DNA from: Serendipita indica DSM 11827
Taxonomy: Eukaryota > Basidiomycota > Agaricomycetes > Sebacinales > Serendipitaceae
Direction: 5' to 3'
Assembly (NCBI GenBank): GCA_910890315.1
Contig: CAJVGD010000025.1
Span: 222,501 to 286,500, forward strand
Length of the DNA stretch: 64,000 nucleotides
Both the position numbers and the translations under genes were made by a program. A model generated the notes under the pieces. It saw only the letters and a list, made by a program, of their open reading frames with translations, was not told where the DNA came from and did not search any database. Position 1 is the first letter of the stretch, and the number at the start of each line of letters is the position of its first letter. This document shows, piece by piece, positions 1-64,000 of this stretch.

Positions 1-599
1 CCATAAAGCGCTTTTTTTCAAAGAGTTAGACAAGAGTGCTGCTTGCTTTGTTCTTGTCTTTGCGCCGAGATAGTTGATAGCCGAAATTTAGGCGAGCGCA
101 CGTGCCTAAGCCACCTTGAGCCTGACTTGCTCTTTAGGGTTGGAAAGTTTATTGATTTAGATGAGAGTAAAGGGGCTATCCTGGATAGCATAGACTTGGG
201 GAGATATGAAGTATCTGGCCGGCTTGGCTGGTCAAGTCTACTGGGGCAAATCCTGAGCTAGGGCAAATATTTGAGCAACCTACTGCATACAGCAGTCCAT
301 TAATATTGTGTTTGGAGGCTCTAACAGTTTCCAACAGTCCCTGACAGGCTTCAATATACTACTACAGGAAAGATGGTGGACAAGTATGCCTTCTATGACG
401 CCTTGGCTCCTGACAAAGTGTATTGCAAATAGTTTGTTCAGACGCCTGAACCCAGTGGTTCTGTGAATTCAGCAGCAGTCTTGATTTTGCCAGATAGGAT
501 TTGGCAACAGGCATTGCCCTTATCATGTTGTTACCAAAGTGCCAGCTTGTGACTTAACAGTGTAAGGTTTTGTGAGAGAGTGAGACAAAGTGATGTTAA
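1..599. other. Gene-poor AT-rich stretch, no gene identified
   Basis: There is a 72-codon open frame at 43-261 on plus, but it resembles no family I know and has no flanking splice signals or neighbours that would support a gene. The stretch leads directly into the retroelement-like fragments from about 600 onward and may be part of the same decayed repeat area. Nothing firmer can be said. Confidence 0.4.
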
Positions 600-964
600 G
601 TTGAAGCTTTGTATTTGAGGAACAATGAATAAAGTTGACTTTATGAGAAAGAACCTGTGTAACACATGTATATTGAGGACAGTTACACAGGAGTACTAAT
701 CTACTCTAAAAGTCAGAGAACAGGCAGGTACTATGGCTTATATAGACAATGTAGAAATCAATTGGGGAATGGAAGAAACAAAGGGATAGTCACTTACCTA
801 ACTGAGGAAGTGCAGCTTGATACACAAGCAGATTCTACAATTACTTTTTAGACTGACCTCCAATTCCTCGATTTGCCTTGCCCAATATTCATAGAATTTG
901 ACAGCCTTGTCAAGGTGACTAGGTAACAATTGTGCTATGGCAGCCCTAGTCATCTTGTAAGGTT

Positions 965-1238
965 TCAAGGATTTCTCCTCATCATGCACATTGTAACCAC
1001 ACCCATGACACTTGTTACCCATTCTATACTACATTCCTTATCATTCTCTTCATAGCCTCCTTTGTATCTACCCTTGTAGTGATAGCATTAGTACATGCCT
1101 AGTTTCCCATTGCTCTTTCCTTGTTCCAATATTTATTCTTGCTATATAAGACACTATGTACATATCTTAACTAGCAGACCCTCCTGTACCCTCTCATGTC
1201 AATACTCTCTGTCAATAAACAGGTTTAGACTGGTGAAC
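965..1238 (+). repeat. Left arm of an imperfect inverted repeat
   Basis: Read on the opposite strand, this segment matches 1603-1885 closely, at roughly four bases in five by eye. The match covers a zinc-knuckle remnant, a shared AAGGAAAAGAGCAATGGGAAA-like stretch and a shared end reading GGTTTAGACTGGTGAA. The two arms are separated by about 365 bp. They look like two partial copies of one element inserted head to head, or one copy with an inverted duplication. Confidence 0.7.
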
Positions 1239-1602
1239 ATACTTGGTCTTGCATAGTCCACATGCGGGTGAGTTCTCTCTGTGAACTCACACATCTCCAT
1301 GCTTAGATATACTTTGTAATTGACTGATTTTATCTCATACTAAGCTGAGTAATGTAACTGGACTCACAGTCCTTCAGCTGTGGTCACAGTTTAGGACTGT
1401 AGACTGTTAGACTGTGAGCACAGTCATACTGCCACTTCAAATACGTATATCAGGCATGTAGAGACAGTCCCAGTATGAACAAGATTTATTTTAGAATTAT
1501 TCCCTCTGTAAGATCAGCAATATCTTGTGAGGCTCATGGTGAGAGCCCACCTGTATGTGGGCTGTGTAACACCAAGTAAGTGCTACTTAGCAGGGACAAG
1601 CG

Positions 1603-1885
1603 ACTTCACCAGTCTAAACCTATTTATTGACAGAGGGTATTGATGTGGGAGGAGTACGGGAAGCTCTGCTAGTTAAGACATGTACATAGCGTCTTACATA
1701 GCATGGGTAAATGTTGGAACAAGGAAAAGAGCAATGGGAAAGTTAGGCATGTGCTAATGCCATTGCTACAAGGATAGATACAACAGAGCCTGTGAGGGAA
1801 AGGATGATGAGAATGGTATAGAGTGGATGGTGAGTGTCATGGGTGTGGCTTTGATGTGCATGGCAAGAATTAATCCTTGAAACCT
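1603..1885 (-). repeat. Right arm of the imperfect inverted repeat
   Basis: This is the partner of 965-1238. Both arms end towards the centre with the same TTCACCAGTCTAAACC-type border and read outwards into the zinc-knuckle remnant. A CCAAGTAAG...ACTTAGCAGGGA segment just inside this arm (about 1571-1602) recurs at about 2023-2052, which suggests a third partial copy in direct orientation. Confidence 0.65.
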
Positions 1886-2499
1886 TACATATCCCTACCT
1901 AAGTTCGCACTCAGCAGCCAGACTGAGACCACTAGTATGCCAACAAGATAGTTTTAACTCATGTAGCAACCAGAATCTTTATAATGAGTGCTTAGAATAC
2001 TCTTCTAGCTAACTATATGCAGGACCAAGTAAGGATTACTTAGCAGGGATGAGTGAGAATGAAGTGTCAGAGGTGTGGGTTCAATATGCATAGTAAGGAG
2101 AAATGCTTGAAATCTCATGCCAAGAATGGCATTTCACTATCCTGATTGACTTGGTCATCATTGAGAGCCCATGCAACTCTGAGACACAACAATGGAAACT
2201 ACTCACATGTTGTCACCTGTGAGTTTGGCATTCTCCTACATAGAGACTAGCTAGCTGAGAAACTAAGAATAGATAAGGACTTAATATTGTATATGCAAGT
2301 ATGTCTAGTAAGACCACAGGTAATAGTGATTGGAAAGTATTGAAGGTAGGTCGAGTCAAGTTGACATTATGACTTACTGATTACCTTGAGTACTTGGTCG
2401 TACTACTGAACACTACTTATGCTTAGCTTATATAGCTTACTTACTCATGGTACTCGGTCGCATTTGCTTTACCCATCTGTACATACTTGGTTGTTTGGA

Positions 2500-2895
2500 C
2501 TTCTTACTCTTGACATACTTTTCTTCTTGCTTACTTGTACTTACTCGTCTTTATTTACTTGTACTTACTTACTTGTACTTACTTACTCGTACTTACTTAT
2601 ACTTACTTATACTTATACTTACATTACTTTCTTATACTTACTCGTACTTACTTATACTAACTCGTACTTACTTATACGTACTTACTGCACTTGCTTATCC
2701 CTACTTACTCTCACTTACTTATACTTACTTACTCGTACTTACTTACTTATACTTACTTACTCATACTTCCTTACTTCTACTTCCTTACTCTTACTTACTT
2801 ACTTCTACTTACCTTTACATACTACCAACTCGTACTTACTCACACTTACCGACACTTCCTTACATTTACCTACTTACACCCACTTACACTTCCCT
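2500..2895 (+). repeat. CTTA/ACTT tetranucleotide simple-repeat array
   Basis: The stretch is built almost entirely from ACTT units with frequent variants such as ACTCGT and ATACTT, so it reads as a degenerate 4- and 10-bp repeat on a strongly pyrimidine-rich plus strand. All three plus frames stay open for long distances because a 4-bp unit translates into a repeating Thr-Tyr-Leu-Leu pattern. Those open frames are an artefact of the repeat, not genes. Confidence 0.85.
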
Positions 2896-3627
2896 CTCCA
2901 TTCACTTATCTATAACGCCTAATCATTCACTTTCCCAACTCCCACCCAAACCTGCCCTCAATCACACTCATTCCTCAACCCTGTACTTTCGAGCTCCTCC
3001 CCCTGAATTCTTATAGATGATAGCATATTTGAAGCCACCCAAAATTCTTTTTCACAATGATTCAATTCATTAAACCTGTTGCACAGATTGCCTAGTTCAT
3101 GCACAACCATTATGTGCCCCTAAGGTGCCCCAGAGCCCTACTCAGAGTCCCATTTCTCTCACCATCCCCCAGTTCCTTCACTTCCTCTCTCATACCTTTG
3201 GTATTTTCCTCCTTTCTCCTCCCAGCACTGTGATCCGGATGGAACAGCAAGCATTACCCCCCACAAGAGTGCACCACTGATTCCAGCTGGCCAGTCTGAC
3301 TTAGACTTCTCTCCTATTTGTTATTCTTTCTTCTTTTTATCCATTCACTTTGTCAACAAGTCTTATATCAATCGTACCACACCCATAACGCCCATATTTA
3401 TCAATATTGGGCTCTTATTGCCGACATTTTCAACTACACTTACTCTGCAGCTCATTGTCCATTTCCAGCATGGATAATGATTCTTTCTTCGGTTCTGTGC
3501 ACGAAACCTGAGCGGATATAAATGAACCATGCTAGGCTAAACAATGCAATATAATACAGATTTATCAAGCTCACTACAACAATTATCATGGACTTATCAA
3601 ACAGTGGTCACCAATGGTATCATTCCT
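2896..3627. other. Intergenic, no feature recognised
   Basis: The stretch is C/T-rich close to the simple repeat and ordinary beyond it. It probably includes the 3' untranslated region of the minus-strand translin gene, which stops at 3628. I see no further gene, tRNA or repeat. Confidence 0.5.
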
Positions 3628-4628
3628 TTATGGCCTTGCTCCTGATTGGCCCAAGTTTGCGTACAGAAAGATCGTAGACAACTGTCGCGTATCAGAATTT
3701 TGTCCAAAACAAGGAAATGTGACCAAACCTTCTTCGATCCGTTTGAGATCATACTTGAGTCCATCAAATCTGCGGCGCAGAACATCGTTTTTCAGATTGA
3801 GCTGTCGGTTTCTTGTCAATTTAAATACTGAGAGCGCGCTCGTGCACTAACCATGGAGAACCCAGAGAACAGGTCGGCAACAAACGAATGAATCTTGAAG
3901 GGCTCGTCAAAATCACCCAGAGTGACCGAATTGATCGCTAGACGAGACTATATAGACCCATTAATGCGCGCGCCGTACAGCATGAAACTACTCAACAAGT
4001 TCGTTCGCCACGGAGATGAGCCCGTGGAGATAATCTTCTGTTTGGATGCGAACCCTGTCCTGCCATTCTTCCCTAACTGACGCAGTTAGATCCAGCGCGC
4101 AACACAGTCGCACACGGACTGCCCAAGATGTTCGTCACGTCCTGAATCGATGCCACTCTGTGACTACGCACGTATTCACAGAGAGCGACGGCGAAAACAA
4201 AATTTTGGATGTGTCGACTGTACATGTCACGCCATCTGGATCGATGTCAGGCAATGAGGGTGGATTTGACACTCGCACCTCCAATATTGATTTTCTGGGA
4301 TCAGGTCTGCTATCGTTGCGATGGGACCTCGGCATGTCTCTTGTACTTTGACGACCGAGTCGACTAATGGTGCAACTGGACGCGATGAGCGAATGAGCGG
4401 AGTCGAATCCGGAGCTTGATCGTACCTTCTGACATTGGAGTGGAATGAATGCTCATTAGCGACGCCATCATCACGCGCGTGGCTTTCTCAAAGTCACCGA
4501 TCGCGTCGCGCATCTTCTGTAAGGCGAGTCTAGTCTTCAACATCGCTCGTTCCAGTCATATTGACCTCTCTGATTGCGCTTTCTTGCTCCATGTGTTGCA
4601 TAATCCTCTCTAGCTCGGTGGGTTCCAT
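3628..4628 (-). CDS. Translin (C3PO/TRAX partner, nucleic-acid-binding protein)
   Basis: This encodes translin, an all-helical protein that forms octamers, binds single-stranded DNA and RNA and, with TRAX, forms the C3PO endoribonuclease. Seven exons (4628-4566, 4516-4426, 4375-4279, 4217-4120, 4076-3997, 3947-3852, 3801-3628) give 232 residues, close to the roughly 228 of animal translin. Recognisable blocks are a start reading LERIMQHMEQESAIREKMRD, then SRLAINSVTLGDFDEPFKIH and LNLKNDVLRRRFDGLKYDLK, which match the conserved C-terminal core. All six introns are GT-AG and 43-61 nt. The last about 30 residues are less conserved. The gene shares a 65-bp gap with SEN1, so the two promoters must overlap. 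TRAX itself is not in the window. Confidence 0.9.
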
Positions 4629-4693
4629 CGTGGTAGGATCCAAAGTTTGACCACGACAAACTTGGCCGTCAACGTATCCTTGCCACCAGCGTC
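4629..4693. promoter_or_regulatory. 65-bp bidirectional promoter between translin and SEN1
   Basis: The start codons of translin (minus, 4628) and SEN1 (plus, 4694) are 65 bp apart. Any core promoter and both 5' untranslated regions must lie here or inside the neighbouring coding sequence. I see no clear TATA box. Confidence 0.6.
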
Positions 4694-7600
4694 ATGTCAA
4701 TAAATCAAGACAAGACGTCGCAGAAGCTCGGTGAAACGTCGTTGACGCGCATAATCGCGCGTCTGAAGACTGGAGTCAGTCAGCGAGTATTGCCAGAGGA
4801 AGAACGTGCCTTTGAAAGCTATTTGGACCCCAAAGAAGACTCTAACTCGTTTCACTGGTACTGCTTCCGTGGCTCGACCCTTCTCCGGGACATAGCGACA
4901 TTTTCTCAGCAAAAGCTCGTCGCCACCGCCCAGGACGACGCGCGAATTCATAAATGGAAACAGCAACATTCATTTCTAATGGATTCATGTCCTGACTGTG
5001 TCAAGGCGATGGAAGAGAGCTTGTTAGAGTCACAAACTACGTGGGTCATGCACCGAATTTGATTCGAAGTTTGAGCTCATAGTAGACAGGTTTCTTTCTG
5101 CATATAAAAGGGAAAGAGTTTCGGCATATCTCGATGTACACTTTGAATGGAACGCGCAGCGGATACTCGCCCACTTGGACAGTCTAAAGTCTTCGACTTT
5201 GGCCGCTCTTCCTTTAGCAGTTTCCTACCACCTCATCTATAATCCTTACCTACTATCGCATCCCAAGATTTGGCCTCTCGCTCTCGAACATCTACCAGAA
5301 GCCGCCATTGTAGGTTGGCCAAAGGGAACGCCCCCCGGTCTAGCGTTACTCCTCGTACAGAGTGATGGGAGGTCAAGGCAATGGGCTCGTATTCAGATGA
5401 GATCCCTGGATAGAGCGCCGGAAGACCCCTCCAACACTGACAATTATTCGCGGCGCGTTTGCAGCGCAATAGTCGGGGCACTGGATGCAAGTACAGGTTT
5501 TAATATCACTCTTCCCTTGGAATTTCCCTTCAGATTACCATTCAACGGCTTGCCATCGTCTACACTCTGGGCCACGATTGGATCAATGACCCATCAGTTT
5601 GGAGAATTATGTGAAGCAAGGGTACAATCACACGACTCAAAGAGTGGAAAGGCCAATCCGGCTCAGACTCTGCTCAGTCTCTCCGTTCGTCACTTGTCAC
5701 GCACCGATAAAGGTACGCTCATTCTCTCTCGTGACCGCGGTTATCGACTCTCTTGTAGCATTTCTCCCAGTCCTTCGTGCCTTTACTTATGTTTTGGAGA
5801 GTCGCAAAGAAGCCACATGGGTGAATCATCCACCAGAGCTCCCTCAGCTGGCACTCGATTCATTGAGGGATAACCCATGCCTGTGTGCATTTGACACGGA
5901 GAAGGAGTCGGCCACGGCGAATCACTTTGGATGGATTGAACCATTCCTCCAAAGTACCATGGTTTTACCGACGTCAAACGAACTTGTACATCGAGTGGTT
6001 CAACTATTCGCCGAACAAACTCAGCACGAACGTTTCGGGCACAGAAGACCCCTGATTTTTAATCAATTTATGAGGGCAAGTGCTTCCTTGACGGGGTTCG
6101 TTGCTCTGACGATTCCCAAGGCTCTAATGATGGTATTTTCCCTGCACCGCGAGGATACTTCTCACAAAAAGGCAATAATGGAAGCAACTGGAGTTCATCA
6201 AGCCGCCATACTTGCCATTGCGTTCGCCAAGAAGTTCAATGATCCGGCATGGCTGGTAGCCCGAAATTCTACGCGCAAGTTTTTATTCAAGATACTTGAA
6301 TTCGACATAGCACAGGTCCACTCGGCGTTGTGTAGCATCTCTAGTGCAGAGAAGACCAAGGATTTCGATCCGATCCTGATCCCGCCCTCGTATTCAGTTC
6401 TATGGTCGCAGCTTCGTGCGTCGCTAGTTAGTGACGACCTCGAAGCGTATGCCTTTTTATTCAAGGCAACGGCCAGGGCTGCCAACCTTGTTGCCATCCC
6501 CCCGGAACGAGTCGAAAATGCACTTTCCCAATCAAAATCACCCGTTCTTAATCAGAATCTCCGCATAGAACTTCGTCGCGCAGCTGATTCCATCGAAATC
6601 ATGCAAACTGGTTTCGGTGGCTGCGTCCTCCGGCTTGTCAGCGTCACTTCTACAGCAACTTTGGCAGCTTTCTGTCATCGGGACGATGTAGCAGCTGCTA
6701 CGGTGGCTCTTCTCCTTTCTCCGGCAGCAGAACTCTCGAATAGTGCGCAGAGTTTGCTCGCACAGGCATATAATACCGACAGCCGTGTCGATACACTTCG
6801 CCTGTTGCTAGAGTTTCAATGCGAGATCACTCTGAACGGCATGGTTACTCGCCTTCAACAGTTCCTTGAGTCATCTCGCATGTACTTGGAACATGTCCGA
6901 GCGGCAAAGGTGGTGGTCGTTCATTTCACCGACGTTCTCGAGGTCCTCTGCGCTCGAGGCTCGGGACTGCTCTTCAATCCAAGCTTCACAACGAAGAACA
7001 CAGCTGGATTGAAGCACCTTCCCCAACTATGGAGCGTCATGTGTGAAGCCGCAGGTGATATCATCAAGCGGACTCCTGACTGGGCGAGGAGATATCCCCC
7101 GCACGAGATGACTCCTTGGATGAGAGATGCACTCATATTTGCAGATCAACTGCTCGAACAGCGGCACGTATTTGAGGCCACCATCAGGGATCTCGGTTCC
7201 ATCGAGGCCTCTACGTCTGGAACCAGCCTTGCAGAGACCGCGGAGCGAATCCTGAAGCCTCTGGTTTCATGGCTTCGACTTACAGACGATGAACTCTTGG
7301 GCAGATCCTTTGATCTATTTCTCAAGATTGTTGACGCCTTTATTGAGACTCACACGAAGCCTGCAGAGGAACTGATTTCATCGATCGAATCCATGCTTCT
7401 ACGGTGGGATAGAAATCTAAATCAGCCCAAAGTCAAGGAGGGCAAAACCATCTCGACCAAGCTCTCCTCGGCGCAGATTGGGACGGGAATCCGACGCATG
7501 TCTCAGCTACGTGGCGAAGAAGACTCCGACATAGAATTTATCAGTCAGAGCTTCTCACCCCAGAAGCCAAAATCATCCAACGCCTCTAGGGGTTCGTTCA

Positions 7601-10600
7601 GAGAACAGCCGAGCAACATTCGCACACGCACGCAGATGAAACTCGACTGGCCATCGAACTATCCACATATCACTCGGGTACCTCATACCAGTGGCGTCAC
7701 TGCTGCGAGAGGCCCTGCAAAGTTTGACCAGACTATGGTCCAAAAGGCTATAGAAGAGAGGAGGGCTTCGAAGAAAACCACAACGAAGCTGCCCGACAAT
7801 TCCAAGCCGATGGACCTGGGCCATAAAGCGAGTTCATCAGAATCGTCTGACAGTGAGGGTGAAAGTGGTTTCCAGCAACTCATAAAGCTTCAAGAACTAC
7901 GAGAAAAACCGAAGAACCAGGAGAAACGCAGGGCAATACTGCTGAATGGGAACATCAAAACGTCCCGGATTGAGGTTGGTCAGAGAGTCAAGACAAAGTT
8001 TATACCCGATTTAACACCCCTTCATCGCATCATTCTCTCATGGAATTATGACCACACTGGACCAGAACCACCTGATTCGACTTCGTTCGTCTACAAACCA
8101 GTTCCAGACAGTTTCTGGGGTCATCGTCAGTATCTCGAAATATTCCATCCTCTCCTGCTTTTGGAATGCTGGAATTCTCTCGTGAAATCGAAGGAGGAAC
8201 ATCTGGAAAAAGTGCAATGCACAGTGGCTGGGAAGATGATCACGGATATTTGGGTTGAAGTTGACGTCTCTATCGAGCGTACAACCCATTCCGTGTGTAT
8301 TCTCGCGGAGACAGATATCGTTCTCCTCGAGCACGCCTCGGGAGTTCGCGCACTTGCCAAAGTTCATAGCTTTCGTGACACTAGGGAGGGGCTGCAAGCC
8401 ACTCTTCGGTACTCCAAAGATGATGCGAAGCTAGATTTTGAGAGGTCTATGGCTCTGCAGTCGTCATGGCTCGTCACTCGAGTGTTTAGGTGTGTTTAGA
8501 CTCCTTAATGGTTCTTCCTGACATCGGCAATAGTCTATCAACCGTGCATAGGGAATATGCCGCGCTTCTGGGGCTTAGCTCTTATGAGTTCGAGGATTCC
8601 GTCCTGCAAGCGCGTCTCGAACCTCATTCGGCTCCCACTGAAGAATCCATATCCCGGACGATGGCTGCGCAGAAGCTGAACTATCCTCAAGCGAGAGCAG
8701 TACTATCGTCGCTCCACACTCGAGGATTCTCCTTAATACAAGGGTGAGTAAACTCATCAAAGGGTGACGGTGCCTTTGACATTGCACAGACCTCCAGGAA
8801 CAGGGAAAACGTCGACTATATGCGGGCTCGTTGGAGCTTTTTTATCCTCACGAGACTCTGCGACAACCTCGATTACGGTGGGCGGTCCTAGTCAGAAGCC
8901 AATACCTCGAAAGGTGCTGGTTTGTGCACCCAGCAATGCGGCAATCGACGAGGTTGCTCGTAGAATACACGAAGGGGTCTGGAAGAGTGACGGTCAAAGG
9001 ACTAGGCCACAAGTCGTCCGTCTTGGTCCGATATCCGCAATGAGTCTTGGGGTCAGGGATATATCACTGGACCGGATGGTGGAAAACCGACTATCTGGCA
9101 CAGAATCGACTGGTGAAGATAGCAGTATTGAAGTTTCATCGTTGCGAGGTCGCCTGGCACACATCAAACAGCTACGCCACGAGAAACAGATGGAACTATC
9201 AGCCGTCAATGATAACACAGCGCGTGCCTTAGAGCTCGACCGGGAGCTTCGAGAACTCACTTCAAACAGAACACAACTCACCAGTCAGCTAAACGCTGCG
9301 TTGGATAAGGGGAAGGAGAGAATGCGTGCTGCCGACTCTGCGAAGCGCAAGGCCCGTGTCGAGATTCTCAGCGAGGCAGACGTTGTCTGCTGCACACTCT
9401 CTGGATCAGGGCACGAATTCATCGACCGTACAGAGTTTGACCTCGTCATAATCGACGAAGCTGCTCAAGCAATCGAATTGAGTTCCCTTATTCCCCTTAA
9501 ATTTGCATCTCAACGATGCATTTTGGTTGGAGGTAAGCTTACTTGGAATGATTTCTTGCCTTCTAATATATGGCAGATCCTCAGCAATTGCCTCCGACTG
9601 TCCTCTCGCAAACCGCCACCAAGATGGGATATAATCGAAGGTGCTGTCATCTATGATCTGATATGATCATTATTGATGATATAAAGTTTGTTTGTTCGAT
9701 TGCAAGATTCCATGCCAGATCGAATCCATCTACTTAGGTATGATTGCTCTGGGTACCCCAACCACCTGTCTAACAGTTAGGATAGCATTCAGTATCGAAT
9801 GCATCCTGAGATTTCCAGACTTCCCAGCGTTTTATTCTATGAGAGGAAACTGCAGGATGGTCCCGATATGGCCGTCAAAACACGACGACCTTGGCACGAC
9901 GATTCAAATTTGGGAGTATACCGTCTTTTCGACATTCGCGGAAATGAAGAACAAGCCGACCTAGGTTATTCTCAATACAATCTTGCGGAAGTCAAAGCCG
10001 CACTCGAGCTCTACAAACGACTCTCCGCAACTCTACGCACTCCAACAGAAGTCACCATCGGTATCATCTCTATGTATCGAGCCCAGTTAACGAAGCTTCG
10101 AGATGCATTCATTGCTCGATATGGCCGAGAAATTCTATCGAAAGTCGACTTTAATACGGTCGATGGTTTTCAAGGTCAAGAAAAGGACGTGATCATTCTC
10201 TCCTGTGTTCGAGCTGGTCCCAATGTTTCTTCGATTGGATTTCTCTCCGATGCGCGGCGAATCAACGTGGCAATCACCAGATGCAGGTCTTCTCTCTTTA
10301 TTCTAGGCGATGCGGCGACATTACGAAGGAGCGATCAGCTGTGGAGCAAGATCATTGAAGACGCCAATTCCCGTGGGTCGTTACTACAGGTGTGTTTTGG
10401 TCCATTACCAAGGGTATAGCCGACGCAGATAGCCAGGTTCATGATGGCGACCCTCCTGGCTCGCGCTTTTCCACCGACGGATATGATCGGCAGAAATACC
10501 CAACCACATCTTCCCGATTATCTCAAAGGGAACCGAACGCACCTCAGAATACGCTAGGGAACAAAAGCGCATCAACGACCGACACCACCTCAGCGGCACT

Positions 10601-10868
10601 CCCGGCCACAGAACTACCCACGAAAAGGCGTCTATCATCCCCAGAAGACACTTCACGGGAACCACCAGCCCTTCGTCGAGGGTCCACCGCAGGTGGTGTG
10701 ACCGACTCGTCAGCGGATATTCGAAGTAGAAACCCATTACCCTCTCAACCAAAAGCACCGAGAGCAAGAGCTTCCAATCTCTTTATCCCGAAGAAACCTA
10801 CTGTAAGTATTGGAAACCCTCCCCTTCATCTCACTGACCGTCTGCACGGTTAGAAATTACCCAAATAG
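4694..10868 (+). CDS. SEN1: SEN1-type superfamily 1 RNA/DNA helicase (transcription termination)
   Basis: This is a Sen1/senataxin-type Upf1-like helicase, which resolves R-loops and ends transcription of non-coding RNAs in the nucleus. Ten exons give 1,917 residues; introns are 5041-5089, 5713-5758, 8490-8533, 8744-8789, 9533-9576, 9641-9686, 9738-9785, 10390-10436 and 10803-10853. The N-terminal half is the helical Sen1 N-domain. The C-terminal third carries motif I GPPGTGKT (around 8788), motif II DEAAQ (about 9459), DPQQLPPT across the intron at 9533, QYRMHPEIS (about 9789), VDGFQGQEKDVIILSCVRA and a final SDARRINVAITRCR. A coiled, charged insertion lies between motifs Ia and II. The tail is basic and ends PRARASNLFIPKKPTKLPK. 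Most introns sit in the helicase half, and one long exon (5759-8489) covers the N-domain. Confidence 0.95.
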
Positions 10869-10914
10869 TCTCATGTATTAATAAATTTAAATGTATCGAT
10901 ACGTAGTTTTTGAG

Positions 10915-13900
10915 CTATTTCATCCGCCTGAAGGGTGGAAGCTCCCAACCAGGCCCAAATTTTGGTATGACCAGAACTTCACCAGGTTTCATGTCCTTGA
11001 CCGTGGGTGGTACTGGCAATGGTTTTGAATATGTGCACATCGCCGGGCCCAACTGCGCCAGCCAGGCGACGTTCACAACAGTGACAACTGGCAATTTTAA
11101 TAAAAGGGAAGAGAAGAGATCAAAACGTACTTTTGAGCCAAGTGCGAGTTCCACGTACGATCTCGCGATACACGATATATTCGGGGGGTGGTTGGTGGTA
11201 GAGTATTGAAGAGGGGTGAATGAAAACATCCTCTTCTACATCTACGGCACGATATGCAACATTCCGAGACGAGGCATATTTATTGCCTGAGGGTCCCTTT
11301 TCGACAATATCTTTTCGAACTGCAACTTGGTCGATAAAGCCTGCTGCAAGTACCTGACGGAGAACCTTGAGCTAAGAGGACTTTTAGTCTACGTTCTCAA
11401 TAGGAAAAAGGAGTTCACCTGAAGAGCATTCGGAGGAGGCAGTTTTGCAACAAACTGAGGATCAGCTTGGGGGAGAACAGAGCTTGCAATGGCGGAAAGC
11501 TGGCGGCGCAGCTTGCGTATCTCCTCCATGGCCTACAGATCATTAACATGGCATAAACAAACGGTAGGCTTCACCTTTGGCCTGATAAAGTGTTCTCGAC
11601 AAAATTCAGTAGACCCTCCCGCATATTCGAATGCTCCAATAATGGAAAGCAGTCTAAATGCATCGCTGCGCCCTCCACCAAGTTGGCTATGGAGTTTCTG
11701 TTTCTCAAAGAATAAAGCGCGACGGCGTCTTTGGTCTTCGCTTTCCTCGTTATCCTGACCATCAAGCCCCAGCTCCTCTTCCCTCAAAAAGGGGTCACCA
11801 ACTGTGAGAACTGCGACGACTGCGATCACATATGGAAGGCACCCATGCTGAGTACCATTGGCGAGCATTTTTCCCAGGCGCGGCTCTACGGGAAAGGCCG
11901 ACATGAGGAGTCCAAGGTCTGTAATTTGACTGGATCGTTTGCCCAGTGACTTCTCAATCGCCCCCAGACGTGTTAGAACGAGCTCTGCCCTTTGCAATCG
12001 TGTTCTATCCGGCGGAGTGGGGAATGGGAAGTTGACAATGGCGTCGATGTGCATACACTTCATTTGCAGGACTACTCCCTCGATGGGTGTACGTAAGATC
12101 TCTGGTTTTGAGTGTTCGTCGAAATAATGTTCAAACAGAGACGAAGAGTAGAGACGATAGCAATGACCGGGACCGGTCCTGCCTGCTCTTCCGGCACGCT
12201 GAGCAGCGGAAGCTTTTGATATCCATGAGATTTGAAATGTTTGAACCCCGCTCGCAGCGTCGTAATTCCTCTGTGAACAGATAAGTGATGATAAGGGTCA
12301 AATTTTATCGCTAACTTCTTTTGCTCGTCCACAATCGATAACATAGCGGATGCCAGGTATCGTCAGGGATGTCTCGGCAACGTTTGTCGCCACCACGACC
12401 AGCCTAGATCCTTCAGGAGGAGGTTTAAAAACTGCCATCTGCTTCTCGCTAGATAGAAGCGAGTAGAGCGGAAGAACGTGCATAGGCACTGAAGAATAAG
12501 AGGCTGGAGATGGCGCTTGCAGATAAGCATACCTTCTATATCATTATCCCTGGTTCCATAATTGTTATCGCTATCCACAATCTCCTCTTCGTCTGTATCC
12601 AGAGCGTCATTGTCGCTGTTCTGCTCACGTCCTTCATCGATATCGGCCCCGAGGTCTGGAGCCTGATTGTTAAATTCCATCTCTTCTACTTCCACGTCCC
12701 CTACAGGGGGTTAGTGCGATCCTGAGCAAGACAAATGACCTCACAGTCTGCCCTCGAACTCGACAATATCTCTTCCTTGGGTTGAGGAAACAAATTTGGA
12801 AGAGGTGGAAGTGTCGTCTCGCGTCGTCTTCGCTCCAGTTTTTTGTGTATCACTTGATACCCGAATCGCCTCTCTAGTTTTCGGCATAGGCCAACGATCT
12901 CCTGCTGTCCCGTGAGAAAGATAAGAATGCCTCCCGGAGGAAGTCGAGAATGAATTTTAACTGCCTTTGCCAAAGCTTGTGTCACATAGTCACTGCGGGT
13001 CCTTCGATCGAAATGGATGGTCACTGGATGCTGACGAGTTTCGATCTCAATGATCGGGGGTGGGATATTGAAAAGAATTGTGTTCTCCACGAAATCTGAC
13101 ACTCGCAGTGTGGCGGACATGATGATCAGGCGAAGTGGCTGTTCGAAATTGAGAATTAAATCAGCCTTTAAATAAAGTTCATGACCTTTGCACCTGCTTT
13201 TCCTTGCAGCCACATCTCCGCGCGCAATTTGATGACGCGACTGAGGGTACCGATGAGAATATCTGTGTTGAGGTTTCGCTCATGGGCCTCGTCCACGATG
13301 ATTACGGAGTAGCGACTGAGTAGGAAGTCGGCGGCCATCTCCCGCAGGAGTACACCATCCGTCATGAATTTGACAACTGTCGAAGAGCCAGCCGTTGCTT
13401 CGTATCGTACTTGATGAGAAACAATGGTAGGAGGTAGAGACAATTCCTCTGCGACGCGAGCTGCCATTGAAATTGCTGCGACTCGCCGCGGCTGAGTGAT
13501 GCCAATGATCCCTGGATTCTCTAGATGGCGATGAGACTTTTAATATGAACTCCAGAGCTGCTTACGACTATCCGTATGGCCGTAACCGGCCTCATACAGG
13601 AACTGTGGGACTTGCGTCGTCTTTCCACTTCCAGTTTGACCGCATATGACGACGACCGGGTGTAAGAGTACAGCCTCAAGTATTCTCTGCTCTTCAGCAA
13701 GGATGGGTAGCTGCATTCGAGCGGCACGGACGTCGTCGGATCGACTGATGGAGACTATCTTGCGGTGAATTAGCTCCTTCTGCTCCCTTTGTGCTCTTCT
13801 TGCGAATTCTGTATTGGGAATCTCGATTTTTGCACCCATTGGGCCTCGTGGAAGGTCGTCATCATGTTTTTGCCGCTTAAAGGAGGGAGCCAAATTTGCC

Positions 13901-15059
13901 TCGGCCTCCTTCATGGCCTCTATATTCGTATATGTCTGATACTCTCCGACAGGGGTGAGCATCGTTTTTCCGATCTGTTCGTGAGCCCACTCCTTGAAGG
14001 GGCGTTTCTGCCCTGAAATGCTAGTCGACCCGATAGACGGCTTGTGCTGCATATTTTCATCCTCGCAAACGATCTGGTCCATCCCTTTGATTCCTTCCGA
14101 ATCAAAGCCCGAGTCTGAGCTGTCAAAGTCCGATGACTCGCGATCTGAAGCTGAATGTTTGCGCATAGACGCATCCTTCCATGATGGAAACTGAAATGGC
14201 TCAGATAGCGTCAAGGATAGACAATAAGCCCAACCTTCCTCGATTTCAAACCACGCGATTTCATAGAAGAAGGTACAATAGCGCCATTTCCATTACTTCG
14301 AAGCGCGCTACCAGCGTGAATTGATGCACCGGACGTCGTGGCTTTCGAAAGGTGACTGCCATCATGGGCGGCAACAATGATTGGGGCGCTTCGTCCAGCC
14401 CCATGGGTTGAGAGCCCTGAATCAGAATCAACACGATCATTCTCATCACTATCCGTTTCGTCTTTTGCTTGTAACTTTGAGTGTCCTAGTGCATCACGAA
14501 TTTGGAGATGCTCGTGAATGGCTGCATGGTCTGCCGCGCTCTGAATTCGACCGCTTCCCAAAGTGGCTGAGGATTTGAGACTTTTAGTGGATGGAATTTG
14601 CGCTTGAGTCTCCCTATCTCGCCATGAGATGGTAGGAAATGAATATACAGAGACGTACGCGAGTTGCTGGAGGATATGAACCCGTTCCTCCTTTTTCAGT
14701 TGCTTTTCCTATTTCAATCTGTTCAGTATTAGTCGCTCGTTCGCGCTCAAGTACCCACAATATACTTTTCAAGCCGCCGCTTCTTTTTGCTCGAGATGGC
14801 TTGATTCGGGGCCAACAGCTAGAAACGCGTGAGTTCTGATTAAGAGGGAGAGTTAAGGTCGTGCCTCTTCCCTCAGTATATCGCGACGTGTTGCCTCTTT
14901 TTCTTCCTTGCTTTTCTGGTCCAAGATGGGAGCATTCGGGTCCGTTGGCTCGTCTTTGTCTGTGTTCAAGCGTTTTGGTCTCTTCTTCTTATGAGATGAG
15001 GCCCCAGCTACAGATCTCCGTGCTTTGGCGTTATATCTTTCTGCTCGAGAAGGTGGCAT
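10915..15059 (-). CDS. DEAH-box RNA helicase of the Dhr1/Ecm16 (DHX37) family
   Basis: This is a ribosome-biogenesis helicase that releases U3 snoRNA from the pre-40S particle in the nucleolus. About 1,186 residues in 13 exons. The N-terminus has the family's [10 protein letters not shown] and [17 protein letters not shown] basic helix, followed by an acidic Ser/Asp-rich stretch. Next come motif [24 protein letters not shown], motif II DEAH with [63 protein letters not shown], then the winged-helix, ratchet and OB-fold regions ending [10 protein letters not shown]. An acidic insertion (about 12540-12700) interrupts RecA2, as in other Dhr1 proteins. Eleven of the introns are GT-AG, 42-50 nt, and phase-consistent. 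The first intron (14887-14800, GTCGCG donor) is my weakest call. The stop codon is 46 bp from that of convergent SEN1. Confidence 0.92.
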
Positions 15060-15230
15060 GATGGTGGGGGCCAAGTTTAAGAGGCTCCGGGGTAAAGTGG
15101 ATGATTTAAATTTACGAGATAGCAATCTTGGATAGTCGATTGTGCAAGGATACGGAGTAGAATTACAAGTCGAGAGGCGCTACTTTCCAGGGAAAATTCC
15201 AACCCGTCCCGTGGACGACGGCTAGAGAAT

Positions 15231-16597
15231 TCAGATCTTGCCAATAAACCGACTGAGGTCTCGAGCGATTAAATCATGGACCACACTCGTTGGATGAATA
15301 TGATCAACCCAGATTGAACCACCAATCTTTTGAAGGTCAGTCTCGACAAGTCCAAAGGCTTTGGCATTATCGAGAATCATGGACATGGATTCGTAACAGG
15401 AGAAGAGCATCACACTTGCGCCGGTATAGACTTGTTGACTGGCGGTCGCCACCGGTGGTCGGGCATTCGGGTCGAAGACGAGGTCGGGAGCGTAGAATGG
15501 TGTCAGGGGAACGGGTGCAGGAGACGCGAAAAGACGGGCCCTCATGGCAAGATATGTATTCCAATCGAGAATGCGAGTTGATGCGCGGAGAATAGACGCT
15601 TCGCGATCGTCGTCGACAACTCCATACATCTCCATGATTGTACCTGCGGAGGAATAATAGTTAGCATATTCAATTTTTAACCCAAGAGAGCCCTATACAT
15701 GCTGGTGCTCGATGTATTGGCGGTAAATTAATAAGAAGAAAGTTGCGAGCCCCTGCAGCGTAAAGTTTGGCCTGTCCTCTGAATAATTCATCCATAGGCT
15801 CTTCTAGATCGGCGGAGATCCTGACATTGAGGGTCAGGATGCCCGGTCAGGGGAAGTATGGCCACTCACGCTAGGTCTTGAAGCCCCACCCAAGTGACTA
15901 TCCAGAAGTCAGATGCATCCTTCAAGCATATAAAAGAACACTACATACTGAAAAGCGAGTTCTCAGCTGTCCACGGGACGCCCTTGGAACTCGGCCCACT
16001 ATCTCCTAGAAAGTATTTGTCAATTTGCAGTGTGACATCCGGTATTGCGCTCCCAAGGGTTGCATAGTTGTATACTAGAAGGGGAGAAAAGGCATATTCG
16101 GTTACAAAATGGCCGACCTAGGAGTTGGTGAGTGGGATTTACACTGGTTCGAATATGCTCGGACGAGTCCAAGTAGGACAGAGGCCACCAACGCTCACCC
16201 AGTTTGGTGTACCAGGTTCTGTAGATGTAATTCCCGGGAATGGAACCCCTAGCGGCTCCTCGTCCGTTGGTTCGAGCGTGGGCAAACTTGATGGAATGCA
16301 TGTAGAGCTATAGAATAGATATGAATACCCAGTAGCCTGAAGCGCAAATTATTGCGACGCAGACCTGTACGATCCCCCACTAGCGACAAGGGTCAGAGGC
16401 ACATGCGCGTGGCCAGACGTCCTTAGGACTCACAAGATGAAGAGATAACGAATAGAGCCGAATCCTTTCCATTTACAGGCTTCCTTTGGAGCCAGAATCG
16501 CCCAGGATGGCGATGGTGGTGCCTCTGCTAGTTGGTCGGGCGGATCGACATGGATATTGTCGATCGAAGAGCCTACCAGCCCGTTAAAGGCAGGCAT
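15231..16597 (-). CDS. SGNH esterase, CE16-like (acetylesterase family)
   Basis: This is a GDSL/SGNH hydrolase resembling carbohydrate esterase family 16, whose members remove acetyl groups from plant cell-wall oligosaccharides. Nine exons give 339 residues. Block I reads FIFGGSY, so the usual GDS is GGS with the serine kept. PNWVGHF and LLVYNYATLGSAIPD match block II, WVGLQDLA stands at the block III place (the family norm is GxND), AKLYAAGARNFLLINLPPIHRAP is a clear family block, and WVDHIHPTS supplies the catalytic Asp-His pair. One exon is only 15 nt (16379-16365). The chosen ATG gives no signal peptide. An upstream ATG at about 16716, joined by a 5' intron, would add some 13 hydrophobic residues and cannot be excluded. 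The loss of the GDS aspartate and of GxND suggests altered or weak activity. Confidence 0.75.
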
Positions 16598-16724
16598 TTG
16601 CCTATAATCTTTTTGCGTGGTTACTTGTCACGTTCCAGGTACGAGCGTGCGTTGGGTCCAAGGAAGTCAGGTTGAACTTACTACCAAAGGAAGTCAAATA
16701 TGAAGAGGCGTATTGACATATATT

Positions 16725-18168
16725 TCAAAGCGCTATATCAAATCTTTCCGTACAACATGAGCATGGAAATAGAATCCGGGCGTCGCGACGTAACTTCAAA
16801 GAGCGACGTGTACACAGTTGCTCCAATGTTGGCCAACCGTCCCCTAGAGGAAATGTGGGAACAAAACTACAGGCGGAAATTTGTTCACTAGGGACCCCTA
16901 AGACTTCCATACCAATAAAGCATTCCGCAGGTGCATGGAGCACTCGCACAATTCTGCTCTCGTTGATGTTGGCGACGGTCACGGACCGGGCGGGGATCTC
17001 TCCGAGAACATGAAGTTCCCACAGGAAGACATGTTCGAGATGGAGATGCTTCAGTGGACGTCGTACCCTTGGAAGCGCGTCCTTGGCATTACTCCATCCA
17101 GGCAATCGAGAAATGGGTATTACGTCGTTGTGGTGCCCACACGTTGCCCACATTAACTCCTCTAGGGAGGGAAAATGCCGAACAAGGTCGACCATCTTCG
17201 CAGCATGGGCTGGATGGCATCGAATAAGCTGCACCCGCGTGAGATTCGCATTCGGCAACCAAGCATCCATACGGAATGGGATCTCAAGTCCTGCGGTACG
17301 GGCACGAATAGCCCTGCGAATAGTCAATGACTGCAGGTTCGGCAGATTTCGCTGCAGCGGGGGGATGCAGTCGCTAGTCATGTTCTCTAGAACAATATCG
17401 AGGCGTCTGAGTTTCTGTGACGCATAAGGGGAACTTATTAATCGATATAGGAGGTTGAGAGACTCGGAAATGTCCAGACTATCCCACTGAGGTTGATCGA
17501 TGGCGACATTGAGAATGTTACTCGAGTAAATGCCAAATCTGGAGACATTTCCTGTGTCTATAAGTCGAATGAATTCATCTGTAAGCGGTTTTACGGAGGC
17601 AAACCGTGCATCCAAGTCATAAATCGCGATAGCCCGTATGTTGACGCACTTGCGCAGGACATAAATAATAGAATCCATCATTTGATCCCAATGAAATGGT
17701 GGTAACATAGTACCGAGATGTATGGCGACGGACTGCACTTGCGTTGGATCAAAAGATATTGAAGAGACAATGTGTCGTGAGCTAATCTCCATCAGGAGTG
17801 ACAGCTGCTCGATATCCAGCTCGCGGGAAAGGATTTGATTCGAGATCGTGTATAATTCGCGCGAGACTCTGTGTGAGTGGTCATCATAATTCCAGGGAAG
17901 GACACGGAAGCACTCACTGTCTCAAAGCCCGCAATGCTCCACGAAGCTTGATATTGAATAACACTGTGCGACTTCGAAGGTCTGGTCTGTCCTTTACCTC
18001 CATTCTACATCTTTTCCATTGGGGATCCCTAGCGGTCAGACCCGCAAAGCTCCTTCTCCCAACATTTTTACATCGATATGCGTCTTCTGGCATATGTAGA
18101 GGCTCGAATAGATACTCGCATATGTCAAGTTTGAGTTCTGGTGGTAACAAAGAAAATGACGCGGCCAT
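16725..18168 (-). CDS. F-box protein with leucine-rich-like C-terminus
   Basis: This is a 464-residue protein in two exons (18168-17918, 17868-16725; intron 49 nt). The N-terminus FSLLPPELKLDICEYLF is a typical F-box, which docks on Skp1 in SCF ubiquitin ligases. The rest contains repeated hydrophobic patterns such as LRRLDIVLENM, NLQSLTIRRA, NLTRVQLIRC and FPSLEELMWATC, as in the degenerate leucine-rich repeats of basidiomycete F-box families. Such proteins are abundant and fast evolving in Agaricomycetes, and the substrate cannot be inferred. The ATG at 18168 places the F-box at residues 4-20. The region between this gene and the next upstream gene is only 59 bp. Confidence 0.8.
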
Positions 18169-18227
18169 AGTCGGCGTCAAAGTTCTGTCGCCACCCTGGC
18201 CATTGAGATAGATACAGGTAGATCTAA

Positions 18228-20325
18228 TTAATTGTAAACCCCCACTGTCTGTACGCTCTCTCTTCGTTCCTGCTTCTCAACCTTTGCCACCATCTCCTTG
18301 GGTGCTATCATCCCTAGATCTACGACGGTGTAGAAGGAAAACGTCTTCATATTGTCAGTAGCTCCCGATCCGCTATTTGTATCCTTCCTTGCTGAGCCGA
18401 GCTTGCTGGCTGGCGTACCGCTCGTGCTTGTATCAGCTTTGTCTTCTGCAGGGTCGTCCGAACGATAAGTATACGTCACGAGCATGTTGAACTATTCTCA
18501 TCAGCCATCCGTAAGGACAATTTATGTATGCCTTGCTCACCTTGACTGCGCCTTTACCATCCTTGCCGATGACGACCTCGCCACCAACTTTGGTCACGTT
18601 TGCTCGTCTCTCCAGGATTCCCACAGTCTTGGCTTTTCCTTTACCATCTCTTCCGGAACCGGATTTTCCTGGAGTTCGAGAACCAATCCCGAGGTTGAGT
18701 CCTAGCTCCTCGTCATCCGGCATCTCTTCATCTTCTTCATCTTCGTATTCCCATGCCTCTGCATAAGCCGCGATAGGGAATGCCGAAGTTGGTAGCGAAA
18801 TGGCGTATGGGGGTCGACGCGAAGGGACCGCGGCGGATGGATCTAGCGGAGCAGTGTTCGGCGTCGATCCGGTTGGAGGCGGAGGAAACGAGCGCTGAAC
18901 GGAGAGACGAACGTTAATTGGGTCGTATAGTGGGTTAGAGAAGACCAAATGAAAGGGATAAGTTTTCCCCGGGAGCATCATGTTGGCCAGTGCCGCGTCC
19001 TCTGGAGTCGCGTCCTTTTCTTTGCCTGTCCGCTTTACAGACGGGTTAGTGAGCCCCAAGGTAGGAATTACAACCTATATAAATTGAGATGACTCGAGAA
19101 GACGTCGCCGAACTCACCTCGATGCTGGGAAGATAGTTCGCCGCCACGAGTTTGATCTTCCATTTAGTACTCTGTGCCTTGAGCTCTGGTTTGATGAGAA
19201 TATGTGTACACTTTGGACAACGCTTGCTCTTCTTTGAACGGAGTGGGACCCTCGTGGGCTTGAGGTCGACCGTTCGGAGGGAATGGGTTGGCGCCCAACT
19301 GTACTGAGTCGCATGTAGTCGCTGTTCCAAAGATGCAATCTCGTTCTTATGCGCGAAGGAAATACCAGATATTGCACCTCCCCCATTTTCTTCTCCTGCA
19401 GGTAGTCCCAACTTGGAAACCCATTCGATTTCCGCGTCGTGTGCCAAGCCCTCACCGGTACCGGCAGTGATTCGAGGTTTATAGTCTTTTGTTGGATGGT
19501 CGATATCATTTACGTTACTTCCTAGGCTCGGCGCGGGTCCTCGCTTCGCCAAAGAGGGTCCCAGGCCCGGTCTTCGTGAGGATCCAGAGTATTTAAACGA
19601 TGGTACCTCGCGGGAGAGTGCAGAAGAAGCTGCGACGTGAATCGGATTCAACGACGTCGTCGGTGAATGACCAACGTTACCAGGACCACCCGCTGCTCCA
19701 GTTGTCCCACCAGTCGCCGCAGCTGCGAGTGCCTGTTGGTATTGTTGATTGATCTGTGCCTGCTTGAGTGCCGGCTCGAAGTAGTCCTTGAGTTTTTCGA
19801 CTTCTAGGATCTCTGGGGCAGAGTCCTCCGTCTTTTGAAGCTGCAAAGCGAGACCTGTCGGCTTTTCGAATGTGACTCCTGCATCGAACGAGTCCCATCG
19901 GCAGTGATTACAATAAAGGAAGAAGGGTGGCTCGCCAACGGTCGAGATGGTGACAGGAGCGCCGCTGTGTGGTTCTGGAGGATCTGAGGGCACAACCTGA
20001 AGGGTATTGGTGCACACGGGACACTCGAAGCAGTTCCTTGCGCACCTAAATGACTATTAGACGCGCATATGAGACTATCCGGGGCTTACCGATTCTTTTC
20101 GGCCCTTACACTCGCACTTGGGACTTCGAAGAGACAGTTTGGGCAGTAGTAGCCAGAGATTTCGACTGTCACGCAGCGATTACATCGTACAGCGTCGCAC
20201 TCTTCACAGAAATAGAGACCGTGCAGCGGGTGGAAAGCAAACGACGACGAGGCTAGATGTGGTGGCGGTGGAATACCCGTAGGAAGTGATGTGCATCCGC
20301 AATGGTACTCTATCAGCGGTGGCAT
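18228..20325 (-). CDS. Dynactin subunit p62 (DCTN4 family)
   Basis: This is the p62 subunit of the pointed-end complex of dynactin, which works with dynein in nuclear and vesicle movement. Four exons (20325-20090, 20045-19118, 19074-18541, 18491-18228) give 653 residues, with introns of 43-49 nt. The N-terminus has a cysteine-rich treble of CxxC pairs (CEECDAVRCNRC, YYCPNC, CFECPVCTN, CNHCRWDSF), as in p62. A later KRCPKCTHILIKPE pair and a C-terminal TYTYRSDDP...FYTVVDLG block complete the match. An acidic EDEEDEEMPDDEE loop and low-complexity Ala/Gly stretches are fungal additions. Confidence 0.92.
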
Positions 20326-20419
20326 TCGTGCAATCGACGGTCGTGGCGGAGTTCAGGTTTGCATTATGCAGTTCCTTGTGATGTATATACTATCCTGCAT
20401 CAATCTCATTACAAGGCGA

Positions 20420-21716
20420 CTAGAATAATTTGTCCAACAGGCTCCTAGACACCTCAACTCCAAGGAACGTTGCGGCATTGGCCGGGAATGCCTGCCGACA
20501 GTCAGATCATCCTTTCATATTGACAACGAAAAATACCCACTCGACCCATAGCCGGTCCGAATCCCTTCCAAAGCGCACCAATTCCATCCGCCGCGACCGT
20601 CTTTCTTGTACAATCAATAAAGCCAGTGTAGGTACCCTGGGGTGCCGACTGTAGTCTCGACTTGATGACCTAGAGAAATTTTGTAAGAAGCGGTGGTTAC
20701 GTCCAAGGTACGTACATCTGGGGGAATGGCGATACTCCACATCGCGACACCAGCGGTACCGCCAGCAATAATCACCGATCCAAGATTGAGTTCACCTGGC
20801 TCCTTTCCCTTTGGTGCCAACGCCTTTTTCGTGACCTCATATGCGGCAAAGTATGCCGCGCTTCCTGGTCCGTCTCGCGCGAGGGTTGCAAACGTTCCAC
20901 GGAAAATGCTCCTAATGCCACCTTCCTTGTACAGACCTCGGACAACGTCGAGAACGCCGCTGTATTGCTTCGTTCCTGGTGGAAGATTCCCTTGGCCTTG
21001 GACCTGGAGAACAACCTTTGCGCGCTCTACGGGAGCTGCAACGAGGGTCGTTGGGATCGCAGAAAAGAAGCCAGCAGCAGTGACTTCTGTTGTAGAGAGC
21101 GCTGGTGTATCGCGTTTTGGATTGGCCGCATATACGAGGTTCTTGCCCAAATCGTAGGCCTGTTGTCCAAGGTTTAAATGATAAATTCACGACCCAGCAC
21201 GGGACATACCCAGAAAGAAACTGCAAAAATGGGCGTGACACCTAACAGCGGAGGGACCATTCCGCGATACATTCTATGGTGTAATGAGTAAAGGGTCCAC
21301 CATTATACATGGTGCACTCACCCTTTGATCCCATCTCTTGCCAAGGTTTTTTTGACAACGTCTATGGCACCCGTGTAAGTACCCGGACTCGCCGTTTGCA
21401 ATCGCGTTTTCGTCAAGTCGAACGGATGGCCTGTACAAACACAGCGTATTTATCAACCACAGATGTCATAAGTCTCTAGATAGGGAGATTACTCACCTAC
21501 GAGGACCGCAGCAACACCTCCAACACCACCGGCGATGAACGCTTTGATCGAGTTTGCGGTCGATGTCGCCGCGGATGATGCGGAAGCCTCGTTTTGTGGA
21601 ACACCATCTACGGCGGTTTCTGTGCCCTGTAGTGCACGAAAAGGAGCAAATTAGCCAAAATTTGGCACGCAACTTCGAGACCGGCAATCGTCTACCGGTG
21701 ACGCTAAACTGACCAT
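20420..21716 (-). CDS. Mitochondrial carnitine/acylcarnitine carrier
   Basis: This is a mitochondrial inner-membrane carrier of 316 residues, with three tandem repeats that each carry a PxDxxK/R-type signature: HPFDLTKTRLQT, APVERAKVVLQVQ and IPPDVIKSRLQS. The third motif and the GER-like second motif (VER here) point to the carnitine/acylcarnitine subfamily, which imports acylcarnitines for beta-oxidation. Seven coding exons: 21716-21714, 21626-21497, 21430-21322, 21273-21210, 21159-20716, 20669-20541, 20491-20420. The first holds only the ATG, followed at once by an 87-nt intron. No other in-frame ATG lies before the first transmembrane helix, so this odd start is required. Substrate assignment is by motif only; another carrier of the same branch is possible. 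Confidence 0.85.
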
Positions 21717-21945
21717 GCTCACAAGCAACTAAGAAATAGAGTAAGAGACAGAAATCTGTACGCGGCAGACGCGAGGCCGAGTCGAGCTTGAGATGGTCGG
21801 GAGCAAGGTTAGAGCCAGCAGTGGCTCGTGATTTCCAGAGTGCAAATGCGAGCCACAAGTGGATTGACGAGCTAGAACAGGCAAGTCCGAGATGGAATTC
21901 CATGCGCGTACTCTCATGTGATATCCTACTTGGACCTATGCAGAT

Positions 21946-23260
21946 CTATCGCCTCCCCGTCTTCATTCTCCGAGACTTGCCCAGCCGCTTCATTGCCGGC
22001 TTCTTGCCCTTTTTGGCAGGTTTCCCCGCTTTTGCAAAGGTGTCCGTACTCTCGCGTGTGTTCTGCTTCGAGCGCCTACCGACTTTGCCTCCGAATCCAT
22101 ACTTTGCATCTCGCTTCTCTCGCGACATTTTTGGTTTTCCGTCTTGACCACCTGCAGCATGTCGCTTCGACGGTCGGTCCGCTATCGCGTCTTCAAGCTC
22201 GACGTCAAACTCGTCCGCGTCCAGGGCATCCTTGCGTTCTAAACAATCGTTAATGGTGACCCGAGTAAGGCGAAAATACCCACTTCGCTTCAAGCCCTTT
22301 ACGCGCTCCTCAATCTCCTTCTTCGACCTCTCACGCTCCTTGAGCTTCTCCAACTGAACCTTTTTGCCAAACTTTTTGCCCTCACGTTCTCGGCGCTTTT
22401 CCTCGCTGCGTTTGATGCCCGCCGTTTCGTCCAGTGCGCGTTGGCGAATGCGTTCCATATGTGCATCCGACTTGACCATTTCGGCGTAAAAGTCGGACGG
22501 ACGAGTAAACGGTAGATTATGTCTGGCTGCCAGCGTTTTTGCGGTGTTGGCACCGTGGAGAGCTTGCTTGTAGCTGGGAGGGCGTAAGTATATTGACCAC
22601 GGCAAAAAAAAAGGAAAGATGCACAAGGCTAGCTCCCGTTGTAGATCGTCATTGACATCAACGTCGATGGCTTGATCATATGTGACTGCGAGCGTCTCTG
22701 TCCAGGGAAACGAGGGGTCAAGTTGGATATTTTCTCGTATACGCGTTAGGGCAATCTGTAAATCGATCAGTGCTACATCGAATAACCATATAAATGCGAA
22801 CCCGGTTATCAATAAGTAGCTTTTGTCTTGGTACGACGTCTTCGTCCACAGACGAAACGTCTTCCAGGTCGACTTCCTCTGGTATTTCGTCGCTATCACT
22901 CTCCTGTCCACTCTCTTCGTTCTCATTTTCACTTTCCTCTTCCTCCTCTTCCCCATTCACCATCCCAAGTTGCAACTTGGCAATGTCATCCAGTTCGTCT
23001 TCGCCCAAGAGGTCCATCAGTCTTTGCATGCCCTTTTCGTCGACATCATCCGACTCTTCACTTTCATTCTCATCAGATTCCTCTTCTTCATCGCTCGAGC
23101 TATCTTCCTGGTGCTTTTCCACCGACGAAACGTCTCTGTGCTTTTTGCTCTTGGATTCGGTCTCGGTTTTGGCAGTTTTACCCGGTCTAACGAATCCGTT
23201 GGATGTCTTCTTGGCTTTTGTGTCGTGCTTTTTGAGTGCCTTGGACAATTTGGACGACAT
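21946..23260 (-). CDS. EBP2: EBP2, nucleolar rRNA-processing protein
   Basis: This is a 390-residue protein in four exons (23260-22802, 22755-22625, 22573-22284, 22238-21946; introns 45-51 nt). The N-terminal half is basic, then extremely acidic and serine-rich. The conserved EBP2 domain follows: IRENIQLDPSFPWTETLAVT, YKQALHGANTAKTL, LPFTRPSDFYAEMVKSDAHM and a long charged coiled coil ending KMSREKRDAKYGFGGKVGRR. EBP2 works in 27S pre-rRNA processing for the 60S subunit. It adds to the ribosome-biogenesis genes of this window (with the Dhr1-like helicase), although there is no sign of co-regulation beyond proximity. Confidence 0.93.
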
Positions 23261-23606
23261 GGTTGTAGGCAACAGGCGACTACCGAACGGTGCGTTCACT
23301 TCACTTCACGGACTAAATTGAACGGCATCATGATATTCCGTCTCGACTCCTATGTCTGACAACACCGCTAGTATTGGTCAAGGAATGTCGGGTGCTCGAG
23401 GGGATTGAGGGTTGGAAAAGCAACTCTAACGGACAAATGTCGCATTCCATTACAGACAACATATGTACGATTATCAAATATCGTAGGGTAACGAGAGCTA
23501 TGCTTCAATGAATGTGAGCCACGTATAATGACAATCTACATTCGAGTTAGAAAAAAATATACCATCAGACCGGGAAAAAGAACGCACATGGAGGTCCGTG
23601 TTTCTT
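23261..23606. other. Intergenic between EBP2 and a membrane-protein gene
   Basis: This holds the EBP2 promoter side and the 3' flank of the membrane-protein gene that ends at 23607. No gene or repeat was seen. Confidence 0.5.
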
Positions 23607-25961
23607 CTACCGTCTCGCAGCCTCTGTCCTCTCTGGGGTTTGATCATGAGCTTGCATCTCCTTGTCCAACTGGGCTTGGAGCTCGGCTTGATCGCGTGGG
23701 AGCTGTGGCAACCCGAGCGTATCGAGCGTCGGGATAGCCAACTTCAGACTCTCCACCGAATCACGCATGTCAACATCCTGCGCGTCTGAGCCTGAGCCCT
23801 TTCCATTTCTCTCCTCGGCTGCCTGCTTTTCCTGCGCTTGTGGCGTGTTGAGGGTCATACCGAGTGGGTCCGTAAAGCATTCGGCTGTATCGCGGGTGTC
23901 CTCGTCGACATGCTCCTCCTCCTCATCGTCACCCGCAGCCTTTGCCTTTTCGTTTTCACGTTCCCTCTTCTCGTGGTCTTCTTTTGCCTCGGTCCATCGT
24001 GCCTGCAGATGAATAACGACGCTGCGAATCGCGATGTAGATACCGACGCAAACGAATGCGAGGAGCAGAAGAAGGTAAATCAGGAACCACGCTACGGAGA
24101 CCTGGGTGCCCATGACAATATTATCGCTCGAGCCGCTCGTGGTAATCGTCGTGGTCGTGCTGAGAATTCCAAAACCATTCGCGTTATCCGCATCCGTATT
24201 GGAACTAGCGCCGCCTGTTCCAGTGGATCCAGACGAAGAGGTAAAGGCATATTGGGCAAAAGGGAGGTATGTCTTTGCAAACAGGCGCTCGAAAGAGCTA
24301 ACAAAGTCTTCTGGCTCGGAGGATGCGAGTGATGCTGATGCCAAAGGCTCGAGTGTGGAGAAGAAGTAGTCGAATGGAGATTGATACATGTCAATCACGC
24401 TTGTGACGGCGCGGATGGTTCCATTCTTCTGTGCCTCTTGGAGCTGCATAATCTCGTATCCAGCACCGGTCGTGTATTGTACTGACAAATCGACGACATG
24501 GGTGTAGCAGACGAGGACAGTCGAGTCCAACGTCGTGTTGACACCACGTCCCCACGTACGATCTTTGTACAATCCACCTTTTCCCTTGAGCTCTCCACCA
24601 GCCGAACCAGTGTCAAAGGCGGCGCTAAAGAGAAAGACCATAGAGTTGGTGTCCGTCCCATTTGAGCCGTTCATTTCAAAGTCCCAAGCGTTGGATCCGG
24701 TCACATAGCGCTTGAGTACACCATGTGGCTGCGTATCGGTGGTGAACGCGCGAATGTTTGGATAGCCCTGAAGGTTGCATTGGCCGCACTCGACAGTTGT
24801 CGCATTGGCGGCGCCACACTGCGTCGTAAAGTCGCATGTCTGTGTCATGGAAGTACACTGAGCGTACACCCCGACCGTGTCCATCTTGTAGTCGGCTCCG
24901 CTATTCGGAGGAAGGAGTGCAGCGACGTGACGCTCTCCCTCGCTACCCGTGCCATTGTATGCGAGCGAGGCAACCTTGAAAGTGGAAGAGGTACCGGAGA
25001 TGATATCAAGGGCGTCTGCGTATCCTTTGATGTACGCCGCTTCGATATACGTAGAGCCTGGTACGCCACCTTCTACAAAGTCGATGGTGCAGGGACGTTG
25101 GGTGGTGGAATTGAGAGAGTCGCATTCACCCTTCAGCGACAGCGTGTATTGAGCCGAGATGGAGGATGATCCGTCGACGGTCGCACTATTGGAAGAGGAT
25201 GCGTCTCCGGTGGTATTGGTGAAAGTGCTGGAAGACGACCATTGATCGTGGTCGTTGACGTTGAGTGCCTTGGAAGTGCCGTGAAGGATGAGATCGACAA
25301 GGAAGATGAGATAGGCAAGAACCAACAGTGCAATAAGAGTGTACACCGTCTGTTTGAGGGTCCCGTACGAAAGAGCGTCCTGCTTCTTCTTCTTGTCCTG
25401 TTGCGGTTTGGGCTTCTCTGATTCTGTCTCCTTATCTTCGGGTCGGCGGAAGAGGAACAGCGACCCTTTGAGAGCAGCGGAAATGTTTGCAGCCGTAAAC
25501 ATCTCCGAGAGGGCGGCGCGGTCTGGGATCTGCGGCAGATTTTCGTTTGCATATTCTGAAGCCTGTTCCTGAAACTCTTTGCGGCGCTTGACCCAGGCAT
25601 CTGCGATTGGATATGCAGCGGCTGTCATGAGGAGGGGAACGGCAGTAAAGACGAGCTTTGACGCGGCCGTCGTCAGCAGCAAGACGTCTCCGAGTGGTTT
25701 GGTGGTCGTGATAATGAGTCCATGCCATGCCGTGCGTGAAGTGTACACGAACAAGAAGATGGCGAGGCCCATGGCGATTAGAATGAGGATTACTGGTACT
25801 GTACGGAGTAGAACACGGAATAGACCGCTCTTTGGACTCGTGGGAGGTGGTTTAGGGAGCGTGTCGGGTTTGGCGGGGCGAGACGCGCTCCTGGCGAGAT
25901 CGTCGTCGGACTGGAGAATGGCTGGCTGGGCTTGTGCATTCTGCCCGAATATTGTCGCCAT
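23607..25961 (-). CDS. Multi-pass membrane protein of unknown function (784 aa)
   Basis: This is an intronless 784-residue protein. A cytosolic proline/lysine-rich N-terminus leads into a transmembrane segment around residues 50-73 (VPVILILIAMGLAIFLFVY), a second hydrophobic stretch (LLLTTAASKLVFTAVPLLMT), a third at about residues 200-230 (TVYTLIALLVLAYLIFLVDL), a large Ser/Thr-rich extracytoplasmic-looking region with many Asn-X-Ser/Thr sites and paired cysteines (CDSLNSTTQRPC, CTSMTQTCDFTTQCG), and a last membrane helix (VAWFLIYLLLLLAFVCVGIY) before an acidic tail. I do not recognise a named family. The neighbouring divergent gene has the same plan, so the two are likely diverged paralogues of a basidiomycete family. 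Confidence 0.8.
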   Translation of the reverse strand: MATIFGQNAQAQPAILQSDDDLARSASRPAKPDTLPKPPPTSPKSGLFRVLLRTVPVILILIAMGLAIFLFVYTSRTAWHGLIITTTKPLGDVLLLTTAASKLVFTAVPLLMTAAAYPIADAWVKRRKEFQEQASEYANENLPQIPDRAALSEMFTAANISAALKGSLFLFRRPEDKETESEKPKPQQDKKKKQDALSYGTLKQTVYTLIALLVLAYLIFLVDLILHGTSKALNVNDHDQWSSSSTFTNTTGDASSSNSATVDGSSSISAQYTLSLKGECDSLNSTTQRPCTIDFVEGGVPGSTYIEAAYIKGYADALDIISGTSSTFKVASLAYNGTGSEGERHVAALLPPNSGADYKMDTVGVYAQCTSMTQTCDFTTQCGAANATTVECGQCNLQGYPNIRAFTTDTQPHGVLKRYVTGSNAWDFEMNGSNGTDTNSMVFLFSAAFDTGSAGGELKGKGGLYKDRTWGRGVNTTLDSTVLVCYTHVVDLSVQYTTGAGYEIMQLQEAQKNGTIRAVTSVIDMYQSPFDYFFSTLEPLASASLASSEPEDFVSSFERLFAKTYLPFAQYAFTSSSGSTGTGGASSNTDADNANGFGILSTTTTITTSGSSDNIVMGTQVSVAWFLIYLLLLLAFVCVGIYIAIRSVVIHLQARWTEAKEDHEKRERENEKAKAAGDDEEEEHVDEDTRDTAECFTDPLGMTLNTPQAQEKQAAEERNGKGSGSDAQDVDMRDSVESLKLAIPTLDTLGLPQLPRDQAELQAQLDKEMQAHDQTPERTEAARR

Positions 25962-26164
25962 TTTTCTGGGCGCGTCGGGGGTGAAAAAAGGGAGCGTCGA
26001 AGGGAAACAAGGAGCGGAACAACTAGGCCGCCGGTAGTTTCGGCTGATGGGTCGCGCCGTGACATTTTGACGGCCTCAAGCTGTCCCTTAGCGGACCTTT
26101 GGATACTAGCGACTTGGTCTCCACTCCCACATTCCTTTTTATCCATTCTTCTTGTACAATCCCA
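25962..26164. promoter_or_regulatory. 203-bp divergent intergenic region between membrane-protein paralogues
   Basis: The two related membrane-protein genes start at 25961 (minus) and 26165 (plus), so they share this upstream region. It includes a pyrimidine-rich run just before the plus start (CACATTCCTTTTTATCC). No certain TATA box was seen. Confidence 0.55.
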
Positions 26165-29100
26165 ATGGAGGGCGGAAGCACCTCTTTCCAACAGGTTTCG
26201 ACAACAACCTCGAGCAGTGGCGGAAAGACGACAAAGACAGTCAAGACGACGACAACGACGACAAGAACAGAGTATGTGGTCCAGCAGTCCTCATCTTCTG
26301 TTTCAAAGAGCACCTACTCGCTCAGCTCGTCAGTCTCAAAGGGGTCCAGCCAGAGCCAGACAAACCTCAGCTCACCCCCCAGTCTTGGTATCAAGCAGTT
26401 TGGATCCAGCGACTACTTTCAAGTAGAGGAGATTGTTGAACAGCCAAAGATCTCGTTTCATCGCCAGTCCCGCCTAGTGACCAGCGCAGACACTAGCGAG
26501 TTCACCCTGGTCACTAGCGATGCTCAATCCGCCACAGAGTCTTTGACAGTCGAATATTCGTCTCGTCCGCGCCTCGAAATCACCGATAGCAGCCAGACAG
26601 TCGTGACTGTTCAAGACTCGTCCTGCCACACCGACTTTCTCACAATGTCCAATACGGACAACTTTGTGGTTACAGAAGTCGTCCAACTCCCCAATATCGT
26701 CCGCCCTCGCCTTTCCAGATTCACCACTAGCAACACTCTTGTGGAAACACACTCCTTTACCAAAGATGACGCCGAGGCAGTGGTAGTAGAACTACCCTCT
26801 CAGACGATCGTCGAAACTACACTCATCAATACTACTTCCTCCGAACCCTCTGCCACTATAGTCGAAGTCGAGACGACTCCGGCTATCACGGAAGTGGTCG
26901 AAATCTCATACAGTCACCCAGCCGAAACTGAAACCATTCAAATCTTCCCTACTCATGCCGTCGAAACAATCGAATCGACTTCGATTGTCGAGATACCGGC
27001 GGCAGAAGCCTCGGCAACGATTGTCCAAGTTGTAGAAGCACGCAAACCTGTAGTCGAAGTCTCGGCGGAAGAAACATCGACCACCATCGAGGTCGTAAAG
27101 CAGCAACCGGTCGAACGGAGCGATCATGCTATTACCGTCGACACCTGCCACGGTACGCCAACCGGACGCCGAATGTCTGATGCTGATGACTAATAGGGAC
27201 CGAGCTGATTGAGACGACTTTGACTCACCAGGATGTGTCCCAAATATCCAGTTCTGGTCGAGTGAGGGCCCTTTCTGGAACTACACACTCCTCGAATGAG
27301 GTCTGGGAAGTCGTAGAGGTTACCACTCCAACCCGACAGTACGCCGCCAATAATAAGCCCCATCCCTTCCCGCCTGTCAGCCGCCCGCGCGCCCTCACGT
27401 CGACAACCCGTGCGTCTACTGACGTCTTCGAAGTCGTCGACATGTCATCGACGTCTCAGTATGGCCGCCAGAACCCAGAACAGTTTTACCACCGGCTAAG
27501 CTTTAGTCAAAGTATGGGTGGAGTGACCGCTGCGTCTGCCTCTCAAAGCGAATTCGCCACTACGGTCGCCGGTGATTCTACTGAGCATCTGTGGTCCAAA
27601 TATCACTCCGACGAGCGAGTTCCACCAGTTCCGGCGCTTCCGAGACAATATCAGGAGCCCCTGAAACCTGTCGAGGACAAAGAAGAGGAATCCACTGTCA
27701 CCCCGGTGACCAACAGTCCGTACATCAGTCGCGCACCATCTGCGACCCCTCAGCATACAGAGGACCCACGCCAGCCTTTACGCCGTCCAAGCAACGCTGT
27801 CCCACCAGTCACTGCATCCGCTACATGCTGGGGCTACTGTCGTCGAGCAGAAAAGGGCGGCGTGCAGCCTGCAGAAGTGCAGTACCTTTCGTTGGATGGA
27901 ATGGGCATGTTCAACCCACTTTTCCGAATCCTGCTCATCGCTTTGGTGATTGTTATCCTCGTACTTGCCATGGCTGCGTTCCTCTATGGATACCTTCGCA
28001 TGTCCAAAGTCGAGTGGACGCGATGGATCATCATCAGCGCCGTTCCTCAAGGAAGCGTGCTGCTCATCACGTCGCTCGCATGCAAGCTCGTTCTCATCTG
28101 CATCCCTTTCCTTATGGCCATTGTCGCATACTACGTCGCCTGCTCCTGGGCCCGACAGAATGAGGCGGATGCTTCGCGCGGTGGTGCTGAGTCTGGAGAA
28201 AAGCTCCCTTGCGGATGTCCTATTCGTCGCGACGTTGCAGTCGAGATGGAGAAGAGGCAAGAAATGGACAAGGAGCAATATGGGCTTCTACTCAGTCTGT
28301 TCAAGAGCGCTACCATCTTCGCTCTCTGGCAAGGGCTCAAATACATCTTCAAGCCAACTTCTTCTTCCTCTCGTCAGAAAGCGTGTAGACAAGCCCTCTC
28401 GAGGCCGGTTATCAAGACGTTTTCCGTCCTCTTCTTCGCGATCCTTATCCTTTACGGCATGCTTTCTCTCGATCTCGCCATGCATCATCTGTCAAAGACC
28501 AAATACCTTCCGATCCGAGGTCTCGCACTCCCCATCCCACTCGCCTCGGAGAAGGATGCAAGGCTCTACGGACGCGAACTCAAAGAGGCATGCGTTCAAG
28601 ACGCGATGGCAAATGGAACTGCTTGCACTGTTGGTCCCGTAACTCTTGCTGTGGGTGGTGTAAGCGCGACAGCTAATAGCACTACCGACTATACGGAGGG
28701 AATGCTTACGCTGTCTGGACTATCCAAGACCAACGCAGTCGCATTCACCAACTATGCTCAAGCAGACGGTAAAATTGCCCAAATCGCTCTTCTTGTGGAC
28801 GCTTCCGCCACATCGGCCTCGTTGCTCGCCAAGAGTGAGGGTGAGGATAACGAATCATGGACGGCAAAGACGATTGGTATTTCCACTACCTGCGAGCTCA
28901 TTTCGCCTCATTGCGACACGGCTTCACTCTGCACGGCCACGCATTCGCCTCCGACAGCACACCTCGGTGGAGACGCCCCAATCGACTATGAGACTTGCAC
29001 GGCATATTCATGTGCCGCATCTGGATGGCCTGTGTACTGGGACATCGGACCGAGAAATACGACGGGTCTGTTCATTAGCGAGCCGCTCGAGGCTCGCAAT

Positions 29101-29835
29101 GAGGACTCACTCTACGCTCGCCAAGCAATTCCATCGCAAAGTGGTGTTGCTCGTGATGGAGGGTTCCGGTTCTTTGCTAGCCTGACGTCGTACGTTGATC
29201 CCTCAGTCCTTGCTACCGACTGTACCCGCACCTCTTCGACCACAGGCCTCTGCAACCAAGGCCGCGACGAAGGTTTCGTGTATGCAGGAGATAATACGCG
29301 CGCATGGGTTGGGTCGTACCGCCAGGTGATCATGGGTTGCAGTGTCCAAATGCTCAACGTCGAATACGATTACTTCAATGGTGAATACACCGTCCACAAC
29401 TCGACTGTCTCACAGGCCAATTCTACGGTCACATATGCCCTGAGCTCTGTGCTGTACACGAGCGATGCGCGTGTTACTGCACTAGGCGCGGCGCTGGGAC
29501 TCATGGCTGCAGGAAAGACCGCTAGTAGTGCCGGTGTCGTGTCTGCGCTTGAAGCCGGCGTGGCACGAGTCATGCTCGCGATGGGGCATAGTGCATTCGT
29601 ACCATCCTCTATCACGGGATTGCGCAAGATGCTCAGTCTTCCTGCAACGATTATGCCGGCACCACTTATTGCCGGATTCATTGCACTGCTTGTTATCTTC
29701 GCAATACTCGTGATTGCCGTTGCAGCCTTTGCGGTCCTCCATATCAATCGTGGACTGTGGACCGAAAAGAAGCGCATCGAAAAGGCATTGCAAAAAGCGG
29801 GAGAGCAAAACCATGGCAACGGATGCTCGACGTAA
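26165..29835 (+). CDS. Multi-pass membrane protein of unknown function with repetitive N-terminus (1,208 aa)
   Basis: Two exons (26165-27152, 27197-29835; intron 44 nt) give 1,208 residues. The first about 550 residues are Thr/Ser/Val-rich and carry imperfect repeats of an Arg-Leu...Thr-Ser...Val pattern, for example RPRLEITDSSQTVVTVQDSS, RPRLSRFTTSNTLVETHSFT and RPRALTSTTRASTDVFEVVD. Then come a hydrophobic helix (ILLIALVIVILVLAMAAFLY), a second (LLITSLACKLVLICIPFLMA), a third (FSVLFFAILILYGMLSLDLA), a Cys-rich, N-glycosylation-prone ectodomain (CTVGPV, CELISPHC, CTATHS) and a final helix (AGFIALLVIFAILVIAVAAF). The plan mirrors the divergent neighbour at 23607-25961. The role is unknown; a cell-surface or wall-sensing protein is only a guess. 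Confidence 0.8.
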
Positions 29836-30194
29836 CATGCTCACTCCACAAATCAACTACCCTTTCCCTTTCACAATCACAATACACGCTCTCTCTCTCC
29901 TTCTCTGGCAAAAGAATCTACAAACTGAAAGCTTTCTTTGGTCGATTGTATACTTACTTTACTCACGCGTTGTGCTTCACGGACACGCCTCGCTCTCTAC
30001 TTGATGTCCCGTCAGTCCCTTCGTTTGCTCTTGTCGTGTACTGTACGCTATTCTCGCATAATCGTACGCTCTTGTACCTTGCGCCCAGCCGTGAGTGAAG
30101 CTACTCGGTTAGACTTCAAAGGTGATCGGCGCCCGTGTCAGTTGAATGTGATGCTGGTGAGGATGGCTATCGGGTGATGATGCGAGTCAGACAA

Positions 30195-30203
30195 GATATA
30201 AGA
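30195..30203 (+). promoter_or_regulatory. TATA-like element of methyltransferase gene 1
   Basis: The sequence GATATAAGA lies about 145 bp before the ATG. A matching AATATAAAAA lies at the same place before gene copy 2. Confidence 0.4.
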
Positions 30204-30343
30204 GCCCCATTATTCGGCCGATGACCAGTCCGGGGCGCGGAGGAACCACCAGTCCCATACCTGTCATAGCTCGCAGGACAGCGAAGCCCAGAGTAATTTG
30301 AGCCCCCGGTCGATTCTTGTGTCACTCGGCAGTAACGCACGTG

Positions 30344-32132
30344 ATGGCTTCGCGCCTTCTCGACCTAGACCCAACCTCCATTGGACAAGTACACGGGTCG
30401 GACGCGAAAGAGCGACCACTCACAGACAAAGCCGAAAGTATTCGAGAACAGAGGCCGAAATACGAGCAAAGCATGTTTGGAATGAGCTCAAATGGCGACC
30501 GAACGTTCAGCCATGTGCGCACCAACGAACCGGCGAATCCGGGGAGCGAAGCTGGGCTAAATAGGGATGAAGAAGGGTCATTTTATTCATATAATTCGAC
30601 AAGAGATGTGCGGCTTTTCGTCAAAGAGATGCACGGCAGGTGCGGTGTTTTCACCCATACGGTGCAGTATTGATGTCGCATAGGATCTGGAATAGTTTGA
30701 ACGAAACATACGTTTTGCCATCAGGCAAGTACAGTCCCCTCAGATCAAAGTAAAAACGCTTACAGATGGCAGATGACACCGAGTGGAACCGTTTGTGAGT
30801 CAGCGATGAGAGACAGACCAAATAATAGACGATGGGATAGAGACAAGCAACACTTGGCGCATATTATTGGCCTCGGCGGACTCTATCCATATCCAGAACA
30901 AGTCGAAGCGGTCCTCGCGCCAGTGGAAGGAACAACCAAGTGTATACTCGATGTCGGATGTGGTACAGGAAGCTGGGTACTTGAAATGGCGGAACGCTTT
31001 CCGCGTAAGTCTCAAGCCATCTTTAAATACGGCGACTCACCGTGGGTTTACAGATACCCTTGTCACTGGGGTTGACCTTGCACCAACGCCTCTCGATGCA
31101 GCCCATTTTCCATCCAACCTCCGAATTGAAATCGATGACATTAACCTTGGACTTTCGCACTTTTACGGCCAATTCGACCTCGTACATATGCGTAGTGTTC
31201 AGAGTGGGATACACGATATCGACAAAACCCTTTCGGATTTGTTCCTCTGCCTCAAACCCGGTGGTATTCTGATCATTGTAGATGGAGGAATCCACTTTCT
31301 CCGCGATCTTGGGACTTTTGGTCGGATGCGAAGGGTTGATGGGGACGAGGAGGATGCCACTGCGACGAGCGAAGATGGTTCATGGTTTAACCGCATTCAC
31401 TGGGGTTCGTACCACATTATTCTCGCGTTACGTTTGGGTACTGACAGCGACCTAGAGGTTAGCCGAGCATGTCAGATTGCGGGTGCCAGTGTAGATCGTT
31501 CACACGAAGTGTTGAGCGCAGGACTATGGGACCACCCATTCTCCGAGCCGGGATCTGTGGCAAGTGGGAGTTACCTTTTCCCCGTTGGTCCATGGGCTCA
31601 AGGTACGCTCGTCAGCCGTTGATCGCTCGCGACTGAGACTTTCGCATAGGGAACAATGTTGCACAAAATCAGCAGTTGCACTATGGAGGTTTGCTCATGC
31701 GACAATCACTCATGAATATACATCGTGCATTCCACTCTATCCTACTCCGACATGGTATGACCCAGGATGTACTTGACGCATGGTCTCAAGAAATTGACCA
31801 AGGCGAGTGTTGAATTCCCTGCACGCCTCGGGCGGCTTCTCACTCTTCGTGATTCTCTAGAGCTCAGCACTTCACGGTGCAAATCCTGGGTTCGATTCCA
31901 CTTCAACGTTGCCCGTCGACGACTCCAGCAAGACTCGACTCCTGGCGTAGATTCCGAACGCTCTCTGCCGAGGATTGAACCTCGACCACGCGATGGAAAC
32001 AGTTACCCTGCGTTTGAAATTTTCTACGATAAGGAGACAGCCCGAGCGGCGTGGGCTAAGAGAGAGGAGACGATGGGGAAACTGCCAACGGCATGTGTTC
32101 TCAGAGCGTGGTTGCAAAATCAGGCTCTTTGA
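30344..32132 (+). CDS. LaeA-like SAM-dependent methyltransferase, copy 1 (498 aa)
   Basis: This is a class I methyltransferase of the fungal LaeA/TAM type, a family linked to control of secondary metabolism; the target is unknown. Seven exons: 30344-30639, 30684-30724, 30773-30794, 30841-31004, 31054-31602, 31650-31802, 31861-32132. Motif I is LDVGCGTGSWVLEMAERFP, then TGVDLAPTP, FDLVHMR and LFLCLKPGGILIIVDGG follow. About 135 residues precede the core and a roughly 140-residue C-terminal extension follows it. Two introns (30725-30772 and 31803-31860) begin GCAAGT and GCGAGT, that is, GC-AG. Copy 2 has GT at both places. With these introns the frame is open throughout, so this copy looks intact. 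Confidence 0.85.
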
Positions 32133-32613
32133 TGATCGAGGTTGGACGATTGGTAAATTCTGTTGTATCAATATGTTTGCAAAACACAATACAATTACCC
32201 TCTGACGCATTCCATGGCAAAGAATAGACAAGGGACGCTTTCATTGGCCGGTCTTATGCCTTGCTCACGCGTTGTGCTTTATAAACACTCTTGCTCTCCA
32301 CTTGGAGTTCCGTCAAGAATCGTATGCTTATGTAATCCTGAGCCCAACTGTGGGTTTTCGAAGTTGGCTTCCGTTGGGCTGGTTCAAGTGTTATAGGCGC
32401 CCGTGCCGAGGGAATTTGATGTCGAGGTTGGTTGTGGGGCGATGGTGCTAGTCCAAAAGAAATATAAAAACCTCATCATTTGCTCGCCTGATGTCTGGCC
32501 TTGGCAGTGCATGAACCGTGTACTCAACGAATACCTTTGATAGCTCGCAGGTCAACGAAACCCAAAGTATTTCCAGCCCTTGGCTGATCCTTCTATCACT
32601 CGGCGGACACGCG
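32133..32613. other. Spacer between methyltransferase copies, containing the copy-2 promoter
   Basis: From about 32263 this matches the promoter of copy 1. The first about 120 bp has no counterpart that I can see. It holds no gene. Confidence 0.5.
32461..32470 (+). promoter_or_regulatory. TATA-like element of methyltransferase gene 2
   Basis: AATATAAAAA lies about 150 bp before the ATG at 32614, matching the position of the element in copy 1. Confidence 0.45.
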
Positions 32614-34385
32614 ATGTCATCGTACTTGCCCGACCTAAACCCAACCACGACTGGACGAGTGCACGGCTCGGACACCAAAAGACAGTCACGCGAAGAAAGA
32701 GCTGAGGATATTCAAGACCAGCGGGCAAAGTACGAGCAAAGCATGTTTGGAGTGAGCTCAAATGGCGACCGAACGTTCAGCCATGTACGCACCAATGTAC
32801 CAGTGAATTCGGAAAGCGAAGCTGGGCTAAATAGAAACGAAGAGGGCTCGTTTTACTCGTATAATTCGACACGAGATGTTCGGCTGTTCGTCAAAGAGAT
32901 GCACGGCAGGTTGGATGTTTGAGTTTGTGCGAGGTGGTATTGATCTCGAATAGGATCTGGAACAGTATGAACGAGACCTATCTTTTACCGTCAGGTGAGT
33001 ATCGTTTGCTCAATCTAAGCACGCTCACAGATGGCAGATGACATGGAGTGGAACCGTTTGTGAGTTCCTGAAGAGTTAATAAACGATGACTAGACGGATG
33101 GTTAGAGATAAACAACATCTAGCGCATCTTATCGGTCTCGGCGGACTCTATCCATGTGCAGAGCAAGTCGAAGCGGTCCTCGCGCCAGTGGAAGGGACCA
33201 CAAAGCGTATACTCGATGTCGGATGTGGCACAGGAAGCTGGATACTTGAAATGGCGGAACGCTTCCCTCGTAGGTCTCAGTCCCCCGTTGACTACGGGAA
33301 GCTCACCAGGGTTTACAGATGCCCTCGCCATGGGCGTTGACTTAGCACCTACTCCATTCGATACGTCTCTTTTCCCTTCTAATCTCCGAATCGAAATCGA
33401 CGACATTAACCTCGGACTTTGCCACTTTTATGGCCAATTCGACCTTGTACACATGCGTTGTGTCCTTGGTGGAATACAAAATATTGACAAGACTCTCGCG
33501 GATTTGTTTCTTTGCTTAAATCCTGGTGGGATGTTAATAATTGTGGATGGGGGAAGCCATTTTCTCAGTGATCCTGGAACTATTGGGCGGATGCGAAGGG
33601 TTCATGGAGATGAGGCCGACGCCACCGCAACGAGTGAAGATGGCTCGTGGTTGAATCGACTTCACTGGGGTTTGTATCATACCCACGGCGTGTTACATTG
33701 GCCACTGAGAACCATCTAGAGGCTAGTCAAGGGTGCAAGATTGCGGGTGCTAGTGTCGATCGCTCACAAGAGGTTCTGAGTGGAGGATTATGGGATCAAT
33801 CACTCTGTGAGCAGGAATCTGTGGCAAGCGGAAGTTACTTTCTTCCTATTGGTCCATGGGCTCAAGGTAACCTCTTCATTTATCAATCGCTCGCAACTCA
33901 GACTTGTCACGTAGGGAACAATGTCGCACAAACCCAGCAGTTGCACTATGGTGGCTTACTCATGCGGCAATCACTCATGAGCATACATCGTGCATTTCAC
34001 TCTATTCTACTCCGACATGGTATGACTCAAGACGTGCTCGACGCATGGTCCCAAGAGATTGACCAAGGTTAGTCTCCCGAGGTTTTGAACCATTCTCCAT
34101 GTTTCTTTTACAGAGCTCAACACTTCACGGTGCAAATCATGGGTTCGATTCCACTTCAATGTCGCCCGTCGACGGCTTGAGCAAGACTCGACACCTGGAG
34201 TGAACTCGGAACGTTCTCTACCACGAATTGAACCTCGACCACGCGATGAAAACAGTTACCCTGCATTTGAAATATTCTATGATAAAGAGACAGCAAGAGC
34301 AACTGCGGCCAAGAGGGAGGAGACAATAGGCAAATTGCCGACAGCATGTGTTGTGAGGGCGTGGCTACAAAACCAGGCACTGTGA
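32614..34385 (+). CDS. LaeA-like methyltransferase, copy 2, with an apparent frameshift
   Basis: This is a tandem paralogue of copy 1 with the same exon plan. It retains LDVGCGTGSWILEMAERFP, MGVDLAPTP, FDLVHMR and the C-terminal extension ending VRAWLQNQAL. All splice sites are GT-AG, including the two that are GC in copy 1. Near 33690-33715 the reading frame changes with no intron available. Alignment to copy 1 shows one base fewer in TACATTGGCCACTGAG than in the corresponding TACGTTTGGGTACTGA stretch. Frame is correct before and after this point. Either the copy is a young pseudogene cut after the methyltransferase core, or one base is missing from the assembly. I keep it as a gene because the rest is well conserved. 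Confidence 0.65.
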
Positions 34386-36515
34386 CGATCAGGCTGAGAC
34401 GTTTCCTTGAATCTTCTATAATAATCCGTTCTCAATACAAGGATGCTTCGCGATGATGATATGGCACCTATCGAGCATGCCCAACCAGATCCACGAATGA
34501 ACTTTAGCTACTACACTTGGAGCTGACCTTGCCCGACATGTCCCGTCGACATCCCATGGTTGGCTGAAACCAACTTTTATCAGTCATCAACTCTCGTCAA
34601 GATTCACAGACGCAAACTGACTGCTATATATACGAGGTTGCTGGCACCGACTGTTTTGAACAATATCGATAGAGGTCGGCAAGAGGCTGTTTTTACACAA
34701 GATTCAATGAAGAGGGTGATTTCATAAACTTTTGTAAACCCCACGAGACGTGGTTGTCGTCCATTAGGTCTGTCACGTTGTCGACCTTTTCCAGATACAG
34801 GAAGATCTTTGACGCATCAAAGCGGTGGCCTACACCTTAAACCGCTGTTTCTATCGCGCAACATGACCTTAAATGAGACTACCAACCGCTCACCGCCCAT
34901 CATATCAGTCGACGCCGGTTCTCGAAGACATAAATCATGGCCAGCAACCTCCCCGATACGGAATTCGAGTAAGTGATACTCTTCTTCATTTTAGTTGCCT
35001 GTCGGTGAGCGACAGCTTGGACACTGCCGAGTAGTGGAGGCTACTGATGAGCGGTACCACGGTGCGTCGAGGATCCCTCTATAATACTCTTACTAACTTT
35101 CTGTCCAGGAAACAAGGATGTCGAGGTGCCCATTCCGTTCCACAGTGCAGCAAGCTCAAACGAAGTAATCCGAGTTCAATTGCCGACACCCTAGGTGTGA
35201 CCAATGAAGAATATCTGGGGGGGATCACACCAGGGCGACTCCATTCGACTGACTCTGGATGGAAGAAGCGGTCTGTTACCCATCACGACGTCCGTGACTC
35301 CGACCCAGGGACAAGTCTAATCCGACACAAGTAGATGATCAAAATCTTCCTAGTACATGTCGGAGTACATTGGTGAGTAGTCGGCATGATGGTGCCGCGA
35401 CCAAGCGGGTATCTCAAATCTGCATGACCTTCAGCGGTCGCTCTTGGAATCTCAGCGACTCGGATCGTACCTCCTTCATTACCTTTTGTTATGAAGATGC
35501 AGTACCATGGCAAAGCAAAGGTCACAGAGCAGAAATAAACGCCCTTTGTTCTCTTTCAAACCTACCGCTGCACCTCAATAGGTACAATTCAATGAGGAAC
35601 ACCGTTCGAAAGATCTAGCCTGACTTTTTCCTTGGATGAACGCCCAGTATGGAGATCTAGGATCCCAACGCAACATCGAGTGGTCACTCTTTCTAATGAA
35701 TACAATCGTCTCTGCACTATGGGGAGGTCTCCCTGTCTTCATAGGTTAACCCTTCTCCAAGAGCAGTCATCCAACTTGCCTATAGTGTATGGAACGACAA
35801 CCCAATGAACGAGCACGCGCCAGGCGAGCAACGGAACGGCGAAAACTTCTCGTTCATCCGTGCACCATTGACGTTTGATCACGGGATCAGGTCGACGTGA
35901 CAACTGGAGATGGTTGTGCGATTTTTGAGTCTGTGATGCAGTTGCATGCTAGCAGGGTCATCAATCTCCCATTCAATTTCGGATGCGGGCCCATCATAGT
36001 CAGTTTAACTTTGAATGGCTCATCTGCTCCCTTCAAGCTGGCGTCTCCGTTGTCAATCGTGTCAACTGTCCTGCTTGGCACAGCGGTAAGGAGCAATAGC
36101 GCTGGTTTGGCAATGAAGCCGGTCATCATCGTGCATTTGAATCCAGCGAGTCAGAGGATTCCCAACGCAAGTCGTTCAGCAGGAACTTGTGGTCGCAGTT
36201 AAGGGTGCGGCTCGAAGCTAAACATGGTGGTATGAAGTAACAAGGCTTACAATCTTTAGCAAGCAGCGGGAGCTTGAGGAGATCGTCGCATACCAGCTAA
36301 TTTTAGACTCAGCCCACCGCCAAAGGTTCTATGACTGGTCCGATCACATTGGAGGAGAGAGATCACCGGATGTTATGGCATCTTTTTGGCATGATTGAAC
36401 CGCTTTTTTATCAAATCCATTCGTTGAAACCATAAGCTATTTATCTTTGGCTTCAGAAAACTGAAATTATTAGGAATATAGATTAAAAGTACAACATACG
36501 AGACAGTAATAAGAT
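34386..36515. other. 2.1-kb stretch without a supported gene
   Basis: Several open frames of 60-100 codons occur (35047-35334 plus, 35370-35618 plus, 35897-36202 plus), but none joins into a convincing gene. An ATG at 34938 followed by ACGGAATTCGAGTAAGTG looks like a short first exon with a GTAAGT donor, yet no downstream reading frame continues it. I see a possible gene relic, with no family assignable. No long repeats or tRNA were seen. Confidence 0.4.
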
Positions 36516-37953
36516 CTAAATGTGGGGGAAGAAGTCTGACCATGCCACGTCTCGATATGCCTCGAGTGGAAGTGCTGCTAGCGTCACCAGTGCAAGCACG
36601 ATTGTTATGCCTCTTCCAACAAAGTAGAGGGGCGGTAATAGAAATAGGGAATCTGCGATCAAGACACCCAGCACCTCGGACAGTCTGTCGACTAGCAAAC
36701 TGAAGACCGCGACTACCACTGCTGCAGGTGGGACTACAGACATGACAATTGTCGCAAATCGCCAGAGAAACTGCATATGATCGGATGGAAATGGAGAGGA
36801 CCACGCTAGAAAATGGACAGCACCAAACAGTGTCCCGACAAAGACCGTGGTCAGAATGCCACCAAAATCGCTCACATTCCACTGTACTTTTTTGTACCCG
36901 GGGTGAAACATTGGAACTCGCTTCACACTCCGTAAGTCGATGTTCTCACCCTGAGCGCCCATGGCATACTGAAAAGCCATCCGCCAAAAGCCGGCTTCTT
37001 CCATCCTCTGCTTTAACCTCTCTTGCTCTCTTGTACGTTCTGGGAGTGTTTCATATACACGCACAGGGAATGTCACTCGGTATGGCTTGTCCCACCATGA
37101 GATGTACATTGCCACTGTGAGCAGGGTATAGCCAAGCGTAATGACCTCGAGCTCAGTAAGTGGCAGTTTGCTAACTTTCCGTGCAATACACTGAGTGATA
37201 AACCAGAGAGTCTGGACGATGACGAGAAACTTTGCAAGTCCATCGCTCTTGCACCTGTCTTCAAGGTCGGCAGTATTAGGGAGGCGCAGTTTATCAGTCT
37301 GGAGAAGACGACAGACGTCGAATTCATCGAGAGGGTGGATAGGATCTCCAAACTCCTCTTCAAATGGATTGCTCGGCTTTGTTCCTGGTGCACAGCTACC
37401 TCGACCGTCTCCCACTTCTACCGAGGAAGTTCGGACCGATAGGTTACTCTCCTCTGCGTTTTCCTTCCTAGTCTCAATCTGGTTCTTTAAAGACCCTTGG
37501 CTTTGTTTGAACAGATGAAAGCCACCCATGATGATGAAGAATCCTTGTTGGCGAGTAGCATCTTGTTACAAACGAGATTAGTACTATACAATGATTCCCT
37601 CTCTGAAGCATACCAATCTTCTTGGCTACACGGGATGCCGCAATGAACTGACGGACTGCAATGCCCAGAACCCATTCTGGAAATACTAGCGTGACAAAGA
37701 CTGGAGCCACGATGCATCGAAAGAAGGATCTTATCCAGATCTTGAACCGAGCCAAGTAACCCAAGCCTCGGGTGTCCACAGGCTCTGGGACATTGAGATG
37801 GAGGGCGACCCAAATGCACAGGAGGATGGTCGTGAGACAGCTGAAGACTATTCCAGATAGGCTCCTGTACTGATTTGCGCATGATGGAAGACATTCTGTT
37901 GTATTAGACGCGGCGCTGGCTGATAGGGAGTAAACGGCGACTGCGAGAGCCAT
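36516..37953 (-). CDS. Multi-pass membrane protein, paralogue 1 (461 aa)
   Basis: Two exons (37953-37614, 37561-36516; intron 52 nt) give 461 residues. An N-terminal signal-like segment (ALAVAVYSLSASAA) is followed by CLPSC, a helix (GIVFSCLTTILLCIWVALHL) ending NVPEPVD, then VLGIAVRQF, a hydrophilic loop with HPLDEFDVCRLL, FLVIVQTLWFITQCIAR, LTELEVITLGYTLLTVAMYI, WWDKPYRV, and three C-terminal hydrophobic helices. I recognise the pattern as a basidiomycete-expanded membrane family of unknown function. The intron follows the same codon as in the second paralogue at 61690-63110, which has the same order of motifs. Confidence 0.8.
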
Positions 37954-39477
37954 AAGGGCGAAGAGGTGAGAGACTGAGCCATATCAGGGTGCCTCTATAT
38001 ATCTTGAAGACTCTTATCGATCCGAAATCTGTGGACAGGCGCCCACGTGTCTGCCGGTTGACAAAAGCGATTCAATTACTACTCTGAGGCATAGTACAAA
38101 ACGGTGAATGCATGAGGATTTCCAATGGGAAACATGCATCAGTTAGTACAATCAAGGGAGGAAGTCCACAGAACTCGCCTCTCGTGGAGCAAGGCAGATT
38201 CTATAACGCAGGAGACATGATAACAGACCTAGCAGCAAGATAAACAGACTTACGCACCCATAAACGGCCGTGGACTTACGAAACAAGTTCTAATCGATGT
38301 CAGTCTTCCCTGCAGCAATCGTTAAAATACGCTGAATCAAAGCAAGAGGTGGTACAGTTTATCTGACCAATCGTTATAGTTGGCAAAAGTGATGAAGCTC
38401 AGCGCTGCGGGTTTGATTTGGGATGTTATCTAGAATGTAAACAATGCCTCCGAGGAAACAGAAAGAGGTGAACGCCAAACTTTGTATAATATGTCTAGTC
38501 TAGACTATTTAGCAATTTCATTCTCCAGATTTGGCAGCAGTCGGCATCTGTTTGGCCGATCGCGACGGGCCAAATAGCATCGCCAGCTTCTCCCGCCCCA
38601 AGCAGACGATAACCAACAACGATGGAAGATAGAGTCGAGCAGCAGACTCAAGGTAGACTCGACTCCTCACAGTTACGTGCTGATATATATCCTGGGTCGT
38701 CAGATCCCAAAGGCGTGGAATGAGTGTTCCCTGAAACAGTGGGTGATGAACGTGACAAGGCCCTGGAGATTGCCCAAACCGCAGGTATCGACGTTACCCC
38801 ATAGTTTATTACTCAGACGAGAAACAGGAACCAGACGACGACAATACGACAGACACAGACACGGACACGGTATGGCTTGTCTGGACGTATTCTGTACAAG
38901 GCATGCAGATCCGACATTACATAACCAGCGAGATTTTGCGTCTTGACCTGGCGCGAGATGGAACGCGTCTTTACTACGCCGGAAACAGCGAGTATCCTGC
39001 TTGCAACCACGGCGTGGCTTAGGGATACGCATTCTTCGTCTAGGACAATTATATCCGAATAAATCGAACTGAAGAGTCTCTGGTCCCTTCGTAAGTTGTC
39101 TATATTGGCGTACTGATTCGCCTTCGTCGGGTGGCCTGTGCGGAGTGGCGTGAGATCTGTCGGGCCCATGATTCGCACGCATTTCTCTCCTTTTTCTCTC
39201 CAACGTTTGCCAGTCTGCTGATTGAGAATGTCAAACGTTTCCCGTCGCGCTCAATGATTGGTGGCCTCGTAACGGGGACACCAAATTGGCGCCCATAGAG
39301 CACATTGTTGTCTGAATGGCTCCAGCCGACGTCTTTGTGAATGTTTGGGGACGCCATTGCACGCAACTTGGACCCGACCACAACAGCCAACTCTCCTGTA
39401 TCATCAACTCCCTTCCTCCCTCTTCTTCTTCTTCTTCCTTCTTCACTTATAACAGCTAGCCGCTAAAGGAACTCAAG
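37954..39477. other. Intergenic region with one doubtful minus-strand reading frame
   Basis: The part from 37954 to about 38800 shows nothing I can name. The part just before the dehydrogenase gene contains a TC-rich tract (CCTCCCTCTTCTTCTTCTTC at about 39415-39434) that probably belongs to its promoter. A weak gene candidate is listed separately at 38813-39357. Confidence 0.5.
38813..39357 (-). CDS. Doubtful gene candidate, no family recognised
   Basis: On minus, an ATG at 39357 opens MASPNIHKDVGWSHSDNNVL and a second frame (39178-38813) continues with NIDNLRRDQRLFSSIYSDII and SRILAVSGVVKTRSI. The compositions look protein-like, but I could not find an intron joining the two frames, and nothing matches a known family. 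It could be a relic. It would start 120 bp from the dehydrogenase gene, divergently. Confidence 0.2.
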
Positions 39478-41239
39478 ATGGCTCAGCGTTCAGCACCCGG
39501 CTCGCGCCAGCTCTCGCCGCTCCGGTCGCACTCTAATGGCCGAAATCCACAGCTAGATCCCGCCATCACACCTGCAGAGGACCCAGCAGAACATCCTGCA
39601 CTCAATCCTGGCTGTGTTGCCGTCATCACAGGCGGCGCAAGTGGCATTGGCCTCGCCACGGCCGAAATTCTCGCAGAGTGCGTTTTCTCTCTTCCTTTCG
39701 ATTATTCGATCCAATCCACCTTGCTTTCTCGTCGGCTGCGATAATATCTCGCTTGTGAAAATGTGACCTACTGACGTTTTGCCCTGCTTCGCCTCTTTCA
39801 CCTCGTGACTTGCACGCCTGATATGCGTGACATATCCTCTCGAATGATGTCAAACACAATATGGTACTATTACTTGGTCGCCCGAATGCCCAAATGACGA
39901 AACACCTACGTCCGAACCGACCCTCGGCTAATCTTCCAAAACCGGCTCGTCGTCAAACCGCTCGATCGGGCGTCCAATACTCTTCGTCTGACACCTGTTG
40001 CAAATATAGACTTGGGCTGCGCATTGTTCTCGCCGATAATGATCAAGCGGCTCTGGACAAGGCCACAGCACAGGTCGCCGCAGTGGCAAATGATTCCTCT
40101 CATGTAATTGGTATCCACGCAGACGTTAGCAAGATGGAAGACGTCGTGCGTTTACGGGAGCGTGCATTTGATGCATTTGGCGAGGTATTATCCCACTCCA
40201 CTCTCAAATGGTACTGATGTTCTCCATCAACAGGTTTCTGTTCTATTGAATAATGCTGGAATTGGCCTCAAAGGAACCTCTTTTGGGGACCTCGACAACT
40301 GGAAAAAGGTCATGGACGTCAATCTCTGGGGGTGAGTTGCATTCATTCGGAGTCTGCCGACGAGCTAATTGAAGGCAGTGTAATCAACGTCCAGCACGTC
40401 TTTGTCAAAGCGATGGTTCTCCAGGAGAACCCTTCGGTCATCATCACGACTGGCTCGAAGCAAGGCATAACCAACCCACCGTACGTTCCTTCTCTGCTTA
40501 TTATCTCTCTTTAATCCGCTATAGAGGAAATCCTGCATACAATGCTTCCAAGGCTGCCGTCAAGAGCATCACCGAGGGTTTGGCACATGAGCTCTACTCG
40601 ACCCATGCAAACGTTACAGCCCACCTCTTTGTGTACGTTGAGATCATCGTGTAGCCATATATCTGACAAGGAAAAGCCCCGGATGGACATATACCGCCAT
40701 GACAAAAGGCGATAGCGATGAAAAGCCTGCAGGCGCATGGTCCGCTCACCAGACGGTAGGTGCTTGTTCGGCTCTCCCATTATGCGAGACAACTCTAAAC
40801 TGGTTTGAAGGCGCAATATATGCTGGATCGCGTTCGTCTTGGCGACTTTTATATCATTTGCCCCGATAACGAGACCAAGCCACAACTCGATCGCCTCCGA
40901 ATACGCTGGGCGGCTGATGACATACTCGAGAACCGACCTGCCCTCTCCAGGTGAGTCATCCCATACCACACTTTGTATCTGCAAGCGCGTTCTCCTCTTC
41001 CAAACCTTCACTACACACTCGTTGTGCCAGGGAATAGTATCTCACTATAATACTATTAGGTGGCATCCAGAATGGAAATCACGCTTTGATGATTATATCA
41101 GGGAAGGCATGCAAGACGAGCAGAGGAGGCGGAAGAGTCCGTTTAGGTTTGTCTCATCTGCTAGCCTACGTCGGTTGAGGATGCTGATTTTTGATATAGG
41201 AAGATCATCATCACTGACGGAGACGCTGGTGCCGACTAG
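39478..41239 (+). CDS. Short-chain dehydrogenase/reductase (342 aa)
   Basis: This is a classical NAD(P)-dependent SDR. Nine exons (39478-39677, 40010-40184, 40234-40331, 40379-40480, 40525-40632, 40677-40755, 40811-40950, 41060-41146, 41200-41239) give 342 residues. The cofactor motif is VITGGASGIGLATAE, and VLADND follows the second strand (the Asp favours NAD). The helix motif is LLNNAGIG, the catalytic serine sits in IITTGSKQG, and the Tyr-Lys pair in YNASKAAVKS is followed by PGWTYTAMT. A roughly 35-residue extension precedes the fold. The first intron is 332 nt, six to seven times the local norm, and holds no coding-looking sequence. The substrate is unknown. Confidence 0.88.
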
Positions 41240-41427
41240 GCAGTGGAGACAATTTGGTGCAAGGTAGTAGAAAAGTTCTCTGGAACACTTGAACCTCCAA
41301 ATGATTACTATCTAAGAGTACTTTATCGGCGTAGAAGATGAACAAAATGGAATTCAGACCAACCTAGCTTGGCATGTAGGTGGGTTATTACATGATTGTG
41401 CCCATCATTTGTGCCCATTAGTTACAC

Positions 41428-43655
41428 TCAGACGAGATCGCAAGCATGCGGTCTGAGGGCACAATACTCTGGCTGGAGTGCCACAGCTTGAATGCCTCTC
41501 TGAACCATCCGTCCTCTCAAGTCGTGCAGCCTTGGAAGTGCCTCCTTCACGTTGGGCTTTTGCCCATTTGGATGGGTTGGCCCTGTCCAAAAGAGCTCGG
41601 CAGAGGCAGCCGCACGCGGCCAGAGAGTGCTATCGAGCGTGAAAGGGTCAGATTGCTCCGCCCAGAGAAGTTGCTGTCCCCCTAGTACGAGCGTGGATTG
41701 AGTTGTTGTCAAGTTGGCAAGAGGGTCAAATGAGTATGCCTGGCAATGCGCATTAGTAATGGAAAGAGTAGTAATGATGGTCCATTGAGGGAGAGAATCG
41801 ACGACATACCTTTTGCCACGTTTTGAATGGATCACACCACGAGTTCCCATCCGGAAACGCACCGACCCAGGCACCATGTCCACAGTCCAAATAAAAGTAA
41901 TCGCTGGGTGCGTGTACAATCTTGAATCCTTTTTCGACGACGGCCTTGGCATCGGCAGACGAGATCCATACCCTGATTCGTGGCAATAGTCAGCGATATA
42001 GATATTACGGACGCAAGTGGAACCTCACAAGACGACTGTATCTTTGTGGAGACCCAAATCACCGTGATCTAGCACCATCTCTTGCCATACAACAGGCTTC
42101 TTCCCCGCTTTGACCAGCACCTCATGCGTGCGATTCGTGAATGTGGCCAAGGCTTGCTCAAATGTCTTGCCGCTCTCCGTCAAAGTTTTATTGACTACCG
42201 GATCTTCCTCATAGCATCGCCGATTGATCTCGTCACCACCCGTACTAAAATACTTGCCAGGAGTATGCTTGATCGTAGAAGAAAAGAGTCGTTGAGTGAA
42301 ATTGACGACAGTTGGTTCGGTAAGGCGAAGTTGCCCTGCAGGCGGTTCGTTGGCATAGGTCGTCCAGGGAGTTTTCTCGAAACAAGCGATATACTCTGGA
42401 TGAGAGTGGTGAATAGCGGCTGTGTGGCCTGGCGTGTCAATCTCAAGCATCACGTCTACACCGCGCTACGAATTTGCCCAAGGTCAGCGTTTGTGTAAAG
42501 ATGGAATCAAAGATGACCTACAGCTGCTGCAAACGAGATTACGTCGTCCAAGTCTTTCGTCGAGTATTGTTTAGATGATGAGTAGGCTCCCTTGGCCACC
42601 AGCTCGGGGAAATCAGGAAGGTTGAGCGGGAAGCTACCGTCCGTCAGAGCGGAATCACTATTTGAACAGTGAGATGTACCTTTGTGAGTCCACAATGTGC
42701 CAATGAAATATGTTCATCTATAGTCGGCGATCAACTCTCCATTGAAGAGGCACGCTGTATGCACACCTTTGTGAGTTCCATGGCAGATATTGTTCTTTTG
42801 ATGTCTCCGATTGGAAAGCTTGGAAGTCACTAAGCTTACGCCGTCACAAGATGGAGATTCACTTACAAGTTCCTTGCCGTATCCAGCAATAACCCGCGCC
42901 ATTTCTACATCATCAACGCTCAGTCTTAAAGAAAACTGTAAACTACGCACATAGTACGGCTCGTCGAGAATCTCAAATGGTGCTTCGACAGTATATGTCC
43001 AATTATCCCACGTGTACCACATTTGGCTGAACGTTGTTAATCCACGGAGCAAGCCGAGTGTTGTATTCGCACGTAGACGGGCCTCAGAGCCGTCGGAGGG
43101 AACGGTGAGGGTGTACGATTCGTCGCGCTCTTCCGCAGGTAGAGCGGTGTTGGCTGCAATGCTCTGCAGGTGATTGCATTTGTGTAGTTGTCCGTCGTGT
43201 TCATATATTTCGCAGTGTGGAAAGCCGTAGGGGGTTCCCCCAGAATCAATATCATTTTCAGTATTCTCAAGCAAATGGTCATGATGGATGACGAGAGGGT
43301 TTACCATCACTCGATTTCCATCTCCTTCGTTCATGCTTCTATTGTGATTGGTATTGCTGATAATCTCCAGTGCCAACCGTTTCAACCTCTGCGCACGTCC
43401 CAAGTCGACATCATCACCCGGCCCGCGACCAACGACAAGGCGCTGCATGTGATCATGCTTGAGCACTGTCATTGTGCGCCCTACAGCATCATATAGATCC
43501 TGTGGTACGCCATGAATTGATGAAGTGTCGATGCGGAACTCATTCGCCAGCGTAAGAGCTGTCGAACCGCTCTGGAGGTGTCGTGGGATGGGCCAAAGTG
43601 CATTGGTGATGCTGAAAAAGCATGCGAACACAAGAATTAGAGCTGATTCCTTCAT
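41428..43655 (-). CDS. Secreted beta-N-acetylhexosaminidase, GH20
   Basis: Eight exons (43655-42951, 42904-42867, 42818-42767, 42717-42680, 42633-42522, 42465-42029, 41972-41810, 41739-41428) give 618 residues. A signal peptide (KESALILVFACFFSITNA) precedes the N-terminal GH20 beta-like domain. The catalytic barrel has WRGLLLDTARNFFP, MNIFHWHIVDSQSFP, RGVDVMLEIDTPGHT, the acid pair in FSTGGDEIN, YFYLDCGHGAWVG, SWCDPFKTWQK and LGGQQLLWAEQSDP. The enzyme releases N-acetylglucosamine from chitin oligomers outside the cell or in the wall. Three internal exons are only 38-52 nt, clustered around the HWHIVD motif, a pattern worth knowing for automatic annotation. All introns are GT-AG and 46-70 nt. 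Confidence 0.95.
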
Positions 43656-43957
43656 TCTTGTCTACTGAGAGTCGATGACGGTTATAATTGAAGACCGTGG
43701 TCCAAATGTAGGGTTCAAACGCGCGGAACGAAGTGTCGAAGGGAATGGAGTATATTATAGGTATTCGTGGACTCAGAATCAAGTGCCAATAGGGGAGCGA
43801 ATTGGCAAATTATGTCCGAAGCAAGTCGACGCTCGGTCCAAAAACTAGGACTCCATATGCCTCGCTGCTTCTCGCCTTCCCAGCTGCGTGTTCCGACTTT
43901 ACCCGTTAGATTGTTTACATTAGCTCATGATGGCCAAGAAATCAAATCACATAAGCA
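43656..43957. other. Intergenic, hexosaminidase promoter side
   Basis: 302 bp lie between the hexosaminidase start and the Ent3-like stop. No gene was seen. It includes AT-rich TATATTATAGG-like sequence near 43750, about 100 bp before the hexosaminidase ATG, which could be a core promoter. Confidence 0.4.
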
Positions 43958-46103
43958 TTAGAGCAACAGGTCGTCCAGCCCGTTTCCATTATTCCCCGAA
44001 GTCGAGGAGGCACCCATTCCCATTCCCATTCCCACCCCACTCGCAGGTTTCTGCCCTCCACCACCCATACCCATCATTCCCTGTGATCCTGGCTGTCGGG
44101 CTTGCGAACCCCAGAAAGCGGCTTGCTGCTTCTCCTTTTGCAAATCCATGATACTCTTCCCCGCACCTCCGGCGGCACCACCACTTGAGGTCGAGTTGGT
44201 TGCCGTGCGCCCCGTACTCGACAAACTAGACGCCCACAGGTCATCAAAGTTGGCGCTCGATTTCGCTGCAGGCGTCGGCGTCGCCCGACCTTGGTTCTGC
44301 GCTTGAGTAGGTGTGGCACGTCCACCTGTATTCGCCATAGCCGGATTGTACTGCGAAGGCAACATCGTCGCTGTGGAAGTCGCCATCAACGGCGCATTCA
44401 TTCCCATCCCGCTTCCACTCCCGCTTCCAGAAGTTGTATATGATGGCCGAGCCATTAGCGGCGCCTGCCCCATTCCCATTGCTGGTGCGCCTCCGAACAT
44501 CGGTGCAGGTGCGGAGGTTGGCGCAGAAGACGTAGCATTGAGTAGTGCAAATACATCGGTTCCACCTGCTTGTGGAAGTCGACTTTGCACAGGCTGAGCT
44601 GGTTGAATCGCAGGTGCGGTCGACGTAGTGGCATTGTTAGTTGGCGCACTCTTGAAATCGTCAAAGTCATCGAAATCGTCGACAGCCTGCGTAGCTTGTC
44701 CTGCTACCGGTGCGTGCGCCGCTGGGACTTGGGTAGAGGGAGCTGCAGCGGAAACGTCGTCGTCAAATCCACCAAGCAAGTCGACTTCCTTCGCTTTATC
44801 TTTAGCGGGTACTGCCGGTTTGGCGGGGCTTTCGGGTCCTGGTTCCGTTGTTAGGCTTGATTTAAATGGCCAGTAGATGCTCACCAGAGGCTTTGGGTGG
44901 TGCTCTTGTGGATGATGAGACGGAGGAAGATTGTCTATGTGCCGAGCTCTTCGCAGTGGAGTCTTCCCAATCACCTGCATCGTACTCTTCGAATTGCTTT
45001 TTCGATTGCGTGTCAGAGAACCGGCTTCCACCTGGAACAATAATAGTTAGACCGTGTAATAGTCGATCTGGAAGCTTACCTCCTCCAGAATATGCACCAC
45101 CGCCACCAGAATAAGAACTTCCAGAGTACGAGCCTCCCGCGCCACCACTATAGTAATCGTCACTTGAGAAGCCACCGTATCGACCTGTTCCATAGGATTG
45201 ATAAAGGAGACAACACTTGGAAAGAAAGATACGCACTGCCCGAGTTGCCAAATCCACCTCCGTCGTTGCCCGTTCCCGTGTACTTGTTTCGATTGACCTT
45301 TGCTTTCCGTCGTTCTTGCCGCACACGGTCCAGATCGCTCAATAGCTCTGCAATTTCCTTGGCGCGGTTCCTCACTAGAAATGATCAGAACCCCGGTGGC
45401 ATTGCGTTTGCAGAGAGATGCACCATTGATACCCTGATCCTTGCCTTTCTCATCAATGTAATGAAAATTGCGGAGCATCTTGATTGTCGACAAATGAGAC
45501 CGCGCATCATCCACCACCCGCTCTGAGCCATGCTTGATGATATACTCGAGAAGCTGCAGCGACTACGGATGCGATATCAGCACCGAAATCGCCTCATGAG
45601 CATGGAAGCGCTGTACCTTGTAAATTTGTCGCCACTCCCGAGCCTCCTTATCCATGAAGCGCGAGTAGATAGCTGGCATGATCTCATTGAACTGTTGGCT
45701 ATCGATAGATGAGTATAGTTACTCTCCCCGGGGCATCACTGACAAGTTGAACGTTCTATTCCTTGTCAGCAGCAGTTCAAGAAGGTGAGAAGACGTACCC
45801 TTGGGCAATTTCGCCCATTAGCGTCGAGCTCGCACCCCTTGGCGGAATATGAGAAGCTTAGTGGCACAGATGAGACGAAAACTATACCATGGATCGTCGT
45901 TTGTTGCCTCTTGGACTTTGGCCTCCATCTCTGAGACGTTTAGGACCATGTTCTTTGCCTATTACAATCGATTCACATCAACTTTTCCTTTTCCTTTTCA
46001 AGCAATGACATTCTATAAGCAGACCGACCTGGTTGTATGCCGACTTGATGTCGTACATTGTGATTTTGGACAGTTGGCTGCCCAGTGCTTCTAATCTGTC
46101 CAT
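43958..46103 (-). CDS. ENTH-domain clathrin adaptor, Ent3/epsinR-like
   Basis: Nine exons (46103-46029, 45958-45888, 45837-45799, 45698-45617, 45562-45424, 45374-45237, 45184-45080, 45031-44885, 44838-43958) give 558 residues. The ENTH domain occupies about residues 20-150: NMVLNVSEMEAKVQEATNDD, PWGASSTLMGEIAQ, IMPAIYSRFMDKEAREWRQI, LLEYIIKHGSERVVDDARSH and NFHYIDEKGKDQGINVRNRA. A Gly/Ser/Tyr-rich linker follows, then DDFDDFDDF acidic-aromatic motifs of the kind that bind the gamma-ear of AP-1/GGA adaptors, and a long Pro/Ala/Gly/Met tail ending LDDLLL. This favours an Ent3/epsinR role in trans-Golgi to endosome traffic rather than endocytic epsin; no UIM motifs are visible. The intron at 45798-45699 (100 nt) is the least certain. 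Confidence 0.88.
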
Positions 46104-46350
46104 CTTGAGACTCTCCTACGTATTTACAGGGCGCCTAGCCGGTGTTTTGGTAACGTCGATGGCGCGGTAGACGTGGTGGTCGGGAGAAAAGCGTTGCACC
46201 GCCAATCTCAATGTCTGCTTGAGTAATCATTCACACCATTGACCGGAGTTTTGTCAGATTCTATAAAGGTGAAGACTCGCCACGCTGCCAGTCAGCGCTA
46301 GTGATAAACTTGGTCCCGTCCACTACGACGCGCCCGTCGAAGACTACAAA

Positions 46351-47565
46351 ATGACGACGTATTTCCCGGTATTTCGCTCTCGTCAGCGTCCTCAACAACC
46401 CGAATTACGCGACGAGACACCCACAGAAGTCAGATCGCGTGCACCATCAGGTCAACCACCGGGAGTAGCAAGTGCGACAGGAGCATACGAAGTAATGGAA
46501 CAAATGGAATCACAGTCCATGTTTATCTTCCCTGCACCTTCATCTGCGCCCCAGACACCTCTTCACGTCTCCATCCCCCAGAGTCCAGCCTCTGGATCAC
46601 TCTCGAGTCTATCCCTTCCAACGTCCATAAGCGTAGAAAGTGGGAGTCTGAGCCTCAGTGGTACCAGCACGCCATCTTACGTGCGGCGGCTACGACTTCG
46701 TGCGCCGCGAGGCGAAGAGGCGGCTGCTGGGGGAGCCATCCAGGAAAGTATTGGGCCCAATGGACACGAGGGAGTTAGGATATATACGCAGGGTGGACTA
46801 GGGCTCGCACATCTGGATGTTGGCCTAGAAAGCGCCAGTGAGCCATCAGAGAGCGGTCTCGACGTCGAGGTCGAAGTTTGGGAATGGTCCTCTGTCAACG
46901 TATCCAGTAGAGGATCACAAGTGGATCCAAACTTGCCCAATATCAACTCGCTACTTTCCGACCCACACCACTCGCAGCCACAGTGGCTACCCGCTCACCT
47001 CCGAACGCGAACAATTTCGCAATTCACAAACGCCAGCAACATGTCAGCGTTGTCATACTTCAGCCACTCAACCACCCCACTTCCGAATCTCGTACCAGAA
47101 CTTCCCATCCATTTCCCACTTCTCGCGTGGATACGGAGGCTCTTCAAGATTGACGACGATACATTACTCTTACTTGGTGTCAATGGATGTTCAAGTGCAG
47201 ATTCGACCCTCTTCGCATCGACACCGTTCGATTTAGCAACTTCATCACCCACACCGGCATCTTCGTCAATCATCGTAGAAGGTGAGAAGAAACAGAATCA
47301 AGTCATCGCTCTTCTCATCAGCGACGAAACCCACGCTGTTCACCATCTCCGCGCTGGAATGCAATTCGCTGCATCAGAACGGGAGAACCCTGTACCCTGC
47401 TTGGACCCTTTTCAACTGTCGCTGCGCAAGGTCATCATGTCACCCATAACACTGGTCTCTTCCGCGGCCACGGGCGCTGTCAGGCTTACCTCGGATGCGG
47501 TCTCTTTGTCATCCAGCGCGCTAGGTTCAGTTGGCGGGAAGTGGTTGAGACAGAGTCCTGTCTGA
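46351..47565 (+). CDS. Hypothetical protein, intronless (404 aa)
   Basis: This is a single open frame of 404 residues starting MTTYFPVFRSRQRPQQP. The first 250 residues are Ser/Pro/Thr-rich and probably unstructured. A more hydrophobic part (LPIHFPLLAWIRRLFKID, TLLLLGVNG) and a C-terminal stretch with repeated Ser-Ala pairs (ITLVSSAATGAVRLTSDAVS) follow. I recognise no domain. Its length without stops, the good ATG context (ACAAAATGACG) and the free position between two genes support a real gene. It starts 247 bp from the divergent Ent3-like gene. Confidence 0.65.
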   Translation: MTTYFPVFRSRQRPQQPELRDETPTEVRSRAPSGQPPGVASATGAYEVMEQMESQSMFIFPAPSSAPQTPLHVSIPQSPASGSLSSLSLPTSISVESGSLSLSGTSTPSYVRRLRLRAPRGEEAAAGGAIQESIGPNGHEGVRIYTQGGLGLAHLDVGLESASEPSESGLDVEVEVWEWSSVNVSSRGSQVDPNLPNINSLLSDPHHSQPQWLPAHLRTRTISQFTNASNMSALSYFSHSTTPLPNLVPELPIHFPLLAWIRRLFKIDDDTLLLLGVNGCSSADSTLFASTPFDLATSSPTPASSSIIVEGEKKQNQVIALLISDETHAVHHLRAGMQFAASERENPVPCLDPFQLSLRKVIMSPITLVSSAATGAVRLTSDAVSLSSSALGSVGGKWLRQSPV

Positions 47566-47804
47566 TTTTGTTTCTTATGATCTTCGTTTCGTCGCATGGC
47601 TTCCTTACTGTATCCATAGCACCTATAGACCATATTCTAGACCAACTACCTTAAGTATGAGTTACAGTTAGGTATTGTACAACAAAAGGAAAATCATGAG
47701 GCGGTCCAATTTCCCTCAATCAAACCCACCCACCTTTCGTGATCTCTGCAGGTCGACAAACTAGCTCCAGCCTTCAAAGCTTGTCGTGGACCCTTCCAGC
47801 CAGA

Positions 47805-49353
47805 CTACTCGAGAGCGGTGAAGTACGCCGATCTAATGGGTACCATCTCGATACCTTGATACGTTTCATCAGAGCGATACGTCGCGTTCTGCTCCTCGCT
47901 CTCCACCTCCATTTCATGATACAGTGCCAACAATGCCGGATCCAGTGAGAACAATATGGCGTTGAAAAGTCCGACCAGGCCATTGAGTGTAGCGAGCATT
48001 CTCGCCACATTGTCTGGAACTCCAGAGGCGGCTCGAGGGTATACTCTGTAGAAAATGTCCTGAATGACACTTGGAAGAATGCAGATTGCCGGTATGAATA
48101 TGTATCCGAGCAATCGCATCGCAAGAGCCCGCATGGCCAGCGAACGTCGTAGGAGTGTAGGACGTTGGGATGACTGGGATGCTGACCCACCGTGAGTCGC
48201 TGACGAGCCGCGCATGAAATTTGACCAGAAATTGACCCATGCGATTGGTGAAATCGGCTCCGACACATTCTCTGATTGATTGAACGCCGCATCTCCAATT
48301 ATCAACGGTGTAGGCCCAAAGAGGCGAGGCAATTGATCATCCGCCATACCTAGACCGTCTCTAATGGCGGGGCTAGAGTGTCCAATTGACATCTGATGAG
48401 AGGTATCTGAAGGGGAACCATCAGAGGCGGATGTACTGGAGTGCCCGCGAGATGCATGAATGGAGAAGTTTGCATCATCATCAGGCGCTGATTCGAATTG
48501 CGTACTAGACGCAGTGGAGTCTATACTCCAAGGAAGCGATGTAGCCAGGTAGTTCAACTCGGAGGTCTTGGAGAAGACGACCCAAATGATCGTAACTGCG
48601 GCTATTACCAAGTACACCGTGACGGCCAGACACCATATCCCAAACGTCAGCATATAGCTTATGACAACCTTGCGTTGATGTATTCCGTCCGATGCATACC
48701 AGCAAAAGTCGTAGTTTGCATCGTAGCCATATACTCCGGCGCTGAGCGCGGGGATGCAGATGAAGGCGGAAACGATGATGGGCAGGAAGATGTAATACTT
48801 GAGTGTCGTGCATCCTGGACGCTTGGAGAATACAAAGACGAGTTGAGTGTTGAGGGCGATGCAAAAGGAGTAGAAGATGGAAATGAGGGTGGGGAATGCA
48901 TAGAAGAAGCCTCCCCAAAAAGCACACGCAAAGCCTTTCAGGTCAGTGTATCCAAAGAGGTTTATCGCCTGGAAATCATTAGTCACCATCTCGCCGGTGT
49001 TGGAAGCGTACATGGAGGACGGCGTCTGCAGCGGCCATTGAAACAGCAAGCACGAGTGAAGGACGCTCCATAATCCGCTGGTTCTGGCGAAGGAAGATAA
49101 AATATGTCCCTATCACTAGAATACATGCAACGAGTGAAACCGAGTTTGTGACTTGGAGTGGGATATCATTGGTGGTAGGTGCATCGCGGATGGGGATAGT
49201 ACTATTGGTTAGTACCGCAGTAGAGTCAGTGAGATAGGGTGTTGCTGTGGCAGTAGGAATCGGGTTGACGACGGTAATCAGGACTATTGAGGTGACCACT
49301 TGAATCGGTGCTCCGTCAGGAGGAAGGTCATATCCGGAGAGCCCACTGCTCAT
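47805..49353 (-). CDS. Seven-transmembrane receptor-like protein, tandem copy 1 (501 aa)
   Basis: Two exons (49353-49012, 48968-47805; intron 43 nt) give 501 residues. After a Ser/Thr-rich N-terminus come TM1 (VSLVACILVIGTYFIFL), ERPSLVLAVSMAAADAVLH (TM2 with an Asp), FFYAFPTLISIFYSFCIAL (TM3), LKYYIFLPIIVSAFICIPAL (TM4), an ectoloop DFCWYASDG, TM5 (GIWCLAVTVYLVIAAVTII), a long third loop, and TM6/TM7 (LLGYIFIPAICILPSVIQ, MLATLNGLVGLFNAILFSL). The layout fits a fungal G-protein-coupled receptor near the cAR/Git3 group, but this is an inference. The C-terminal tail is about 100 residues shorter than in copies 2 and 3 and ends soon after MVPIRSAYFTALE. Confidence 0.75.
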
Positions 49354-49949
49354 TGTGAAAGGTAGCTGGAGAATATCTATGCTAAACAGGCGAAGTTTTA
49401 CTATGATGTGCTACTGAGGGTTGAGATAAACGAAACAGGACACCTGGGGAGAAGCAAGAGGCAGCAAGTAAGGTTCCGAGGAGCCCTTAGTACGGGTCTT
49501 GATCCGTTGCAATATAATTGCCAGGAACAAAGGAGTAACATCAGGGACCAGGGCGCAGAGTGTTCCAAATTTAAGACCATTAGAGAATTTGCGTTTTGTC
49601 AAGTTGAATCCGAGAGTTAGATATGAGACCGACAAGAGCTCTTGGCTCGATGAGAGGATCCATGATCAGAGGTTGGGGGCACCAGTACTGGAGGCCGTTT
49701 GGACAAGCAAAACAGCCTATAAACAAACGAGAGACTGATTGTGTCAAGTTAGGCTGGAAAGATGGCGTAACATTTTTTGGACACGATCGAGGTTCACTTG
49801 AAACAGGGCAAACCTCCACTTCGCCACAGGGGCGCACGTTAGCTTATATCCACACTTCTGAAAGCCGATACAGATGAGTATATGCACAAATTACGGTGAA
49901 TAGAGATCACGAATACTACTGTTGAGCCATCACAAGCAACGCCTAACTT
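49354..49949. other. Intergenic region partly duplicated upstream of receptor copy 2
   Basis: The segment around 49700-49840 (AAACAGCCTATAAACAAACG, GATTGTGTCAAGTTAG, then a run near CGATCGAGGTTCACTTGAAA) resembles 52290-52420. The open frames here on both strands look like shadows of this repeated non-coding sequence. No gene is supported. Confidence 0.55.
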
Positions 49950-51798
49950 CTATAACCCCCCGAGATATCTCTCCAGCCTCTCAAGGTCTTTATCTGCTGT
50001 CGAGTCAACCTCCACGTCCACCCGGATCATGATACCTGGATTAGAGACTGAACCACTGTTCCCATACGCTGCGATAGAGCGAGGAGATGGTAAACCACGC
50101 TCGCTCTTCTTGACTTTGTTCCCCACAAGAATTGGTGTAAGAAACTTGCCTGCCCGCACTTCGACCTTGGTCCCGTTACCCTCATCCACTTGGCTTGTAC
50201 TCCCCAGTTCCAGCTCTCCCTCGGCGGTGACAAATGTTTGTGTTTCATGGATATCACCCTGTCCACGTTGCCTCGAGGAACCGTGTCTCTCCACGCCTTC
50301 GGATTGTCGCGGGCTCCCCGAGCCAGGCGACTCTGGAGGTGTAGTATACACAGTTCCAGTGGGGGCCATTTCAATATCTCGGTGTGTCTGATGGCCCATT
50401 GCCTTCTTCTCCCTGCGTGCCATCTTCATTTGATGGTACAGCGCCAAAAGCGCCGGATCGAGTGAGAACAATACAGCATTGAAAAGCCCGACTAGGCCAT
50501 TCAGCGTAGCGAACATGGTTGTCACACTGTCGGGGACTCTGGAGGCAGTTTGAGGAGAGACTTTGGATATGAGATCTTGAATGACACTTGGTAGAATGCA
50601 GACGGTTGGTATGAGAATGTACCCGAGTAGTCGCAGGGCAAGAGCGCGCATGGCCAATGAACGTCGCGAGAGGGTGCCAGTTGGATGGTGGTTCGCAACA
50701 GGAACAGAGCCGCTATGTGCTGTCGAGTATGTACGCCTGTACTGTGACTTCGATTTGACCGGAGTGATTGGAGTGGCCGGCTCTGTGTCGACTTCAGACT
50801 TGTCGAACGGCGCACCTCCAACTGCCGACTGCGTAGGCGTGAAGAAGTGAGTCGGTTGATTGTTCCCCATACCTAGGTCGGTTGGTGCGGTGTATTTCGA
50901 GTGCCCGCTAGACGGGCGAATCGAGATTTTTGGGAGGGTGCCAGGAGCTGAAGCGGATGGTGTGTGAAGCGCGCTTGAGCCTAAAGTCCTGGAAAGCGTC
51001 GTGGCTAGTTGATTCATTTTGGAAGTCTTAGAGAAGACGACCCAAATGATCGTCATTGCGGCCACTATCAAGTAAACCATGACGGCAAGGCACCACATCC
51101 CAAAAGTAAGGATGTAACGCACAACGACTTTGTGCTGATGCGTACCATCCGACGCGTACCAGCAAAAGTCATAGCTCGCATCATAGCCATATACTCCTGC
51201 ACTGAGCGCTGGAATACAGATAAAAGCGGAGAGGATGATTGGGATAAAGACATAGTACTTGAGCGTTGTAAACCCCGGACGCTTGGAGAATACAAAGACG
51301 AGTTGAGTGTTGAGGGCGATGCAAAAGGAGTAGAAGATGGAAATGAGAGTGGGGAATGCGTAGAAGAAGCCTCCCCAAAAGGCACACGCAAAGCCTTTCA
51401 GATCAGCATAACCGAATAAATTGATTGTCTGGATATTGTTAGATATCACCTCGCTCATCCTGGGAACGTACATGGAGGACGGCGTCAGCAGTGGCCATTG
51501 AAACGGCGAGCACGAGTGATGGGCGCTCCATGATCCGCTGGTTTTGACGACGAAAGAAGAAGTATGCTCCTATCACGAGGAGACACGCAAAAAGCGAAAA
51601 CGAATTCGTGACTTGGAGTGGTATCTCGTTGGTAGTCGACGCTTCGACAGCCGGAGAAGTGCTGTTAGCTGATAATACAGTAGATTCCGAGAAATAGGAT
51701 GTTGTGGTTACTGAAGGGACTGATGTGACGACGCTGAGGACCATAGAGGTGACCACTTGGATAGACGTTCCAGATGGAGTTTCATTTTCGGAATCCAT
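49950..51798 (-). CDS. Seven-transmembrane receptor-like protein, tandem copy 2 (601 aa)
   Basis: Two exons (51798-51472, 51428-49950; intron 43 nt) give 601 residues. All seven hydrophobic segments are present and very similar to copies 1 and 3: SFSLFACLLVIGAYFFF, ERPSLVLAVSMATADAVLH, FFYAFPTLISIFYSFCIAL, YDASYDFCWYASDGTHQHK and LRLLGYILIPTVCILPSVIQ. The third cytoplasmic loop (about 90 residues) and the tail are Ser/Thr/Pro-rich with many candidate phosphorylation sites. The tail ends DLERLERYLGGL, a motif shared with copies 3 and 4. The shared end suggests a conserved function of the tail, which copy 1 lacks. Confidence 0.78.
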
Positions 51799-52688
51799 TA
51801 TTTATCTGGAAAAGATAATTGGGGTATAACTACGCCAGATGGGCAAAGATTTATCGCGAGTGCGTCGGGAATGAGTGACAGAGGACCGAGGCGAACGAAC
51901 CACTGGTGGTGGAGGGGAGCAAAGCTACAAGAAGCTTTTCAAGCAGGCATAAGTGCACGATTTGCTTCGAAGTAATATAAATGCCAGGAGGTGACGGCGA
52001 AAGATCCAGACCGGAGCACGGGCAGCAAGCCACAGGGGACGGAGTGTTCCAAACACATAGCGGAATTTCTCTTTCTACTGAAGTTGCACCCGAGCTTCCG
52101 TGAGTCATCTGTCATTACGGCCATTATACCCGACTGAACAATCATGAGGGAAAGGGTGGCGGAATTCTGGAAACACCTTGAGAAGTCCCGGAATCCGAGA
52201 TTCGACGATTGAGAGACGAAAAGTAGCTGGTTGATGTGCGATGAGCGGGCCCACGATCGTGAGGCTACCGCAGAATCCCAGATGGAGAGCCGTGTGGAGA
52301 GGGAAATAGCCTACAAACGACGGAGGAACCGATTTGTGTCAAATTAGAGCTGGAAAGGGGTGACAAGGTGGCAGACTCTCGGACGCGGTCGAGATTCAGT
52401 TTGAAACGGGAGCAACACCTGACACACCCCGGGGACGGAGTCGAATCCGCAATAGGGGAGTACTACAAAAGATAGTCAGAAAGATTCTCCGCGCATTTAT
52501 CCTAACTGCCCATGCATTCTGGATCTCTTCGAGTCTCATTTCCGTGAGCTTTCCGCGACAATGAGTCCATGGGAAGATAGTTGGAAGGCAAAACGCGACG
52601 TACAGCTGGGTATATGTACAAATTAAGGCGAATAGCGATCACGGATGCTACTATTGGAAAATCACAAACCAGGACTCTGAATAGTCGT
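51799..52688. other. Intergenic region with promoter-like segment shared among receptor copies
   Basis: The segment 51960-52040 (AATGCCAGGAGGTGACGG..., GCACGGGCAGCAAGCCACAGG) resembles 54750-54830 upstream of copy 3, and 52290-52420 resembles 49700-49840. The duplication therefore carried flanking DNA with it. No gene was seen. Confidence 0.55.
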
Positions 52689-54565
52689 CTATAACCCCCC
52701 AAGATATCGCTCCAGTCTTTCGATGTCCTTATCCCTTGTGGTATCGACCTCGACCTCTACTTGGATGACGATACCGGGACTGGACAGGGCGGCACCACCA
52801 TTTCCATACGAAGCGATGGAGCGCGGAGATGGCAAGCCACGCTCGCTCTTTTTGAATCTGTTCCCCACGAGGATTGGTGCGAGGAACTTGCCAGTCCGAA
52901 CTTCTACTTTGGTCCCGTTGCCCAGATCGGTCTGACTTACCCCTGCACTATCTGATTCCCCTTCGGCAGTAACAAACGTCTGCGTTTCGTGAACGGCATT
53001 TGGGCCACCTCTCCCGTGGTGTCTATCAGCAGACGAGCCCTCTGCGCCGTCGGAGTGGGATTGTCGTGGACTCTTTGAGCCAGGCGATTCCGGAGGTGTG
53101 GTGTACACTGTCCCAGTGGGTGCCATCTCGATATCCCGGTGCGCCTGACGACCCATTGATTTCTTCTCCCTTCGTTCCATCCTCATCTGATGATACAACG
53201 CCAAGAGTGCTGGATCAAGCGAGAAAAGTATTGCGTTGAACAGTCCGACGAGACCGTTCAATGTGTCTAGCATTGTCGTCACGCTGTCGGGAACTCCAGC
53301 GGCGGTTTGTGGCGAGACTTTGGACAAGAAATCTTGTATGACGCCTGGAAGGATGCAGATAGTGGGGATGAGGATGTACCCGAGTAATCGAAGCGCGAGC
53401 GCGCGCATGGCTAACGAACGTCGAGAGAGTGTACCGGAAGGATGCTGAGCTGCCGCAGAGACTGACCCACCGCTCTGCGTCGTCGAGTAGGGCCGTTTGT
53501 ACCTCGGATGTAACTTGACCGGCGTCATTGGCGTGACTGGCTCTGAGTCGAATTCAGATTTATTGAACGCCGCACCTCCAATCGCAGACTGCGTGGGTGT
53601 GTAAAAGTGTGTTGGTTGATTGTTTCCCACGCCTATATCTTCTGGGACAGTGTACTTGGCATGTCCACTAGACGGACGAACAGAGATCTTGGGGAGTGTA
53701 TGAGGGCCAGATGCAGATGGTGTACGAGGCGCACTGGAGCCTAGGCTCCTCGAAAGCGTTGTAGCCAGCTGGTTCATCTTGGAAGTCTTGGAGAAGACGG
53801 CCCAAATAATCGTCATCGCGGCTATGATTAAGTAAACCATAACAGAGAGACACCACATCCCAAAAGTGAGGATGTAACGCACAACGACTTTGTGTTGATG
53901 CGTCCCATCCGACGCGTACCAGCATAGGTCATAGCTCGCGTCGTAGCCATACACGCCGGCACTGAGTGCTGGAATACAGATGAAGGCGGAGACGATGATG
54001 GGGATAAAGACGTAGTACTTGAGTGTTGTAAACCCCGGACGCTTGGAGAATACAAAGACGAGTTGAGTGTTGAGGGCGATGCAGAAGGAGTAGAAGATGG
54101 AAATGAGCGTCGGAAAAGCGTAGAAGAAGCCTCCCCAGAACGCGCACGAGAAGCCTTTGAGGTCGGCATAACCGAAAAGGTTGACGGCCTATATGTCTGT
54201 CAGCAGCATTAATACTCGTGCCAGAGACATACGTGAAGGACTGCATCTGCCGTAGCCATTGAAACCGCGAGCACGAGTGATGGACGCTCCATGATCCGCT
54301 GGTTTTGACGACGAAAGAAGAAGTATGCCCCTATTACAAGGAGACATGCGACAAGAGAAAACGAGTTTGTGACTTGGAGTGGCACCTCGTTGGTGGTTGA
54401 TGCTTCGACGGTGGGTACAGCGCCATTCACCGACGCCGCGGTAGATTCAGCGAAAGAGGACGTCGCGGTTGCAGAAGGGATGGAGGTAACGATACTAAGG
54501 ACCGTAGACGTGATCACTTGGACAGGCCCTCCGCCCGGGGGTGGAGTGCCTTCTGGAGAAGCCAT
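52689..54565 (-). CDS. Seven-transmembrane receptor-like protein, tandem copy 3 (610 aa)
   Basis: Two exons (54565-54233, 54188-52689; intron 44 nt) give 610 residues, the longest of the group. The N-terminus starts MASPEGTPPPGGGPVQVITS. Seven hydrophobic segments match copies 1 and 2 almost residue for residue in TM2, TM3 and TM4 (IPIIVSAFICIPALSAGVYG). The third loop, with GGSVSAAAQHPSGTLSRRSL, and the tail are the variable parts. The tail ends DIERLERYLGGL. It lies head to tail with copies 2 and 1. A trimeric-G-protein-coupled role is inferred from topology and is not proved by a motif. Confidence 0.78.
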
Positions 54566-55202
54566 GGTACGTAGAAGAAGAAAGCAGAGGTAGAACTTGA
54601 TTTCATTAGCGTCCAATCTCGTCATTGACGGGTCGGAAACGACTCACAGAGTGTTTAGGTCCAGAAAGCGGCCGTGGGGGAGAGCAAAGCGTAAGAAAAA
54701 AGGCGTCGTGAAAATGATCCGCTTATTCCCATTTCCAGGTTTGGCGCAATGGAAATGCCAGAGCTGAAGGTGTCAACCAGGGATCGAGAGCGGAGCATTG
54801 GCAGGTAGCGCAGCGGCAAGCCACAGGGCCGGTAAGTTTGCAAATCCCCTCCAGAATTTCGTAATCCACTTGTTTGGGGCCCATTAAGCGCCGCAAACGA
54901 GCTCATCTCCAGCAAAGAAAGGGTGGCGGCGGGCACCTAAGGGCACAAAATTGAGCCAGAGTGCAATGAAGAACTGAATATAGATTGTGTGTATTATAGT
55001 GGGAAGGTCCACGATCTCGAGCTCCTGAAACCGGGAGTAAAAGGCGTTTATGCCGCGGCGTGGTGGATGCGGTCAGATGAGGACGGAGTACCATGGAGGT
55101 AATTGAGCCTTGTTCCAACTGTTACAGGCGTCTAAAAGTTACAGTTTCACCACCGAGCACGACATGAGCACAAACCGGGACAAGCGGGAGTAGGACGGAG
55201 GT
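54566..55202. other. Intergenic, receptor copy 3 promoter
   Basis: This contains the GCGGCAAGCCACAGGGCCGG segment shared with the region upstream of copy 2. The remaining stretch up to the histone-fold gene's stop at 55203 shows no gene. Confidence 0.5.
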
Positions 55203-56557
55203 TCATGAATCGGGGTTCAATCCTGCTCCACTTGCGCGCGTTCTTCCACGCCGCAACTTCTTTGCTTCTTGGGAAATTTCTCCACTAGCCCCGTCACTCG
55301 CACTGTAAATAGTCCGTCCCTGAAGGTTTCCAGCATCAAACGGTGAATCATGTTTCTCTATTGGGCTGGTCGTAGATGTTTCCGGACTTCCATCGTCACC
55401 AATCTGTCCCGCTGAGAGGGGAGCGCGAGCGGGTGGAGGAAGTGTGGCGGGTGTAAGCGGTTGTGAGTGTATACTAGGGCCGACCGTAGGCGCAGACATA
55501 TTTGCCGACGTAGATAGAGGTTTGGTTTTCATGTCTTGGGTCGTCGGTAAAGGTGCCCATCTTAGGTTATTCCGATCAACTCCAGGTGGCACCTGGAAGA
55601 ACATACCTGGTGGTGGCGGCATAGGTAGATTCTTGTAATCAAATGCTTTCGGAACCGCCGCTGTTGGGCCGGCGGATCCACCTGCAATAGGGCGAGGCTC
55701 GCCGTTTGCCTTTTTCGCATTTGGCGCAGAACGACCCTCTCGTGGAAGCAGCATCCTAGGAGCAGAGTTGGTGGTCGTGGAACCGGTGTGGAGTGGTTTG
55801 TGAGGCTGAGCAGTGTGGAGCTGCCGGAAATGCTCGTGGATACGCTGGATGGACAACTGCCTCGGGTTTTGGTGTCGTATAGTATCCTTGTGTTCTCGTT
55901 CCTCCAGGGCTCGTGACAGTGGAACGGTTGGCGGATAAGGTCGCTGAGAAATGAGAGGGAGGGTGCTGCGGCAACAGAACGGGCTGTAAATACAGTACTC
56001 AGTACCATGTGAGTTACAGGGCGAGACGTGGAGTACATACCAATATCTGGGACAGTAATCTCCCTTGGATCCGACGTCTGGTCTGCATCCAACGTAGCGC
56101 GTGTAATTCGACGTGTTATCTCTTCCTATTCTCATATTGTCACTGGTGATCGAGGAAAAAGGTGCAGAAACGCGTACAGCGGCGAGAGCGAGCAGATAGA
56201 CGGCCTCTGTGGAAATCGTGGCAGAGTCGTCTAGCAAAGTATGTGAGCGAGCAGAATGTGGATGTTCACTGAAGACTGACTGTCCATCTTGACAATCTTC
56301 TGCACCCGCGACAGACGAAAGCTCGCTGGCTCGTCGCTCAGAGCAATTGAAGTCGTCGCAGACAATTCTCGCGCATTTTGGGACGTCGCAGTCGTCTTTT
56401 TGGGTCCTTTGGGCTGCTTTCGCTGTCGATCTGATGCCGCAGCCGCTCTGCCCGTCGCCGGTAGAGGCCCAGCAGCGGCGTCTGGCATATGCTGGTCAAT
56501 CTGCATCGCTTTTCTCGTCCGTGTTTTGGAGCCAGTCTCTGCAGAAACAGAGGCCAT
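55203..56557 (-). CDS. Histone-fold protein, Dpb3/CHRAC-type, with a frame ambiguity
   Basis: Four exons begin at 56557, 56230, 56125 and 55983. A basic Ala/Lys-rich N-terminus leads into the histone fold: RLSRVQKIVKMD (helix 1), TISTEAVYLLALAA (helix 2), ITRRITRATLDADQTSD, then PDIARSVAAAPSLSFLSDLI. This is the CBF/NF-Y-like fold of DNA polymerase epsilon subunit 3 and chromatin-remodelling partners. A Pro-rich tail follows (PMPPPPGMFFQVPPGVDRNN). Read with the expected splice site, the exons are one base short of an open frame. The break falls near 55935, between SFLSDLI and TVPLSRALEERE. A donor 4 nt later (56036) would restore the frame but replace the conserved helix. So either a single-base indel or alternative splicing is present. 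Confidence 0.65.
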
Positions 56558-57113
56558 GGCTGTCTGCGCTCGTCTGCAACGAGCAAAGGACCAAAGTGTG
56601 GAGACACTTGGCCACCGACAACATGGGCCGCCCATGCATGCCAGCATCTAAAATTCTCAGAATATTCGTTTTCATTCTTTATAAAGCTAAAATGTGATTA
56701 TTATCACAGAATATAGGCAGCCGGACTTGTAGGACATGTCTAGGCCTAGCAATTGCCATCCAGACTCTGCTTATATGGGTCCAGAACAAAATATGGTACC
56801 GAATAACGTGATTTAGACTCGAAGTGCGATTGCTGTCGCTCGCCCGAGGGCGGCGACGGCAAATACCATGTCAAAGCGAAGCGAGCTTATTGGGTGAGGA
56901 TGGTACGGATATTACTGCGGGTACGAGAACCCACTTTTCAAGCTGCCAAGTCTAACAGGCAGATGGACCGTTTGACAGGATAAAGTCATACCTTTCATCT
57001 CAGCCACAATCCCGTCGGAGCAACGATAATCGCGGAAGTCAAGTACGTCCTTATATATCGGGTGCTTTATGCTATGTCGCTGCCCCAGGATTGCTCCCTC
57101 ACCTCTTGCTCTC
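56558..57113. promoter_or_regulatory. Divergent region between histone-fold gene and receptor copy 4
   Basis: This is a 556-bp intergenic region between divergent genes. A GC-rich near-palindrome (CTGTCGCTCGCCC, GAG, GGCGGCGACGG) at about 56831-56861 could form a hairpin or serve as a symmetric binding site. Numerous open frames on both strands over 56290-56700 are shadows of the histone-fold gene's first exon. Confidence 0.4.
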
Positions 57114-58478
57114 ATGTCCACATCCGACCCCTTTGACAATCTCGAACCCTCCACCACGTCCATCTTGCCAATCCAGATAACCAACAGTATCTCTCTGGTC
57201 GCCTGCATCTGTGTGATCATTACCTATGCGTGGTTTCGGCGCCATAACTCTCGCCTGCTAGAGCGTACGTCGCTCGTACTCGCGCTTGCTATGACTATTT
57301 CAGACGGACTGCTTCACGTAAGACTGTATCTAGCTGGCCGCGACGCAAGAGCTAATCACATGCAGATAATTAACCTGTTTGGATATTCCGACCTTCCACA
57401 CAACGCCATCTGTGCCATCTTTGGCGGGTTCTTTTACGCGTTCCCTACCCTCGTTTCAATATTCTACTCCGTTTGCATCGCCCTCAATACTCAGCTCGTC
57501 TTTGTCTTCTCCAAGCGACCAGACGACTCGAGTATCAAATACTACCTGGGGGTTCCCATCCTGCTCTCACTTTGCATCTGTGTTCCCGCTCTCGCCACTG
57601 GTGTCTATGGCTTTGACGAGAGCTGGAGTTTCTGTTGGATAGCCACAGATGGTAGGACACGCAAAGACATTCTTGTCCGATACATCCTCACATTTGGTTT
57701 TTGGTGCCTCGCTTCCATCCTCTATCTCATCATCGCCGCTCTTTCCATCACTTTTGCTGTCTTTTCCGCCAACTCGCGCCTCAACAGGCTCGCATCCGGT
57801 CTCTCCCACCATCCCGACAAGGCACCCAACGAAGAGGATCACCGGCAATCATTTCTCCCAAGAGTATCTCCGACGGGTACTCTCTTTTGGTCCGCCTTGG
57901 CCGATCGCCGTTTGTCCATCGTTCCTCGACGGAGCGAAACGCTGTCGCGTCGGTCTCTCGCAATGCGCGCACTCGCATTTCGGCTTCTCGGATATATCAT
58001 GATCCCAATGTTTTGTATCCTGCCGGGGGTCATCAAGGATCTCGTCTCGAAAGTGAATCCGACAGCCATTGAAAACTTGCCGAGCCAAGCTACCACCTTT
58101 TTCGACACGCTCAACGGCTTCGTCGGCCTGTTCAACGCAATTCTTTTTGCACTAGATCCAGCGCTTCTTGCACTGTATCGGAGGTTGAGGACGGAGAAGG
58201 AGGAGCGGGTCGAGGTTCCGTTGCAGGATGCAAACGCTGGGAGTGAACGGAGTCCCTCGATTGCGGGGTCTGTGGTGCCACCACAACTCGAGACACCGCA
58301 AAGGGTCCAAGTTCGTCCCGGGAAGTATCTGACTCCCATAGCCGTTGGAGATATGTGGACCAAAGCAAAATCCCAATGGAGCCCAACGTCTCCAACAATC
58401 ACCGGCATTGTCGTTCGTGTAGATGTCGAGATCGTTGACGACCTCGAACGATTGGGCGACTATCTAGGCGGACTATAG
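57114..58478 (+). CDS. Seven-transmembrane receptor-like protein, divergent copy 4 (438 aa)
   Basis: Two exons (57114-57317, 57366-58478) give 438 residues. The intron is 48 nt, lies after the same GLLH/AVLH codon as in copies 1-3, and can be read through without a stop. The N-terminus is short, with no Ser/Thr-rich leader. Segments are ISLVACICVIITYAWF, ERTSLVLALAMTISDGLLH, FFYAFPTLVSIFYSVCIAL, YLGVPILLSLCICVPALATG, an ectoloop SWSFCWIATDG, FGFWCLASILYLIIAALSI, LLGYIMIPMFCILPGVIK and FDTLNGFVGLFNAILFAL. The tail ends DDLERLGDYLGGL, as in copies 2 and 3. It is the oldest-diverged member of the cluster and lies on the opposite strand. Confidence 0.8.
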   Translation: MSTSDPFDNLEPSTTSILPIQITNSISLVACICVIITYAWFRRHNSRLLERTSLVLALAMTISDGLLHVRLYLAGRDARANHMQIINLFGYSDLPHNAICAIFGGFFYAFPTLVSIFYSVCIALNTQLVFVFSKRPDDSSIKYYLGVPILLSLCICVPALATGVYGFDESWSFCWIATDGRTRKDILVRYILTFGFWCLASILYLIIAALSITFAVFSANSRLNRLASGLSHHPDKAPNEEDHRQSFLPRVSPTGTLFWSALADRRLSIVPRRSETLSRRSLAMRALAFRLLGYIMIPMFCILPGVIKDLVSKVNPTAIENLPSQATTFFDTLNGFVGLFNAILFALDPALLALYRRLRTEKEERVEVPLQDANAGSERSPSIAGSVVPPQLETPQRVQVRPGKYLTPIAVGDMWTKAKSQWSPTSPTITGIVVRVDVEIVDDLERLGDYLGGL

Positions 58479-58586
58479 TCTTATCATCAGCCCATTGCCT
58501 TGGGCCAGTTTAATCAACTACAGTGTAGAATAGAAATGTTTTGATGATACAGAGATAATACCTGAGGTACACGTAGATGGGCTTGT

Positions 58587-59904
58587 CTAGTATCCGGGGA
58601 AATCTATGACCTCCTCTGCGCTCACGAGGCGCACTTGGTCGTCGTCGTCTTCGAAGCGTACTTTATACGAAGGCGTCGCCTTCGCTGCCGCAGGCGCAGT
58701 CTACGTCTGCTCAGCCTTCGTGATCAACGATGATCGCTGGAGAGCACTCACCCTGTTGCCTGCTACTTGTATATCTTTGGGAGATGCCACAACCTCTGCT
58801 TTGTAGAAAGACGTAGTATCTGGGAAGAGAGCAAGGACGATACTCCCACTTTGGTATTCCGGGTATGCGCCTAGATGTGATGGATCGGATGGCGAGGTAT
58901 CCACAATTGGTAGTGGTATCAGTGATTTGATTGTCGTGGTATATTTCCTGAGAGACGTCAGTGCAAGCCCGAGCGAAGAGTGAGTGCATACGGTGGTTCT
59001 CCAGTTTCACTTTCAACATCCTGGACAATGTATCTGCTCGTCATATTAGAGTCGGTTTCTTGGAGATTAGGAATACTTGCTTGTCCTTCTTCTCGGCCTT
59101 AAACACCGTCGCCAATATCCACGCATCCTCCTCGTATCCAACACCTTCGTTCCCCGTGGGCGATACAGAAGATTTTCCCGTCTTATCTGACGGTACGCGG
59201 AAAGCCACTTTGCGTCCGGGTTGTAGCGGAAGTTGCTTTTGTATTCGCATCCACACCTCTTGGGAAAAAGGGGGAAGAGGCGGACGCAAGACGAGCGTCA
59301 GACTGTTTTGTGCTGCACTCGAGGCGTTAGACGCGATATTTGATGCCGTGGAGGTTTGTTGTGGGGCCATTGACGATTCCCGTGTCCTCTTCGGACGGCC
59401 GTCTGGAGACAGATATGGCGTGAAAAATGAAGAATCTGTAGAGTGACGGTACCTGTTTGTGAAGAAGATGTGTCCACACTCGTCCGGGAAGACGCAATCT
59501 TTTGTAACTGCTCCAGCGCTTTGTCGCACCGTCTATTAGGCACGTTGAAACAAAAGTCCAATGTTGGTCCGACAAATAGGACGTACTCTATTTCCATCCG
59601 TGAATGTTCCCGAATCTCGCCAATCTCCTTCTTGACCTTGTTTCTCGTCGGCTTGAGCTCTGACGCTGTTTGGTCCTGGGCATGGTATTCAAGTTGAAAT
59701 TGCTGTAGATACTTGTTTGCGCGACTCAGTGCGTCCGACACATCTGGTATTTTGGCGAGTTCGGAGAGAGAAGCATAGGCCAGGTGCCATGCCTGAAGTT
59801 GCGCCGCTGTCGGTTGGTCACTTTTCCGACTCGGAGCGTCGAAATTTCATGATAGTAGACATACAATCAATTTCCATCCTGGCAGTGGCTTTTCGGGCGG
59901 CCAT
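58587..59904 (-). CDS. SGF29: SGF29, tandem-Tudor subunit of SAGA
   Basis: Seven exons (59904-59865, 59806-59587, 59532-59453, 59402-59081, 59036-58992, 58947-58752, 58700-58587) give 338 residues. The N-terminus is a coiled coil (AQLQAWHLAYASLSELAKIP and on). The C-terminal double Tudor region reads DAWILATVFK, NRYIVQDVESETGE, KYTTTIKSLIPLP, GSIVLALFPDTTSFYKAEVV and YKVRFEDDDDQVRLV, typical of Sgf29, which binds H3K4me2/3 and guides SAGA acetylation. The intron 59080-59037 begins GCAAGT, a GC-AG intron; only this choice keeps the frame and the conserved NRYIVQD. The start codon is the one that keeps exons 1 and 2 in frame, but an earlier ATG is possible. The stop lies 109 bp from the receptor copy 4 stop. 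Confidence 0.88.
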
Positions 59905-60045
59905 TGGTACAATGGCAGAGGTCGGCGATTCCAAGTATTTTGACTGCCACCACATAAATTTGACGTTTGGCACTACCTTTTGCCTCTTTACACGTGGTAG
60001 TAATAGACCAACTATGATTTCTATAGTTTCACTCATGTATATGCT

Positions 60046-61422
60046 TCAAGCAGCCTTCTTCGTCTCCTCTCGCTTCCACCGTGCACTCCACCCGCGCCCA
60101 GCACGACTCTCGTTTCTTCTACCAAGCACTTCACTGATCCATTCACCTGTCGCAACGAGCTTTCGCAAGTCGACCCCCGTTTCGTACCCCGCACCGTGCA
60201 AAGCATGGACTAAATCTTCTGTTGCAGCGTTTCCAGTTGCCCCGGAGAGAATGGACATCCACCGAGACCAGCAACTAGAGACTGTGAGCGATTGGTAAGC
60301 GATTGGTGTAAACTTACCGCTGCTATCTACTGTCCGAACACCGTACTGTTAGAGATTAGCGATCATCCGTTGATATACGGGCTTGGTACATACTTTGAGC
60401 GCTGTCAAGACGTTTGCAACGGCCATGCCGTATGTATCGTGATTCTATAGAGAGTCAGACGCGTCAATGGTCTTGTAATATTCGTACATGTACCTAAAGG
60501 TAGTTTAGATTGGAGTGAATTTCTAATGGAAAACGTACTGCAATCTTGTTCATAGGCAATGCAATCGCTACCTCGTCCATCAAGGCTGTCACGGTTTCGC
60601 TCGTTCCTGTACCAACAGTGTCTCGTAGACTCACTTCATAGCATCCCATATCCAACAGTGCCTTCCCAACCTCCTTGACTCTTTTTGGTCGAACTTTCCC
60701 TTCAAAGGGGCACGTAATGACCGTCGAGACATAGCCGCGTACTCGAAGTTTGTAGTCCAATGCCAGCTGAGTAACCTTTTCTAGCTCTATCAGCGAGTCG
60801 GCTACTGATTTGTTCGTATTTGCTTTATTGAAGCTGTCAGATGCAGCTGTGAAAATGGCAATCTCGTCGACTGCCTCACGTCCTCCATCTCCTTCTTTGA
60901 TGGACTTTAGTAATTGAAGAAGATTCTCGAGCCCCTTGACATTTGGAACCAGTACCGGGTACGCCACACCCGTGTGAGGTTTCAGGCCTCTAAGCACCTC
61001 TGCAGTTGTCGCCATCTAAGTGCATGCTGTTGGTCGGGGATAATTGCTTCGAGCGAGTAGAGAATGCTTACCTGTGGGACCGCCTTTTTGGACACCATTG
61101 CGCCACTTTCGATTGCTCGTAATCCGGCATTGGCAAGGCGTTCTAGAAGCTCAAGCTTCGTTTCGACAGAAACGGTGTTGGGCTCGTTTTGTAACCCGTC
61201 CCGCACACCGCACTCGACAATCTTGACAAAGCGGGGGGTAGAGACCGTTGTCGCTGTTCTTGCACCCCCAAAACTTTGTCCAGAGGAGACTGGTGGTGTA
61301 GATGTAAGGCTTGTTTGTAAGGTACGAGATTGCAGAGTTGTCAAAGGTCGGGCATGGTGATTCAGCGTTGATGAAGATGACCGCAAGCCTATCCTACAGC
61401 TCTGAACGACACGTAGGGGCAT
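60046..61422 (-). CDS. Hydroxymethylglutaryl-CoA lyase, with an apparent one-base break in the signature
   Basis: This is HMG-CoA lyase, which splits HMG-CoA into acetyl-CoA and acetoacetate (leucine breakdown, ketogenesis). An Arg/Ser-rich N-terminus looks like a mitochondrial presequence; there is no peroxisomal C-terminus. The TIM-barrel motifs are VECGVRDGLQNE, YPVLVPNVKGLENLL, FTAASDSFNKANTNKS, RGYVSTVITCPFEGKV, YEVSLRDTVGTGT and NHDTYGMAVANVL. Exons: 61422-61072, 61015-60539, 60493-60488, 60444-60394, 60345-60318, 60274-60046. The third exon is 6 nt (Val-His). In the active-site signature VAGLGGCPFSPG-ATGNAATEDLV the frame shifts by one base within a run of four Gs near 60241; the exons total 1,142 nt, one short of a multiple of three. 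Confidence 0.85.
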
Positions 61423-61689
61423 ATAGAAAACTTGTAGATGGGTTCAAGTTGGGAGCGACCTGGAAGAGTCCAAGCGGACGGAGCTTCCAACTCCACGTGA
61501 CACAAGGCCATTATATCCTTTAAATACAAACAAGTTGCTAGACCACAGTACGTTCAACTCTGACATCAGTCATTCATTTTAGTCTGCTCGTCGGATCCAT
61601 GCTCATTATGGAATATACACCCTAGAGAGATGCTAGTAACGGGATATACAAACTACAAGTACAGAATACAGGGAGACTCCAGGTCAAGT

Positions 61690-63110
61690 TCAGATGTGGG
61701 GGAAGAAGCTCGACCACTCCATGTCTCGATAGGCGTCAATTGGGAGCCCGGCAAGCGTCTTCAACGCAATCACAATGGTTATACCTCGCCCAATAAAGTA
61801 GATGAGCGGAAATAGCAGGAGGGGTAGCACAAGTAGACGAGCTGCGCCGAAGCACTGGTCCACAATCAAAGCGGCGAAGAACAAGCCTAAGACTGCTGCA
61901 AATGGCATCACAGCTATGATCATCGTTGCGAATCTCCAGAGGTACTGCACATGGATAGTCGGAAAGGGCGATGACCACGCAAGGAAATGGACAGCTCCAA
62001 AGAGCATCCCTACAATGATTGTAGTTACTGGGGCAACGAGATTGCTGACATCATCCATTCCACTATATCCCGAGTGAAACATGGGAACATGCTTTACACT
62101 CCGTAGGTCAACATGCCCTCCCTGAGTGCCGATGGCATACCCAACGACCATCTCCAGAAAGTTGAGTCCCTTTGTCTTCCTCTTAAGTCTCTCTTGCTCT
62201 TTTGTACGCCTGGGAAGTGGCTCATACACGCGCACAGGGAACGTGACGCGGTATGGCTTGTCCCACCATGCAACATACATGGACAGGGTGAGCAGAGTAT
62301 ATCCGAGGGTGACGACTTCAAGCTCCGTAAGTTGAAGGTTGTTAATTTTTCGTGCAATACACTGGGTTATGAACCAGAGTGTTTGTGCTATGACGAGGAA
62401 CTTTGCAAGTCCGTCACTCTTGCACTTGTCCTGGAGCTCTGCAAAGGTAGGAAGAAGCAGTTTGCCGGCCTTGATGAGGCGCCAGACATCAAATTCATCA
62501 AGAGGATGGACGGGCTCTCCAAACGCCTCTTCTACATTGATCGTCTGGTTGCTTGCCGTATGGCCAGATCTGCCGTCTCCTCCCTCTACTGCTGATTCTC
62601 TGACTGGTGAACAAGCTTCCCCTCCTCCCCCTCCTCCAGAACCAATCTGATATCCTTGGCTCCGTTTGAAGAGATGAAAGCCACCCATGATAATGAAGAA
62701 CCCTTGTTGACGAGTGCAGCCTGGAAACAGATCAGTCGGTACAGAATGAGAATCACCTTCTGTGACGCACCAATCTGCTTGGCCAGTTGAGTGGCCTTGG
62801 TGAATTGAAGAACCGCTATACCCAGAACCCATTCAGGGAACAGCAGTGTAACAACAACCGGAACTATATTGCATCCAAAAAACCACTTGATCCAGGTCCT
62901 GAATTGACAGAGTCTATTCAAGCCTCTGGTGTCCACAGGTTCGGGGACATTGAGGTGGAGGGCTACCCAGATGCACAAAAATATGGTGGTGATACAGCTC
63001 AGGACAATTCCGGGTAGGCTCCTGAACTGATTGGCGCATGACAGGGGGCATTCTGTTGTATTTGAAGCAGCACGGCTGGACAACAAGTAGACGGCGACCA
63101 GGGATGTCAT
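61690..63110 (-). CDS. Multi-pass membrane protein, paralogue 2 (456 aa)
   Basis: Two exons (63110-62771, 62720-61690; intron 50 nt) give 456 residues. It has a signal-like start (TSLVAVYLLSSRAA), CPLSCANQFRSLPGIVLSC, CIWVALHLNVPEPVD, VLGIAVLQF, CTRQQGFFIIMGGFHLFK, HPLDEFDVWRLIKAGKL, FLVIAQTLWFITQCIAR, LGYTLLTLSMYVAWWDKPYR and three C-terminal hydrophobic segments, the last ending MEWSSFFPHI. This is the same order and intron site as paralogue 1 (36516-37953), in the same orientation and about 25 kb away. The function is unknown; the family is expanded in basidiomycetes as far as I recall. Confidence 0.82.
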
Positions 63111-63775
63111 TGAGAGTAAGAAGGAACATGTGAACCGACGGGAACCCGCATATATAGCTACTCGAGTGTTTATCAGTCTAACCTCTGTGGAGATTCATCT
63201 GTGCCTGCTGGCTGATAGGCGAGGCTAAAGCTTTCAGGGTTGGTTCCAGCCTGGTCCGTGACTAAGGGAGCTATGGCTTGCGCAAGACGAATGTACACGT
63301 TAATCGAATCATTCCATTGCTCTATCATCATCTTTGGCTGCTCCATGTCGTCCTGGACATTGTCCCCGCATGCTCAATATGGCTTATATGCCAACCAGCG
63401 CGGAGATAGCGACCCTGAACTATGTAATTTCAGTCAAGTGGAATCATTTTACACTCCTGCCTCGGTACATAAGCAAGTCCCCGAGCCAAATTGATGCTTC
63501 CTGGTCGGATCATATCACCACCTCTATTATTAGCGCTCACGCCAAATTCAGTTGGAAGAGGAACAAGTGACGAGCCGTCTCTTTGTTCGTCGAGACCACC
63601 TGGTGTGTGCCGCACTCTTGCAGGTGGCTATCTGTTTGAATACGATACGGGTGGCCTGCCTCACAGTTGACCAGCAGACTGCAGTGAAGAAGGTTCCCAT
63701 TGTGACTGGAGATGTATGATAGATGTAATCATCGGTGCTATCCATCTCGGTATCGCTTTCGATATCAACGGGCCG
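63111..63775. other. Intergenic between membrane protein and polygalacturonase
   Basis: The first about 100 bp upstream of 63110 form the promoter of paralogue 2, with a TATATAGC-type sequence at about 63152. The remaining short open frames match nothing I recognise. Confidence 0.45.
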
Positions 63776-64000
63776 CTAAACTACGGTACATGTAACTCCG
63801 ACATCGGCATTGACGTCTGTACAATCAAAGACTGGGGTATGGCCCGACGGTGCGGTGACGTTGATATTCGTGAGATGGAGCTCGCAAACGGCGCCAGGGC
63901 TGCATGTCAATTTTGCGACGACATCTTTCCTCGACCCCGATGACTTGCCACTAATGTTCTTGAAGTAAACCTCGGTCATCGCCACGCGAGATGGGTTCGA
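63776..64000 (-). CDS. C-terminal part of a polygalacturonase-like GH28 enzyme (cut by window edge)
   Basis: The minus frame from 64000 to a stop at 63776 encodes about 74 residues: VYFKNISGKSSGSRKDVVAK, LTCSPGAVCELHLTNINVTA, PSGHTPVFDCTDV and a C-terminal VGVTCTVV. This pattern (a KNISG-type turn, C-S-P-G, a paired Cys, and a Cys-ending tail) is the end of the right-handed beta-helix of fungal exo-polygalacturonases, enzymes that cut pectin outside the cell. The N-terminus and active site lie beyond the window, so exo or endo type is open. Confidence 0.75.
   Translation of the reverse strand, partial: SNPSRVAMTEVYFKNISGKSSGSRKDVVAKLTCSPGAVCELHLTNINVTAPSGHTPVFDCTDVNADVGVTCTVV

Follow-up and report, generated by a model that had tools for sequence, protein, structure and literature searches.

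The region 47805-58478 of the analysed window (64,000 nucleotides of Serendipita indica DSM 11827, a root-dwelling fungus and mutualistic root endophyte) holds four seven-helix receptor-like genes which, judged by sequence, probably encode cell-surface receptors faintly like the cAMP receptors of slime moulds. Three of the genes (copies 1 to 3) are arranged head to tail on the minus strand and copy 4 is located on the plus strand (Table 1); copy number, coordinates and strands had been given correctly in an earlier note on this DNA. The genome carries 18 matches to RSIDELD followed by a stop, against 0 in a reversed control, as suits S. indica. Two unlinked members were found on contigs C44 and C15, resulting in a six-gene family, and the proposed local expansion of receptor-like seven-transmembrane (7TM) genes was supported.

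Table 1. Positions of the four gene copies and their features in the window.
Feature	Position	Strand	Remark
Copy 1 exon 1	49012..49353	-	N-terminus, TM1, first part of TM2
Copy 1 intron	48969..49011	-	43 nt, phase 0, after AVLH
Copy 1 exon 2	47805..48968	-	early in-frame stop, without tail motif; protein 501 aa
Copy 2 exon 1	51472..51798	-	
Copy 2 intron	51429..51471	-	43 nt, phase 0, after AVLH
Copy 2 exon 2	49950..51428	-	protein 601 aa
Copy 2 tail motif	49953..49985	-	LERLERYLGGL
Copy 2 TM3 stretch	51267..51347	-	fourfold-site agreement with copy 3
Copy 3 exon 1	54233..54565	-	
Copy 3 intron	54189..54232	-	44 nt, phase 0, after AVLH
Copy 3 exon 2	52689..54188	-	protein 610 aa
Copy 3 tail motif	52692..52724	-	IERLERYLGGL
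Copy 4 exon 1	57114..57317	+	
Copy 4 intron	57318..57365	+	48 nt, phase 0, after GLLH, open in frame; inferred from homology
Copy 4 exon 2	57366..58478	+	protein 438 aa
Copy 4 tail motif	58443..58475	+	LERLGDYLGGL

The inferred introns of copies 1 to 4 are all GT..AG introns in phase 0 and lie at alignment column 115, which is also the intron position in the paralogues C44 and C15. In copies 1 to 3 the intron is required by the reading frame, because its length is not a multiple of three, while the intron of copy 4 was deduced from homology, since it is 48 nt long and open. The claim of a single intron per copy after AVLH/GLLH fits all four predicted gene models, with 'single' being judged from open frames. 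A difference in a TM4 intron may mean that the cluster lost it or that the other branch gained it. Another weak match on C44 (L022/L025, E 0.098) does not seem to belong to the family; its reading frame resembles an ERO1-type oxidoreductase.

The protein tails of copies 2, 3 and 4 end in YLGGL, and the ending of the type (D)LERL(E/G)(R/D)YLGGL that had been described for these copies, and as missing from copy 1, was borne out. The C-terminal motif is conserved in five of the six family members (copies 2 to 4 and both unlinked paralogues), supporting the idea of a conserved, unnamed tail motif, and in all 10 pairs among the five tail-bearing members the end of the tail is better conserved than its middle. 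The tail of copy 1 was probably lost through an in-frame stop. Copy 1 (without the motif) and copies 2 and 3 (with it) form a natural pair. Since the TM2 intron and the tail are also found in the unlinked C44 and C15, both traits are older than the cluster and, on the predicted gene models, do not mark it.

Hydropathy analysis predicted seven segments for each of copy 4, C44 and C15, while copies 1 to 3 gave eight, the additional one being N-terminal; the seven helices, whose absence had been named beforehand as a refutation, were thus predicted. The three inner loops are net positive in all six members, as predicted for an outside N-terminus, while the tail near the membrane is net negative in three (copies 1, 4 and C44), contrary to the positive-inside rule. 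A cysteine in TM3 and a Cys-Trp pair in ECL2 are invariant in all six proteins, the bond between the two cysteines being putative, and further invariant residues include an Asp in TM2, a Pro in TM6 and N-G..G.F in TM7. With seven helices, the TM3 Cys and the ECL2 Cys-Trp, the predicted anatomy is GPCR-like. The transmembrane parts had been called nearly identical, which applies to copies 1 to 3 (72-100% identity per helix) but not to copy 4 compared with them (52-88%). As had been proposed, the N-terminus, the third inner loop and the tail (in its middle part) vary most, with identities between copies 1 and 2 of 53%, 43% and 32%, respectively. Among copies 1 to 3, identity in the second outer loop is 82-95%. 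Divergence is also seen in the third outer loop, where copy 1 shares 47% of 17 columns with copies 2 and 3, an observation that would favour diversification of ligands or partners.

To characterize the relationship to known receptors, a core profile of the six members was compared with five hand-entered reference receptor sequences (among them cAR1, GCR1, Gpr1 and rhodopsin). D. discoideum cAR1 was the only reference clear of local shuffles: it scored 51.0 against shuffle means of 28-30 (z 5.0), and its score was equalled by 1, 0 and 0 of 1000 shuffles with windows of 8, 12 and 20. The four other references gave z 0.3-1.7, and six more membrane proteins (or parts) of the genome z -0.8 to 1.7, with z 0.5 and -0.8 for its two STE3 proteins tested; reversed Gpr1, used as control, scored 44.5. 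For the four members tested singly, cAR1 was the best of the five references, with z 6.2 for C15, 5.0 for copy 4, 3.3 for C44 (for which rhodopsin scored 66 and cAR1 68, rhodopsin z 3.1) and 2.7 for copy 2. BLASTP pieces in register were obtained between C15 and cAR1 (14-160 to 12-151 and 391-466 to 206-278) and between copy 4 and GCR1 (24-226 to 27-211), but no piece had an E value better than 0.03, and further pieces that scored similarly were out of register. The signal between the family and cAR1 is far below that of the accepted pair GCR1 and cAR1. A full-length profile showed no separation from shuffles (1128 of 2000 reached the cAR1 score), possibly owing to the dominance of the third loop and tail, which cannot be aligned, and a profile of copies 1 to 3 only gave z 0.3 with cAR1.

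None of the six proteins matched the Pfam GPCR models, including Dicty_CAR and Git3. The reference cAR1 and GCR1 pass Dicty_CAR, and the reference Gpr1 passes Git3 and GPR_Gpa2_C; Dicty_CAR had no match in the genome, nor in the controls of the same search. STE3, DUF6533 and DUF6534 likewise matched none of the six members, while STE3 matches seven other places of the genome (counted from 17 matches), none of them the cluster genes, and 57 DUF6533 matches lie in other parts of the genome. A sequence search of the PDB yielded two chance matches with four members and none with six. AlphaFold models, for which copy 4 was submitted with its open intron kept, which lengthens TM2 by 16 residues, and the exons of the other copies were entered separately, were poor (mean pLDDT 46 and 49). 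When a low-confidence model was subjected to Foldseek, the first three matches were NTSR1 (best E 0.25) and GPCRs made up 24 of the best 50 of 104 matches, with none of the 104 reaching E 0.001.

We consider it reasonably probable that the six genes encode plasma-membrane GPCR-type receptors of a divergent branch nearest the cAMP-receptor-like receptors (fungal class V, family E), and four other readings were weighed against this. The proteins might instead be non-GPCR 7TM sensors or scaffolds of the PalH/Rim21 pH-sensor kind, whose tail would recruit an adaptor, arrestin-like or otherwise. Of the 7TM sensor models, PalH alone gave any match to the proteins, but its match in three of the six is weak and far under the curated cut-off (best E 0.037, 13.5 bits against 34.1; copy 1 E 2.4), and copy 4, C44 and C15 gave none, which makes such a sensor unlikely. 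A distant carbon-sensing receptor of class III (Git3/Gpr1) would share the general layout, as a long third inner loop is common to class III and class V, and would fit a genome in which no Git3 place exceeded the cut-off and one weak place (E 0.106) was detected, in an exon-by-exon search that can miss a split gene. However, Gpr1 is not clear of shuffles (z 1.5 with the core profile, -0.6 to 1.7 with the four single members) and neither Git3 nor GPR_Gpa2_C matched any member, so that a class III origin appears quite improbable.

It is just as improbable that the family consists of seven-helix small-molecule transporters or exporters. The presence of seven helices is not in itself proof of a receptor, and several 7TM families (Ostalpha/DUF300, PQ-loop, RTA1) are or may be transporters, but these three are absent from the six Pfam families listed at E up to 10, none of which is a known 7TM transporter, although the HMMER filters drop most weak matches; membership in a known transporter family, the second refutation named in the earlier note, was thus not found in Pfam. 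Moreover, the TM3 Cys paired with the ECL2 Cys-Trp is characteristic of receptors. The lack of a Pfam match, a similarity under standard thresholds and a wide control background would also suit a separate lineage of basidiomycete 7TM proteins that resembles cAR1 through helix composition only. Against this stand the first rank of cAR1 for the four members tested and the pieces in register, and we regard it as very unlikely.

As cAMP-receptor-like receptors, the proteins would have their N-terminus outside and their C-terminus inside the cell, seat a small ligand in the helix bundle and switch a G-alpha protein, with regulation carried by the hydrophilic third inner loop and the tail. The C-terminal strand and amphipathic helix (xVxVxV...LExYLxGL-COOH) may dock a cytosolic partner or the membrane face, and copy 1, whose protein stops short of this element, might still bind ligand but differ in trafficking, coupling or switch-off. 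About 22 G-alpha places were found in the genome, in line with the GPCR reading, and for a root symbiont the family provides defined candidate genes for sensing plant or soil cues. More tentatively, it could represent a basidiomycete receptor class beyond the 17 fungal GPCR classes published so far. Such a class would be a far cAMP-receptor-like branch that current family models miss and that carries a strand-and-helix docking motif of its own at the C-terminus; it would have expanded locally in this mutualistic endophyte of roots, and one copy would have shed the motif.

With class V (D. discoideum cAR1, Arabidopsis GCR1) the family shares seven helices, the TM3 Cys, the ECL2 Cys-Trp, KYY at the start of TM4, YI in TM6, GLFN(S/A)I in TM7 of GCR1 and a weak, partly in-register sequence similarity; unlike class V, it lacks a Dicty_CAR match and has a long third inner loop and the conserved C-terminal motif. 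STE3 pheromone receptors are likewise fungal 7TM receptors, but their matches lie elsewhere in the genome. The SNB1/DUF6533 (PMC10949477) and DUF6534 (PMC12842992) proteins are also uncharacterized basidiomycete 7TM proteins that are discussed as possible receptors, but neither domain matched the six proteins. According to PMC13308352, class V itself was defined on limited identity to cAR1 and includes Cryptococcus Gpr4, while in PMC12842992 class 5 receptors are reported absent from Basidiomycota; a class 5 count of 0 in six basidiomycetes is given in PMC4246466. Because PMC12842992 finds none and PMC13308352 counts Gpr4, the reach of class V in basidiomycetes is unsettled, and the present family, with its cAR-like features in a basidiomycete, offers a concrete candidate. 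PMC12842992 also reports 1969 clusters of 7TM proteins from fungi that were not recognized as GPCRs, and among the titles and abstract openings of the open-licence literature no paper on the six-gene family was found.

Among copies 1 to 3, dS over whole genes is 1.10-1.18, which rules out recent duplication, and dN/dS is below 0.46 in every region measured. The duplications are old and under purifying selection; therefore, a diversification of ligands or signalling partners, which had been expected, is not shown, and neither the dN/dS values nor the conserved second outer loop of copies 1 to 3 favour it. For the tail middle compared with copy 4, dN/dS was 1.0-1.4, with these values coming from 35-38 poorly alignable codons with dS 1.1-2.1. 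In addition, a run of 14 fourfold sites in TM3 is identical between copies 2 and 3 (shuffle P 0.0046), a hint of gene conversion between the two.

The six-member family described here is real, old, constrained and receptor-like, and it carries a genuine C-terminal signature. In the 24.7-Mb eukaryotic assembly of Serendipita indica (55 contigs), where the window corresponds to C25:222501-286500, the earlier note had described four two-exon receptor-like genes, three on one strand and one on the other, and their number, strands and introns were borne out (copies 1 to 4, see table). The introns are of phase 0 with GT..AG borders, 43-48 nt long, and in all four copies lie immediately 3' of AVLH or GLLH in TM2, the position claimed before. 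Hydropathy predicted the proposed seven helices; copies 1-3 show one more segment, at the N-terminus, with a strength similar to that of their weakest helix. The near identity of the helices holds among copies 1-3 but does not extend to copy 4, where helix identity to the other three is 52-88%.

Receptor cluster and other features of the window
Feature	Position	Strand	Description
Sen1 helicase pieces	5590-9663	+	SEN1_N, SEN1_barrel, AAA_11
Large membrane protein	23610-26075	-	Pfam: FAM176, below cut-off
Large membrane protein	27190-29832	+	Divergent to, and distantly related to, 23610-26075
Membrane protein	36519-37565	-	61% identical to protein of 61693-62832; Pfam: only DUF389, below cut-off
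Beta-acetylhexosaminidase, N-terminal part	42717-43661	-	Glycohydro_20b2
Copies 1-3	within 47805-58478	-	Two exons each; 501, 601, 610 aa
Copy 4	within 47805-58478	+	Two exons; 438 aa
Membrane protein	61693-62832	-	Partner of 36519-37565; no Pfam match at E 0.01

Genome searches with copy 4 and with the most distant member, both to E 10, recovered copies 1-4 together with two unlinked paralogues named after their contigs, C44 (646 kb, 504 aa) and C15 (253 kb, 586 aa); as the search scores best candidates only, the family has at least six members. One more weak match, also on C44 (E 0.098), seems to have no relation to the family. Protein identity is 81% between copies 2 and 3, 65% between 1 and 2, 64% between 1 and 3, 51-54% between copy 4 and copies 1-3, 44-48% between C44 and copies 1-4, and 33-37% between C15 and the other five. 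The TM2 intron is present in all six members at an identical alignment column and phase. A phase-1 intron in TM4 is common to C44 and C15 and missing from copies 1-4, and C44 and C15 each have a third intron at a position of their own. In an unrooted tree of the six members, the branch separating copies 1-3 from the rest had support 100 (57 for the branching inside them) and the one between copies 1-4 and the C44/C15 pair had 83, so that the TM4 intron represents a single change. This intron may have been lost from the cluster or gained in the C44/C15 branch; in either case, the TM2 intron is older than the cluster.

Youth of the duplicates as the cause of helix near identity in copies 1-3 was ruled out by whole-gene dS values of 1.18 (copies 2-3, dN/dS 0.10), 1.10 (1-2, 0.20) and 1.14 (1-3, 0.20), together with a dN/dS of 0.04-0.07 in TM1-TM5; these rates indicate purifying selection. 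Synonymous sites in TM3 are unusually alike, which hints at local gene conversion: at window 51267-51347 (minus strand) copies 2 and 3 agree at 14 consecutive fourfold sites (P 0.0046, 10,000 shuffles), the pairs 1-3 and 1-2 gave P 0.045 and 0.089 in the same type of test, and copies 1 and 2 have 71 identical nucleotides in common. The diversification of ligands and partners proposed earlier was not reflected in diversifying selection, the dN/dS maximum over the regions measured among copies 1-3 being 0.457 (third inner loop, copies 1 vs 3). Values of 1.0-1.4 were obtained for the tail middle against copy 4, but on 35-38 poorly alignable codons. The third outer loop, in which copy 1 has 47% identity with copies 2 and 3 (17 columns), counts for divergence on the outside.

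The C-terminal ends noted before were recovered as LERLERYLGGL (copy 2), IERLERYLGGL (copy 3) and LERLGDYLGGL (copy 4), copy 1 being without one. C44 and C15 end in VLIQVEVQVNRDDDIGRLENYLDGL and LQVHVQVNVTQRVMKRQSRVELMENWLSGL, respectively; five of the six members thus share the ending, in which a stretch of alternating V.V.V precedes (L/M)E.(Y/W)L.GL, with G for E in copy 4. Identity is 25-71% in the tail end against 12-28% in the tail middle (nine pairs, copies 2-3 excluded) and 79% against 73% between copies 2 and 3; this lead in 10/10 pairs argues for selection to retain the end. For the last 11 residues the helical hydrophobic moment is 0.45-0.69 (absolute values without baseline), and a low-confidence AlphaFold model places a short helix there. 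In copy 1 a stop codon ends the frame at a point where it stays open in copies 2 and 3. The 23 nt just past this stop are 87% identical to copy 3 (BLASTN, E 0.001, one short subject), beyond which the likeness fades; copy 2 gave no BLASTN match to this stretch at that place, though the multiple alignment lines up both copies. From the in-frame stop and the remnant, the tail of copy 1 was probably lost by truncation.

A Pfam search of the six proteins covered 24,736 models up to E 10, with HMMER filters removing most matches above E 0.1. The comparison with receptor families envisaged in the earlier note was thereby made, but no GPCR model matched any of the six; no known 7TM transporter family did so either (E 10, weak matches mostly filtered). 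PalH matched three members (best E 0.037, 13.5 bits vs a cut-off of 34.1), and YnaM, DUF3671, DUF1616, FtsL and EhaL one each, far below cut-off where shown. Among these six families is none of the Pfam models of the 17 fungal GPCR classes in Table 1 of PMC13308352, as far as its available part goes. Genome searches can see known classes, since STE3 was detected at seven places (17 matches) and DUF6533 gave 57 matches, some of them grouped locally on C1 (near 2.40 Mb), C11 (near 0.65 Mb) and C33. Git3 had a single weak place below cut-off; Dicty_CAR had no match in the genome, nor in the control genomes.

Five reference receptors were used (cAR1, GCR1, Gpr1, rhodopsin, Ste2), and the Pfam identity check covered cAR1 (604 bits) and GCR1 (56 bits) with Dicty_CAR and Gpr1 (297 bits) with Git3. 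The full-length family profile gave no signal against the references. A helix-core profile (267 columns, six members) scored 51.0 against cAR1, with shuffle means of 28-30 (local composition kept); at windows of 8, 12 and 20, the number of shuffles per 1000 that scored as high was 1, 0 and 0. The alignment spans TM3 to TM6 via KYY and the loop Cys-Trp. The corresponding z was 5.0 for cAR1, 1.7 for GCR1, 1.5 for Gpr1, 1.3 for rhodopsin and 0.3 for Ste2; six other membrane proteins of the same genome, whole or in part, ranged from -0.8 to 1.7. Against cAR1, single members reached 6.2 (C15), 5.0 (copy 4), 3.3 (C44) and 2.7 (copy 2), these four, and the profile minus copy 4, C15 or C44 gave 4.5, 3.5 and 4.7. 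Against a cAR1 link, however, copies 1-3 alone gave z 0.3, C44 reached 3.1 with rhodopsin, reversed Gpr1 scored 44.5, BLASTP pieces had E 0.03 or worse with some of like score out of register, single rhodopsin and Ste2 reached 2.4 and 2.9 against cAR1, and the accepted GCR1-cAR1 pair has z 16. A lead of moderate weight is thus that the family represents a remote branch of the cAMP-receptor-like group (class V). The family is not placed in class V, because the defining model was searched and did not match; according to the available part of PMC13308352, the identity to cAR1 on which class V itself was founded is limited.

Two AlphaFold runs, each with seven shallow alignment rows, yielded mean pLDDT values of 46 and 49 and seven long helices in order in both. 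A Foldseek search of the second model against the PDB returned 104 matches to E 10, with none reaching E 0.001; entries for the neurotensin receptor take the first three ranks (best E 0.25, probability 0.82). The best 50 of these 104, with query TM-scores of at most 0.36, comprise 24 GPCRs (Ste2 included) and otherwise assorted helical proteins. The modelled fold agrees with a receptor but proves nothing.

Judged by titles and the beginnings of abstracts, no publication on the family was found. In their available parts, PMC12842992 classifies 28,294 fungal GPCRs with class 5 absent from Basidiomycota and PMC4246466 gives a class V count of zero for four smuts and two rusts; PMC13308352, however, places Gpr4 of the basidiomycete Cryptococcus in class V. 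PMC12842992 further sorts other 7TM proteins into 1969 clusters, in an unnamed one of which the present family may sit, and puts forward a new class made up of DUF6534 proteins. The DUF6533 7TM protein SNB1 does not fit the GPCR classes according to its authors (PMC10949477, available part).

The proposed mechanism builds on the observed genes, helices, invariant cysteines and conserved tail end. The N-terminus, rich in Ser/Thr, would lie outside, the ligand site in the helix bundle, and the third inner loop and tail would carry regulation. The coupling partner would come from among some 22 G-alpha places (59 genome matches, some places close together on C40 and C44), which is many for a fungus. 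The C-terminal element could serve as a docking site, and copy 1 without it would act differently at that step.

The two related membrane proteins of 36519-37565 and 61693-62832 flank the receptor cluster, one on each side, and the two large membrane proteins of 23610-26075 and 27190-29832 are identical at 92/375 positions. The available text of PMC3192844 has no word beginning with 'GPCR' or 'G-protein' and reports, for the 25-Mb Piriformospora indica (now Serendipita indica) genome, 29 annotated proteins with a C-terminal RSIDELD motif. A degenerate pattern for RSIDELD followed by a stop had 18 matches in the present genome (11 forward, 7 reverse) and none when read backwards; the sites are on C29, C13, C5, C14 and C50, with 10 of the 18 on C29.
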